From NCBI RefSeq assembly GCF_964204865.1, contig NC_135255.1, positions 15,839,135 through 15,903,134 of the forward strand: a stretch of DNA of 64,000 nt. Direction: 5' to 3'. Each line of letters opens with the position of its first letter. Positions within the stretch are counted from its first letter, which is position 1. A program made the translations under genes and the position numbers. Of the stretch, positions 1-64,000 are shown in pieces. Under the pieces are notes generated by a model, which worked only from the letters and a program-made list of their open reading frames with translations, was not told the origin of the DNA and did not search any database. Origin of the DNA: Styela clava (taxonomy: Eukaryota; Chordata; Ascidiacea; Stolidobranchia; Styelidae).

Positions 1-55
1 TACTACGTTCCGGTGTTTGTCATCTTAGTTCACATACTTCGCGAGTACCTTATTT
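1..55. repeat. fragment of dispersed R3 MITE family
   Basis: The first ~50 bases closely match 47903-47956 (shared blocks such as GTTCCGGTGT and GGTTCACATA, then GAGTACCTTA). The same family has longer copies at 3825-4020, 53862-54072 and 58655-58875. It lies in the intron before the first visible receptor exon. Only one edge is inside the window, so its boundaries are unknown. Confidence 0.55.
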
Positions 56-412
56 TTCAACTGCAATAGACGAGGAACCGCGAGTACACTAGTGAATTAA
101 CGGTCAGCGACACCTATAGTCATGATTCAGTCCAACCACAGCTTTGGTCGTCTATAAAGAAAACTTCAACAATAACATTACAAATAAAAAATTTTCTATT
201 TTCAAAAATTGCGTACGACCCGAATATATTATCATGAATAAGAATATATAATTTAATACAAACAGCAAATCCAACTTTTCCCAATCAACCTCGGGGAAAA
301 TAACAACAAAAATCAGAATACATAAAAATTTTTACACTTGAGGCAGAAAATAAAACTCAAGTCGAATTGGTAGTATTTATTAAACACTAAAATTTTGTTG
401 TAATTTTTCCAG

Positions 413-3400
413 GCCTATGTCGAGAACTCGAGCAAGATCAGTTTTGATGTGTATGGCACTGGGATGGATTGTTTCAATCATTCTATCGATAATTCCTATT
501 GTACCTTCGGCAAGCGACTATTTCACAGAAGTTTTTTGGTAAATAACTGTCAATCAATTGCAAATCGACTTTCGTAAAACCCAACTACGAATAAAAATCA
601 CGATAACTCAATGAGTACGCAAGGATTACAATACTGAGTAATTGATAACATCCCTGCTATTTCGTTTTGTTGTTGCATCCAATTTAGATATTCATAAGCC
701 GTAAAATAGCTTTCACACCCGACTCTATTCACGATCTTTATTATTCGTTTTTCGTCACGGAAAAACACCGTGGATGTACCCATAACACAAAACCTTCTGT
801 TTTTCCTCTAGGTATTCACAGAACACATTTGTAACAACAATTAACCGAGAAGACGTTCCTGTGTTAACTGAAAGATTATTGACAATGCTGAATGTTTCAT
901 CAACCTCGTATGTTTAATTTACACCAATCAGCACATTTACAGTACTTTATACAAAAAAAATGAATAATTTCCATATGAATGATTTCCATATTTATCTCGA
1001 GGAGAAGAAGGCCGATAAGACGGATTTAATCACATGACGGACCATGGTTCGGTTACCGGTCCGTGTCGGGTGAGGGATTAGTTTGCCAGTTATTCGTTTA
1101 AGTTGCATAGACTTGATGGGGGAGTAATTAGAGATGCGGCGAAAAGCGTATTCCTAGCGCTCAGCACGATGCACCACACCGCCGAGCTGATTTTTGGTTT
1201 ATATCAGGGTTGTGCAACCTTTAATACAGGAGGACCAGATACAAATAACTGGGTGAAACCGCGGGCCGCGCCTTTATTTAACACGGGCTTTCTAGTAGTT
1301 GTGGGCACAAAAATTTGGGGCATTGTAACATCATAGGCATAGATAATAATTGGACTCGAGTATAGGCTTCGTAGCGCAAAGAGGTTGGAATTATTCGCAC
1401 GTACCAGATTGCACTAAATTAAAAACTCGTTTCGCGGGCCGAATACGATTCAAAATTGACACTCTCCACGATTGGCACTCTACAACTTTTCATTCATACT
1501 ATTGCCAAATTTAAACAAACTTGCGTTTAACATTCTAACTACTGTCATTCGTGTGAGTAATTTCAACAACAATTATAATTTTCACTTTATTTCAGATCTG
1601 GTTGGACTTTGCTAGAAAATTTGGTCAAAAATCTAAATCCAGCTTATATTCCCGAACGTCGATTCGGATTTTATTCGTCTCATGGTGTCTGTCTTCCAAG
1701 ACTGTTTCCTGATCCATCCAACGACGCAGCTTGGGGATATTCTCTCATGTTCATTCTGATAAATTTTTGTGCATTTATCTATATATTTGTTGGCTACTTG
1801 ATTATTTACATGTAAGTAGTAGTTTGATCTATGATCTACTTCTATCAATGGTTCCAAACTTTTTTCGCTAAATTCCTCCATTTGAAACTCTTTACCCCCG
1901 ATCAATATGCATAAATATATAGGCTACTACGTTTCCGTATTTATTCAATCTTTTCTAATGTAAATTAGCTAGTGCGTATTATTCGCAAGACGCACTCTGA
2001 TTTTTGCCAAGTTTGGATAGTTTAGAATGATCCGAGATTATGCATGACAAAAGTGCTAAAAAACTAAATGATATTACTAAACTAAACTGTTCCTTTGTTC
2101 CAAAATTCTTCCCTGGGAATTCCCACCCTAGTGAGACATGCTGCATCAGAAGATTATAGTATATGAAACGAAATATTACTATGACTCTCAAACTTTTTAC
2201 ATTTTTGTTAGGAGAGTTTGAATAAAGCAAAGAAATGTTGTGGCAACTTTCTTAGGCGATATCGGCGTCATAAACATACTTTGGTACGTGATCTCGCTAG
2301 CTTAAGTAAACGTTATCTCAATCACACCACAATTGGTGCGACTTTGGTTTGCGTTAATCTCATAGAATTCAGTTTCTAACCCTGTCGTCGGTGGGTTGGG
2401 TTATGTTGATACTAAAATCATTGAGTTCACAAAAGCGCTGAGATCGCATACTAAAGTAGCATCGAAATGTTTTGCACATCGAAAATACTATTCAAAAATA
2501 CGAAATATTAAAATTGGAAAGAAGAATAATAATAGAAAAAAAAAACGCAAACAGATTATCTTTAGTAATTCAATAAATAGTCTTGCTGCACACTAACACA
2601 AATATATTTGTGTTAGTGTGCAGCAAGACCATTTATTGAATTACTCAAGATAGTTATCTTCACTCTTGCTACAGCATCCTTGCATTATATGCATACGGAT
2701 CCACCGACGCAAAAGCATAGAAAACGGAAAAGTAGTTGGTCTTGTAGAAACCCAATCGATAGCACAGATTATCTTTGATTGATATTTAGAAAATCTACCA
2801 AAACAAAGATTGCTGGATCGTCAACAGCATCAAAAACAAGGGCTGTCGCACTTCAAAGAAAGGTGACACGGATCGTAGTAACAGATTTTCTCTGCTGGAT
2901 GCCAATATGTCTGATGGCTCTTCTCCAGTTATTTGGTAACGTTAAATTATTTCTATAAACACGTTGGAGATTGAGAATATCGCATATGTGTCGGGCTTTT
3001 GTCCGTTTATTCCCAAGCTTTCAGCATAACAAGATTCATTGCGGTATAACAAGTGGCCATGATAAAAAAAAAACAATAAAAAACTAAAGATATATATTAT
3101 CCACTTTTGATTACAAACAAAATTTTTATGAAATTGTCCGAATATGGACATCCTGTTGGAAAACACTTGTCTTGATACATGCACGACACAGCTTCTAAAT
3201 TCAAAAACAAATAACTCAATATTTCCGTCCAAAGTAGCTTTCTATTGCAAAGAAGTCTTTCTCATCTTTTATTCACAATTCAGGTCGAATACCATGGTGC
3301 AGCGAAAAATACATGGAAAAAGCGAAAACACGGCTTATCGTGTTTTAGAATTTTAAATCATTTTCATATGTTCCGGTTTACTTAGATCTAGCGACATAAT

Positions 3401-4609
3401 GAGCATTCATTTCGAATGATTTGAATCTTTTTATTTCACACTACTGAATAATAACACCCTCCGTACTTACTCTGCTCACAGGTATTCCCATTCGAACCGA
3501 GCTCTATGTACCGGTAGGAACAATATTGATTCCTATCAACAGTGCATTAAATCCGTTTCTATACACGGAAATTCCAGATGTACTATTGAAACGATTTCAA
3601 ATAATTCAAGAATGGGGAAGACGGTTTTCTTCAAGATTTAGTTCGTCTACAAAACGTAAGTATGCTGCGTATGATTATGATTTATATTTAACGAATTAAA
3701 ATATTTTATCAAATATCGCCGAAAATGAAATTATCTTCGTAATTATAAGAAAATCAGATTTACCAATATTCATCATTGGCGTACAGTTACTTGTACTCTC
3801 TTCCATAGATCTTGTGGCGATCCAGAAGTGTGTGTATCAATATGGAGGTAACTAATTTTGTTCGCCTACTTTACATCAAGTTGTGTAAAGGTACCTGTGA
3901 GCAGGGGTATAGGGTATTCTGGTATTCACCTGGCTAAACAGGCAGTCCCCGAACTCGTACTAGAACTAAAATCGGCATAACCCTAACCTGGTACACACCA
4001 TACGGGAGTACCGATCTTGTATATAAATTAGCATTTAAAAAAATAATGAAATAATTATATCTGCAAACTAAACCTTTGTATGATTTGTCGTTTCAATACG
4101 CTTCGTTTTGTTCAGGCACTGAACTTGATGACGCTATACCATTACAAGCTACTGATAGTAAAAAGATTCAGGTATATAAAAACTGATAAAAAATTTTTGA
4201 AGTCAGTTTACAAATAACCCAAATTTGACGTTGAAATAAGGCTTCCTCAGACAAGCAGTTTACAACAATGACACGAAAAGAGCAATTGTTCTGTGTTGTG
4301 AACTGCTTGTCTGAGGAAGTCTGATTTCGGTCAGACCAAACGTTACAGAAATATATTTTTTGAGTTAGTGTGCAGCAGGATTCTTAAATTGCTTATTATG
4401 GTATTTTTATTCCTGCAGCAGCATCCTTGCATTACGCATACGGATACACTAGCGAAAAGCATAGAGAAAGGATTGGGAGTTGGTCCCACGTAACCTCCAC
4501 TGATAGTTAAAATAATAATGATTGGTAAAATAGTGTGTTTTACCGAATAATTATTTTTTTTCAGGATAAGAGTAAAAAAAGAGATGAAGAACAAAAGCTC
4601 AAGAATTGA
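413..4609 (+). CDS. LGR/RXFP-like class A GPCR, C-terminal exons (partial gene)
   Basis: Seven-helix receptor of the leucine-rich-repeat (glycoprotein-hormone/relaxin) GPCR group, acting at the plasma membrane; TM1-TM3 and the ectodomain lie left of the window. Exons read: 413-538 (TM4, MALGWIVSIILSIIP), 812-907 and 1596-1811 (long second extracellular loop, then HGVCLP and TM5), about 2217-2283 (basic third loop), about 2790/2809-2935 (TM6, VVTDFLCWMPI), 3482-3655 (TM7, LIPINSALNPFLYT), 4116-4171, and 4565-4609 (tail ending KLKN, TGA). Phases join cleanly at 538/812, 907/1596, 2935/3482, 3655/4116 and 4171/4565. The two junctions around the third loop (1811/2217 and 2283/2790-2809) are less certain because the acceptors are weak. 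TDFLCW and NSALNPFLYT are LGR/RXFP hallmarks; the exact subfamily and ligand cannot be decided from this part. Intron sequences hold several MITEs. Confidence 0.85.
975..1200 (-). repeat. tRNA-derived SINE, internally deleted copy (reverse)
   Basis: Runs from the tail side (atttatctcgaggag, ccgataagacgg) to the tRNA-like head (gcgtattcctagcgctcag, caccacaccgccg). It has the same order as the fuller reverse copy at about 10473-10835 but lacks roughly 150 bases of the middle. Intronic in the GPCR gene. Confidence 0.7.
1213..1335 (-). mobile_element. one-ended fragment of the hAT element seen at 48738-49386
   Basis: Begins CAGGGTTGTGCAACCTTT and continues through AACTGGGTGAAACCGCGGGC and GGGCACAAAA. 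This matches the reverse complement of the right ~125 bases of the complete hAT at 48738-49386. No opposite end is present, so it is a truncated relic. It abuts the SINE fragment on its left. Confidence 0.65.
2553..2777. mobile_element. palindrome-headed MITE flanked by 13-bp direct repeats
   Basis: ACAGATTATCTTT occurs at both edges (about 2552-2564 and 2764-2776), as expected of a target duplication. Inside, 2564-2645 is a near-perfect palindrome with ~40-base arms containing TTAGTGTGCAGCAAGAC and centred on AAATATATTT. Distal to it, about 2660-2750 is shared with 4405-4490. It sits immediately before the TM6 exon of the receptor gene, so it abuts that exon's acceptor region. Confidence 0.6.
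3825..4020 (+). repeat. dispersed repeat R3, long copy
   Basis: About 190 bases sharing ordered blocks with 58655-58875 and with the reverse complement of 53862-54072: TAATTTTGTTCGCCTACTTT, GTTGTGTAAAGG, AACTCGTACTAGAACTAAAA, and a terminal CCTAACCTGGTACACAC with GGGAGTACC. No coding potential. A nonautonomous DNA element is likely; no target duplication was identified. Confidence 0.7.
4242..4319. repeat. 78-bp hairpin-forming inverted repeat
   Basis: CTTCCTCAGACAAGCAGTT at the left is mirrored by AACTGCTTGTCTGAGGAAG at the right, with ACAAC/GTTGT extending the arms and ~28 bases of loop. It lies in the last intron of the receptor gene. Probably a small foldback element. Confidence 0.7.
4366..4500. 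mobile_element. second copy of the TTAGTGTGCAGCA MITE
   Basis: Starts GAGTTAGTGTGCAGCA. It then shares GCAGCATCCTTGCATTA, CGCATACGGAT, GAAAAGCATAGA and AGTTGGTC with 2660-2750, in the same order. A further short piece of the terminal motif is at about 50845-50875. Intronic, 65 bases before the last receptor exon. Confidence 0.6.
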
Positions 4610-5625
4610 AACTTCTCGCTATGAATTGGCAGATTCTCGTCGTATAGTCTGCTCACCAAGACCTTTATTTTAATTTGGAAGCTTTGTATATATTAAGCTT
4701 TTGAATGTATTGCTACAATATTAGCCGAAGAAAGCAAAGATTTGATATTGGAGACATGTCATCGCAGAAAGTTTTTTTGCTTTACAATGTGTATTGTACA
4801 AATAATCAATATTAAATAAATGATCATGAAATGTGACAGACTGGCCTCCCACAAAAAGAGCAATAGTAAAAACGGCGGTTGGTGCGGAACACGCTTTTAT
4901 AGCACCTAGGATCAACTTCCCAGGTTCCAACCAATGGAGATAATTGTGCGCGAAAGGGCAGCTGGACTCAAAAAAAATTTTGCACGTTTCCTTCGACTCG
5001 CAAATTAACTGCCTTTTATTCCACTAGTATTCCGTGCCAACTACCCCATGAAAGCGGAGTTTGAAGTTGTGCCAAATTGAGTGGAATTTCAACTAAAATC
5101 TCCACAATTATACAGTAATTGAAAAACGCGACAAAGATATCAGAAGGCAGTGATGAACTCATTTATAATACAACTAGCCCTAACCCTGAGTGGATTCGCA
5201 GGTTCAAACCCACTTGACATGATAGGATTTACATATTTATCCCGGGGGAGATGAAAGACGATAAGTATAAGTTTATTTCGACTCTTACTTATCGGCTTTC
5301 CTCTCCCCCGGGATTTATATGTAAATCCTAATCCTATAAAGGCAGCTTAACCATACGGCGAACCACGGCTTGCTCATGCAAGTGGGTTTCTGACAGGTCA
5401 TGGTTACCAACAGAGATCAGCAGTTTCATAACCCTTTCCTCTCCCTTGGAATATATATATATATAAATGTATAATGAGATAGGTAGGAGCTGGGCATTTA
5501 TCACTAACGTCAAGGTCCTTATTTAAAACTGCAATTTCATTTTTATTTACTCAAATTCAAGGGCAGTTCATACATTTATTTTTATAATTTCATGATTACC
5601 ATTTAATATCAAAGAAATAACATTA
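4610..5625. other. intergenic between GPCR 3' end and RICTOR 3' end
   Basis: Convergent intergenic space holding SINE tail pieces. Positions 5224-5329 are two SINE tails head to head (aggatttacatatttatccc and its mirror) joined by TATAAGTTTATTTCGACTC. Positions 5340-5440 resemble more of the SINE body. Several AATAAA-like sites on the minus strand between about 5535 and 5585 could end RICTOR transcripts. No further gene seen. Confidence 0.5.
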
Positions 5626-8600
5626 TTACACATTCTGTTCATATTTATGTAAAACACTTTTAGCTTCTTCAAAAACTTCCACAAAAGTGACTTCATGAAA
5701 GAGTTCTTGAATAAACCTCCTGGCAGTCAAACGAAAATTATACTGTGATAAAATCGCAGATATTGCATAAAAAAGCGAAGTTGAGTCGAACATCTTCGGA
5801 AACTTTTCTTTCATTACCAAAAGTGCAGTTTCGTTCATTTTGTTACCAACTGAGCTTCCAAGACTGGCAACAAGTTTCAAGATTTCTCGATGTATTGTTT
5901 CTTTGTGATTTCCATCGGACAAAATAACATCATCCAGAAAAGCTGCAGTTGTGCTTTTGACACTAGCAGGAGACCTTGAGTCATCTAATGAAGAATCCGT
6001 GAAATATTTTGTTTGTTTTGAGTAGTAATGTTTTTCTTTAAACCGGTGTACAACTGGTAACACAGGCCCACCAGCACCAGACTGTGATGATTTTGATTCA
6101 AAAAACTGACTGAAATCTTTTGGTACAGCAATACCAACAAAAGTCATACTTTCTTCAATAGTTTGTCGCACGGATTCAGAAATCGGAACCATAGCTCGGT
6201 CGCCAACGCTTTCACTTCGAAAAAGAACTCTCGATTCTTTATATCTATTAAGTTGTTCCACAACATATTTCATCGCAGAAACATTTTCTATTTTGTTAAA
6301 ACACCAAGGTTCATCTGGTAGATTCTTCCTTCCATTGACATAATCGACAATAATAGCAGGTTTTTCAATATATACCCGTTCATCCATAAAATCCAAGTCT
6401 GGTAACGCAGGGCTTGAATTAGACAAAACTTTCCCCATCTTGGGTTGAATACTTTCCGCAATATCAATTTGAACATGAGATTTGAAATCATTATTAGAAC
6501 CACAGAATTGGCAAAAAATGCTTTCAAAACTACAACTAAGAATTGATTTATTAACAGTATTTAAACATTTTGAGCACGTTTTAGGTGAAGAATGGATTTG
6601 TGGAGATTTGGCCGAAAGAAAATCTGCGCTCTTTTTTGTACTTCTCTCAGAAACGGATGTTTTTGATAACCGATCTTCGTCTTTTATGATCTTTCCTGCA
6701 CTATTACCACTAGAAGTACCATCCATGGATGACAACGCTGATCGAGAACTCTCACTTCCTGCAGAGGAATTCAATCTCTCGGATATGGAACTAGTTATTT
6801 TGAACGGTGATAATGATTTCATCATTGTCTCAAGTTCAATTTCAGATTCGCTTGGATTTGATCCAGACCAAACTTTTTTAAGCGTACTCAGCCATCCTAA
6901 TTTTTTTAGCTCTTCTGTGCCAGCAACAGTTTGAGAAAGCACAGACATACAATAAAAACATGTCCCACGAATTGAATACACAGGAGAATGTTCCGCAAGA
7001 TCTTGTAAAACCTCCAACACACCAAGATCTTTTATGAGTTCAAGTCCGATTCTGCTGCTGCCAATATGGCACAAGGCCCATAAACTGCTTTTTATTTGAA
7101 CCAAGTGTTCGGCTATCTTTTGGTAAGAAGATAAATTAAATTCAAAGTTATCTACATCTCCACAAAAGGCTTCATGGATGTGCAAACCATCCTGTAATTT
7201 TTGAACTAATCTTGGAACAATATTCCTTTTTTCAAGTAATTCGCATCCTCTTTCATGTTGGCTCAACTCTCCATATAAATGTGAAGGAACATGAACAGGC
7301 TGGACAACTTTCTTAATTCCTGATCGTCGCACAAACCCACCTTGTTGAGTAGGTTTTTCATAGCATGTTAGTGAGATATTCAACAGTTCTTCTACTCTTG
7401 ATACATAGAGATCATTGGCAGAATCCCACCATCGGTCCAACTCTCTCAACAGATATTTATTTGCAGAAAGATACTCAAAACCCAGCGGATGAGACGCAAA
7501 ACGACAAATTAGCAGCGCTCCTTTTTCACCAAGATGTAGCAAACCGGGACGAAGACCAACAACAACGTTCAAGTATTCATGATCAGCACAAGCCTCATCA
7601 AGAACATCAAGTGCCTCAGTGGCAACAGTTTGGCTCGAGTCATAAAGTTGTGTTATTAGTAAATGAACCCCCCAATTGATAAATCCAGGCATTTTAGCTC
7701 TAAGTAATATTCGTAAATAGCAAGTTGCATACAATCTTGCTGCTTCATTACAAGTTACAAGAACTTGCTTCAAGAAAAAATAACTCAGACTTTCCCCAGA
7801 AAAAGATAAACTTGATATTACAAGTTTTAATAAATTTTCATGAATTTCATCATTTGCGAGTGACGTAAAAAAATCAAACACTCCATTCTTGCGCAAAATT
7901 TCACTACCATGGCGCCAAACTGTTAATGCTCCGAGCAAGAGAAAATAGTCCCTTGCACAACTTGATAAAAAAGTGCTTGTTGCCTTTTTCATACCGTCTG
8001 TATCTTTTATAAGTTTTGCCAAATATTCGACGATGCTTTTCAACAAAACAGATAATAGTTTCATTCCCTCTCCAGCTGTAGTTGATAAATATCTCACCAA
8101 ATGGCAACCTGACTGCACATGAGGTTTATCTCCCTCGCCCTCTCTTGCTCTATCAACTTTGTAGAATTCTCCATCACTCGGAATATAAAAAGTAACAAGT
8201 CGTTTGATAAAATGGTATTCTGTATCATCAGAGCCAATATAATGAGATTCTCTTGTGTTAACCATCCTTTTAGACCACCCTTCAACAAGAAATGATGTTA
8301 TTGCTTCCCAATCCCACTTAGTAAAGTCCCTTTCTGCAATGACTTGTGTGTCTTTTATTCTTGTGGATGTCTGTTCGCTAGCGAAGTTACGCACAATTGT
8401 AAGGGATCTGTTTCTACGAATTGATAATGTTGTCATGGGCTCATCCGAGTCTTCAACATGGTTTACAGTGAGGCGTCGCAGCGATATAGAAGAGCCAGGC
8501 CTAACTGGTGATTCCACTTGGGTTGCCTCTGTTGATGCTTTTTCAGCAGCTTTGACCCGAAGCAATAACTCATCTAAATATACTGTATGCATCGCTGGTC

Positions 8601-10107
8601 GATTTTTAAGAAAATTATGTATCTTTCTTAACCTACCTACAGCAACACTTGCACGTAAACGCTCTTCTTTACTCACACTCTGTGAAGTTGCTTGTTTCAT
8701 TAGATCTGGCAAGCATTCTTTACAAGCAGATGAAGCACTAGTCATCCATAATTCCGCCGTTTGTGGCATAGAATGTAATTTATCAGAAAGGTTTAAAATT
8801 TTCCCTAGAAGTATACAAGCAATTATAGAGGCACATTCATCAGGACCCATAACCACTGAAACCAAACGCTGTATAATATTGGCTTCAATAAAAATTGAAA
8901 GCAGCACAGCCATATAACAATTAGTCAAGTCTAATCGTTCATTATTTAAGCTTGGAAGGAACCATTTTCCTTCACCAACAACAAAAATATTTGTAAGTTG
9001 CCAGCTTTCCTGAAAGATTCTGGGACCAATGCTTAGAAGTGATTCAATAAAATCTTCTGAAGCTTTAGGTTCATTTAAGCAGAAGATTTCAAATAATACA
9101 GACAAAGTAGCACGTTTAATACCTGCATCAGGAATCAGCAAAGTACTTAAAAAAGATTTTATCGCAGAAGTTTGACAAAGGTGAAGTAGACCAGACCATG
9201 AACGAAGAACAGAAACAACCGCCATCTTTGAAGCGGAAAACCTCATTTCTTTTTCTTCTCTTATTTGTGATTCTTCCACATCAGCATGTAGACGGTACAT
9301 TACGTCAGTATAAGGAGCAAATATCGCATTAAAACTGAATGTCAATTTCAGTAGGTTCCGTGAGGATGGATGATTAAGCATTAATCCAAGGCTTATACAC
9401 AATGACTCGTTAATCCTTCTGTACATATGGCATTCAAGAACTGCACGTAGCATTACAAGTAGTCCACCATTTTCAATGACTAATGAAGGTTCTAAAACAA
9501 CAAGTTCACATAAAATCGCAAGACAGGTTCTATAGACACGATCTCTTTCCACAGCTCCATCAGCAGAAATTGACATAATACATAAAGCAAATGATTTAGG
9601 AATGATTGACATTTTCGTTTTTTCTCCAGCTTCTCTGCGTTCGATTCTTGCAATGAGAAGAATCTTTCGAATTAGACGCAAACATTGAATTCTCTCGACT
9701 TCATTGAAATGACTTATGTCTAGACATTTTATTATAAAACTATCCAAATGAAGTTTTGTCAAAAGTATTACTGAATGTGCATCATTAACTAAATAACGTA
9801 AAGCTCGAATGCACGCTGCTCGAACTTCCTTTACTTCAGAAACCAATGCTGGTTTTAGACAAATCATAATATCTTCAATTAAAAATTTAGAAGTCGCGTC
9901 TTCACGATTGCATAGTATTTTGATCAAATTGTTCAAATGTGGCAGAGTTTTTGCAGTGCTTCCTCTGCTTTGAATACTTCGAAAAATTGTCATAAGCAAT
10001 AAATAAGGATCCTGTGTGATATCCAAAGGGATGGTATCTCCAGCATTTTCACGAATACGTCTAGTTCCGTTTCTTGATTGAAAGCTTCTATATCTTGAGC
10101 CACTCAT
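5626..10107 (-). CDS. RICTOR: RICTOR, mTORC2 scaffold subunit (single-exon)
   Basis: Rapamycin-insensitive companion of mTOR: the scaffold that defines mTORC2, the kinase complex phosphorylating AKT/SGK/PKC and controlling cytoskeleton and survival. The 1493 residues carry the conserved N-terminal region (IPLDITQDP, then LPHLNNLIKILCNR near residues 25-70), a long helical-repeat body, the RICTOR middle block (FTKWDWEAI near 596, then FIKRLVTFYIPS), a second helical region, a Ser-rich segment (~1095-1170), two CxxC pairs near 1179 and 1202, and the conserved C-terminal helical end (FRLTARRFIQELFHEV). Human RICTOR is 1708 residues, so this is near full length with a shorter linker. The ATG at 10105-10107 lies in AAAATG with no longer frame upstream. 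Oddly, there is no intron in 4.48 kb, unlike the other genes here. A retrocopy or wholesale intron loss would explain that; no poly(A) tract or target duplication was found. Confidence 0.93.
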   Translation of the reverse strand: MSGSRYRSFQSRNGTRRIRENAGDTIPLDITQDPYLLLMTIFRSIQSRGSTAKTLPHLNNLIKILCNREDATSKFLIEDIMICLKPALVSEVKEVRAACIRALRYLVNDAHSVILLTKLHLDSFIIKCLDISHFNEVERIQCLRLIRKILLIARIERREAGEKTKMSIIPKSFALCIMSISADGAVERDRVYRTCLAILCELVVLEPSLVIENGGLLVMLRAVLECHMYRRINESLCISLGLMLNHPSSRNLLKLTFSFNAIFAPYTDVMYRLHADVEESQIREEKEMRFSASKMAVVSVLRSWSGLLHLCQTSAIKSFLSTLLIPDAGIKRATLSVLFEIFCLNEPKASEDFIESLLSIGPRIFQESWQLTNIFVVGEGKWFLPSLNNERLDLTNCYMAVLLSIFIEANIIQRLVSVVMGPDECASIIACILLGKILNLSDKLHSMPQTAELWMTSASSACKECLPDLMKQATSQSVSKEERLRASVAVGRLRKIHNFLKNRPAMHTVYLDELLLRVKAAEKASTEATQVESPVRPGSSISLRRLTVNHVEDSDEPMTTLSIRRNRSLTIVRNFASEQTSTRIKDTQVIAERDFTKWDWEAITSFLVEGWSKRMVNTRESHYIGSDDTEYHFIKRLVTFYIPSDGEFYKVDRAREGEGDKPHVQSGCHLVRYLSTTAGEGMKLLSVLLKSIVEYLAKLIKDTDGMKKATSTFLSSCARDYFLLLGALTVWRHGSEILRKNGVFDFFTSLANDEIHENLLKLVISSLSFSGESLSYFFLKQVLVTCNEAARLYATCYLRILLRAKMPGFINWGVHLLITQLYDSSQTVATEALDVLDEACADHEYLNVVVGLRPGLLHLGEKGALLICRFASHPLGFEYLSANKYLLRELDRWWDSANDLYVSRVEELLNISLTCYEKPTQQGGFVRRSGIKKVVQPVHVPSHLYGELSQHERGCELLEKRNIVPRLVQKLQDGLHIHEAFCGDVDNFEFNLSSYQKIAEHLVQIKSSLWALCHIGSSRIGLELIKDLGVLEVLQDLAEHSPVYSIRGTCFYCMSVLSQTVAGTEELKKLGWLSTLKKVWSGSNPSESEIELETMMKSLSPFKITSSISERLNSSAGSESSRSALSSMDGTSSGNSAGKIIKDEDRLSKTSVSERSTKKSADFLSAKSPQIHSSPKTCSKCLNTVNKSILSCSFESIFCQFCGSNNDFKSHVQIDIAESIQPKMGKVLSNSSPALPDLDFMDERVYIEKPAIIVDYVNGRKNLPDEPWCFNKIENVSAMKYVVEQLNRYKESRVLFRSESVGDRAMVPISESVRQTIEESMTFVGIAVPKDFSQFFESKSSQSGAGGPVLPVVHRFKEKHYYSKQTKYFTDSSLDDSRSPASVKSTTAAFLDDVILSDGNHKETIHREILKLVASLGSSVGNKMNETALLVMKEKFPKMFDSTSLFYAISAILSQYNFRLTARRFIQELFHEVTFVEVFEEAKSVLHKYEQNV

Positions 10108-10284
10108 TTTGATATTTACACGAAACTATACATATTGAAATAAATCTGTAAGTGATTTAGGAAAAATAAATCTTACGTTATAGTACTTGGTACTATATTA
10201 AATAAAATTAGATTTACTTCAAACCTAATCCAGTAATCAGATGCTGAAGTCACAATCTTAAAACAGGATTGGACAGTATTATTA

Positions 10285-10970
10285 TAAATATAAGTTTATT
10301 TCGACTCGATAACCAGCATAATAGACGATAAATTAAAAATTTTAGATAAAACAAAAATATATAAAACTGATTATAGTCTAGAATCGGGAGAGCAAACTAA
10401 ACCAGAATCTAGTGTAGTTTCGTACCTCAAGTGCCGGTACTTCTGTTCTAGCGGGCGTTGCATAACAAGGATAGGATAGGATTTACATATTTATCCCGTG
10501 CCAGAGAAAAGTCGATAAGACGGCTTAACCATATGGCGAGCCACGACCTCTCGTCTGATTACTATTCCAGTATTCCATGTCGGGTATGGGATCAGTTAGT
10601 AATTTGTTTGTTTCCGGAAGCATGGACTTGATGGTGGAGGAAGCCGTAACCGACCAGCGGTTACATGAACCACCCCACGGCGACGAGGAGTCCAGCAATC
10701 CTCTCGCACATGATCATCCCCGCATGGGATTCAAACCTGCGAACCCACAAAGGGTAATCATAGATGCAGTGGCGAGCGTATTCCTAACGCTTAGCATGAA
10801 GCGCCACACCGGCACACCGCCAAGCCCATATGCATATGTCAATCCTAACTCCCACCTGACAGCTTCATTTAAAAATTAAGTCACAGTCAGGTAATAAGGC
10901 ATAATTGTTTTTATCTATTATTTTATCGTCTATTGCTGATTATGGAGTCGAAATAAACTTATACTTATAC
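10285..10970. repeat. composite of SINE inserted into older repeats upstream of RICTOR
   Basis: The outer edges carry mirrored copies of ATAAGTTTATTTCGACTC (about 10289-10307 and 10935-10957). Inside, 10385-10472 and 10830-10885 look like the two halves of the palindromic element present whole at 10998-11295 and 24502-24951 (ctagtgtagtttcgtacc; gcatatgtcaatcctaac). These halves are split by the SINE at about 10473-10835. A layered insertion site with no coding content. Confidence 0.5.
10473..10835 (-). repeat. tRNA-derived SINE, nearly full length (reverse)
   Basis: On the minus strand it reads: tRNA-like head with GGCGTATTCC..., a B-box-like GGTTTGAATCC, then CATGATCATGTGCGAGAGGA, CACCCCACGG-type body, CATGCTTCCGGAAAC, CCATATGG, CGACTTTTCTC, GGGATAAATATG and an (ATCCT)n tail. 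It matches the forward copy at 40290-40627 along its length. Open reading frames inside are spurious. Confidence 0.8.
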
Positions 10971-10997
10971 TTAAGGCCCTTCAAACTATAAAAATTG

Positions 10998-11295
10998 GGG
11001 TCTAGTATAGTTTAGTACCACAAGTACTTCCCGTGGGCGTAGCAATAATTTTGCATATGCTATTCCTAACCCCCACCTGACTATGCCATCCAAAAATTAG
11101 GTCACTACGAGTCTACGACCTCACCAACACGATCATCCGCATACTTAGGTGGGCCTTATTGCGCCACTGTGACGTCGAAATGACGTTTTTCGGTGACGTA
11201 GTTAGGTGGGGGTTAGGATTGACATATGCAAAAATTGTTGAGCCAGGTCAACTAGAAGTAGAGAAGTACGTGTGGTACTAAACTATACCAGACCC
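10998..11295. mobile_element. palindromic MITE (GGGTCTAGTATAG family), short copy
   Basis: The left end GGGTCTAGTATAGTTTAGTA is mirrored by TACTAAACTATACCAGACCC at the right. Inner mirrored blocks include TTTTGCATATG/CATATGCAAAA and CCTAACCCCCACCTGACTA/TAGTTAGGTGGGGGTTAGG. The same family as 24502-24951, about 150 bases shorter in the middle. AAACTATA occurs just outside both ends, but not at an exact target-duplication position. Confidence 0.75.
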
Positions 11296-11314
11296 CTAAA
11301 CTATACCGGTACGG

Positions 11315-12690
11315 TACCGTAAAACCGGCTAACTTCGGATGCCTTGTAACTTTGCGTCATATTGTGCTTCTGGTAGTTTCTCTAGAGAGTCCTTATATAT
11401 CTGAATCTGTTATCATGATCAATCGCGCAATTTTATTTATTATTTGATTGAAAAATCACGTTTTAGCAAAAAATTTACACTCCGTTTTCGAGCGGCTCAA
11501 ATCGTGACTTCTAACTGCGCTAACTTGGTCAAAACACCGTCATTCGATAGAGGGCGTTACCAATGTATTACAAAATTAGACTGATCGCGAGATGTCGCAG
11601 GAGACTCGAGAAACGATTAAAATTCAAATTGTCTTTTTACATCAAAATAATAGCATTTGACGCACACATTGAACCGACGTCACCCTGACGTCGCTCGCTT
11701 CGAAGACGACGTCATGTTGCGTCGCCGTTACAGATTTGACGCCAGACATTAGGGCGCCGACGAGTTGGCGTATATTTGAAATGACAGCGATATTTTGTTC
11801 GGTTGGATCAATATCGGCTAAAATATACACATCAACAGTTTCCTGTGGATCTTAAATTCATGCCGTCAAATGTTGGAAATGTAATTTAATTTATTAAAAC
11901 GGCAATTAACGAAAAATATTTTCGTTCGATTTGTCGATTCAAATTCCACCATTTGGAACGGCAGCATGGTTTAAAATAGAAAAATTGTAAGCAGTCAAGA
12001 AATGTTGCGTGAATATAAAAATATATAATCAGCGATAAATAACAAGAATCATTGTTGCAACACTTGCAAGTGAGTTCCGTTTAATGAATTTAACTAAAGT
12101 AATATTTGCCAAATCGGTGTTTTGTCGTGATTTATGCACGGCGGACATTTTAATAGGTCAATTTAGTAAAGAATCCAGTCATATGCATGCTCAATAATAT
12201 TTATCGTGCGACTATATACGATCTGGAATATACAAACGCTATCCAAACATTATCGGCTATTGCAAAATCGGCTATGATCGGTAGTACGATAAGAGAAAAT
12301 GAAACTAGACATTTTATTATAAAAACAACTTGAAAGTGCCGCACCAAAAATCCTACGGTCATCATTATCACCGCCACTCGCGACGTGGATTGAACATCTG
12401 GAATTTTCGCAACCACGTAAAGCGTGTTTTGTCTTCGCCACGCAATTTTCGCTCGAGTTGCGGTCACGCACGGAGGTGATTCCCCCATCCGAAGTTAGAT
12501 ATTTAGTGGTGTAGTGAAAAATGAGACAATTAAGACAGAAAAAATGATCCGATCGGCGAGAAAATTAAATGCATGTGTAGAGATTGCATCAATGTAATAT
12601 ATTCCAAATATGACGCTAATTGGACAACAAACGGCAGAGATATTGATTGAAGTATAGTGAAACCATCCGAAGTTAGCCGGTTTTACGGTA
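11315..12690. mobile_element. 1.38-kb TIR element, copy A
   Basis: Begins TACCGTAAAACCGGCTAACT and ends with its mirror AGTTAGCCGGTTTTACGGTA, extending inward to 27 bases with TCGGATG/CATCCGA. The interior has no convincing protein; short minus-strand frames near 11642-11830 and 12201-12488 have no recognisable domain. An imperfect direct copy (B) follows 25 bases later. Confidence 0.75.
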
Positions 12691-14072
12691 CTAGACCCCC
12701 AAATTTTCAATCGTTTACGGTATATCTCGACTAAATTGCGCCATACCGGTATTGTGCTTCTGGCAGTTTCTATAGTGAGTCCTTATATATCTAAATCTGT
12801 TATCATATTCGATCGCGCAGTTTAATTTATTTTTTGATTAAAAAAATCGCGTTGTAGCATCCTATCCTAATATTGACACTCCGTTTTCTAGCGGCTCAAA
12901 TGCACCCAAAATGGTGACTTCTACTGATGAACTTCGTCAAAATACCGACATTCGATAGAGGGCGTTATCAATGTATATAGAAATTAGACTGATCGCGAGA
13001 TGTCGTAGGAGAACCGATAAATAATTGAAATTCGATTAATTTTTTTATCACAATAATAGCATCTGACGCACACGCTGAACTTCGAAGACGACGTCATGTT
13101 GCGTCGCCGTTACAGATTTGATGCCAGACATTCGGGCGCTGACGAGTTGGCGTAGATTTGAAAGTAATAACGATATTCTGTTCGATTGGATCAATGTCGG
13201 CTAAAATAAAAGCATCAACAGTTTTTTGTTGATCGTAAATTCATGGCGTCAAGTGTTGGAAATGTGATTCAATTAAATTTTATTGAAAATGGCAATTAAC
13301 GAAAAGCATATTCATTCGATTTGACGATTTCAAATTACTCCATTCGGAGCGGCAACATGGGTCAAAATAGAAAAATTGTGAGCAGTCGAGAAATATTGCG
13401 TAAATATAAAAATATATAACCAGCGATAAATAACAACAATCATTGTTGCAAATGAGTTCCGTTTCGTGAATTTAACGAAAGTAATTTAAATAAAGTTGCC
13501 AATTGCCAAATCGGTGTTTTGTCGTGATTTATGCACGACCGATATTTCAATGGGTCAATTTAATAGAGAATCCGGTCATGGGCATGCTTAATAATATATA
13601 TCGTGCGACTATATATGGCAGGGGTGGGCACAATTTTTTAGTATAAGAGCCGCATGCTGCAAATCAGAACTTTAAATGAGCCGCAAAATTTGTGAATTTA
13701 TTAATATTATTAAAATACCATGAACAGAAAAGAAATTTACACAAGAGTCTTATAACAATAAATAGATAAATAAGGCAGCTATGCTCAAATATATGCACAA
13801 TTTGAGCTCATTTAATTTGTGTTTCCTTATTGCTGATTTACGAGGGTAGTCTCGTAAGAAGTTTTCATGATTCGTTCCATGGTGCCGTTTAACATTGCTG
13901 ACTTTATTCTAATTATTCTGACTTAGTAGCTTATGGCAGATTAACCACAAGAGTTAATTCTCCTGACTGGTAAAAGCGTATTCTTTCTTCTTCCCACCCT
14001 GACTTGACAACTCTGTTTTCATCTTCGTATTTTCCTTTCTTAATTGAGGACATATCGCAGAGTAACTCAGAC

Positions 14073-17000
14073 CAATATGATGCGCAACTCCGGCATTTTT
14101 GGCCGAAGATCGTATTCGATAGCACGCTCCAATGCACATACTTGACGAGACGAAAACGAGCGGATGTGTGTTGCTTTCAAGGCATAGCACGAATGGTGTT
14201 CGAGCCTGCTTCGACAATTGTTGTGGTTTTTAATGATATGTGGAAAATTGAAGGTAAAAAGAAATCGGAAAAAAGTAAGGTAAATACTATTGTTGTATAT
14301 CACACCCGGGCATCGCACTGTTAAGTACATGCGGGAAAGCCAGCTTTTGTCAAATACTACGAAGTTTATAATTCAGTACGATACGTAGTTGGCCATCTGC
14401 CGAAATTGCATATTCACTTACCCCTTATGGTTTCAAATAGTTCATGCACCTCCTTTTAGATTTTTTTAATCAGTGAGGATATATACTTATTGCTGTAACA
14501 TACTATTGCTCATTCACTTTTATTTGCGTATTGAATCAACGGGTTAACAAGTTCACCTAAAATTTCACTCATACCGGTCTATATTGTATAGTCTGATCTC
14601 TCAAGTATTTGGAGCCACGAATGCTTATAATTTTCTGACTAAACCCCTTTATTAGTTGGTTTATATACCAAATTCAGTAAAACATTTTTTACAAAAAACA
14701 TAAGATATTGGGTTTATTAGCTTTTCCATTCTGAATCATATAGACTGCTTTATTTATTCTTAACGAAAATTAATACATCTCCTCTCCTACAGATGTGAAA
14801 GTTGTGGACAGACCTGTCTAAGCATTGTGAGACTCCTGCAGCACAAGAGGCAATAGCAATAATAGTGAGTATATCAATCAAGAAATTAGGCCGACATAAA
14901 ACAAAACTTTCAACTATTCGTCTAACCTCAATTTCCTATTATTTATTCACAGGACAACTGTAGCTGAAGGGGAGATATCAGAAGTCTGGCGACATATCAG
15001 TGACAGTTTGATTCCAAGAAATATGATTAGAATACTCCATAAATGTTTGCAATAGAAGAACAACCTATGGAGGAATGCAAAGACATTTGACCCTCCGGTA
15101 AAGTTGTGTATGGCCCCTACATCCTGCAGGGCTTGAGGGAAATAACTAAAAATTCCAAAGCGTAAGATTGCATAAGCGGTCTTCTTTGTAAAAAGGCACA
15201 AAACATGCCAGACATACTTAAAACAGCTTTGAAAAATGAGGATTACGGTTCACTGACTACACCTGTGTTATATTTGGTTCATCAAATTTTGTTAGTACTA
15301 TAGAAGAAATTCAGGAAAGGGTATAATCATGATTCATGATAAAATAATGTTATATATTTTAGACAACTTCAATCTAGACCAGGGATGTCAAACTCGCGGC
15401 CTCAGAGAACTTCCAGTGCGGCCCTCGAACGCTTAACAATAATTGTAATAGTATTTTGGAATTTTTTTTTATTTAAATGTAAAAGATTTTTCAAACCTTT
15501 TAAAGTGAAATTGAATATTCACACAGAAAACAATTTACTGAAAGTAGTTTTAGAAAGTTAATTTTTTTTGTTCACATTTTGACTCAATTAAGAATACACA
15601 CCAAGCTAGCAAAAGAATACTGAATAAAACACTTGAGTGATTAAATTAAAGTATACGAAGAAGGTGGCATTTTCGAAGAAAATGGGAGTTGCAATATTTC
15701 TGCATTTCACAAAATTCTGAAGCACATTGTTAAATTTGTCATATTTCCATCAGTACAATGAAAAAACACAATAAGCTCAGCAGTCAATATGACAAATTCG
15801 AAGACCAACTCCGAACAGAAAATTTCCATGTGTTTGTATATTAATATAAATATACAACGACTTAGTTACTAAAAATCAATATCAATAATAATTCAAGCAA
15901 TCCTATGCCATGCAATGTAGCGTGAAATGTCTTGTCGAAAAAATCTGTCATTTTTATTTTTACTGATCTATACATGAAATGATAAAAGTAACTTTTTTGC
16001 ATTACTGGAATTAATTAAACTTTTGCAAAGATACAGATTAACCCATGATCATGTGACCTCGTTAGTTAGAGTTGGTACTATAAAATCATTTCAGCCTGGC
16101 CTTAGTATGCTGGTGACACAAAGAAGATGCCAAACGTCAGGACAAATGTAATTAAAAAAAACATTGAGTTTATACTGTAGTATTTTTGTTAATTTTAGGT
16201 TCATATATTTAGATTTTAGTCATTTTTAGTGTATATTTTATTCTTTCCTTAACCAAGGCTTGTTCAAAAATGATTTTGATGGTTGTACATGGAATTTTAT
16301 GATTTTTTGTAATAAATACAGTAACTTGCAATAATAGTGGAATGCAAATATTAATATGTAATTGCATTTGAAATTAAAGAAAATAATAAAACTTAATCCA
16401 ACTGATTAGTTGCATCACAATATATGTCACAAACTAAAACTATCTGAAAAATATCTCTCGAGTATACATTATCAAAACTGTTTGCGGCCCTTTTTACAAT
16501 TTCCAACATGCAATGCAGCTCTCGAAACCCATGAGTTTGACACCACTGATCTATTCTAGACGATTCAAGCATTCCTTTGAGAAATAATATCACTTCAATT
16601 AAATTGAAAAAAAATCTCGCTATATTAAATACAAAACCGTTGCTATCATAAAGGTAAATCAATTCAGCCACTCGGAATATATTGGCCTTCACAAAGCAAT
16701 GGAGGCAGAATTGAGAGTTCATGAGCTATGAACTTTTGTTCTTTTCTTTGTCTTGAACTTTTCATACTCCACAGCCTCTATTAATTTTTTTTTTTAATTT
16801 TAATTACCATGTGATGGTCATACATACTGTATCTTTGTATTTTCTGTCATGATGTATTATCTCAATGTGTCAAACTTTTAATTAGTGTGTATATTTTGCT
16901 TTCAGATGACATGAATGTATTGTCTTGCTTATTACCTCAGCTTGGAGTATTGACAAGAAAAAAGTGCCCGTAAATTACGTAAAAAATGTTTAACTCTTTG

Positions 17001-17877
17001 ATATAATCAGAATTCACATTTAATAGGAATTATAAACAGCCAACAATCAATGAGAATTACGTATATGCAAAATTCCCCAGATTGAATTTGTCTTCTAAAA
17101 TCGGAGGAAGGCAAAACATATAGGTAGTCTCCATTCACACAAGTCTTTCAAGAAGACTTGCTCGAGACAAACTAAATGAGCATCGTCAGGTGATTGGTAA
17201 GTCTGCAAGTTGAATCAGCCCTGCAATCTCCTGCATAGAAGATAATATTAATTAGCGGGCTATGAGCTAAATTCCTAAATTTAGACACAAACCTATCTAC
17301 GAGGCATTATGTACCAGTAATGTTACCTACGATTAACTGAATATGTAATATGTCTAATAAATTCACCTACTAAAACAAGTTCGATAGGTGCAAACTTTGT
17401 GTTATGGAAATGTATCACAGCACCTTTAAGAGAAGTAAAAACAGTTTTGCTGTTTTGTATGACACCCTCTTTAAATGAAATTTCAATGTTTAAGCGCAAA
17501 CATTAAAATTACTAACTTTGAACTTTGTCACTATCTGCAAAATGTTTCACACAAATCTTTACGCTATCGCGTTTGTAATATTCTCTGATAAAAAAAAACG
17601 TCTATGATGTTCAGAATTACTCTTTACAGCTTGTCTGCCATTCCAGCTTTCCAAATGAGCAAAACTTCTCAGATATAGAGATTATTTTCTTTCGTTACAG
17701 GCGCAAAAAGGCAGGTACTACACGTAAAGAAGACGCCGAGTAGCAAAAGCAAGCGGAAAACCGTCGCGAAAGGCGACGAGAAATATGTGCATTGGAGCGT
17801 ATCATGAAATACAATCTTTCGCATGTAGTCTTATGGAGTGACGTCAGAGTTGCCTATCATGTTGTTTAATGTCATTG
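14073..17877 (+). mobile_element. 7-bp-TSD TIR transposon E2, copy 1
   Basis: The target duplication CTCAGAC is at 14066-14072 and 17878-17884. The right end is ATGTTGTTTAATGTCATTG. The left end is the mirror with 13 bases lost (CAAT joined to ATGATGCGCAACTCC). The terminal inverted repeats extend imperfectly ~100 bases, both reaching TGCATTGGAGCG. It is the direct counterpart of 32066-35653 on the other strand. The interior carries exon-like stretches with splice-like borders (14793-14870, 14952-15055, 17701-17800), but all are broken by stops, so no active transposase is claimed. Superfamily unassigned; P or Dada would suit a 7-bp duplication. Confidence 0.82.
15380..16548. mobile_element. 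hAT passenger nested inside E2 copy 1
   Basis: Starts CAGGGATGTCAAACTCGCGG and ends GAGTTTGACACCACTG, a typical hAT inverted pair, with GCGGCC/GGCCGC subterminally. The flanks ATCTAGAC and ATCTATTC agree at 6 of 8 bases, an aged target duplication. The same insertion at the same place occurs in E2 copy 2 (33390-34334). This copy keeps about 225 bases (near 16200-16430) that copy 2 has lost. Confidence 0.8.
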
Positions 17878-18879
17878 CTCAGACTAACTAATCGCAATCA
17901 AGCTGCAAAACCGCCGACGCATCAATAAACATTGACCATCGTGACGAAAGATTTGCTGACTTGACTGACTTAAATTCAAAATTCAACGCTACAGCGATTT
18001 TCATACTAAAAACTTGTCTTAATCATTGACGAAAACTTCTTTACCACTTTTAATAAATTGAAAAAGTTCACATTAAAGTTTTTCTCTTAGTTAAAATTTG
18101 GATAATAATTTATGTTAGCGAGAAGAGCCGCACAAAAAGTCTGGCGAGCCTCATGCGGCTCGCGAGCCGCGGTGTGCCCACCCCTGATATATGGTATGGA
18201 GTGTAAAAAACGCTATCTAAACATTATCGGCTATGATCGGTGAATATTCGGATCCAAAGTTACGATAAGAGAAAATAAAACGAGACATTTTAGTATAAAA
18301 ACAACTTGAAAGTGCCGCGCCGGAAATACTACGGTCGACATTATCATCGTCGCTCGCGACGTGGATTGAACATCTGGCATTTACGCAACGACGTAAAGCG
18401 TGATTTGGTTCACGCACGCACTTTTCGCTTTTGTCGCGGTGACGCAGGGAGGGGATTCACCATCCAAAGTTAGATATTTATTTGCATAGTGACAGATCAC
18501 AGAAAATGAGACAATTAAGACAGAAAAAATGATCCGATCTTCGAGAAAATTATACGCAGATGCAGAGAATTACATCAATGTAATATATTTCAAGTTTGAA
18601 TTGGACAACAAACGGCAGAGTTATTGATTAAAATATAGTGAAATCATACGAAGTTAGCTGCTTTTTACGGTATCGTATTATTGTATTATTTCCGCTTATA
18701 TTCTATGTCACAAGGTAATATTGACCATGCGTTTTAATTAAATGGTGATTACTGCACGTCCAAAAGATTTCGACCGATTTTTACACGACCGCCGTCATAA
18801 TCTGCCACCTTTCGACCGTATTTTGCCATCCCTCTATTCTGCCATCCTCAATATGACATTATGCTACCACCATTATAGG

Positions 18880-19447
18880 TTTGAAACGGTCTTACTACTT
18901 ACTGAATAGAGCGCGAAACAGCGCAGAAGAGAGAGAAACATTTTTCTTTCGTTATTCATAAGCGTCCGTGAAATTTCAAACAATTTGATGGGAAACAGTA
19001 TATAGTAGTAAAGAATGATCACGAGTTTGTATCAGCAATCTTCAACATGTTTAAACAACCTAACATGACGCATTATGAGCACACCAATAGGCAAAATCAA
19101 AGAAAATTTGGAGCTCCAGAAGTATGTTCACCAAGATGGCACACAACCTGGACACAGTATGTGTACCAGCTTAGGGGCGTCATGAAGTATGTGCACCAAG
19201 ACGGCGCACATCCTGAACACAGTATGTGTACCAGGTTAGGGTGCGTCATGTTGGGTTATTTGAAGATGTCGAAGATTACTGATATAAACTCGTGATCATT
19301 TCCTACTATTGTATTCCGTTTCCCATCAAATTTCACGGACGCTAATAAATAATGAAAGAAAAATGTTTCCCTCTCTTCTGCGATGTTTCGCGTTTTTCTA
19401 TGTTTTTCGCGCCCTATTCAGTAAGTAGTAAGACCCCGTTTGAAATC
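18880..19447. repeat. long inverted repeat with R3 units in the loop
   Basis: Left arm 18880-19050 and right arm about 19255-19447 are mirrored over ~180 bases with few differences. Examples are GTCTTACTACTTACTGAATAG against CTATTCAGTAAGTAGTAAGA, and ATGATCACGAGTTT against AAACTCGTGATCAT. The loop (about 19060-19250) holds two R3-type units, each with TATGT(G/T)CACCAAGA(T/C)GGC and AGTATGTGTACCAG(G/C)TTAGG. No protein evident. Confidence 0.78.
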
Positions 19448-20650
19448 GTCATCGCCGAGAATATCTGTTAATATAAAACTTTTTCAAGATAAAACTCCAA
19501 TTAGGCTTTTATCCTTGTTTTCCGAAAAACATAGAATAATGCCTCTTCTTAATATTCAATAAAAATTACAAAAAATTTTTTTTTTCAAACAAGCCCTTGT
19601 TTTGAAACAAGCTGTTTTTTTTTGAAAATTAAAAAAACAAAACCCTATGAATGAGCCAGTCGAAACAGGTTGTAAACCATTGTAATATACTTGAGAATGA
19701 ATTCATCGAGCGTTGCAATCTGAACAGCACTGCCCTTATTGTTTTACTTTCATGGTACAGCGGAAATTTTACCCCACGCAGGCGGAAATAAATAAAATGA
19801 CTAAGCAATATAGTTTTGACCTTTATTAGAAAAAAGAAATTCAAAGCATAATGAAATTGCTGAAAGAAATAAACAATGAAGAAAGGTTTACTCAGCACAA
19901 ACTGTCGTGACGAGGTTCTATCACAGTTTTGTTCGGATATTTAGCACGTGATTGTAGCATACCTACCAATAGAAAAACATACAAAAATATATATAAAGAA
20001 AGTGTGCATTCAAAACTGTTAACGTGTGCATTGATAACAATCAATAAAACGGGAGGAGCAAGATATGAATATTAATAACTGCCTTAAAAAAGGACTAAAC
20101 AGTTAACACTGTTCAGAATTGTAAAACTATAAAAAGAGTGATCGTTTACAGTTAAAATATTGGCTACAATTCCAAAATTGACAAATTACATATACAAATA
20201 CGAGGCGAGAATGATGAGATTATATTATACACTAAAAAATGTAATAAATCTGTGTACACACAAATAATTTCCAATGGTATTTGTACACTTCCTGCAATAT
20301 GTAACTGGAAAAAAAGAATTTTGGAAAATCATAGAAATAAGTGATATCTAATTTTTATTTGTATCGATAATAATTGGTTGATGCCACTTTAGAATGCTAT
20401 CTCAGCGGTTGTGTGATCTCAGTGATTTCAGTAGTAACCTAACAATGGGTTAGTGTTGGGAACTCAGTTCTATAAGAATGTCTTTATGAGTTTAAACGTC
20501 AAAGTTTGGCATGCGATTGTGATCACATTAGATAAGTGGGATCGCATACCAATTCGACGGTTCGGTAAATAGTTCCAGCAGTCACATAACAGGTTTTAAA
20601 GTCTCACAAATAGTAGTACAGAAATAAATGAAAGAAAAAAGTCAAAAGTA
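19448..20650. other. AT-rich spacer, nothing recognised
   Basis: Homopolymer-rich AT sequence (T8-T9 and A7 runs near 19570-19640). No inverted-repeat ends, no exon-like frame and no RNA gene that I can recognise. A minus-strand frame at 19629-19898 has no domain and a composition like its surroundings. Confidence 0.4.
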
Positions 20651-20651
20651 A

Positions 20652-21080
20652 GAGCCATTTTTGCACCAATACCAGAATCAAAAATCGCACCGGCTAGAAT
20701 CAAGGGAAAGAATGTTGCCACTGTAATAGCATCCCTTGCGTTTTATTTAATAAGTCTTAAAAATATATATAGTAAGAACTTGATACAAAGAATATAGTAA
20801 GAAATTGGTACAAAGAATATAGTAATTACTTGGTACAAAAGTATATGCCATTTTCACACCAACGCCAGAATTGAAAACCACACTGGCTAGAATCAAGAGA
20901 AAGAATGTTGCCACTGAAATAGCATCTCTTGGGTTTTAATAAGTCTCAAAAATATCAGCAGAAGAATATATATAGTAAGAACTTGATGGTACAAGAGTGA
21001 AAGTCATTATTGCACCAACACTAGAAAAAACACTGCACTTGCTAGAATTAAAAGAAACTATGTAACAACTGGAATAGCAC
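20652..21080. repeat. three imperfect tandem units (~155-195 bp)
   Basis: Units start near 20652, 20847 and 21002. Each has a run like TTGCACCAA(T/C)(A/G)C(C/T)AGAA, then GCTAGAAT(C/T)AA, GAATGTTGCCACTG and AATAGCAT, followed by TTTTAATAAGTCTCAAAAAT and AGTAAGAACTTG. They lie just downstream of the stop codon of the unrecognised gene, so they may be part of its 3' region. Confidence 0.65.
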
Positions 21081-21198
21081 AATGACCGTGCCCAGAACTT
21101 TATATATTAGTGTGAAGAAGAAAAAACTGTCATCCCCAGTGTTTTTAATGAACACTCGATATCAAAATTTCTATTTTCACATTAATTTCTCAAATATT

Positions 21199-23605
21199 TC
21201 AACTTGGAAAATCCTCCACACTGCTATCATCCTCACTTTGCATGGGATCGTACAGTCGATTTCTTGAACCACCTTGTCTATTATCTAATGCAGTAATTCG
21301 CGTAAAACCTGAAACCCTGGAAACTGGTGATGCCAGTTTTATCCTTCGGATAGGACTACACAGAATATCATCTGTTGGTATATTTGCTTCAGAAAGTATA
21401 CCCTTTGTAGGAAGCCTTATCCTGCCTTTCTGACTCTTGTAACAAGATTCCTTTTGTGACTTGTAACCAACAGTGTTGATAAGATGAGATGAACCACTAA
21501 GATTTGTGTTTGATGAAGACAATATAGTTTTGAAAGGATCTTCATTCAATGAAATTTCATTTTCAGATTCCGATGCGTAAATATGTGCAGAACTGCTTGG
21601 AGATTGTGTTTCATTTTTTGCCACTTTACTTGGAGAATTTAAGTTGACTGATTGCTTTCTCTTTTGTGTTTCATTTTTCTTGTTTTGCAAAAATTTTTCT
21701 AAACTGCTCTCACATTTATCCAAAGTTTCACTCATTTCGTCAATTGAAGTTTCAGCGTCTTCCATTGCATTTTGTGATCTTACTGATTGATTCATTTTTC
21801 TCTCCATTGTACTGCTATCATCCAAAATTATTGAAAGTTCATTTCCATTTTTGTCCAAAGCTACGATATTAGCATCTTTAAAAGCATCTGGTATTGATCC
21901 TGTAGGATCACCATTGTCAGATGAGCTTGTAAAATCTGTTCCCTCCAATAACAAAGCATTTGCGGTATTTACTACCGATAACGAATATACAGACATATCA
22001 TCAGAAACTACAGGAAAGTCTTCACCAGGAATATTAAAAAAATCCTCTTTCATCTCATTAATTGTGACATTATGAAGTCCCTCGAGTTCAAATTTCTGTT
22101 AAAAAAGTTTCAAATTTATATAAGTCCATGAGGACACATTTATTTTTAACAAACTATATATATTTGGGCTATTCCAAGTGACACTACAGGACAATTCTAG
22201 GAATTTTTCATGTTGTTAGATGCAATATATTATTACATTTTCAGCTACATGTTTTGTTTCATTGTCCAATCAGTCGCTTTATTGATTATGGAAACAATTG
22301 CACAAAAGTTACACCCAAGACTTACTTAGTGGATATAAAAAATATAGTAAAATATAGCGTGACACTACAGGACGGTAAATCCACTATGCATTAACAGTAC
22401 ATTATTTGTGCTGTAAATTTTTGCGATAGTACAGCAGGAGCCCATAATATTTTCTGGTGCAGTAGCTGAAGGACCCCTCTATGTGTTGCTCAATTGTAAA
22501 ATGGGTGAAGAAATGTCCTACAGCACTGCAAACATTTAAACATAATCAACTTAAATTCAGTGAGTCCATTTCATATGAAATAACTGTATCACACAATCAA
22601 ACACTTTGTGTCACGAATCATCACAAAATATGTCATTATACCAAAATTTCTACATTTTGGGCCATTTTTTAAAAACCATTAAAAACCTGGGTGAAATTTT
22701 AACTTTTTCGGTGAAAGGAATGCAGTCCAATAAAATTCCAATGTCTTTTGATATAAAAAATTACTTTCACTACTCTTTTAAAAAAATTGATGGAATTCAA
22801 CTTTTGCTTGGAATGGCTCATTTATTCAATTTAAAAGGTAAATAATAATAATGTAAAAAGGTAAATGCAATAATAAAATTATCAGGTCATCCTGATTGAA
22901 AACGACTTAGGCTCAACTCCAATTCCAGTACAGCACACTATACATATCGAGAGACATTGTCTTATTAATTCAGAGAAACGCATTTTACCGATGATCAGAC
23001 ACCCCTCCTTTGGAAGATGTCTGGACATTGTTGTCCCTCAATGTCGGTAATAATACAGTATAATGAAGTCGCACAAAATACTACAAAAAAGCGCAATCTA
23101 ATAACGTCATCGTTGAATGCCTCAGGAAAAAATATTCGATTTAGAAAAGGAAAAATTTTTTTACAATGGCATTCGAGAGCTTTTAGCAAAAAACGGCAAG
23201 TTTGGTCATGTGACGGCCGCCATTAATTTAGATTATTATGGAGACAAGCATGGCGCGATATGAAGCATCTGACGTGGTGCCAGATGGCCCTCGTTTGTGA
23301 GACACATGGAGTGTTTGTTTTATTGAGCGAAATTCTTGGAATTTGGATAGTGTGCCGTACTGAATTCGTTCTGTTTCAGGCATTATAGACCTCAACTGAA
23401 AAGAATATTATATTACAATTTTCAACTCTATATGGCCTACCTGTTCATCTGTTAGTTTTACACGATTTTCATAATCTTCAAACGTATCATCAATTGGCTC
23501 CAATGATTTTATATCAATTATATAATTCTCTTCATTGTTTTGTGCCGCGTATTCATATTTTCTTATAATATGATGCAGATTTCTCAAATATGTTTGATTA
23601 AACAT
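21199..23605 (-). CDS. unrecognised two-exon gene, 353-residue Ser-rich acidic protein
   Basis: Exon 1 is 23605-23441 (55 codons from MFNQTYLRNLHHIIRKYEYA; donor GTAGGC). Exon 2 is 22095-21199 (acceptor TTAACAG, 298 codons and stop). Both borders are phase 0, joining KLTDEQ to KFELEGLHN. I do not recognise the family. Visible features are a short N-terminal helical segment, a likely disordered acidic/Ser-rich middle, a coiled-coil candidate at ~166-198 (DEMSETLDKCESSLEKFL), a basic patch KKNETQKRKQ followed by NSPSK, and a C-terminal CSPIRRIKLASPVSR. SPSK and SPIR fit the CDK consensus S-P-x-K/R. A nuclear, cell-cycle-phosphorylated protein is a guess from composition only. The frame is intact and the splice sites canonical, so it is probably functional. 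The two inverted E2 transposons lie on either side. Confidence 0.7.
22158..22827. mobile_element. possible TIR element in the intron of the unrecognised gene
   Basis: GGGCTATTCCAAGTG near 22164 is roughly mirrored by GCTTGGAATGGCTC near 22807. Internally, GTGACACTACAGGAC occurs at 22179 and again at about 22360. Arms are only ~14 bases with mismatches and no target duplication was found, so the call is weak. Confidence 0.3.
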
Positions 23606-23902
23606 TTTACAGTTTTGTCTGCAAGTAATTTAGAATAAAAGAAAAGTACAATGACAACAAAATAAATGTAATTTTTTTTCATGACCTTAAACACTCAATC
23701 AAAGCCTGAAATCTGAAAAACGAATACCTGGAATAACAACATCTGCATTTTAATATTAGGACATGATTATTCTGATTGGTCTTTTAGTCATTTCTGCATT
23801 AGCCAATTATTACTGACTATTTGCTAATGCTAATAAAGTTCGCTGGTTCAAGTTAAACTGCAGTTGCACTTTCACATAAGGTACCGGTAACCGGCACCAG
23901 TC

Positions 23903-24022
23903 TGGTACTGTTTCCCAGCAGGGGAGGAATTTTGTTGCTTCTAGAAATTAAATACAGAAATATCACTTTGAGTTCTGTGTAGGTTTTATGACTGACACTG
24001 ACAAAAAATTATTACCTAATTT
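23903..24022 (+). repeat. 120-bp direct repeat, first copy
   Basis: GGTACTGTTTCCCAGCAGGG through ACTGACACTGACAAAAAATT recurs at about 25014-25120 with only a few differences. In the first copy it leads directly into the hAT transposase remnant. In the second it leads into the start of the segmental duplication. Confidence 0.75.
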
Positions 24023-24209
24023 CGGGTACCCATTTTTGTGCAAATCTCTCTTTTCTAAATTGAAAATTATAAAGTCAAAGCATAGGAGTAAGCTAACGAA
24101 TGACAATTTGAGGAGCCAGTTACGTTGTGCGGTATCAAAACTATCTGCTGATATTAAACAGTTGCGCAATGATATACAACTGTACAAAAGCAAATTTCGC
24201 ACTAGTTGA
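23988..24209 (+). pseudogene. hAT transposase C-terminal remnant
   Basis: A 73-residue frame contains SLFSKLKIIKSKHRSKLTND, then LRSQLRCAVSKLSADIKQL. This is the pattern of the hAT C-terminal dimerisation region (an F-S-x-L/M-K-x-I-K-x-x-x-R-x-x-L series followed by L-x-x-x-L-R-x-A-x-S). GTF2IRD2/ZBED-type hAT relatives end in this way. The upstream catalytic portion is absent, so it is a relic and not a gene. Bases downstream (24425-24500) look like a hAT end, into which the palindromic MITE was inserted. Confidence 0.6.
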
Positions 24210-24501
24210 AAAAAATATTGCTGACATTTTGATTTTTTATGCCAATGTATATTATTGCTTAAAAATTTTGCATTTTGCGTAAAAGTTGAGTTGAACTTTT
24301 ATGGTTCACGATCCTTGTATGCATGTTGTATTCAGAAATCCGCAAAAGTGTTGTGCAATCCAGGCGTTCGATTTAGCGACGCTCAAATTCTAACGTAAAT
24401 CAGAACTGGGTTGGTATTTTAAGTTTGGTAAAAACGTTCGCGGCCCGCAATGAATTTCCTCACATGAAAGCGTCCGCAACACAAAAAAGGTTGGACATGC
24501 C

Positions 24502-24951
24502 GGGTCTAGTATAGTACCACAGGTACTTTCAGTGGGCGTAGCATAACGAATTTTGCATATGTTTTTTCTAACCCTCACCTGACTATGCCATCAAAAAATT
24601 ACACCACTGCGACGTCACCATCACGTCATAGGGCTTGCCAAAGTACCGGTATAATTACGCCAAGTATTAATCTGCGCCGCCGATAACAAACTCGCTAAGG
24701 TCGGCGATTTCTCTCCTATCGTGATCGTTGTGACGAGAAAACGAGAGAAATAGCTTGCTCGATTTCGGGTGATTGTCTGCTGATTTTGGACGATCATTCG
24801 CATACTTTGGTGGGCCTTATTAAGCCACAATGACGTTGAAATGACGTAATTTTTGGGTGACTTAGTCAGGTGAGGGTTAGGATTGACATATGCAAAAATT
24901 GTTCAGCCAGGCCAACTAGAAGTACATGTGGTACTAAACTATACCAGACCC
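24502..24951. mobile_element. palindromic MITE with perfect 9-bp TSD
   Basis: GGACATGCC at 24493-24501 is repeated at 24952-24960. The element starts GGGTCTAGTATAGTACCAC and ends GTACTAAACTATACCAGACC with a final C. Mirrored inner blocks include TTTGCATATG/CATATGCAAA and CTAACCCTCACCTGACTA/TAGTCAGGTGAGGGTTAG. The 9-bp duplication with long foldback arms suggests a Mutator-like MITE. The target is a hAT remnant whose end (AAAAAGGTTGGACATGCC|TG) is restored when the MITE is removed. Confidence 0.85.
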
Positions 24952-26279
24952 GGACATGCCTGCATTAGAGGATAGTCAGATCCTATTGGGGTACCGGTAG
25001 GTTACGTTACGGTACTGTTTCCCAGCAGGGGAGGAATTTTGTTGCTTCTAGAAATTAAATACAGAAATATCACTTTGAGTTATGTGTAGTTTCTTACGAC
25101 TGACACTGACAAAAAATTATCAACTAATTTTACAGCCATCTTTCAATAAATATGAAAAATCCTACCTTTCTGCCTTTACGGGGAAGGTTAAGGGAAATTG
25201 AATTCACAATTTACATGCGCATTTCGCGCCACTTTGCTGTCTGAAAATGTGGTGCTCGGAGTCTGTTTGCTATTCACCGTTATAAGAGGCGGTATCGTGG
25301 GATTTTTCCACAGTGAATTCTTTCCAATGAACGGAACAAATTTATAAACCAATCCACGACCTCCCATTCAATGATAAGTCTAACTTGTATACAGTGGTGA
25401 GATTCAAATTTTTTGTCAGCCGGTTCCATCACAAAAGTCATATTTTTCAGCCAGTTGTGTTACAAAGAGAACATTGACAGTAACCAGTAAAGCTAACCGG
25501 TTCGCTGATCTCATAAAATTCCGTGAGACGGTTCTATCATATTTACGGTTCTATAGAACCGGTGAGAAACGGCTGAATCCCACTACTGCTTGTATGGTAT
25601 AGGATGCCGCAATCGGGTTACGTCAATCACCATGTAACGGCGAGTACGTAATTAAAGATCAGTTAGGGTTGCCAACTTCTATAATTTCAAAATGGACACC
25701 GTGGCGTATATTCCACGTTTTGAATTTATTTCCTGCGGGACACACTTTCCTATCTCCCTCAGCCGTTCTATCCTCTACCGATCGGCGCCTTCAACCATTT
25801 TTATTTTAACAAGATACTGTGAGTACATATGGCATGCGAATACGTGTGCGGTAAGATAACAAGATAGGACGACGAAAATATGCATACATTGGGTAAGAGT
25901 AGCACATGTCTAAGCTACCAATTGTGGGGGTCGATTACCATTTAAGATTCCAGATCCTAAGCCTACATTAAATGGCTTGGTAAATGATGTAAATAAAACG
26001 CCATTCCAATATTTCCGACATCTCTCTCATTATTTACATTCACTGGAACTATAAATTTGTTTCATACTCAAATATACCCACAACAATATCTTACAAATGC
26101 TGTCAGCCTTTCCTCGACGTGCGCTTCGATAATATCATTGACATACTCGAGCTGTATAAGCCTGAAAGTTTACCCAATCGCAAACAATTAAAAATATTTA
26201 TGAAGATCGGGGCGCGCGGAACTTATGAGCAAATCTGGCAAAAAACAATTCAGGAAGCCGTTTAAGATAGCGCAGGTGG

Positions 26280-26600
26280 TAGCAAGACGGGAAGGAGACA
26301 GTACAGTGGTTTGAGGACGGGGGGGAGGTATGACAGTGGGTCGAGGGTAAGAATATGGGATGGCGCGTCGAGGATGGGAAGGCCGGGGTAGACAAGGGTG
26401 TGTGGCAGTGGGTTGAGGATAGGAGGAGGGTTCGACTAGCGGGTCGATAATAGTTAGGCCGGGAGAAATAGGACAGTTGGTTGGAGGTCGCAAGCCGCGA
26501 GGGAAATAGGGCAGGAGATCGAGGGCAGAAAACAGGGAGAGAGGTATGACAGTGGGTCGAGGATCGAAAGTCTAAAAGAGTCATGTGGCAACGGGTCGAG
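26280..26600 (+). repeat. GA-rich minisatellite block 1
   Basis: Degenerate ~37-base units built on GTGGGTCGAGGATAGGAAGG followed by a (G/C)GGGAGATAGG(A/G)CA-like piece. The same motif is at 27320-27560, 28010-28140 and 31180-31450. Strong strand bias (purines on +). Confidence 0.75.
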
Positions 26601-27319
26601 GATAGAAAAAAAGAGCATCGAGTCATTGTTAAGAAGCTGTAGAAAGTAACAAATTCCTTCACGTCTTCAATCTAAAGCTTGACCCACATTGCGGGTTGAA
26701 AATTTAGATTATAATAACTATGTTAACATCTAAACATCGCTTCGAATTTTAAACAAATGTAAAATTGAAAAATGACAGTTTTCAATCGGCTGTTCTCTAC
26801 TACACATCCATAACCTCGAGAAAGTGTATTTAACAAGCGGGAGAACAGAAACGTTTACTTAATGAAAAAAATGATATACCGTTATTACTCATGTGAATTT
26901 TTTTTAACGTTTTGATGCTTGCAGTGAGTAGGGAGGGGGTAGTAACGAGTGAATGCAAGACGATGAGAATGCATATACATTGGGTAGGAGTAGCACATTT
27001 CTAAGCTACCAATTATGACGGGTCGAGTATAGGTAACCGGGAGGAAGATAGGCAGAGTTGAAGTAGTACTCTTGGTCGCCCTATCACCCTCGGCCATTGT
27101 ATATCATCCACATGCTGCTCTATCTCCCTCGGCTTTCCTAACCTCGACCCACTGACCTGGCAGTAGAAGATATTTTTCATACTTTGTCTAGCAAAACAAT
27201 AAGATAGAATGCCGGCGCCAAGACACGACTTTAGTGAGATTTATTTGTACATAACAAAATTAACCTTCGTATTCGACAAATGTATTCTTGAAAACTCATA
27301 CAAAGTTAAGACGCTACTT

Positions 27320-27560
27320 TTGTCGATAGTGGGTCGAGGACAGGGAACCGGGAGGGAGATAAGACAGTGGGTTGAGGGTGGGAAAGCCCAGAGAGATAAC
27401 GCAGTGGGTCAGGATAGAGAAGCTCAGTGTATGAAACTGTGAGGGAGGTGGAGCAGTGGCTCGAGGATAAGAAGTATAGTGTAGTGGGTCGAGAATAGGA
27501 AGGATGGCGGGGATATGAAACCGGTGCGGCAGTGGGTCGGGGATAGGAGATTGTGGGGGA
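27320..27560 (+). repeat. GA-rich minisatellite block 2
   Basis: About six degenerate units with GTGGGTCGAG(G/A)A(C/T)AGG and GGGAGATAA(G/C)(A/G)CAG, same family as block 1. Confidence 0.75.
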
Positions 27561-28009
27561 TGGGCCAACGGTATGGTTTAATTAATGTTAATAATAGTCA
27601 ATGTAATAAGAAGGCTGTGGCTGCAGGACAGCACCAAATTCCATCACGCTTTCAACATTCTTACATTTATCGACTTTCAGAAATCCTTCTTTTCTTTACC
27701 AACAGAATGCTGCGGGAACAATCAAAGTGTAAACACGGGCGAAGTAGCATAGCAAGGTAAAACTGAGTAGGTGTGTATACATTGGGTACAAGTAGCACAT
27801 TTCTAAGCTACCAATTACAGCGGTCGATTATCATTCAAGATTTCAGATATGAAGCCGTCATCATTTACAGAAGCTATAAATTTGTTTCATACTCAAAGAT
27901 GTCCATAACAATATCTTACAAATGCTGTCAACCTTTCCTCGACGTACACTTCAATAATATCATTGACATGCTCGAGCTGTATAAAGCCTAAAAGTTTGCA
28001 AGGGTAGGT

Positions 28010-28145
28010 AAGCTGAGGGAGATAGCGCAGTGGGTCGAGGATAGAAAGCCAAAAAAAAATAGGGCAGCGGGTCGCAGATGGGAAATCAGAAGGTAGACAG
28101 GACAGTGGGTCAAGGATAGGAAGAGTTAGAGCTGTAGCAGTGGGA
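28010..28145 (+). repeat. GA-rich minisatellite block 3
   Basis: Three to four degenerate units including GCAGTGGGTCGAGGATAG and ACAGTGGGTCAAGGATAGG. It ends at the shared block that precedes TAAACATTGATTGG. Confidence 0.7.
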
Positions 28146-28749
28146 CAGTACCAGATTAAGATATTTTTTTGAACTAAAGATTGACCGACATTTCTGGTTG
28201 AAGATCTTAGATCATAAATATTTTAACATCTAAACATTGATTGGATTTTTTAACAAATGTGAAATCGAAAAATAAAAGTTTCTAATCGGCTGTTTGATAC
28301 TGAAATCCTACCTTGAGAAAGTCTATTCAACAATTGGGAGAACAGATAATTTTACTTGATACCGAATAAAAAATAGGTTAATACCTATGTTAATCACGTG
28401 ATTTTTTATTGTTCTGTTTCCTATTCTGACTTAATTATGAAATATTCAAACAAACGTGAGAAGAGATGCAACGCGCTGGTTTAACAGGCCATACCGCAAC
28501 CAACAAGAAATTATTGACTAATTTTACAGCAATCATTCCGTAATTACGAAAAATCATATTTTTATCGCGAGAGTTGAGGGAAGACTGGTTCACATTTGTC
28601 TTTCGCGCGGCTCTTCTGTCTGACTAAGTGGTGCTTGAAGTCTGTTTTCTATCCAACGCTCTTAGTTATGATATGGTGGGATTTCGCTACAGCGGAATGT
28701 TTCATCATCCACCTAATGCTCCCTCTCCCTCGGCTTTCATATTCTAGAC

Positions 28750-30231
28750 TATAGGTTCTCAAAGTGCTCCGTACGGAGCCCCAGGGCTCCGCGAGAGAAA
28801 CCCAGGGGCTCCGCGAGCTATTCGATTACTCTTCAAAATACTGACTCAAAATTTTGTAACTGTTCAAAGAAGCAATGACAGCTTTGATAAAATCTGACAA
28901 CAATATAGCCTCGAAATATGGTAAAGAGGCGGAATCAAATAATGACATTATTTATAAGCAGTGTCGCAGCCAGGATTCTTAAGAGGGAGGTGGTTTAAAA
29001 TTGGAATCGGAAATTTCCGCGCGACATTCTTCGCGATTAAAAAAAGGGATAACGAAATTTCTGTTACGTAAAATATTCAATCCATGACCAATGGAGCATT
29101 TAACGTGACTCGTCGTTATAATGTCGTTACTCACGTTTGATTCGAGATTACTATTATGATTACTAAAATGAAAGAATACTGTTCTAAAATAACATAAAAT
29201 ATGTCATAAACTGCCAACTATAAATAAATTGGGGTCGTATTTTTGCGATCTTGGGATTTGTCAAACTTGATTTGTTCTTTCGCACTTGAGATTATTTTTA
29301 AGCAAGATATCGCCGTTTAAAAAATCACAATGTCTGGGCAAAATACGAACAATTGAAAATTATTTTATTGCATTCAGCTCCGTCGGTAGTTTCAGAATGA
29401 AAAAAGGTACATCGCGGATCGCGCGCACAATTGATTGCGTGCGGCTGCGTCGGTAGTTTCAGAATAGGAAAAAACAGGTACATCGCGCGCACAATTGACT
29501 GTGTTTCGATTTCGCAGTTACTACGATAAAAAGCTAACATAACACCAACTTTTGTGATTTACAATGTCTATAAAAGCGTTTTCAATCTGAAGTGAGTCTG
29601 CTGAAATCTGCTGTGTCTGCTGTGATCTTCCATTTTAAGTTTTAATATTTTAGAATGCGGTTTTTCAATCAAGAAATTTGAGTTGTGGATTTACCTTTTT
29701 ATTGATTATTATTTTTAGCATTTTGTCGCCGATGACTATAATATGGTAAGATGTATTTAACATTGAACTCATAATTCCCCATAAGAACAAAAAAGCAATT
29801 TTACGTCGTCATTGTGTAACAATACATGTATATGCCGAGGGAAATATTTGATTTAGGGAGAATAAACACCGGCGTAAAGATATTTACATGCTGACGAAAA
29901 AAATCGGCGATTGTAACGAAATGAAATCGCGAACGTTATTAACGGCCTTTTATGTCTTCCAAAAATGTCAAAAGAGAAAAGATTCGACCCCTAATTTATT
30001 AATATGTTCGTCAAGTGTCAAATTTACAGCTTTAGTATGAAATTTAGATTTATTTATGACTTGTGTTAACCCTATTAAAAAAGGTTCAGCATTTAAAATA
30101 ATTATAAAGTACATTTAACTTGCCCAGGAATATTAATCTGAAAGTAACAATTTTAACATTTATTTTGGGGCTCCGCGAATAATATTCAACCTTTTAAGGG
30201 CTCCGCAACATCAAAAGTTTGAGAACCCCTG
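28750..30231. mobile_element. hAT element (GGTTCTCAAA ends) within the duplication
   Basis: Left end TATAGGTTCTCAAAGTGCTC and right end AAGTTTGAGAACCCCTG are inverted. Subterminal GGGGCTCCGCGAG pairs with GGGGCTCCGCGAAT and AGGGCTCCGC near the right end. The left CAGGGG is decayed to TATAGG and no clean 8-bp duplication remains. A tandem pair of ~60-base units (GTCGGTAGTTTCAGAAT, CGCGCGCACAATTGA) lies at 29385-29520. No transposase frame. Confidence 0.7.
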
Positions 30232-31179
30232 AAGACCAACTGACATATCCCACTCAGTCATCTGAAACGTCGGCTGAAGATATTTTGACTAGCACAAGGA
30301 ATAAGATAAAATACTGATAACAACACACGACATTGGTGATAGACGGCGTTACGCGTTAGGTAACCTTCGTATTTATTACATTCATTATAGGGCACTTACG
30401 AATGAATCATGATACAGTACCACAGACTTCGACTTCGACCAGTGATCCTACTTTTTTTCTTCCCGGGATACTGCGCTACACGCGACGTGTAATTACGGGT
30501 GTAGTAGCATAGCGATGTAAGATTACGAATGGCCTATTTCTAAGCTACCAATTATGGTAGTCTATAATCATTTAAGATTCTAGACACCAAGCCCCCCAAT
30601 CAAACATCGCCTAGAATTTTTAACAAATGTAACATCGAAAAATAAAAGTTTCTAATCGGCTGTTTGCTACTGATACATTCATAGCCTTGAGAAAGTGTAT
30701 TTGACCATTTGGAGAATATATAATTTTACTTGATACCGAATGAAAAATATGATAATGCCTATATTTTTCATGTGATTTTGTGACTTAACTGAGGGGTAAG
30801 GCTATAACTACGATAAAAAATGAAAAAGCCAGGACAGCACGCGCGGCGGTGCGAATACGAGAAAAATGACATATCGATTTGATACGATGAAAGAAATATT
30901 GGGTGAGAGTAGCACATTTCTAAGCTACCAATTATGGTGGTAGATTATCATTTGAGATTCCAGACTTCAAGCCTCCGGCGAATGGCTTGGCAAATGGTGC
31001 AAATAAGACGCCATTCAAATATTTCCCTCATCATTTAAACCTTTCGTCGACGTACGCTCCACTAATAGCATTGACATACTCGAGCTGTATAAAGCCTGAA
31101 AGTTTGCAAAACCGCAAACAAAGAAAGTTGATTATAGCGATCAGGTTGTGCGGCAGTGAATCGAGTTCAGAATGGTCCG

Positions 31180-31455
31180 CGGAGAGTTGGCAGACGGGTG
31201 AGGATACGGAAGAACGGTTTAAGAATAGGAAAGAAGCAGTGCGAAGGGTCGGGATGGGAAGGTTTAGGGAGATGGAGCAGTGGATCGGGGATAGGAGGGC
31301 TGAAGGAGATAGGGCAGCGGGTCGAGGATGGGAAGGCTGAGGGAGATAGGAGCGGGTTGAGAATAGGAAGGCTGAGGGAGATAGGGCATCGGGTCGAGGA
31401 TAGGAAGGCCGAGGGAGATGAGAGTGTGGGCCGGTGAGGCAGTGGGTCAGGGTTG
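31180..31455 (+). repeat. GA-rich minisatellite block 4
   Basis: The most regular array. Repeated GGGTCGAGGAT(A/G)GGAAGG, then CTGAGGGAGATAGGGCA(G/T)C, period about 37 bases between 31318 and 31440. Minus-strand frames encode Ser/Pro/Leu repeats as a by-product. Confidence 0.8.
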
Positions 31456-31499
31456 AGGAGGGGTAATGTTGTGGCTGTAGGACCGTACCAAATTTCTTG

Positions 31500-32065
31500 A
31501 CCGGTTGTTGGCAACTCATAAGTTCTTCTATAGTTTTTTTTTTTTTTTTGGTTTGAAAATCTTGGGGAATCCGCGGATACTTGAGAGAAGCATAGGGCGT
31601 CCACGAGCACATAAAGTTCGATAACCGCTGCCCTAGATTTTATTTAAAGAATAAGAATAACTTTTTTTTTCTTAATAATATTAATTAGCCATACATTTTC
31701 ATCATTATAATAATATTAATTTGATACATAAATCATCAACCAATTTCACGTGTAATTTATACATTGAACATGTATTCTATTTGAAGTTTCAATCCATTGG
31801 TTGTCATATTAAATAATCTTAAAATCCCGGGGTAAGCAACTTGAACTAGTTATACAAATTATTTTCACCACTTGGCAACAATACAATACTAAGCACTGAC
31901 TCATCGGACCAACATCGTCCTTTCAATTTAATTAAAACGTCACATGTTCTAAACATGTTCAATTCGTTATTCGAATAATTTTATCACATATGGTACCGTA
32001 CCGGTAGATGAATACAATCTTAATGAGTTTTATCAATCTTACATCACAGCATCAATATATTTAAC
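31500..32065. other. AT-rich spacer before E2 copy 2
   Basis: A T15-16 run near 31533 and a possible hAT end fragment near 31570-31635 (AAAGTTCGATAACCGCTGCC). Otherwise AT-rich sequence with no gene recognised. Confidence 0.4.
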
Positions 32066-35000
32066 CAATGACATTAAACAACATGATAGGCAACTCTGAC
32101 GTCACTCCATAAGACTACATGCGAAAGATTGTATTTCATGATACGCTCTAATGCACATATTTCTCGTCGCCTTTCGCGACGGTTTTCCGCTTGCTTTTGC
32201 TACTCGGCGTCTTCTTTACGTGTAGTACCCGCCTTTTTGCGCCTGTAACGAAAGAAAATAATCTCTATATCTGAGAAGTTTTGCTCATTTGGAAAGCAAG
32301 AATGGCAGACAAGCTGTATAGAGTAATTCTGAACATCATAGACGTTTTTTTTTATCAGAGAATATTACAAACGCGATAGCGTAAAGATTTGTGTGAAACA
32401 TTTTGCAGATAATGACAAAGTTCAAAGTTAGTAATTTTAATGTTTGCGCTTGAACATTAAAATTTCTTTTAAAGAGGGTGTCATACAAAACAGCAAAACT
32501 GTTTTTACTTCTCTTAAAGGTGATGTGATACAATTCCATAACAGAAAGTTTGAAACTATCGAACTTGCTTTAGTAGGTGAATTTATTAGACATATTACAT
32601 ATTCAGTTAATCGTAGGTAACATTGCTGGTACATAATGCCTCGTAGATAGGTTTGTGTCTAAATTTAGAAATTTATCTCTTAGCCCGCTAATTAATATTA
32701 TCTTCTATGCAGGAGATTGCAGGGCTGATTCAACTTGCAGCCTTACCGATCACCTGACGATGCTCATTTAGTTTGTCTCGAGCAAGTCTTCTTGAAAAAC
32801 TTGTGTGAATGGAAACTACCTATATGTTTTGCCTTCCTCCGACTTTAGAAGACAAATTTATTTTGAAGGATTTGGCATATAATTCTCATTGATTGTTGGC
32901 TGTTTATAATTCCTATTAAATGTGAATTCTGATTATAACAAAGAGTTAAACATTTTTTTACGTAATCTACGGGCACTTTTTTCTTGTCAATATTCCAAGC
33001 TGAGGTAATAAGCAAGACAATACATTTATGTCATCTGGAAGCAAAATATACACACTAATTAAAAGTTTGACACATTGAGATAATACATCATGACAGAAAA
33101 TACAAAGATACAGTATGTATGACCATCACATGGTAATTAAAATTAAAAAAAAATTAATAGAGGCTGTGAAGTATGAAAAGTTCAAGACAAAGAAAAGAAC
33201 AAAAGTTCATAGCTCATGAACTCTCAATTCTGCCTCCATTGCTTTGTGAAGGCCAATATATTCCGAATGGCTGAATTGGTTTACCTTTATGATAGCAATG
33301 GTTTTGTATTTAATATAGCGAGATTTTTTTTCAATTTAATTGAAGTGATATTATTTCCCAAAGCAATGCTTGAATCGTTTAGAATAGATCAGTGGTGTCA
33401 AACTCATGGGTTTCGAGAGCCGCATTGCATGTTAGAAATTGTAAAAAGGGCCGCAAACAGTTTTTGATAATGTATACTTGAAAGATATTTTTCAGATAGT
33501 TTTAGTTTGTGAACCTAAAATTAACAAAAATACTACAGTATAAACTTAATGATTTTTTTAATTACATTTGTCCTGACGTTTGGCATCTTCTTTGTGTCAC
33601 CAGCATACTAAGGCCAGGCCGAAATGATTTTATAGTACCAACTCTAACTAACGAGGTCACATGATCATGGGTTAATCTGTATCTTTGCAAAAGTTTAATT
33701 AATTCCAGTAATGCAAAAAAGTTACTTTTATCATTTCATGTATAGATCAGTAAAAAAACAAATGGCAGATTTTTTCGACAAGACATTTCGGGCTACATTG
33801 CATGGCGTAGGATTGCTTGAATTATTATTGATATTGATTTTTAGTAACTAAGTCGTTGTATATTTATATTAATATACAAACACATGGTAATTTTCTGTTC
33901 GGAGTTGGTCTTCGAATTTGTCATATTGACTGCTGAGCTTATTGTGTTTTTTCATTGTACTGATGGAAATATGACAAATTTAACAATGTGCTTCAGAATT
34001 TTGTGAAATGCAGAAATATTGCAACTCCCATTTTCTTCGAAAATGCCACCTTCTTCATGTACTTTAATTTAATCACTCAAGTGTTTTATTCAGTATTCTT
34101 TTGCTAGCTTGATGTGTATTCTTAATTGAGTCAAAATGTGAACAAAAAAAAATTAACTTTCTAAAACTACTTTCAGTAAATTGTTTTCTGTGTGAATATT
34201 CAATTTCACTTTAAAAGGTTTGAAAAATCTTTTACATTTAAATAAAAAAAAATTCAAAAATACTATTACAATTATTGTTAAGCGTTCGAGGGCCGCACTG
34301 GAAGTTTTCTGGGGCCGCAAGTTTGACATCCCTGGTCTAGATTGAAGTTGTCCCAAATATATAACATTATTTTATCATGAATCATGATTATACCCTTTCC
34401 TGAATTTCTTCTATAGTACTACCAAAATTTAATGAACCAAATATAACACAGGTGTAGTCAGTGACCCGTAATCCTCATTTTTCAAAGCTGTTTTAAGTAT
34501 GTCTGGCATGTTTTGTGCCTTTTTACAAAAAAGACCGCTTATGCAATCTTACGCTTTAGAATTTTTAGTTATTTCCCTCAAGCCCTGCAGGATGTAAGGG
34601 CCATACACAACTTTACCGGAGGGTCAAATGTCTTTGCATTCCTCTAAAGGTTGTTTTTCTATTGCAAACATTTATGGAGTATTCTAATCATATTTCTTGG
34701 AATCAAACTGTCACTGATATGTCACCAGACTTCTGATATCTCCCCTTCTGCTACAGTTGTCCTGTGAATAAATAATAGGAAATTCAGGTTAGACGAATAG
34801 TTGAAAGTTTTGTTTTATGTCGGCCTAATTTCTTGATTGATATACTTACTATTATTGCTATTGCCTCTTGTGCTGCAGGAGTCTCACAATGCTTAGACAG
34901 GTCTGTCCACAACTTTCACATCTGTAGGAGAGGAGATGTATTAACTTTCGTTAAGAATAAATAAAGCAGTCTATATGATTCAGAATGGAAAAGCTAATAA

Positions 35001-35653
35001 ATCCAATATCTTATGTTTTTTGTAAAAAATGTTTTACTGAATTTGGTATATAAACCAACTAATAAAGGGGTTTGGTCAGAAAATTATAAGCATTCGTGGC
35101 TCCAAATACTTGAGAGATCAGACTATACAATATAGACCGGTATGAGTGAAATTTTAGGTGAACTTGTTAACCCTTTGATTCAATAAGCAAATAAAAGTGA
35201 ATGAGCAATAGTATGTTACAGCAATAACTATATATCCTCACTGATTAAAAAAATCTAACTGAAGGTGCATGAACTATTTGAAACCATAAGGGGTAAGTAA
35301 ATATGCAATTTCGGCAGATGGCCAACTACGTACCGTACTGAATTATAAACTTCGTAGTATTTGACAAAAGCTGGCTTTCCCGCATGTACTTAACAGTGCG
35401 ATGCCCGGGTGTGATATACAACAATAGTATTTACCTTACTTTTTTCCGATTTCTTTCTACTTTCAATTTTCCAAATATCAATAAAAACCACAACAACTGT
35501 CGAAGCAGGCTCGAACACCATTCGTGCTATGCCTTGAAAGCAACACACATCCGCTCGTTTTCGTCTCGTCAAGTATGTGCATTGGAGCGTGCTATCGAAT
35601 ACGATCTTCGGCCAAAAAGCCGGAGTTGCGCATCATGTTGTTTAATGTCATTG
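32066..35653 (-). mobile_element. 7-bp-TSD TIR transposon E2, copy 2 (inverted)
   Basis: Perfect duplication ATTTAAC at 32059-32065 and 35654-35660. Ends are CAATGACATTAAACAACATG and its exact mirror, with imperfect inverted repeats to ~100 bases. Collinear with the reverse complement of 14073-17877 at high identity, including the nested hAT. Relative to copy 1 it keeps intact termini but lacks about 225 bases inside the passenger. Exon-like tracts with splice-like borders persist but contain stops. Confidence 0.87.
33390..34334. mobile_element. hAT passenger nested inside E2 copy 2
   Basis: Ends CAGTGGTGTCAAACTCATGG and AAGTTTGACATCCCTG, at the same internal site as in copy 1. Deletion relative to copy 1 falls where GTTTGTGA meets ACCTAAAATT (about 33505-33515), with TGA microhomology. 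Confidence 0.8.
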
Positions 35654-35660
35654 ATTTAAC

Positions 35661-37150
35661 TTACTTCTAAGTAATGAAATAATATCTATTCACATATTAC
35701 TGTATTACAGTATTATACACATCGCTTTATTCATATCCCACTGAATAATATTAGAAACGTTGAAAAAAAATATCCAGATTTTTTAGCTAACATCTAGACT
35801 CAAAATTTTACATATAAATCTCGAAAAAAACATCTAGATCTAGCTATAAATCATCTAGAGTGGCAGGCCTGGTTAGGCGATCCACTGAAGCGAGGATTGT
35901 AGGATCCGTGCTCGGCACATAACATCAATTAGAACGGCGGCGTAATGAATGATTCGATTTTGATGGGCTTTTTTTTATCTTTTGTGTTCAAGTTATGGTA
36001 GGCATGAGCCATCAATTCAGTCAAATCATTCCAGTCAGCGAAATATTACAATTTTAATGGGTAGATTAGTCAACCTTCAAACGTTATTTTAAACTGGTTC
36101 ATGACATTTAAATTTTAAAAGTATTGCCCGATTTTATATCGTGTTTTTGTTTTAATGTGTTTCGACTGATTTTGGTGGACGAGCACGTAATTGTACGTTT
36201 TTAACTTTGAGCTTTGCCCGTCCTCCAGGTCCTCTGTATTTTGTTTGTTGTGGTTTTGTTTCTAGCAAAAACCAAATAAAATTGATTGATTGATTGACTA
36301 CATGAGATTCAATAGACGGACGCTGATTTGGCATAAAAGCAAACATGGAGTTAGCGGAGTACCATCTTTATTTTTTTTCTTTGTTACCGAAAGGCGTGGA
36401 TCGGGCACGTTTATATCTTCGTATTCGGCTTTGATTAGAAAGTCTCATGGGATTTCTACACTCTCGGGAGCAAACTGCCGTTGTAAACCCGCCTTTTATA
36501 TAGATATATATACAACTTCTAAAACAAGGCTTGTTGCGCCACACTATTGAAGCGAAATGATCGAAAATGACGTAGGTATGGTATGACGCAATAGGAGGTT
36601 GAATATTATGACGTCATATAAGGAAAATAAAACGACGTAAACATATCCAATACGCGCGATGTAACATTACTTTGTATTTTTATGTATATTGAATATTTCT
36701 CAAAATTTTAAACTGCGAACCGCTTGATTAATCTTTCACGCCCAACATAATACATAGTACTTCCGGAAGCTGCGAACAGCTGAGGCATAAAATAGGTGTG
36801 TACCGCCTGAGCGTATGTTGACTTATTCCATATGTGGGCAATGCCGGCCGTCAGTATTCCTTTGAGTAGGTTGCGCCATGTCTAACAAATTAAGTAACTG
36901 TAAAATGGTGAAATGAGGTTTGGATATAAGTGAGTATGTTCTTACCAAATAAGGCGTAGTTTTGGCGGATCGCGTGTTTGTTTATGTGCCTATTTTGTCT
37001 ATGGTTCCGCACAATTACAGTGGTTATGTCATTTAGCATACTAGTGTCAAGTTTCAAGACATTGTTGAAATAAGTGATTTGTCGACCATTTATGGACAAA
37101 TTAAACCGACAGACTGCTAGTAGTTGTCTTGGTGTGTTTCACGTGTGTGA
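35661..37150. other. intergenic, one retroelement-like 3' tail
   Basis: No gene recognised. Around 36215-36298 a segment ends in AATAAAATTGATTGATTGAT, i.e. a polyadenylation-like hexamer followed by a short tandem tail, as in non-LTR or SINE 3' ends. The rest is AT-rich without inverted ends. Confidence 0.45.
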
Positions 37151-37310
37151 ATGTGGGTGAATGGGCACAATCGCTGGTTACAGCGTTCGTTATAAACCTT
37201 TTTAGGTTTTGCCCGTTTTCCCGATCTTTCAGTTGACCTTGTCTGTGTTCTTTTTATTTGTGTTGTAGACGAAAGATCGAAATAAAATTGTATTGTATTG
37301 TATATACTGA
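37130..37310 (+). repeat. 3' end of a non-LTR-type retroelement (TTGTA tail)
   Basis: Ends GAAATAAAATTGTATTGTAT, a poly(A)-signal-like AATAAA followed by tandem TTGTA. It resembles the 36215-36298 segment in layout and in the GTTTTGCCCG/CTTTGCCCG blocks, suggesting the same family of 5'-truncated copies. No reverse transcriptase frame is present. Confidence 0.45.
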
Positions 37311-37770
37311 TATAATAGCCCATTTCTGTATTTGTAAAGCTTATTATACCTGTATACTGCTATACCTTACTGTAGTACTGTGTGTGTGTTATGGGCAGAT
37401 ACAGACGTAGGGATAGTTTTAGAACATTCAAGTCAAAAATATGAATGTTTTCCTGCAGAATTTTAAGGAGACCCGAGTTGGCTTTAAGATAATTTATGCA
37501 TATTCTTTAACATTAATTCAGTAATTTGTTCTGTAAAGTTGCGCTTTTAAACTTGTGTAAATCAGAAATTTTTTTACTGAATTTATATGTCAAGATGGTA
37601 GAAATCTGAATATTGAAATTCTGGAAAACCTGCACTAAATATCATCCATGTTATCAATTAAAATTATTTTTCAAAATATAGGTCATTAATTATTGTTAGT
37701 TGTAGTTCATCATATTCCAGTTAATTTTGATTGGGCAATGTACAGTATTGTGAAAGTAAAGATGAAAGAG

Positions 37771-38174
37771 TAGGGTTGGGCATTTTCGAGTATCTGAGGA
37801 TTTCAGAATCGAATATTTTTTTTTGAGTCGAATCGAATCTCGAATACTTGGGAAATATAAAATTGTATGTAACTCTCTTACTGCAGTACTGTATTAGATC
37901 CACCAGACACATAAATTACTGAAAACATATAATACATCACTCAGGCAGATTGCTGAGTGTTCACACACAATAAAAAACCTGTTTTCATCAATAACTCACT
38001 ACAGAAAAGAGTCATATGTCGGAATTGCGTTGAAAAAATATGGCTCCAATAAAAAAAAAACGAGAAATTTACCTCGACCATTGGCGGAAAAAAAACACAA
38101 GATGGTGGCGGTTTGAAATTTTGCTCTGAATCAATTCGAATAATTTACTAATTGATTCGAAATGCCCAGCCCTA
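37771..38174. mobile_element. hAT-like MITE (TAGGGTTGGGCATTT ends)
   Basis: TAGGGTTGGGCATTTTCGA at the left is mirrored by TCGAAATGCCCAGCCCTA. Flanks TGAAAGAG and GTAAAGAG match at 6 of 8 bases. The subterminal regions are rich in TCGAAT. 404 bases, noncoding. Confidence 0.7.
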
Positions 38175-38305
38175 GTAAAGAGTTATTTGTCTGTATTAGA
38201 GAGAATATAAACAATACCTTAATTCAAGAATCCGCTCATGAATCTTATGAAGTGGTTACAAGGTGGCGAGTTCAAATTTGCGGTCTAAATAACAATTGCT
38301 CTTAA

Positions 38306-38977
38306 CCCTTTCCGTGCGGTGGGCACGTATACGTACCCACGACAAAACTCGCTAGATTGCGGCGGGTACGTTGATGTACTCCACTGTTTTATTTAGCAAT
38401 CGGTCGCAAACTGTTGGTCTAGTTTTTCCGGGTTTTAGGTTATTGATAAGGAGTCTTCTTCGAGATTAACATAAGCGACGATAAATCTCGCTTTCGTTTA
38501 CCATGGGAATTTTATTTGCGGCGGAACGAGGGAGTGTTTTTGAAATTTATGCAAATTTCGGTGTTTTTGGGTGGTAATAGAAGACATATTATCCCTTCCA
38601 TCTACCAAAGTATTTTGAGTTAGATAACGAAATTGCTACAGCAATATTATGCTATTGTTTGCCAACCAAGAAGCGGTAACAGTAAAGGATTTAGCGAATA
38701 TTTCTATTTTTTATCACGGTTTGAAGTTTCAACACCCAAGAAAAAAAAATGCCTTTTTTCTATCCGGTCTGTGACTCAGACCACCCCTTTTAAAAAAAAA
38801 TTGTTTTTAATCGACAATTGCAAGCTCTTTAAATAAGCTTTCCAACGAGCCGTCAGTGGGCAGCAGAGGATCATTAGTTTTTCGTTAGTCGATCGATTAG
38901 TTGTGGGGGTACAAATGCATAAAATCGGCGTAGCAAATACGATTATTTAATAAAAAATAAAATTCGCATGGAAAGGG
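38306..38977. mobile_element. piggyBac-like MITE at TTAA
   Basis: TTAA at 38302-38305 and again at 38978-38981. The element begins CCCTTTCCGTGCGG and ends CGCATGGAAAGGG, a mirrored pair starting CCC. TTAA duplication plus CCC-initiated inverted ends is the piggyBac signature. 672 bases with no transposase. Confidence 0.82.
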
Positions 38978-38981
38978 TTAA

Positions 38982-39555
38982 ACATCCTAACTGCGTAAGC
39001 AGCCAAGGCAAAACTGAAAAGTTTCCGCAAGTTGGTGATTACTAACTGATTTAATAATTTCACAATTATCATTTTGAATCAAAATATTTTACCAATGTCA
39101 TTTAAAGTACTGATATCTAATTTTAGTCTAGTCTATCGCAGCTATTTTGGTCTAGTTTTTTTTTACTGCATCTGAAGTAAAATTTAAAAAGTAAAAGGAC
39201 ATAATATTTATTGGGTTGATTAATTTATAGCCAAATTTCAGAAACACAGCGATAAATTGCTGAATATTAAATAAAACTAGGAAACGAGCTATTTACATCC
39301 ATGCCTGAAAATTCGTAAAAGTGAAAAACATGTCTGGGCAGCTGCTAAAATTTCAAATTTTTGCCATCGATTGGTATCTTGTTGATTAGGCGATGTTAAG
39401 GAAATAAGCAAGGAAGTCAATGCTTGGTGAAATATATATTGCTAGTCATTTTTGTGGTAAAAATTGCTATAGTTGAATTGCTAAAATTTAACATGGATAC
39501 TTTACTCTAGTTTTCTATATAGCGTTATAGTGAGTACATAAATCTAATCATCATC
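38982..39555 (+). promoter_or_regulatory. 5' flank and putative 5' UTR of CAP
   Basis: No open frame. A pyrimidine-rich tract ending TTTTCTATATAG lies about 40 bases before the CAP ATG and could be a splice acceptor for a noncoding first exon or trans-spliced leader. This is inference only; no TATA box or other core element is convincing. Confidence 0.3.
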
Positions 39556-42500
39556 ATGTCAGCAGACCTTGCATCTCTTGTGTCTCGTCTTGAAACCGTC
39601 ACAACTAGATTGGAGAAGGTGGCAATTGGAGGTGGAGGAGCAGGTACTGTTGTATTGAAATGGAAATTTTTGATTTTATATAGTGTGAAACTGTGAATAG
39701 TCAACTTGGTGTTTTCTTTTATTCGGAAAGACTGGTATACTGGTGTAGTTATAGTGATATCACTGACATTAGCCTATCAAAAATAATTTTTAAATATTGT
39801 TTGATTTTAATGATGAATATCTTGGTCTCTTTGTTAATTATACTGATATTCATTCGTCATTAGCTATAGTACCTTTACCATATTTTCTGGCTAATAGGTT
39901 GATTCTGGACTCAATTTTTGGCATGATTTATTTGGATTGGCATATTGAGGGACTCGTCTTATTAGCCAGAAAATGAGACAATTGTAAGAACTGATATAAT
40001 TGAGCATGTATTACTGCTACGCAAGCCTGATTATACATACTATTTACATTGTACAGCTATGGAACAGTTCGTTTTATTATACAACCTATTTTTTTTCTAG
40101 GCGATGCAGGACCTTCATCGGAGATGGTGACTGATTATGGGGACTTTATTGCTCAATATGTGGATGCTTTTATAACAGCTACAAACAAAGTCAATTCTAA
40201 TGATGTAAAGAAGGCTGTGAGTTATAGATATTTTATTTTATAGGATATCTGTGCTAGGCAAAAAAAATTACTTTCAAAATCCTTTTTCTCGCGGCGGTGT
40301 GGCTCATTGTGCTAACCGTTAGGAATACGCTCGCCACCGCACCTCTGATTATTCTGCATGGGTTGCAGATTCGAATCCTGTGCGGGGATGGTTATGTGCG
40401 AGAGGATTGCTGGACTCCCATCCGCCGCAGGGTGGTTCACGTAACCACTGCTCGGTTACTGCTTTCTCCACCATCAAGTCCATGCTTCAGAAAACAAATA
40501 ATCACCAGTAACTAATCTTATACCTGACATGGAATGGTAACTTGACAAGAGGCCGTGGTTCGCCATATGGTTACGCCATCTTATCAACTTTCCTCTCCCC
40601 CGGGATAAATATGTAAAATCCTATCCTCAATGCCAAACTACATGATTTATTAGTCCATAAATATTTATAGCGTCTAAATAGATTTATAGTATAAGTTATG
40701 ATAATAATAGAGTTTGTTTTGCAGTAGATGGTCTTTTGTAACCAAATTCATTATAACCTGTTTTAAATTTTCAGTGTTACTAAGTACTAGTTAACACAGA
40801 TGATCTATTTTCTTCATTGTTTTTTCATGAATTTTTCAGTTATTGTGAAAAACAATGATTCATTGGGTCTCATAAATATATTATTATCAAAGTGTGAAAA
40901 TAGCATTCCGTTAATGAAAATTTTGACATTCATCACTATTCACTCATTCTCTATAGATTTTGACATACAACTAAATTATTCACAACGGTAAAACAAGTTG
41001 AGTTCATTATTCTTAAAACCCAAAAAGTGTGAAACTATTTTATTTATCTTTTATTTTCTTTATTTGTGAACAGGCATCTTTGGTGAAATCCCTTGCTGAA
41101 GAACAGAAGAAGTTTCTTGGAATTGTTGCGCAACATGCAGAACCAACCCAGGTTGTTTTTTATTAAATTTTTCTGTCATTTCTCAGTAATTAATAATTAC
41201 CAAAATATGCAGTTTGACGAGGTCTGACTTTTCGGGAAATTCAGTTTATTCTTAAATGACTGTGACAGAAAAATATATGTCGGATGAAAGGGCATTAAGG
41301 TTTTATGTCCACGCTTATATAAAATGGATATTTCTCAGATCTCACTGTAAAATATTACTCTATATATTGTCTCTTGCACACGAAATGGTAACAGAGTAAT
41401 GTCTCTTAATATGAACTTATTTGGAATCCCACGGGACAGCGTAACGGTTATTTTGTTGAATCACTGGTAATGTATGTAACACATGGTTGTATCATTGTTA
41501 GTGATGCATGTACTGAATTTCAGATGAATGTTGTAATTTGGTTTGAATATTTTTGATGAAATCATTTTATTATGATACTATGGAAAAATGGAATAGGCTA
41601 ATTCATGTTTTACAGATATAATAAGTTGGTAGCTTTTGTCAAGTAATAATTTTGAAATTCATCTTTCATGTGATCTCCAATAATTTTGATTTGAAATTTT
41701 ATTTAGTATGTATATTAGACAATGGATGTTTCTCTGACCCTTGACCCCAGAAAAGTTATCTAAATTTTATTATTACAAAATTTATGATGGTATTACAGAA
41801 ATTGGTCGCTTTAGTCAAGTAATAATTTTGAAACTCTGAATGAATTATGTTCAACATGATCTCCAATATTTTTTATTTAGTGTGCAGAAAAGTCTTCTAA
41901 ATTTTATCCTTACCAAATTTTTCATGACATTCTTCTGAATAGCCAATGTTACAGAAATTAACAAGGAAGCTGATACTCGAAAATATCTATTGTTCTATTC
42001 CAATGGTGCTCCCTTTGTTTTTGAGCACCTTTGAAGTTGGATCGTTTGCACTGAATTTAATTTAATTTACACTGGGCCTGTAACACAACTGTATTTGATA
42101 GAGCAGGGCTACTCAACTTTTTTTTACCAATGATCAACAATCGACATACAAAACTTCAAAATTACTGGGGACCGGTCTTTCCAGAAATTATATTTTGACA
42201 TCTATCGCGCACTCCTTCGGTCGTCTAATGATCATTCACTAATCAAGATAGCACTATTCGTATTATTTATGATGGTGTTGCAGTTCTTTTCATATAATTA
42301 TAGTCAAATAGGAGCAAATAATAAAATAACCTTTAAAACTATAAAAGTCATTTGATAAGAAGGAAACTTTCACATATCCGAAGTTGGGCCAATGATCCAA
42401 GGTGCGGTCCGAATCGTATACTCGAAAGGTCCGGATTCGGACTGCGGTCCACCAGTTGAGTAATCCTGTCATAGAGTATAACCAATATTATTTATTTATT

Positions 42501-45500
42501 AAGGAAGTTATAGCGAAGTTACTTCAACCATCTTCAGACATTATGACTGAAATTGGAAGAATCAAAGATGCCACTTTCAAAGACAGAGAATTTAGTTTCT
42601 ACACAGCCGCTATTAATGAGGGTATGACTGCTTTCGGTTGGGTCATGGTGAAGCCTTTACCTGCTCCTTACGTGAAAGAATGTGGAAATGGAGCTGAGTT
42701 TTATACAAACAGAATATTAAAGTAAGATCTATTTGAAATAATTTTTCCGATTTTGTCTACTTTTTTTAAATTTATGATTTTTTTATTTTATTGAGAACTG
42801 AAATAAGCAAAATTTCTCTTTGCTCAAATACATTTTTAGAAATTTATGATATTATTTTTTTTATTGAGAACAGAAATTTATTGGAATAGATCTTTTTGCT
42901 GATAAGTAAAATTATTTCTTTTGGTCGTATACCTTTTCAAAAATTCATGATATTTTTTTTTTTTGGGAGAAGTAAAAATTTATTTACAATGAATTATTTG
43001 ATGATAAAATAACCAGAATCATGAATTTTTCTTCCCAGGGAGAAACAAGACAAGGATTGGGTTAGCGCGTGGAAGGGTGTGTTTCCAGCACTTCATGATT
43101 ATGTGAAAAAACATCACATTACTGGTCTGAACTGGGATAAAAATGTACGTATTAAACCAACAATATTGAATCAACTTATTCTTTGAGATCTGTTATTTTT
43201 CTCTTCTAATTTTCTTTATTTCTCTTATTTTTTTGCGTTTCCTCAGGCTGGCATCTTTTCCTTGCATACTTCTCGTTCTGCTGAACAAGATGCCAGACCC
43301 CAACCTCCCCCTAAACCTGAATATCTCAAGTCTCAAAATGAGGTCACAAAATCTGTACCCTCTACAACAGTCAAGGAAACGAATGAACCAGAAACATTGC
43401 CTCCACCCCCAATACAGAGCTCTTCCGATGCTGACGTTATACCCCCATTTTTGCCCCCACCACCCCCACCCCTTCCTCCAGTACTATCGAAACCAGAATC
43501 AAGTAATGATTCTAGTGGCCATGGCGCATCTGAAGCTCTTTTCTCTGAAATCAATGCAAAAGGTCTAGGAATAGCCCAGGGTGAGAAAGAATGTAAAATC
43601 TAAGGAATGCACCTAAGCATGTAGTGTTGACTTCTTCCAATTTTACATAATGCATGTGATTTCATGTTTGAAGTTCACAAATATTAGCTTCGCATTTGAA
43701 ACTGTGCAGTTCATGTTGTCATATGAAGCCGTGTTGGGTAAAAGCCCCAAACTTCAGGTCTTGAGGCATGGGTCATAAGAATGCAAAGACGAGTAAATCA
43801 CTGAGTTATCACTGGTGGTTCGTTGAATACATATCTGAATCATTTCATTCAGATCACTCGAGTTGAGTCACTTTGAGTATCTGATGGATGTGGAATTGAG
43901 TCCCATTCATCAGATCACTGGTGGTTCTTTGAGTACATATCTGAATCATTTCATTCAGATCACTCGATTTGAGTCACTTTGAGTATCTGATGAATGTTCA
44001 GGTCTAGTCTGGTCAATGATTTGGGGCGCCCCCATTACTGGTATGATGAAGTAACTGCTTGTACTTAGTTTTAATTGAAATCTAGCTGGTATATAAATCA
44101 CCAGCTGAAAATATTTGCAAAAAGCACCAAACATCTTGACATACCATTTCTCTATTTCTCTTTCTTCATTCTTCTAAATTAAAATTTTTACCGAGGAGGA
44201 ATAAAAACAGGGCAAAAAAAAAATAATTTCATCTAATAGGCATCCATTGCAACACTGGCATCTGCATCATCCGTAGCTTCATGTCCATCAGGGGCTCCAG
44301 CCCCTCCCCCTCCTCCTCCACCGGGACCACCTGCTGCATCTTCAGCTTCTCAAGGCAGTGCACCAGATGTATCCGCTTTACTAAGTGATATTAACCAAGG
44401 ATTATCTGTTACGTCTGGTAAGTTTAATTTCCTCCAACCTGTTTGGGCATACGCATACCTATACGTTTAATAGCAGTTAAGACGTTTTGTGAATATAAAC
44501 AGACAATGACAATAGTTATCTAAAATCACAGATCCACAGAGCCGTATTTTCGGATTTTTAATTCTGAATCCTCATAATCAGGAATAAGAGTTTAATTGTG
44601 GAGTTTAAGAGTGGAATTTAAAACTTTAATAAATGTTGATAAGAAAAGCCAAAATTTTCTACGAAAACTAAAAATGCATTAGGTTTTTTTCAAGTTTGTT
44701 TTTAGGGGTGCCGTACATTTGAACCCATGTGTATATCCGCGGGTTCAATCTATATGCGAGTGCTAAAACCCATGGGTTAGGGTTAGTATGGGTTCAAATA
44801 ACCAGAAAGCAAAAAAATTTCCCATAGGTGCAATAGTATGCGGGTCCAATTGCCGTGGGTTCAAATGTAATGGAACCTGTTTTTAGTAGTCTAAGAAGGC
44901 AGGCATACACCAAAGACCAAATTTTTTATCCAAATTAGATTTTGTATCGACACTATTCAGAATTTTAAAACTGAATCAGTAAGAAGTGTTGTAACAATTT
45001 GTGTAACAAAGTGTTGCCACAATTTCAGTCATTACTATGAAGATGCTCAAAAAGTCAAAAATAGATACCTAATAGAATGCAAATCAATTTTTAATTAAAA
45101 GAGAATAGACTATAACCAGGGCTGCCATCGATATGAACCCCAAAATAAGGACATCAGGGAAACATAATAATAGAATAACAAAGAACGAAATGTAATAAAC
45201 AAAATGTATCCATGCCAGTGCGATTCTTGTCTAATCATACTTTGTACTAGAAAGTATTTGCTCCAGCAGTTGTTTATTCTTAGAAACAATCTGTTCCATC
45301 TTACTTTTAAGTTGTATTTTGATTAAAGTTACACAAATTGATTTTCGCCGGTAAGCTATTGTTTTGTCATTAGGTCGATTAATTTGCCGTTATTACCGTA
45401 AGTAATGAATGCGAGTAGCGATCAATGAGGTTGTGCAATATCATTTCTAGCAAATTAATCATTCAAATTGACCAATCTAAGTGCCTGGTGTTAGAACCTC

Positions 45501-48500
45501 TACCCATAAAATAAGGACACATGTCAAAATAAGGACGTTTCTCAGAAATAAAGACAAAAATATTTTCTAAGACGAAGACCTTCGAAATAATGACAAATCT
45601 TAGAATTAATGACTTTATGGCAATCCTGATATAACTGATAACCAATAAAATTTTTGATCAAACGTAGTCTGCAATCCTATTGATTTGAATTAATATTTTA
45701 TCATTTACAGTTATTACAGATACTGTTAATAAGACAGGAGTTTATTGTTTAATAATTAAAGTGCCTAGTTTTCTATGATATGTGTGCATTGAGTACTTTT
45801 CGTGAACATTTCAGGAATGGTGCGTAAGTTTGTCACCCACTAGCATGTTATTGCATTTTTTATCTCATACGGATACTGTTAGTCTTTGCATATCAGAGCA
45901 ATATAAGGATTACTCAATTTGAAAAATGTGCATGTTTTTTGTGTCCATTGATATACCTATGAAGTGTGAATATTTTAAACTTGAACATGTTAATATAAAA
46001 ATCACTGTTTTTTGTGAGGTAGGGGGGGTAGGCTATATATTGATCTAGTAATATAAAATGATTCCCCTTATCATCAATTTGTTGTTGTCTGTTTATTTGA
46101 CAAAAGCTATAAACAGGACTAATTTTTCAATGTCAATACATAGGCCAAAGTAAAAAAAAATCACATTATTTTTTCTAAATTGCAACTTATTTTAACAATT
46201 TCATGTTGTAACAAAATTCTATCTACAAAGGTTTGAAGAAAGTCACAGATGATATGAAAACCCATAAGAATCCAAAACTACGTCTTCAATCAGCTGTTCC
46301 ATACAAAGCGCCTGCAGCAACCAAACCTAAACCTGTGGCCAAACCTACTGCTGCAGCTCCTAAGAAGACTCCTGTATTGGCGCTGCAAGGCAAAAAATGG
46401 ATTGTGGTATGTTGAACTTCATTTGTAGATTACTAGTAATACTATCTCTATTTGGGCAATTCCAACGTTATTTCATTACATCTGAGAGCAAATATTTAAA
46501 TTTTAAATTGGCCAAACTGAAATTCCATTAATCATAGCGTTTAAATGCCTTTGAGTCTGTAGCACAGACACAATAGTTATAGTATGGTCAAGTCCATGCA
46601 TCTGGAAACTAATAGCTAGCTAACTAATCCCATATCCAACATGGAATGGTAACCGGACAGGAGACCGTGATTTACCATATGATTAGGTCGTCTTATTGGT
46701 TTTCCTTTCTCCTAGGATAAAATAAATCCTATCCTACTTTCACATAGACGAGCTTCAAAACACATTTATTTAGTTGTGTTACGGGAGAAGGACAAGAGTT
46801 TTTTTAGTATAACTTTTAAGGTCGCAAGATATTGTTGCCAACCAACTACATTTTTCATGTCACTGGAGAATATATATTTGACCACATAAAATTAAGTGTA
46901 AAACGTTTATTCAAATTCTTGAACTTACAGCCTGAACTAGAAATGTGCTGTTAGGTACTTATGTCAGGGTCTTACAAGAAGAACAATCAAGAAATATTTA
47001 TTGACAACATTGTTCGTTAATGCAGGATTGAGCACTATTTTTTTCAGTTTTCAGCAGGATTTCCCTGTTTTTTCCTAGTTTCATGAAATATTCTATCTTG
47101 TAAATAAAAATAACAATATTACTATATTACCATACTGATTTTAATCGAGAGAAAGAGATAAACAACTCGAGCTATCACTCAAAACAATAGTCCATTTATT
47201 GCCAACCTAAGGACAGAGGAGATAGGCACCTAATTTATCATGCCCTGAATGAGTCTAATATTTCGACGGCATCGTGTTTAATTTCATTTTGGCCTCCTAT
47301 GGTCCTGACTGATTATATCAGATAGGCTGTCCTTCATCGCTGTACCAGATATTTGTCATTTCCTTTTGTGTGATGTCAGCCCTCTTCCTGTAGCAGAGCG
47401 TGCAGCCTCAAAGATACAATAGACTGGCTCTATGTAACGTTTTTTTTATATAGACATACATTGCCATTTCTGTTATGCATGCAATATATCAGTTCATAGA
47501 GAATTCCTATTTGGCATTCTTTCCTTTTTAAAAATATAATAAAGTACCTTATTGGTTGTTTAAACAATTGCAAATTGAAGACTTACATTGATTATTGTCT
47601 GTGGATATCAATCTGAAGTCAATATCATACTATACAAAAACAAATTCCAAAAAATAATGTTGCCGGTAGAATGAATTAGAAAACCATTTAGAACAATAAC
47701 TTGATATTTATCTAGTGATATAAAAAGCTCAATTCGAAAGATTTGTCTATTTTCAATTCTAAATTTTGGGGGATTTTATTAAAAGTTGAGTCTTTTCGAT
47801 TTGCTATTCTGCGACTCTGCGGGGGGAAATTTTCAGTTAGAATGAAACATTTTTGCCTGACATGAAATACCAGGATGTTGCCTAACTTTAACCTGGTACA
47901 CATACTATGTTCCGGTGTCCGCCATCTTGGTTCACATAATACGGGAGTACCTTATCTAGATATACCAGTAACTGGATTTGTTCAATTTACAATGTATTTT
48001 CATGAAAACTTCAATGAGATTTCAAAAGTTGCCAAAAATAGGCCAAAGCCAAAATGTTCATTATACCGTAAATAAAAACAATATAAAATCATTTTCATGG
48101 CATTTTGATTTTTAGAGCATGCAAGCATCCTTATGCTACTATTGTTGGTTTAAAATGTCCATGTGCTTTCTTATAGAGACAGTTTAATTTCAAAATATGA
48201 TTTTCTAAAATTCCTATTTTAATTTTATCTTGAAAAATAATGTGAGTCTTTTGTCTGAAAGTTATTTATTTAATTAAACTAAACTAAACAGATCAATAGG
48301 AAATTTCCTGTCATGGAAATATGAACTTATACAACCTCGTTGTTGCCACTCAGTCTATGTCTGCTGCATCAGCGACCCAGTATTGATAAGTGAGATGGAT
48401 TGTTTCTAGCTTCTTTATAAAAATTTAATGAAGTTTCAAAAACTTTGGTTGTTCGTTTTGTGAATTGAAAACCCAATTCAGCTTTTAGTTTAGGTTCTCA

Positions 48501-51500
48501 CTAATGCAAAATGCTGTATTGATATTTTTTGGGGGTTTTCGCTCCCAATGACAAAAATCATTAGGTTTATTTGTTTCCACTCTTTTATAGACCCTCCATT
48601 GTTATTATCCACAATTTCTATTTAAATAGAGTTGATATAGTTTAGCACCAATACTTGACACTTTTGCGGTAAACCCAAAAAAAAGAACTCTGACTATTTT
48701 GGGACATATTCTAGAATTTGTGCACAGTGTCCTAGATCAGGGATGTGCGAAGTGCGGCCCGCAATGGAAAATTGTGCGGCCCGCGGAGAAGTGCCAATTT
48801 TGAATGGTGCGCGGCCATCTAAACTAGTTTTGAAATTTAGTTGGATCTGGTTTCCTTTGCGTTGCAAATCTTATATCCGAGTTCAATTTATTATTTATGC
48901 CAATGACTTACAACGTCCTAACAGCGAGGCGAACAACGCGATTCAAAAAGCTGTTCCTTGCTGAGCAGTAAACAATTTAAGAAAAATGCGGAGAATACGC
49001 TAATGAATTTGTAAGAACAGGCAATTGAAGATTAGGCTACTGGAAAGCAGTTTAAAAAAATTTAATATTATATAGATACAAAAGCTAAATGAGTTTTGGT
49101 TCTAGCCTATCAATTGATTTGGTCTAAATCTAATCTAGAATAAGATTTGACAGAAAATTATTTGGAAATGAATCTTACCGAAAACACCAAGATAACTTTC
49201 CACATTTAAAAAAGTCATGACTTCAAATATGGCACTTTCCAGTAACATATTTATTTCATTTATTTTTAAAATGAGCCATTTTGTGCCTGCAACTAATGGA
49301 AAGCCTATGTTAAATGACGGTGCGGCCCGCGGTTTCACTCAGTTATTAATATTTGGCCCGCCCGCGAAAAAGGTTGCACACGCCTGTCCTAGATTACTGG
49401 AACTTTTGGGTACAATTGTACACAAACAGAAGTTCAAGTGAATTAAAGAAGTTTTCTTCATTTTTGTAGTTGATTTGTGGGTTCTTTTTTTATTGTCACT
49501 CTGTATTTGTATAGAACAGGGGTTCCTGACCTTTTTGGTAGAGCATAACCTTTATGAAACATCCCTGTGGCTCAAAGAACCCCAGTGCAACAGTTTATTG
49601 TCTGAATTATATAAACTATAAATATATAAAGGAAAACCGATGCTCCTAAAGTATTCTTACCAAGATGACGCACAACCTGAACATAGTATGTGTATCATGT
49701 AAGGGTTGTTCAGGTTGTGCGTCATCTTGGTACTAATACTTCAGGAGCGCAAGAAAACCTGATACTGGCAATATAAAATGATCTCCAGTATGTAGTAAGT
49801 TTAATAGTTGTGGCAAAGCTAGCGGGTATTTTATCATATTCAAACAATAGGCCTATGCTTATAATAATATAAACTCTCGGTTAGGATTGGAAACTTGCGG
49901 AACCCCGTGGGCCTGGACTGTGCCAGACGAACCCCTGGGTTTAAAGAAACCCCGGTTGTAAACCACTGGCATAGAAAGTATATTCAACATCTAAGATTCA
50001 GGTTTATTGATATTATACCACATTTTTCTTACTCTTAAGGTATTTTTTTTTTCAGGAACACCATGTCGACAGAAAAGATCTTGTGATTGACCAAGCTCTG
50101 ATGAAGCATACTGTGTACATTTACAAATGTGAAAAATGTACCATTCAAATCAAGAACAAAGTGAATCAAATCATATTAGGTTGGTTACTCTAAAGGCCAG
50201 TTGTATTTCACTCTGAACTAATTTCAAAAATCTTTTTTGGTCCTTATTTTTGTATGGTTTAACCAATATACATTTAATGGGGTTTTAATTAAAATTAGTC
50301 CAACATGATTTTAGAATACTGTATATTTGGCTCATTTTATTCTATACTACAATTTGTGTTCTAATTTTAGTTATACTCAGAAAAAGAGTATTTTCCTGAA
50401 TTTGAGCATAGTTTAGGAAACACTGGCATACACACTTCTCTCTATAATCATGTAGGGTTATTATGTGTATAGTTTGCCGTTTTGTTGATCAGTGTCATCA
50501 AATTTTTTTTTTTGAGATATATGGTAAAGTTTAAAATTTGAATATCCCATTATCGTATTCGTAATGTAAAAATTGATAACAATCACCTCAAAAATATATT
50601 AAGTAAAAAAACTGGATTATTTGGGACTATCTAGTACGGACAGTCCGTAACTTCCACATATATATGGCTGCACTAGTAATCATTGTTTGTTTTATCTATT
50701 ACTATTGACTTAAAATGTACGGTAACTACTTTTCTTGGCCTTTGCTCAAGTGGTTTGGATGCTAATAATTATTGGGTGTTTTCGCAAAGATAACTGTTCT
50801 ATTTAACTCAGTTAGTTAGTTAGTATAGTTATGCTGTCACTGTCAGTGTGCAGCAAGACTCTTGAATTAAATCTAATGATTAATTATTATTTTCACCAAT
50901 CAATATGTTATAGAGAAGAGTAGCCAAATTAATGTTATGAATATTTCCAATATGATGAATTTATTTTTAAAGAATCTTAATATTTTTGGTTACAGATGGT
51001 TGCAAGAAGACTGATGTTGTGTTTGACACAATTGTTTCAAGCCTGGAATTTGTCAATTGCCAAAGTGTTAAAGGACAGGTGAAATGATATTTTTTTGCTA
51101 GTTTTTTGCTAGTCGATAAAATGAATATTTTGGGTTCCACTATGCTTTTCATTTTTAAATGTGGAGAGTATCTGATTATTGGATACATAGTGTACATATA
51201 GATTGTCTTGCTAAGTTCTTGTTGGGGTTTATTTTATTGTTCAAAATCGATTCCTCTGGGTACAAAAATGTTGTCGTTTCATTTTAAATAAAAAGGAACA
51301 CTATTATATCCCGTAATTCTCAACTGCCTTCGTATTGTTTGTCTTGCTGGTCTCTTCAGCAAACTCTGTGCTTTCAGGCTTTATTTACTGCACCAATGCC
51401 GATGCATGAACAAGTCAAATTTAAACCCTTTTTTGATTTACAGTAAAGGAATACTTTTTTTAATCGGAATCTGTTATTGATAAAAACTAAGTCAGCAAGA

Positions 51501-52530
51501 CCAAAAACCATTGCGCATTATCATGTCCGGACTCACAAATCTCTTCTTTATTTCAAAATTAAAATTTCATCTTTATTGCTGAGTGATACTGACTATAATT
51601 TACACTTGCTCTCCACATATTTTAACTGTAATTTATGTTGTTAGGTTACTGGAAGCCTTCCCACTTGTTCTATTGAGAAGACCGATGGATGTCTGGTGTA
51701 CTTGAATAAAGATTCTCTTGATTGTCAATTCATTACTGCAAAGTCTTCTGAGATGAATATTTCCATTCCCAAGGGTCAAGACTATGTAAGTCTATTTTTG
51801 AATTTTATGTTTTGCATTATTTTTTTCCACCAGTCTGGCTTTCTTTTGCCGTTAACTAGCACAAATTATCTAATTGATGTCTTACGAGAGATCGCATTTT
51901 GAATAAATAGATATAAATATATCGCTTTCCCCCAAGTTTTATCCCTTAATCCACAGTTTTCCAAAGTGGGGTCGCGACCCTGCAGTGGCACGCTCAAACA
52001 GATTTCGGGCGTCGCAAAGAGTACACCAATTTCACGCAATGTATTCTATTCATTGTACTTTTTAAGCCACAATTATTAAAACTTGTGCAAAACATAAATC
52101 TCACGATTTCAAGAGAATATATAGGATCAGAGGTGCGGTGCGCTTGCATGTATCAAACTGTTTAGCATTGGGGATCGCGGAAAATTTTGATATATATTGG
52201 AAGGGTTCGCAAGCTTAAAAGTTCAGGAAGCCCCGCCTTATCCCATAGAATATCAAAATTCACCTTCCAATTCCTCAAATTGGTTTGTATTTCACAAGGC
52301 TTTTGTGCAAAATCAAAACATCAAATTTTTTTTTTTCTTCCTAAAAGTAGATAGATTGACTGAGTTGGGGAAGTGAAAAATAATTTATCACGACTAATTG
52401 TATTTCCTAAAAAGCTCCACTTGTAGAATCGTATCAATATTTTCAGGTTGAATATCCGATCATAGAACAGTTCAAGACTACTTGGAACGGAACTACATTT
52501 GTTACCGAGCCGAGTGAAAGTGCAGAATAA
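39556..52530 (+). CDS. CAP: adenylyl cyclase-associated protein (CAP), complete
   Basis: Cytosolic actin-turnover protein: its N-terminal half works with cofilin to sever filaments, and its WH2 and C-terminal domains recharge ADP-actin. Exons: 39556-39643, 40101-40216, 41074-41151, 42504-42721, 43039-43144, then 43247-43580 or 44240-44417, 46231-46406, 50056-50179, 50996-51078, 51645-51785, 52447-52530 (TAA). All junctions are GT-AG and in phase. Landmarks: N-terminal coiled helix [16 protein letters not shown], helical-folded domain ([19 protein letters not shown]), proline run, WH2-like [18 protein letters not shown] with DDMKTHKNP, then the CARP beta-helix ([31 protein letters not shown]) and the terminal EQFKTTWNG. 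Length is 463 residues with the short linker exon or 515 with the long one; human CAP1 is 475. Including both linker exons, or neither, breaks the frame. Introns carry at least seven transposon copies. Confidence 0.94.
40290..40627 (+). repeat. tRNA-derived SINE, nearly full length (CAP intron 2)
   Basis: The head GGCGGTGTGGCTCATTGTGC supplies an A-box-like element, and GCAGATTCGAATCCTGTGC supplies a good B box about 60 bases later, as in a pol III promoter. The body runs to CCCCGGGATAAATATG and ends with AAATCCTATCCT, the same (ATCCT)n tail as other copies. 74 bases downstream of exon 2. Confidence 0.85.
42104..42468. mobile_element. hAT MITE directly upstream of CAP exon 4
   Basis: CAGGGCTACTCAACTTTTT is mirrored by AGTTGAGTAATCCTG. 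The flanks TGATAGAG (42096-42103) and TCATAGAG (42469-42476) agree at 7 of 8. 365 bases; its right edge is only 35 bases from the exon 4 start, so it ends inside the region expected to hold the branch point and pyrimidine tract. Confidence 0.83.
43247..43580 (+). CDS. CAP: CAP alternative linker exon 6a (long)
   Basis: Enters at phase 0 ([14 protein letters not shown]) and leaves at phase 1 (final G before GTGAGA). Encodes a charged stretch, PPPPIQ, the proline run [11 protein letters not shown], and the WH2-like start [16 protein letters not shown], which joins LKKVTDDM in the next constitutive exon. It can replace exon 6b exactly but cannot be spliced to it in frame. Longer by 52 residues than 6b, with a Lys/Glu-rich front part absent from the human linker. 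Confidence 0.8.
43808..43995. repeat. tandem duplication, ~106-bp period, between exons 6a and 6b
   Basis: ATCACTGGTGGTTC(G/T)TTGA, then ATATCTGAATCATTTCATTC and GAGTCACTTTGAGTATCTGATG, occurs at 43808 and 43914. Two copies with few differences; a recent local duplication. Confidence 0.8.
44240..44417 (+). CDS. CAP: CAP alternative linker exon 6b (short, ancestral-like)
   Basis: Enters at phase 0 after ATCTAATAG and leaves at phase 1 before GTAAGT. Encodes [14 protein letters not shown], a run of eight prolines, and [16 protein letters not shown]. This is close to the vertebrate CAP linker (SLFAQINQGESIT) in both length and sequence. Gives a 463-residue protein. Confidence 0.85.
44706..44878. 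mobile_element. 173-bp MITE with perfect 8-bp TSD (CAP intron)
   Basis: GTTTTTAG at 44698-44705 and 44879-44886. Ends GGGTGCCGTACATTTGAACC and its imperfect mirror GGTTCAAATGTAATGGAACC are inverted. Noncoding. An 8-bp duplication fits hAT or a related superfamily. Confidence 0.78.
45117..45628. mobile_element. hAT-like MITE (CAGGGCTGCCAT ends)
   Basis: CAGGGCTGCCATCGAT is mirrored by CTTTATGGCAATCCTG. Subterminal AAAATAAGGACA occurs at both sides (45150; 45510 and 45523). Flanks share TATAAC but not an exact 8-bp duplication. Confidence 0.65.
46590..46736 (+). repeat. SINE 3' portion (CAP intron 7)
   Basis: Contains AGTCCATGCATCTGGAAACTAA, CCAACATGGAATGGTAACCG, a degraded CCATATGATTAGG-type block, TTTCTCCTAGGATAAAATAAATCC and the ATCCTATCCT tail. 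A 5'-truncated copy of the family at 40290-40627. Confidence 0.7.
47878..47960 (-). repeat. R3-family short element
   Basis: Has AACCTGGTACACATACTATG, TCCGCCATCTTGGTTCACAT and GGGAGTACCTTA, equivalent to the left edge of the window and to the loop units at 19115-19250. Confidence 0.6.
48738..49386. mobile_element. hAT element with perfect 8-bp TSD (CAP intron)
   Basis: TCCTAGAT at 48730-48737 and 49387-49394. Ends CAGGGATGTGCGAAGTGCGG and AAAAAGGTTGCACACGCCTG are inverted, with GCGGCCCGC subterminal on both sides. 649 bases with no transposase domain. A truncated relative is at 1213-1335 and another end fragment probably at 24430-24500. Confidence 0.88.
49517..49968. mobile_element. hAT element carrying a nested R3 palindrome
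   Basis: CAGGGGTTCCTGACCTTTTT is mirrored by CCGGTTGTAAACCACTG. GTATAGAA (49509-49516) and GCATAGAA (49969-49976) match at 7 of 8. Internal segment about 49645-49752 is a hairpin (CCAAGATGACGCACAACCTG against CAGGTTGTGCGTCATCTTGG) of the R3 family, inserted later. Confidence 0.82.
50180..50995. other. CAP intron with TTAGTGTGCAGCA-family fragment
   Basis: AT-rich intron. Near 50845-50875 CAGTGTGCAGCAAGACTCTTGAATTAA matches the terminal block of the MITEs at 2553 and 4366 (longest exact stretch GTGTGCAGCAAGAC). Nothing else recognised. Confidence 0.45.
51954..52237. mobile_element. hAT MITE in last CAP intron
   Basis: Left end CAGTTTTCCAAAGTGGGGTC followed by GCGACC; right end GGGTTCGCAAGCTTAAAAGT then TCAGGAAGCCC. 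Flanks TTAATCCA and TTATCCCA agree at 7 of 8. The internal GTGCAAAACATAAATCTCACGATTT also occurs at 57790-57815 inside the PAICS intron, so the two are relatives. Confidence 0.7.
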
Positions 52531-53850
52531 ACTTGGAACAAGAGCCCACAGCAACAAATTTTAATTAACTTTGTTTATAGGTTCAAATATTACACTGAAA
52601 TAATCTTCTTTGTTAGTAGAATGTGATCATTGCAGATGGATTTCATCAGAAAAGATTCTGAATCTACAACTTAGTAGCTGTAAAATCTTTCTTCTGATTA
52701 CAATAAATGGGTAAAAACTGCCAAGTTTTAGACAACAAATTCGAGCTTATCATATATATCTTACAATAAATAAAGTTATTTTAATCATGTTGTTTTTGCC
52801 ACCCAAATTGTAATAAAACATTGTTTGACCTTAGTTCTACCAGTAACAGCATTGCCTCTTTCAATATATTTTCAATGAATAGCCCAGCGCAAATCAAGCT
52901 TTGTCTTAGCTCATATTATGTATTATTCTCACTTGTTATGTGAAATATCTTACTAAGTTATAATGAAAACGATTAAATAAAAGAAGAATGATGCCGTCAA
53001 AGGTTATCTTTTTCTACCATTATGAAGTATGAATGCTCTTTATATATATATATGCAGAATGAATGATCTTTTTCACATGTTATGGGTTCCAAGTGATTTT
53101 TGTTATTATTCAGTCTGTTAATAATTTGTTTGTTGCTTAGCTTGCTAGTATCTATGCCAGTATTTTTACCCGTATATTGTCTGATTCAAAATTATCACAT
53201 GCTTTAAAAGTAGATTGTTAGATTATTATTCATTTCAGCACCGCATATCATATGTTAATTTTGACAAGCATTTAGTCTTAATCCTGAAAACTTGAAAAGT
53301 CTGTTGAATTATTTTACTTGAATTTCTAAAATTAAACCTTATGTATACTACAACCATATTGTGTTTGGCCTTGTTGGCATACTTCATTTACTTGGTACAT
53401 TTTGGTTACATGCTTCGTATAAAAATTCTTGAGATTGTAAAAGATATAAAGCACAAAGGTTGCAACAGTGTTTGAAATGAATCTATCAAAACTTTGTCTT
53501 GAATATGTGGTTAAAAATACTGCCATATGAAGCAATTTTTTGTATTTCTGAACAATCAATTATTATATATCTTGTAGACTATTATATCAGTGCCTTAGCT
53601 TAACTATCATTGTTTGGATTGTATTAAATAAAAGTTACTGGTTATGACAATTTTGTTGTATAACTTGTATATTCACTCTATATATTGGCTTGTGTAATTT
53701 ATGCCATATTGCACATTGATATTAATTTTTATTAGCCTATTGAAATTGTAATTTGGTCTAAGAAAGTTATTTGCCGTGATGTATAATGCACTGATGTAAA
53801 AATAAATGATGGATCGAATCCTACTGGCTTTTATGTCTAAGCATGTGCAT
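52531..53850 (+). other. CAP 3' UTR region with poly(A) signals
   Basis: AT-rich sequence after the CAP stop. AATAAA hexamers at 52765-52770 and 52769-52774 are the first plausible cleavage signals. Further ones near 52975, 53628 and 53800 could give longer forms. No independent gene recognised. Confidence 0.45.
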
Positions 53851-53861
53851 TGGTTTAGGTA

Positions 53862-54072
53862 CTTTTGTAGTATGTGTACCAGGTTAGGGTTAGGTCATAA
53901 TTTGATTCCAATTTTCCTTATTTTAGTTCTATTACGAGTTCTGGGACTGTCTGTTCTAGCCAAGTGAAGAATATACCCTCCTGGCCATCGGCTTCAGTCC
54001 CTTTACACAACTTGATGCAAAGTAGGCGAACAAAATTAGTTACCTCTGGTTAGTTAGTTACCTTCTGGAGCG
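53862..54072 (-). repeat. dispersed repeat R3, long copy (reverse)
   Basis: The reverse complement runs GGCGCTCCAGAAGG, GAGGTAACTAATTTTGTTCG, CATCAAGTTGTGTAAAGGGA, CAGTCCCAGAACTCGTAATA, CCTAACCTGGTACACATACT, matching 58655-58875 and 3825-4020 in order. Confidence 0.72.
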
Positions 54073-55279
54073 CCTTGGTTAAAAGCAATATAAAGAGAAT
54101 AAGGGCCGAAGCCAATGATGGAATTCAGGAACTTAACTCACTAACAACAGGTTTCTGCCATTTCAGAAAATGTTGCTACGTAAGCTGTATCAGTATGAAA
54201 ATAAGATATAATATTAGCTGTCCGTTGCCATGCATTTACCTATTCGTCTCGATCATTTACCTAACATATATAACAATCACTGGTCATTCCATATGTAATT
54301 AAACGATGCGTCACAGCGAACTATTAAAAAGGTTATCACCAGTCATTTGATAAGAATTCAATTATGGGCCACCAGTTTCTACCTACAACAGACTACATAT
54401 TATAAAACTACGCTGTTACTGTCTGCTTTTAACAGTACAAATAGTGAACTAGAGTTAAGTTGATCGTCTACTAAAATACGAACCAATCCACAAACAGTTT
54501 GTTGAAATATATCGACCCTAATAGAGACACTGATAGCTAAAAATAGTTGAAGCCTGAGAACGTGTATTGTACAAATGCAACAAAATATGGCAGTCGAGAT
54601 TGAGACAAACACAATGAAAGTAACAAAGTTGTGAGAAAATGCAAGCAAGGATACATGGCTGAAATGCCAAGACTAGACAGATCTTCAATAACAGATATTC
54701 AAAAAAATCTATCTTCAGTCAGGGAGGCATCCAGCATATTGAATGATTCATTTTATGGAGCTTTGGCAAGTTGATAAAAGTGAGACTATTAATTTTTTTC
54801 AGGCAAAATCATTAAATGCAGCTTTGCATATTGCTAAAGTCTGACTATGAAAATCGGAAGAAATATTGAAACCGCCTCAATTCAGTTATTACAACATGTT
54901 GCTCTATTGTAGTATTTCCCAAATTTCCATATGGTGTAAGTAATTATGGTTGTATAATAACGTGAGATGATACCATATATTGCAATTAGTAGATTTCCTG
55001 TAAGCCACTACAGACTTAACACTGTTTACATAAACACTACAAGAATCGTTAAATTTTTGTAAGCGGAGATACAGTGATACAATTTCACAAGTTGTAATTT
55101 GCCTATGAAAGATTGCATGAATATGGAAACTTAGAGAAAAACATTTGTTCACTCCATGGAAGGAAAGAAATGATCCAAGATTCGAGGTTTAACCTGGTCG
55201 TTTTACCAGTCGGTGAATAAGGCAGGCAAAGTGGTGAGGTGAAAATTGGCAAGAAGTGTTTTTATCCTCAATTGTATCA
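54073..55279. other. convergent intergenic region between CAP and PAICS
   Basis: No domain-bearing frame and no inverted-end element recognised. The PAICS 3' UTR must start here on the minus strand below 55280. Small frames on either strand lack support. Confidence 0.4.
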
Positions 55280-58200
55280 TCATTCTTGTTGCATCTCCCT
55301 TCTCATTTCCATATCAGCTTTTTTCAATTTGAGCCAATTAGAGAAGAGCTGGACTCGTAATTTTGACCAGACAACAACATCATGTTGGGCAAGAATTTGT
55401 GCTGCAGCTTGGGCAGCCATTTCTGGATCTATAATAGTTGCACAGCCAAGACCTTAAAAATTAGAAAAAATTTTTTACATCACATATAAATTGACAGTAA
55501 GTATCTTGAATTATAAGAATGGGGAAATAAACGAATAATGCACAAATGAGTCCAAAACAGACTTTTTGTAAAACACCCAGTTCGATCTGTGAAAATCCAT
55601 GTGGCATTGGAATTTCTTTGAAGTTTGCAAAATTTGAAAAATAACAACGATGTAAAAAATGTAACCGCTTTCCAAGAGACACTTTCATGTTTAGCTATCG
55701 ACAATAATGAAATCATTTTGTCAAATAAAAACCTTATTATAAATACTTTGGTTGCTTTTTAAAATGGTATAGTTCATCCTTATCCAATACACATATGCTC
55801 TGATATATGTCTACAGAAAGCGCAACTTACCTGACGGCAGTCTGAGTGACGACCAAATATCAGAAGTTGCCCACTGAGCAGATACCGGAGGACAATTAAT
55901 AACAGGCAAACAACTGTTTCCTGCCATGACTGGACCTAACCCATTGCTGCGTCCAGCAACAGCTATAATCACAGTTGGAATGTGTAACGATTCTCCCTCT
56001 AATTTTGACAATATTTTCAAGGTCTCCTCAGTGCCCTTGTGTGCTGAAGTCACTCGCAGAATGCATTTCACAGCTAACTTATCACAAGTGTTTCGAATCT
56101 TCTCACAGTGGCTTTTGTCAGATGCTGAACCCATTAACACAACAACTTGACCTAAACATATATAAGAAACATGATAGATTAAAATTCATTCAGTCGCTAA
56201 TAGAATAAGACAACGTACAAAATTGTACATTTTCGACATTTCTCAGCTCATAAACAAAAATTGCCTCGGTAATATAATATGCCTGTTATACATAAAATAA
56301 AGATCGGGACCTCCTGAAGTATGCGCACCAAGATGACGCATAACCTGAACTCAGGTTGTGTACCAGGTTAGGGTTGGTCCAAAAATTGTTTTTCTCGCAA
56401 CCCAGTAGATCTGTACAATTAAGTGGTCAAACTCTTGGAGTCCTTATATTAAACAATAAACAACTTGATTCCAAATTCACGACAAGTACAATAAAAACAA
56501 AAACATCAAGATCAGGGGTCACCTATTTGATATGTCTAGATTGAAGGAAGGACATACATTTTACTGTTTACACCCGTAACTTGTGATGAAATTGAATTAT
56601 AGCCACCTAATGTGGCCAACGTGGCACTATCGCCGAACGATCTGAAGATGTTAATACAACTTAATAGGTTTGTGGCAAATCGAGGGTTTTAGTTAGTTAG
56701 CGAGCGTCAAGCATGCTACATCTTGCAATTTATTTTTTTGTTTTAGTGTAGCAGTAATGTTTAGGTTAATAAAAGTCCTGAAAACGATATAAATGAGTTT
56801 CCCTCAAATGGTTTCACTATACAACTATTTCCAAATCAAAGCTATTTGATATGAGAAATTTCAAGTAACTATCATTAGAAACAAAAGTTTTTTTTGAACT
56901 ATAGAAAATTAAACGTAATAAGTTCTACACCAGGCCTGCACAACTCGAATTACCACGAGGACCGTAAGCATAAATCTGAAAGCCAGGCGGGTCACATCCA
57001 TATTTCACAAGATGAACTACAAATCAAAATAATTTTGTGAAACAGTTAAATTTAATGAAACACTTTCATTACTGGGGAGCTTAAAAATATGAAGAATCTT
57101 ATTTACTTGATTAAAAACAAGGTACAGTATTTTTGCATATGAGATGGCAAATATGTATTTAGTGGCTCATCTACCTTGGAAACCCACCCTTCATTTTCAA
57201 TATTTCTTTTTTATTAGAATTAGGTATTGCGTGTTGCAGTATAAACTGACTGCAAAAAAACATTTTACTCAGGTTCAGTTTTGTAAAATCGTCCCAAATA
57301 TCTGTATGACAATTTATTTAGTCATATCTACCATTATTGGATATTTCCATTGTAGGCTAGACAAACAATCCATTTAGTAGCAATAGAACTTCCTCTGTTG
57401 TACTTTTTTGACAGTTAAATTACATTTTTCTACAAAATCTGCTCTAATTTATTTGAAATTTGACAGTAAATAGTAATATCTTTTGTGCAAGAATTTCTGC
57501 ATTGTTCATAAATGAAGGAATTGTTTTTTAAGTTCTAAATTTGAATCAAAAAAGATACTTCAGTTTCATAACAACTAGTAAAAAGTAATGGGGTTATTAA
57601 TAGGTTGCTGATATGCACTAATGGATGTGAGATTGTATACCAATATTGTTTTAAGCGTGATTCAGTCTGAATACTGAGATATCTGAATCAGGGTTTCCCA
57701 AACTAGGGGGCGAGGGGTCAAGAGATGAATTTTAGGGGTCGCGAAGGGCACATCAGTTTTACACAAAGTTCGATATTTACTGAAACTGGTGCAAAACATA
57801 AATCTCACGATTTTGAATATGATCGGAGTAGCGCCGCGCCTGCATAACAATGCCTGCTTTGATTGTTAGACCCGAGAAGTGACGTGTTTCCAAATCACGG
57901 TATCACGGAAGTATCTAGCGGGCCGTATGTTGTGCAGGCCTGTTCTACACAATTACGATAACATACGTTAATTGTTAATTTTATCTAATTTGATTTACCA
58001 AAAAAAGTGGACATAATCATTGTAAATTTAAACACACATGTATCTATTATCGCCACTTGACACAAATAGATTAGGGTCAAGGATTAGAAAGTGTGTCAAC
58101 AGGATACTCTAAGAATGAGGCATGTTACCTGTTTATCAAATCTATCATGTGACTGAAGTAGACTGGTGAGGGATGCAGGATGAAATAAAATAAATTTTCG

Positions 58201-59180
58201 TTACCCCCAACCATGATCAATAAAAACTAAGGTTTAGTACGATAACTTTGCACACAGATGAGATGACCATAATCATGAAATGTCTATTCCTCGATGCATA
58301 TTAATAAAGAAATCCTTCAAAAGTAATGCCAGTTGCCAGTAAGGATTTTGAAACACAGGTCGTGGTCTAATACCAACAAATACCTCTGCTGTGTATTATA
58401 ACACCATAAATATACAGCGAACTAAATTTTGAATGAGGAATAAAAAATTCAAAAACCTTTTGATATTTCTAATGAGTTTCTGAATTCCTCAGCCATTTGA
58501 TGGCAAGTATCCGCAACCCAGGTAAAGTTTTGTTTCAAATTTTGCATTTCTACATCAGTGATCTCTGTTCCTCTGAGATTCCGATAAACCTAGAAGAATA
58601 TTTCGAATACAGTTAAGCATAACAAGTTAAAAAGTTCGGCAATTCAACTACAATTTTCGGCGCTCCAGCAGAAGTATGACCTAAATGGAGGTACCAAATT
58701 TTGTTCGCCTATTTTACATCAAATTGTATAAAGGGATGGAAATCTATGGGCAGGGGGTATATTCACTTGGCTAACCCAGACAGTCCCCAAACTCATAATA
58801 GAACTAAGGAAAGTCGGAATAAAATTATTGCCTAACCTGAGCCTGGTACACACCCTACGGGGAGTACCCAATTTTCAATGTCTCCTCAGTCAAAAATAGG
58901 CTTGAGGCGAAAAATTACTCATTTGTAGATAGTTTCCTGCCTATAGTAAATGAAACTCATCTCCTCTCTCATTATCAAATTGAGGAAACTTCATTATAAT
59001 GTAAAAATCTTACACAAACTAGACTTCAAAAATCTGCATTACCTGTTTATCCATCATTAATCTCTTGTCACCATTTTGCCAAATCCTCCAAGAGTCGTTA
59101 TCAATAACATCAGCCAGGATAATCTCGTTCGTATCACTGCAAACACCAAACTCAATCTTCATATCAATGAGGCTGACATT
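55280..59180 (-). CDS. PAICS: PAICS, bifunctional AIR carboxylase / SAICAR synthase (3' exons)
   Basis: Cytosolic purine-synthesis enzyme: converts AIR to CAIR (C-terminal AIRC domain) and CAIR plus aspartate to SAICAR (N-terminal domain). Four exons visible on the minus strand: 59180-59043 ([27 protein letters not shown], the end of SAICAR synthase), 58589-58457 ([20 protein letters not shown], linker helix), 56151-55831 ([61 protein letters not shown]) and 55452-55280 ([15 protein letters not shown] to stop TGA). Phases join exactly. The G-S-x-S-D, S-A-H-K and G-R-S-N-G-L-G-P motifs are those of class II AIR carboxylase. The first ~195 residues (ATP/SAICAR core) are not found between 59181 and 64000, so the gene probably continues past the right edge. 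Confidence 0.92.
56305..56380 (+). repeat. R3-family short element (PAICS intron)
   Basis: CTCCTGAAGTATGCGCACCA, AGATGACGCATAACCTGAAC and GTGTACCAGGTTAGGGTTGG; same unit as in the loop at 19115-19250. Confidence 0.6.
56931..57942. mobile_element. hAT element with perfect 8-bp TSD (PAICS intron)
   Basis: TTCTACAC at 56923-56930 and 57943-57950. Ends CAGGCCTGCACAACTCGAAT and TATGTTGTGCAGGCCTG are mirrored over CAGGCCTGCACAAC. About 1.0 kb. A second, partial hAT begins inside at 57689 (CAGGGTTTCCCAAACTAGGG) and shares ACATAAATCTCACGATTT with 51954-52237. No transposase frame. Confidence 0.87.
57689..57870. mobile_element. partial hAT nested in the PAICS-intron hAT
   Basis: CAGGGTTTCCCAAACTAGGG then GGGGTCGCGAAGGGCACATC and GGTGCAAAACATAAATCTCA. 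Related to 51954-52237; the right terminus is not evident, so it may be truncated. Confidence 0.55.
58655..58875 (+). repeat. dispersed repeat R3, long copy (PAICS intron)
   Basis: GGCGCTCCAGCAGAAGTATG, TTTTGTTCGCCTATTTTACA, GACAGTCCCCAAACTCATAA, AGCCTGGTACACACCCTACG and GGGAGTACCC. Lies between two PAICS exons. Longest of the three full copies in this orientation. Confidence 0.72.
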
Positions 59181-59211
59181 CTGAAAATATTTCAAGATAG
59201 AATAAGATTTT

Positions 59212-59325
59212 CATATTTATCTCAGGAGAGAGGAAAATCAAAATAATGGCTTAATTATATGACCTACCTGGGCCTCACGTTCGGCTTCAAGTCGAGTATG
59301 GGGTTCAGTGTTAACTCTAAGGAAA
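59212..59325 (-). repeat. SINE tail fragment (PAICS intron)
   Basis: CATATTTATCTCAGGAGAGAGG, ATGGCTTAATTATATGACC and CAAGTCGAGTATGGGGTTCAGT (longest quoted parts are approximate matches) follow the tail side of the reverse SINE at 10473-10835. The head is missing. Confidence 0.5.
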
Positions 59326-59329
59326 TTAT

Positions 59330-62300
59330 GAGTGCGAAAGTGTTTCGCAGTCGAAAAAAAAAGTGCGAAAGTGCTTTTTCTGATTTTAACTAGTTAGGTG
59401 CCCTAGCTTTCGTTTAAACTCATTTCAAACAGCATAGATACTCGAAAAAGCGATCCTCCCGTTAATATTATGAATTGAAGTCTTTCCGTTAACGGAGTTT
59501 CGTTTAAACCCTTGTTAAAAACAAGGGAATTCATCAAAGGACACCTGATAAGCACACTTGCCGGGAATAAAAGTTTCGTGCAATCAACCACCAGCGTCAG
59601 TAACGAAGCGCACTCCCCCACCTGAACAGACAAGCCTTGCAAACTTGTTTCTTCCATCTAACAGACACCGATTGATACATGCAGATATTAGTTACTACCG
59701 GCCATAGCTAGGGAGGGGGGTCATTTGTACAAAACCCGGGCAAAATGACATCCCCATGACCCATCACCAATATCGCTTTAGTATAACACGCTTTCTCGTC
59801 CGAAAGAATATGCTTGAAAGTAGTCCGCCCTCTTCCCTTTTAAGAGATTTGGGAAATAACGCAAGATCACCATGAAAGTACCTCTGTTTTCATAGATAGA
59901 CCTACTTTCTATCGAAGATTTTTTTTCCGAAATATTACGCAAGATCACTTTGAAATCCCTTTCATGAGCTAGCTTGGCCTAATTTATATTATACTGTCTC
60001 ACGGATTACGCTAAGACGTGTAATTTTCAAATATCGACTTGCATTGGTTTGCGTGCCAGTTAGTTCAAATCGGGTAGAAAACATCATATATTTGCAAATT
60101 TTTTAGAAATGCCATGTACTTCCAGCATTTATAAATAACGCTCTCTCTAATGCTGCAGACCTAGTATGAAATATTCGCATCTCAACGCCACTTTCAATTA
60201 CACTAATAGTAATGATGACACCAAAGAGTTTTCCTTTGCGAAGGTACAGGAAATACAACAGGGTGATTCTTGAAAAAAACATGAATGTAAAAAATAAACG
60301 AATGACATGATAGTGGTTCCCAAATAATTTCGAGTGTGACCGAAATACCAATCCATTTGATAACTCTTTCGACCACGTGAACGCCGAAATCCTGGAAATT
60401 TAAGTTGAAAGAGAAGTACGCATTCTCACATAAATAATCGCGATATATAATCGTTCATGTGCACAAATCTCACATGTAGCATCGGTTAGTTGTGCATGAA
60501 ATGTAAAACTCTTATGTGTGTGCTTTTCAATTTCAATAAAATCAAATTCGTTTTTCCATGCACCATTACTTGTAATTTTAATATTAATTGCGTTCCGAGT
60601 TTGTAAAGTTTAGAAACCTCTTGTATATACCATTACCACTATTTTGATTGGCTAAAGAAAGATAACACGTAACCGCTTTTCGGCAACATGGTATTCGTTT
60701 TATATCTGCTTTGAACAGAGAAAAAAACATGTGCCCTCTCAGTCATCTGATCACAATCAAAAATCCGTATTCATTTTTTTCGCGATTGCTGCAATCGTTA
60801 TTATTAAGGGTTTTCGTCAACTGAAAAATAAACATCGTTCTGTTAATAATATATTTCAGGCCATGTTCTTTATATCCTGCCATAATTAGCAAATCTTTAT
60901 TAAGCAACCCATGATTATAAAATAGCTTTGCTTATCATTTGCTGCTGAATCTTGTGCTATCGCTTGTCAATTATAGCAGAGACGTAAGGAACATATTTAA
61001 AATTTTCCATGTTTATACAGAAATTAGCGACGTTATCAGCGCCAACTAACAGAAAATAACTTATCATAAAACACAATTAAAATTCAGTCGGTAATAAATG
61101 GCGCTAAGGTGATGCCATACAGAACAAAAAGATTTGGTCGCGAGAATTACCTTAGATGACTGTATAACGATGTTGTTTTATAAGCGGAAGGTAGAACAAT
61201 CAAATTTAATAAAAACAAACGGGGGTTACGACACCCGTAACACATCAAGTTCATTAGACATCTCTAAAGACTTCTAAGTTGGTTACTCGATTACACTATA
61301 CTATCAATATTACACTTATTACACCTGTTTGAGTATTCCGGACAATTTCGAATTTGAAATAAACGAAAACTCAACATATCATAATTAATACACAAAAGTA
61401 AAATAAACATTCATCGAAAAAGTTATTATTTAAGAACAACAACATAATCGTATAATTCCGCCCAAACCCCGATGTTCGCAAGTGAGATGATAAATAAATA
61501 CTTTCCGTGTATTCGATAAATCAACTTCTGCAAACAGTCTTGGTGCAAAATATTTCCATCCAGTGATATGCTTACAAATATTCTCTGCGTTAATATCATA
61601 ACCTCGCCTATAGGACTGGGCAAAATATTCGTATCGTTTCAATTCCATACTTTGCGCCAAAAAAGGTACCAACAAAGCTTCCTAATTTTAGAAGAGTCAA
61701 AATAAATAGACTATTCGAAATAAATATCCCAGATTTCAAACTCCGTATATTGGCAGCATGAATTAGCCGTTTCATGTAGGAGCCGCACATACAATTGAAT
61801 GTCGAAAATTAAAAGTTAAATTGACGTTCCGAGAGCCCACACATGGTATAACATGTACAGGCTATAACCAGAAAAAAAATGACAAGTCATAATCCTTCTA
61901 ATGTGCTTTCAATTAGCTCGTTAGTGATCCCTCCCATCCTTGGCCAAGTAATGTTTCGAAAATGTGAACCTTCCACTCAGCCATGCATGGCGGGTGGAGT
62001 GTTGAAATCGTGAACAAGAGTATAACGTAAAATCAATCGTGAATTTCGATGTAACAACGCACACTGTCTCCGTCATGAATTGCGCCTATTAACATCGGAA
62101 ATGATTAAATTCGTTATATTTTGAGTATTTTTGCACCAACAATTAGGGCGTGATTATCAAAATGGGGAATTTGCAAATTCCGTAAATAAAATTGTAACAT
62201 TTTAGCTATAATTATCACCGGGCAGGGGCGCAGACAGGATTTTTTCAACTGGAGATTAGGGGGAAGTTAAAACATTACACCAAAACTGCAATTCGCGACG

Positions 62301-64000
62301 ACGTAATGCGTTTATAACTAAAATGTAAGGTCGTTCACGGCGAAATTTCGCAGTTACGTGTAGCCCTTTGCCCAACGGTCCGAAGTCCTATTTTAAAACA
62401 TCGACCATTTATCCGTAGTCAGCGGGCATCCGCATCTAGAAATGAAACATTAAAAATCGCGAAAATTAAATTTGGAAAGATCTATAACTGGCAGATGTCA
62501 GTAGTGTCATCATGGTTTATATGTACAAAAACAAGCTCGCTTGTAGCGACGATCAAAATCATGAAAATGTGAAACTATTACTTGAAAATTATTGTTAATG
62601 AAGTTAAATTTTTATTGGCATCCAATGATTATTTCATAATTTTGTCATAATCGAAGGCTGCAGTAAATTTTTTGTCGCCGCGATCGTGTTGTTAAACTAT
62701 ATTAAAGCATGTTTTTATTCACTAGCAAATATTAATTCTCACGTAACGGCGGGCATCGTAGTTTGGTTTTTATATTTCGGATAGAATTGTGAATTCACAT
62801 CGGCGAAGATTTTAAAGACAACTATTAATGAGCGCATTCACAACGAAAATTGATTTTGTTCTGATTTTTATCTTCTGTGTAGGATTTGTATCAGTTCGTA
62901 AATTACGGTCCCGAGTTTAAGCGAACAATAATATTATTACTGACCCCGGGATGCGATATTTGTGAAGCAGATAGTTGACATTTCTATGCTTTTAATTTTA
63001 GATCGTGTCCGTGTTACTTTCGTATTAAATAATAATTGAAAAACTCCGCAAATTGGTTATCTCTTGAGTACTCAGTGTTAAGTATTTACGTAACTCAGCT
63101 TTGGGTTAAAACACTGATAGTAACTAAACACGTGAATAAATCGGCAATAATGGCATTTCGACATGGTCAAAATAATATTTCTCTCCAATATCTCACGAAA
63201 GTTCCATAAAATACATTATTTACTTGTCTTACTTATCGACGTTTCTAAATTTACAAAAACGATGTTGACACGCTTTATACAAAATCGTTTCAAATTTATT
63301 GTTTCTCCATGTTAGCGATAGCCGTCTGGTTAATTCTTACCCGTAACTCGTTGTAAAGTAATGTTAATAAATTGTGTTTTGCTTTCCAATGCGCGGTTAA
63401 CCGCGGTAAATTCGTTTCATGGTGAGGAAGGAAAATACGTTTTCCGGAATTGCAATCAACAATTACACATTTTTTATTTATCATTATCAGCGCCGAATAA
63501 AAAAGATAACATATCGTGAAGACGAAAAAAGTCGTTGAAACTTGAGTTGAATTAGTTGCAATTAGCGCCTGATTAGGCACCAGAGCACTCGAGCCCAATG
63601 TTTTTAGCATTAGTCGCATATGTAAAATATCCTTAATGAAGTGCTGTTTATTAAAGTCATCTCGTCTTATGGCCACGCAGAAATGCCTTCATTGCCGAAT
63701 TATATAATCACAATTTTAAATCAACATTCAGGATTGGCACAAACTCAGATTTGCGAGGTTTATCTGTAAATTAATACAGACACCATAAAAAAATTATAAA
63801 AGTTAATTATCGTCTTAAATATCTGCATTCCGGCATCGATAATAATAATACCATTCGCTTAAAATTGGGACGGTAAATTTACAAACGTTGATAGGTAATA
63901 TCAAGTCATCGCAAATGTTTATTTTGGTTTTGAAATTTGTCGTTAATGCCCTTAACAGCTGTTGCCGATGTGAACGCACGCGTAAGTCTGGATTGCCAAA
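59330..64000. other. 4.7 kb without a recognised gene
   Basis: Expected position of upstream PAICS introns or exons, but I find none of the SAICAR synthase core motifs on the minus strand. A 126-codon minus frame at 63296-63676 and shorter frames at 59403-59657, 60103-60351 and 61430-61790 lack a recognisable domain. Near 62222 the CAGGGGCGCAGACAGGATTT stretch resembles 28963 (CAGTGTCGCAGCCAGGATTC), probably ends of one old transposon family. Confidence 0.4.

Follow-up and report, generated by a model that had tools for sequence, protein, structure and literature searches.

CAP (cyclase-associated protein) reloads actin monomers with ATP and probably passes them on to profilin, a hand-off placed at the WH2 motif and the adjacent proline run. 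In the 64-kb stretch of DNA analysed here (the window), the CAP gene contains two neighbouring exons, which we will refer to as 6a and 6b, and each of them encodes a proline run and the first half of the CAP WH2 motif. The question this raises is whether the two are alternatives to one another and, if so, what keeps them apart and what their exchange does to the protein. A sequence-only reading of the locus had proposed a tandem-duplicated pair that swaps the linker of CAP, its mutually exclusive use being enforced by intron phase. We propose that 6a and 6b are likely to be an old tandem duplicate used one at a time, such that two CAP proteins are made from one gene, notwithstanding several features that fit this arrangement poorly.

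The CAP gene and its surroundings

The gene model rebuilt from the window gives a complete CAP gene at 39556-52530 on the + strand, in which all 11 donors are GT and all 11 acceptors are AG.

39556-39643, 40101-40216, 41074-41151, 42504-42721 and 43039-43144, + strand: exons 1-5, N-terminal motif and helical folded domain (Pfam CAP_N-CM, CAP_N)
43247-43580, + strand: exon 6a, 334 nt, entered in phase 0 and left in phase 1; its long linker contains PQPPPK, LPPPP twice, a P6 run and a WH2 start
43581-44239, + strand: intron between 6a and 6b, 659 nt, too long for steric exclusion
44240-44417, + strand: exon 6b, 178 nt, entered in phase 0 and left in phase 1; its short linker contains a P7 run, no Lys/Arg and a WH2 start
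46231-46406, + strand: exon 7, constant WH2 half and second proline/lysine-rich block
50056-50179, 50996-51078, 51645-51785 and 52447-52530, + strand: exons 8-11, CARP domain and stop codon (Pfam CAP_C)

Exon 5 ends in phase 0, and 6a and 6b both exit in phase 1. The coding exons common to both forms sum to 1214 nt; adding 6a brings the coding sequence to 1548 nt (515 aa) and adding 6b brings it to 1392 nt (463 aa), in each case with the frame open throughout, and CAP_N-CM, CAP_N and CAP_C score above the Pfam cut-offs in both isoforms. The two exons, their coordinates and phases and the length sums put forward by the sequence-only reading are all reproduced in this model.

This gene is the only CAP_C locus found in the 377 Mb tunicate genome (376.6 Mb in 379 contigs searched). 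Exon 6a and exon 6b have one match each, and a CAP_C profile search returns 35 matches, three of which are exons of this CAP gene. The other 32 (up to E 5.5e-8; four at locus L006, three at L014 and one at each of L015-L039) were all inspected, and each lies in a 19- or 38-residue periodic repeat frame. Because of this periodicity, and because tblastn of both CAP isoforms against the 27 repeat loci gives nothing at E 1e-3, we regard these matches as profile false positives. The CAP_C family search of the genome thus found neither a second CAP nor a retrocopy of the C-terminal domain, and viral contigs searched for relatives gave no match. The 19-residue (57-nt) tandem-repeat frames, with a unit like SPSNHTVHIDKCSKLAILG, occur on many contigs (L006, positions 715-2358; L014-L039), and repeats of this type exceed the cut-offs of the Pfam profiles CAP_C and TBCC by a wide margin while showing no similarity to the CAP described here. 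That the genome points to a tunicate follows from a locus (L012, 6733-9674, + strand) on the 23.8-Mb contig C9, where a cellulose synthase-like frame is followed about 2 kb downstream, on the same strand, by a GH6 exon; cellulose synthase orthologues are present in all sequenced tunicate genomes and absent from the other animals examined, according to PMC6523144. A search for mitochondrial COX1, made to place the animal, had no match.

Several other elements are seen in the window. A Rictor gene at 5626-10125 (- strand) carries RICTOR_N, RICTOR_M, RasGEF_N_2 and RICTOR_V in one 1499-codon frame and is apparently intronless, reflecting either a retrogene or intron loss. An inverted duplication of about 3.6-3.8 kb (14096-17877 and 32066-35618) has its arms 14 kb apart and 96-99% complementary in pieces. 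A dispersed repeat that looks SINE-like is present in copies at 40295-40617, 10482-10811 and 46621-46721, which are 81-85% or 76% alike, two of them in CAP introns 2 and 7. Within the intron between 6a and 6b there is an 84-nt direct repeat (43808-43891 and 43914-43997, 95% identical), and downstream of CAP lies an AIR carboxylase (PurE/PAICS-like) exon at 55811-56185 (- strand).

Coding character and probable kinship of exons 6a and 6b

Both 6a and 6b read as coding. A codon score trained on the single-frame Rictor gene of the same window against CAP introns gives in-frame values of 13.4 for 6a and 16.3 for 6b, as compared with maxima of 7.4 and 7.9 among random intron stretches of the respective lengths (5000 each); none of the 5000 stretches of 6a length is open, and 102 of the 5000 of 6b length are. 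The score is noisy, the constitutive exon 8 giving -4.97 in its true frame, and when only synonymous choice is counted both exons are slightly negative (6a -0.056, 6b -0.016), although for each of them the true frame outranks the other two.

The splice sites of both exons are intact. Scored with general donor weights, the donors of 6a (5.22) and 6b (6.87) are the top two of the 11 in the CAP gene. A small model built on the nine constitutive CAP acceptors gives 6.68 for the 6a acceptor and 2.51 for that of 6b, the latter being third-lowest of 11; against 520 decoy AGs in CAP introns, they stand at the 99.6th and 93.8th percentiles respectively. The 6b acceptor is odd in that its pyrimidine tract is situated 78-93 nt upstream, unusually distant, with AGs in between. 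It is also directly preceded by stop codons.

44232-44239, + strand: TCTAATAG, two in-frame stops (TAA TAG) adjoining the 6b acceptor

As these stops abut the acceptor, no upstream extension of 6b is open in the 6b frame, and a scan starting at 43700 finds no open acceptor upstream of 44240. A third copy of the exon was not found by motif. Scanning for AG...GT stretches of at least 90 nt that are open from phase 0 to phase 1 gives no candidates in introns 5-6a and 6a-6b and two in intron 6b-7, both of which were rejected, as they overlap one another and contain neither proline nor a WH2 pattern.

Similarity between the two exons is evident both in the peptides and upstream of them. The 6a and 6b peptides share 22 identities over 58 aligned columns, an alignment score matched by none of 500 shuffles, or by 15 of 2000 when the proline run is left out. 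The pattern A[LF][LFMI]x[DEQA][ILMV]N, sought in six frames of the window, occurs only in 6a and 6b. The upstream likeness lies in a short pyrimidine tract.

43211-43226, + strand: pyrimidine tract upstream of 6a, 15 of 16 positions identical to the tract upstream of 6b
44147-44162, + strand: the corresponding tract ahead of exon 6b, at a distance of 78-93 nt

A match of this quality is reached in none of 200 shuffles, the stretch having been spotted first and tested afterwards. From the peptide similarity, the shared tract, the identical phases and the same order of elements, we favour an old tandem duplication as the probable origin of the pair, as had been proposed from the sequence-only reading; these features support that origin rather than prove it, what is seen being similarity. 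The two exons differ in length by 52 aa (111 and 59 whole codons). As a stand-in for a homology score, a local BLOSUM62 alignment gives 0.26 of the 6b self-score and 0.135 of that of 6a, and a global alignment gives 0.12 and 0.06, to be set beside the score of at least 15% used as the homology criterion for exclusive exons.

What the proposed exchange would alter in CAP

Both exons encode a proline run (PP1) and then the start of the WH2 motif, as was claimed for them earlier, and the exchange would be limited to these parts: LKKV and the second proline block (PP2) are constant in exon 7. The earlier proposal of a linker swap would apply to PP1 and the N-terminal half of WH2 and would not extend to PP2 or LKKV.

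The two forms are not equally close to known CAP. CAP with 6b aligns with the CAP1 chain PDB 9q7o_W in one piece through the whole linker (353 bits), whereas the alignment of CAP with 6a is broken into two pieces (315 bits), its WH2 being longer by one residue between the helix and LKKV. With Pfam WH2, 6b scores 16.1 bits, and although this is below the cut-off of 23.1 its alignment to the CAP1 WH2 is clear; 6a gives no match at E up to 1. The linkers differ in their candidate ligand motifs as well, with PQPPPK (an SH3 class II pattern, present once), LPPPP (twice) and eight Lys/Arg in 6a, and a plain run of seven prolines with no Lys/Arg in 6b.

Three clusters in mouse CAP1 help to place these differences. 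The R253A/L256A/I260A mutant, the deletion of 266-ITHA-269 and the replacement of 270-LKHV-273 by alanines are each entered as '-' for ATP-actin binding in the portion of PMC5951797 consulted. By alignment, the R253/L256/I260 and ITHA clusters fall in exon 6 and the LKHV cluster in exon 7, so that the exchange would rewrite two actin contacts and keep the third. The same portion of that paper assigns PP1 to profilin and PP2 to SH3 proteins, and a review gives mouse profilin as able to bind both PP1 and PP2 (excerpts of PMC7543520). The two CAPs would be alike in their oligomerisation, helical-folded, PP2 and CARP regions, the differences being confined to the PP1 linker and the N-terminal half of WH2. 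Of the two, the one with 6b would be the canonical, CAP1-like protein, and the one with 6a would have a lengthened linker, additional candidate ligand motifs and a further residue after the WH2 helix and before LKKV. Judging from these motifs, it is probable that the 6a form differs in ATP-actin hand-off and in partner binding.

Proposed use of one exon at a time: frame, alternatives and known systems

In the arrangement we propose, each transcript would carry a single linker exon, 6a or 6b, spliced between exon 5 and exon 7. At the exon boundaries listed above, either exon alone keeps the frame while both or neither breaks it, as the sequence-only reading had it: with 6a and 6b together (1726 nt) the frame first closes at 44386, within 6b and 553 nt ahead of the last junction, and with both skipped (1214 nt) it first closes at 46234, within exon 7 and 518 nt ahead of that junction. 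As these stops lie more than 500 nt before the last junction, the products of double inclusion and double skipping would probably be removed as nonsense mRNA. The claim that intron phase enforces exclusivity is correct to the extent that a double join at these sites is non-productive, but phase cannot prevent the joining of 6a to 6b. The intron between them, at 659 nt, is long enough to rule out steric exclusion. An incompatibility of U2 and U12 sites was considered and rejected, as the donors gtacgt, gtgaga and gtaagt do not resemble the U12 consensus.

Nor is the frame rule without exceptions, since a sequence scan finds twelve other sites through which 6a and 6b can be joined in frame. Seven open phase-1 acceptors are present inside 6b (44277, 44292, 44301, 44346, 44355, 44367 and 44400) and five phase-0 donors inside 6a (43343, 43355, 43370, 43436 and 43481). 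It is thus conceivable, although we consider it distinctly unlikely, that 6a behaves as a cassette exon and is spliced onto a 6b cut short at its start (or is itself spliced from an inner 6a donor), giving a third protein, mostly with two WH2 helices in a row. When 44292, 44346, 44355 and 44400 are joined in silico to 6a, each product is open to the normal stop, and the predicted fusions carry 42, 24, 21 or 6 more residues than 6a respectively, the first three with two WH2 helices. The best-scoring of the seven acceptors defines the following candidate.

44355-44417, + strand: candidate shortened 6b, 63 nt, in frame with 6a

The inner acceptors score 0.72 (44355), -0.10 (44400), -0.41 (44292), -5.0, -5.47, -6.9 and -10.04, the value of -5.47 being that of 44346, which follows a long C/T-rich run. 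The first three exceed the acceptor of the real exon 7 (-1.75), and the inner donor 43343 (-0.70) exceeds that of the real exon 3 (-1.29), the other four being at or below -4.37. However, all seven inner acceptors are weaker than the full 6b acceptor, and an in-frame fusion of 6a to 6b appears unlikely on these scores.

It is also unlikely that one of the two exons, 6a or 6b, is used in practically every transcript and the other survives as a relic, or is rarely spliced and functionless. The weak 6b acceptor with its distant pyrimidine tract and the lack of a Pfam WH2 match for 6a would fit such a history, but both frames are open and coding-like with donors and acceptors intact, and the relic of so diverged a duplication should have decayed. 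A very improbable reading is that the two are not duplicates at all, unrelated sequence having been exonised and come to resemble a WH2 start, or 6a being of other origin. The low identity, the 52-aa length difference and the 15 of 2000 shuffles that score as high outside the prolines would be accounted for in this way; against it are the same entry and exit phases, the proline run then WH2 half in both exons, the same boundary before LKKV and the shared pyrimidine tract. The peptide similarity and that tract fit a duplicate, and mutually exclusive use, as originally suggested, is in our view the best reading of two similar, phase-matched exons, although it is drawn from the DNA sequence and in-frame joins are possible. 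Counted against use of 6a and 6b one at a time are the length gap, the third-lowest rank of the 6b acceptor and the in-frame joins. The CAP linker is expected to be disordered. Human exclusive exons are mostly in structured regions (excerpts of PMC5740500), which also counts against a pair in the linker.

A more speculative possibility, to which we give a low probability, is that the pair is switched by RNA structure, with 43287-43296 pairing either with the start of 6a or with its copy at 44255.

43248-43257, + strand: hairpin arm CTGGCATCTT, start of 6a
43287-43296, + strand: opposite arm AAGATGCCAG, within 6a; 44255-44263 is a possible second partner
44255-44263, + strand: CTGGCATCT, within 6b; the 6a arm again, here read in a different frame

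The start of 6a is predicted to form a perfect 10-bp hairpin (-21.9 kcal/mol, z -4.55, none of 200 shuffles as good), the stem of which extends over the G of the acceptor AG. Within the 64-kb window, CTGGCATCT is present on the + strand only at 43248 and 44255 and its complement only at 43288; a further 9-base complement is in exon 4, at 42565. As the word is in different frames in 6a and 6b, protein similarity does not explain its presence in both, and as it is copied in 6b with its complement only in 6a, one arm could pair with either exon. In one state 43287-43296 would pair with the 6a start and close the 6a acceptor in a stem; in the other it would pair with the 44255 arm, freeing 6a and masking the start of 6b. 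Such a two-state exonic switch would have been created by duplicating one hairpin arm along with the exon. Among 2000 shuffle pairs, 14% have some shared four-base 9-mer, 0.6% have a 10-bp hairpin and 0.8% have this same arm in 6b. The hairpin with a third arm arises by chance in 1 of 1000 shuffles of 43145-44417 and in 3 of 1000 of 43145-46230, these tests having been framed post hoc, after the pattern was noticed, and the same pattern is present at one other locus in the window (2583-2626 with 4364-4377). Folds at the 6b donor (z -1.94), 6b acceptor (0.33) and 6a donor (1.69) are without support. Intron-intron duplexes were rejected, as crude shuffles equalled or beat them in 8 of 10 cases (intron 5 with 6a-6b), 10 of 10 (intron 5 with 6b-7) and 3 of 10 (6a-6b with 6b-7). 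If the switch is real, one actin-recycling protein in a tunicate could alternate between two actin- and partner-binding linkers.

Among the matches listed in the open-licence PMC literature, in the portions available, no exclusive exon pair in CAP is described; the main text of a CAP review (PMC7543520) contains no words that start with splic- or exon, and no CAP text was found in the body of PMC6226504. Alternative splicing of a CAP gene as such is reported, in excerpts of PMC10379218, for shrimp CAP1 under heat stress, but there it is exon skipping and not an exclusive pair. The tunicate locus resembles the frame-incompatible exclusive pairs in the available parts of PMC5740500 and of the WebScipio study (PMC3228551) in that adjacent internal coding exons have the same phases and some similarity and break the frame when included jointly, and it is probably a new instance of them. 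Such frame-breaking pairs are common: in excerpts of PMC5740500, joining the exons breaks the frame in 377 of 629 human exclusive clusters, and joining reads occur in 83 of those 377. Splice-site type and reading frame agree with those expected of exclusive exons (GT-AG, phase 0 in and 1 out), and joint inclusion leads to a premature stop at the full sites, which the twelve other sites would avoid. Unlike those pairs, 6a and 6b differ in length by 52 aa, lie in a proline-rich linker and are predicted from the DNA sequence; the difference exceeds the length limit of 20 aa in the searches (PMC3228551 and PMC5740500, parts of each), which is a search criterion and not a definition. The possible RNA switch resembles the docking and selector switches of the Dscam exon 6 type, for which a model in excerpts of PMC6071210 has one duplicated hairpin arm provide two selectors for one docking site; the likeness is that one arm could pair with a copy in either exon, whereas the CAP arms are exonic, 9-10 bp and predicted.

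The tunicate CAP has its domains in common with vertebrate CAP1/CAP2 and with Srv2, and its 6b linker and WH2 are like those of the CAP1 chain 9q7o_W. Vertebrates, however, have two CAPs that differ in expression (excerpts of PMC7543520), whereas in the tunicate one gene apparently carries two linkers. If this is correct, what vertebrates vary through two genes the tunicate would vary, in the WH2/PP1 segment, by splicing one gene, and the locus would be a natural experiment on the contributions of the WH2 helix and the PP1 linker.
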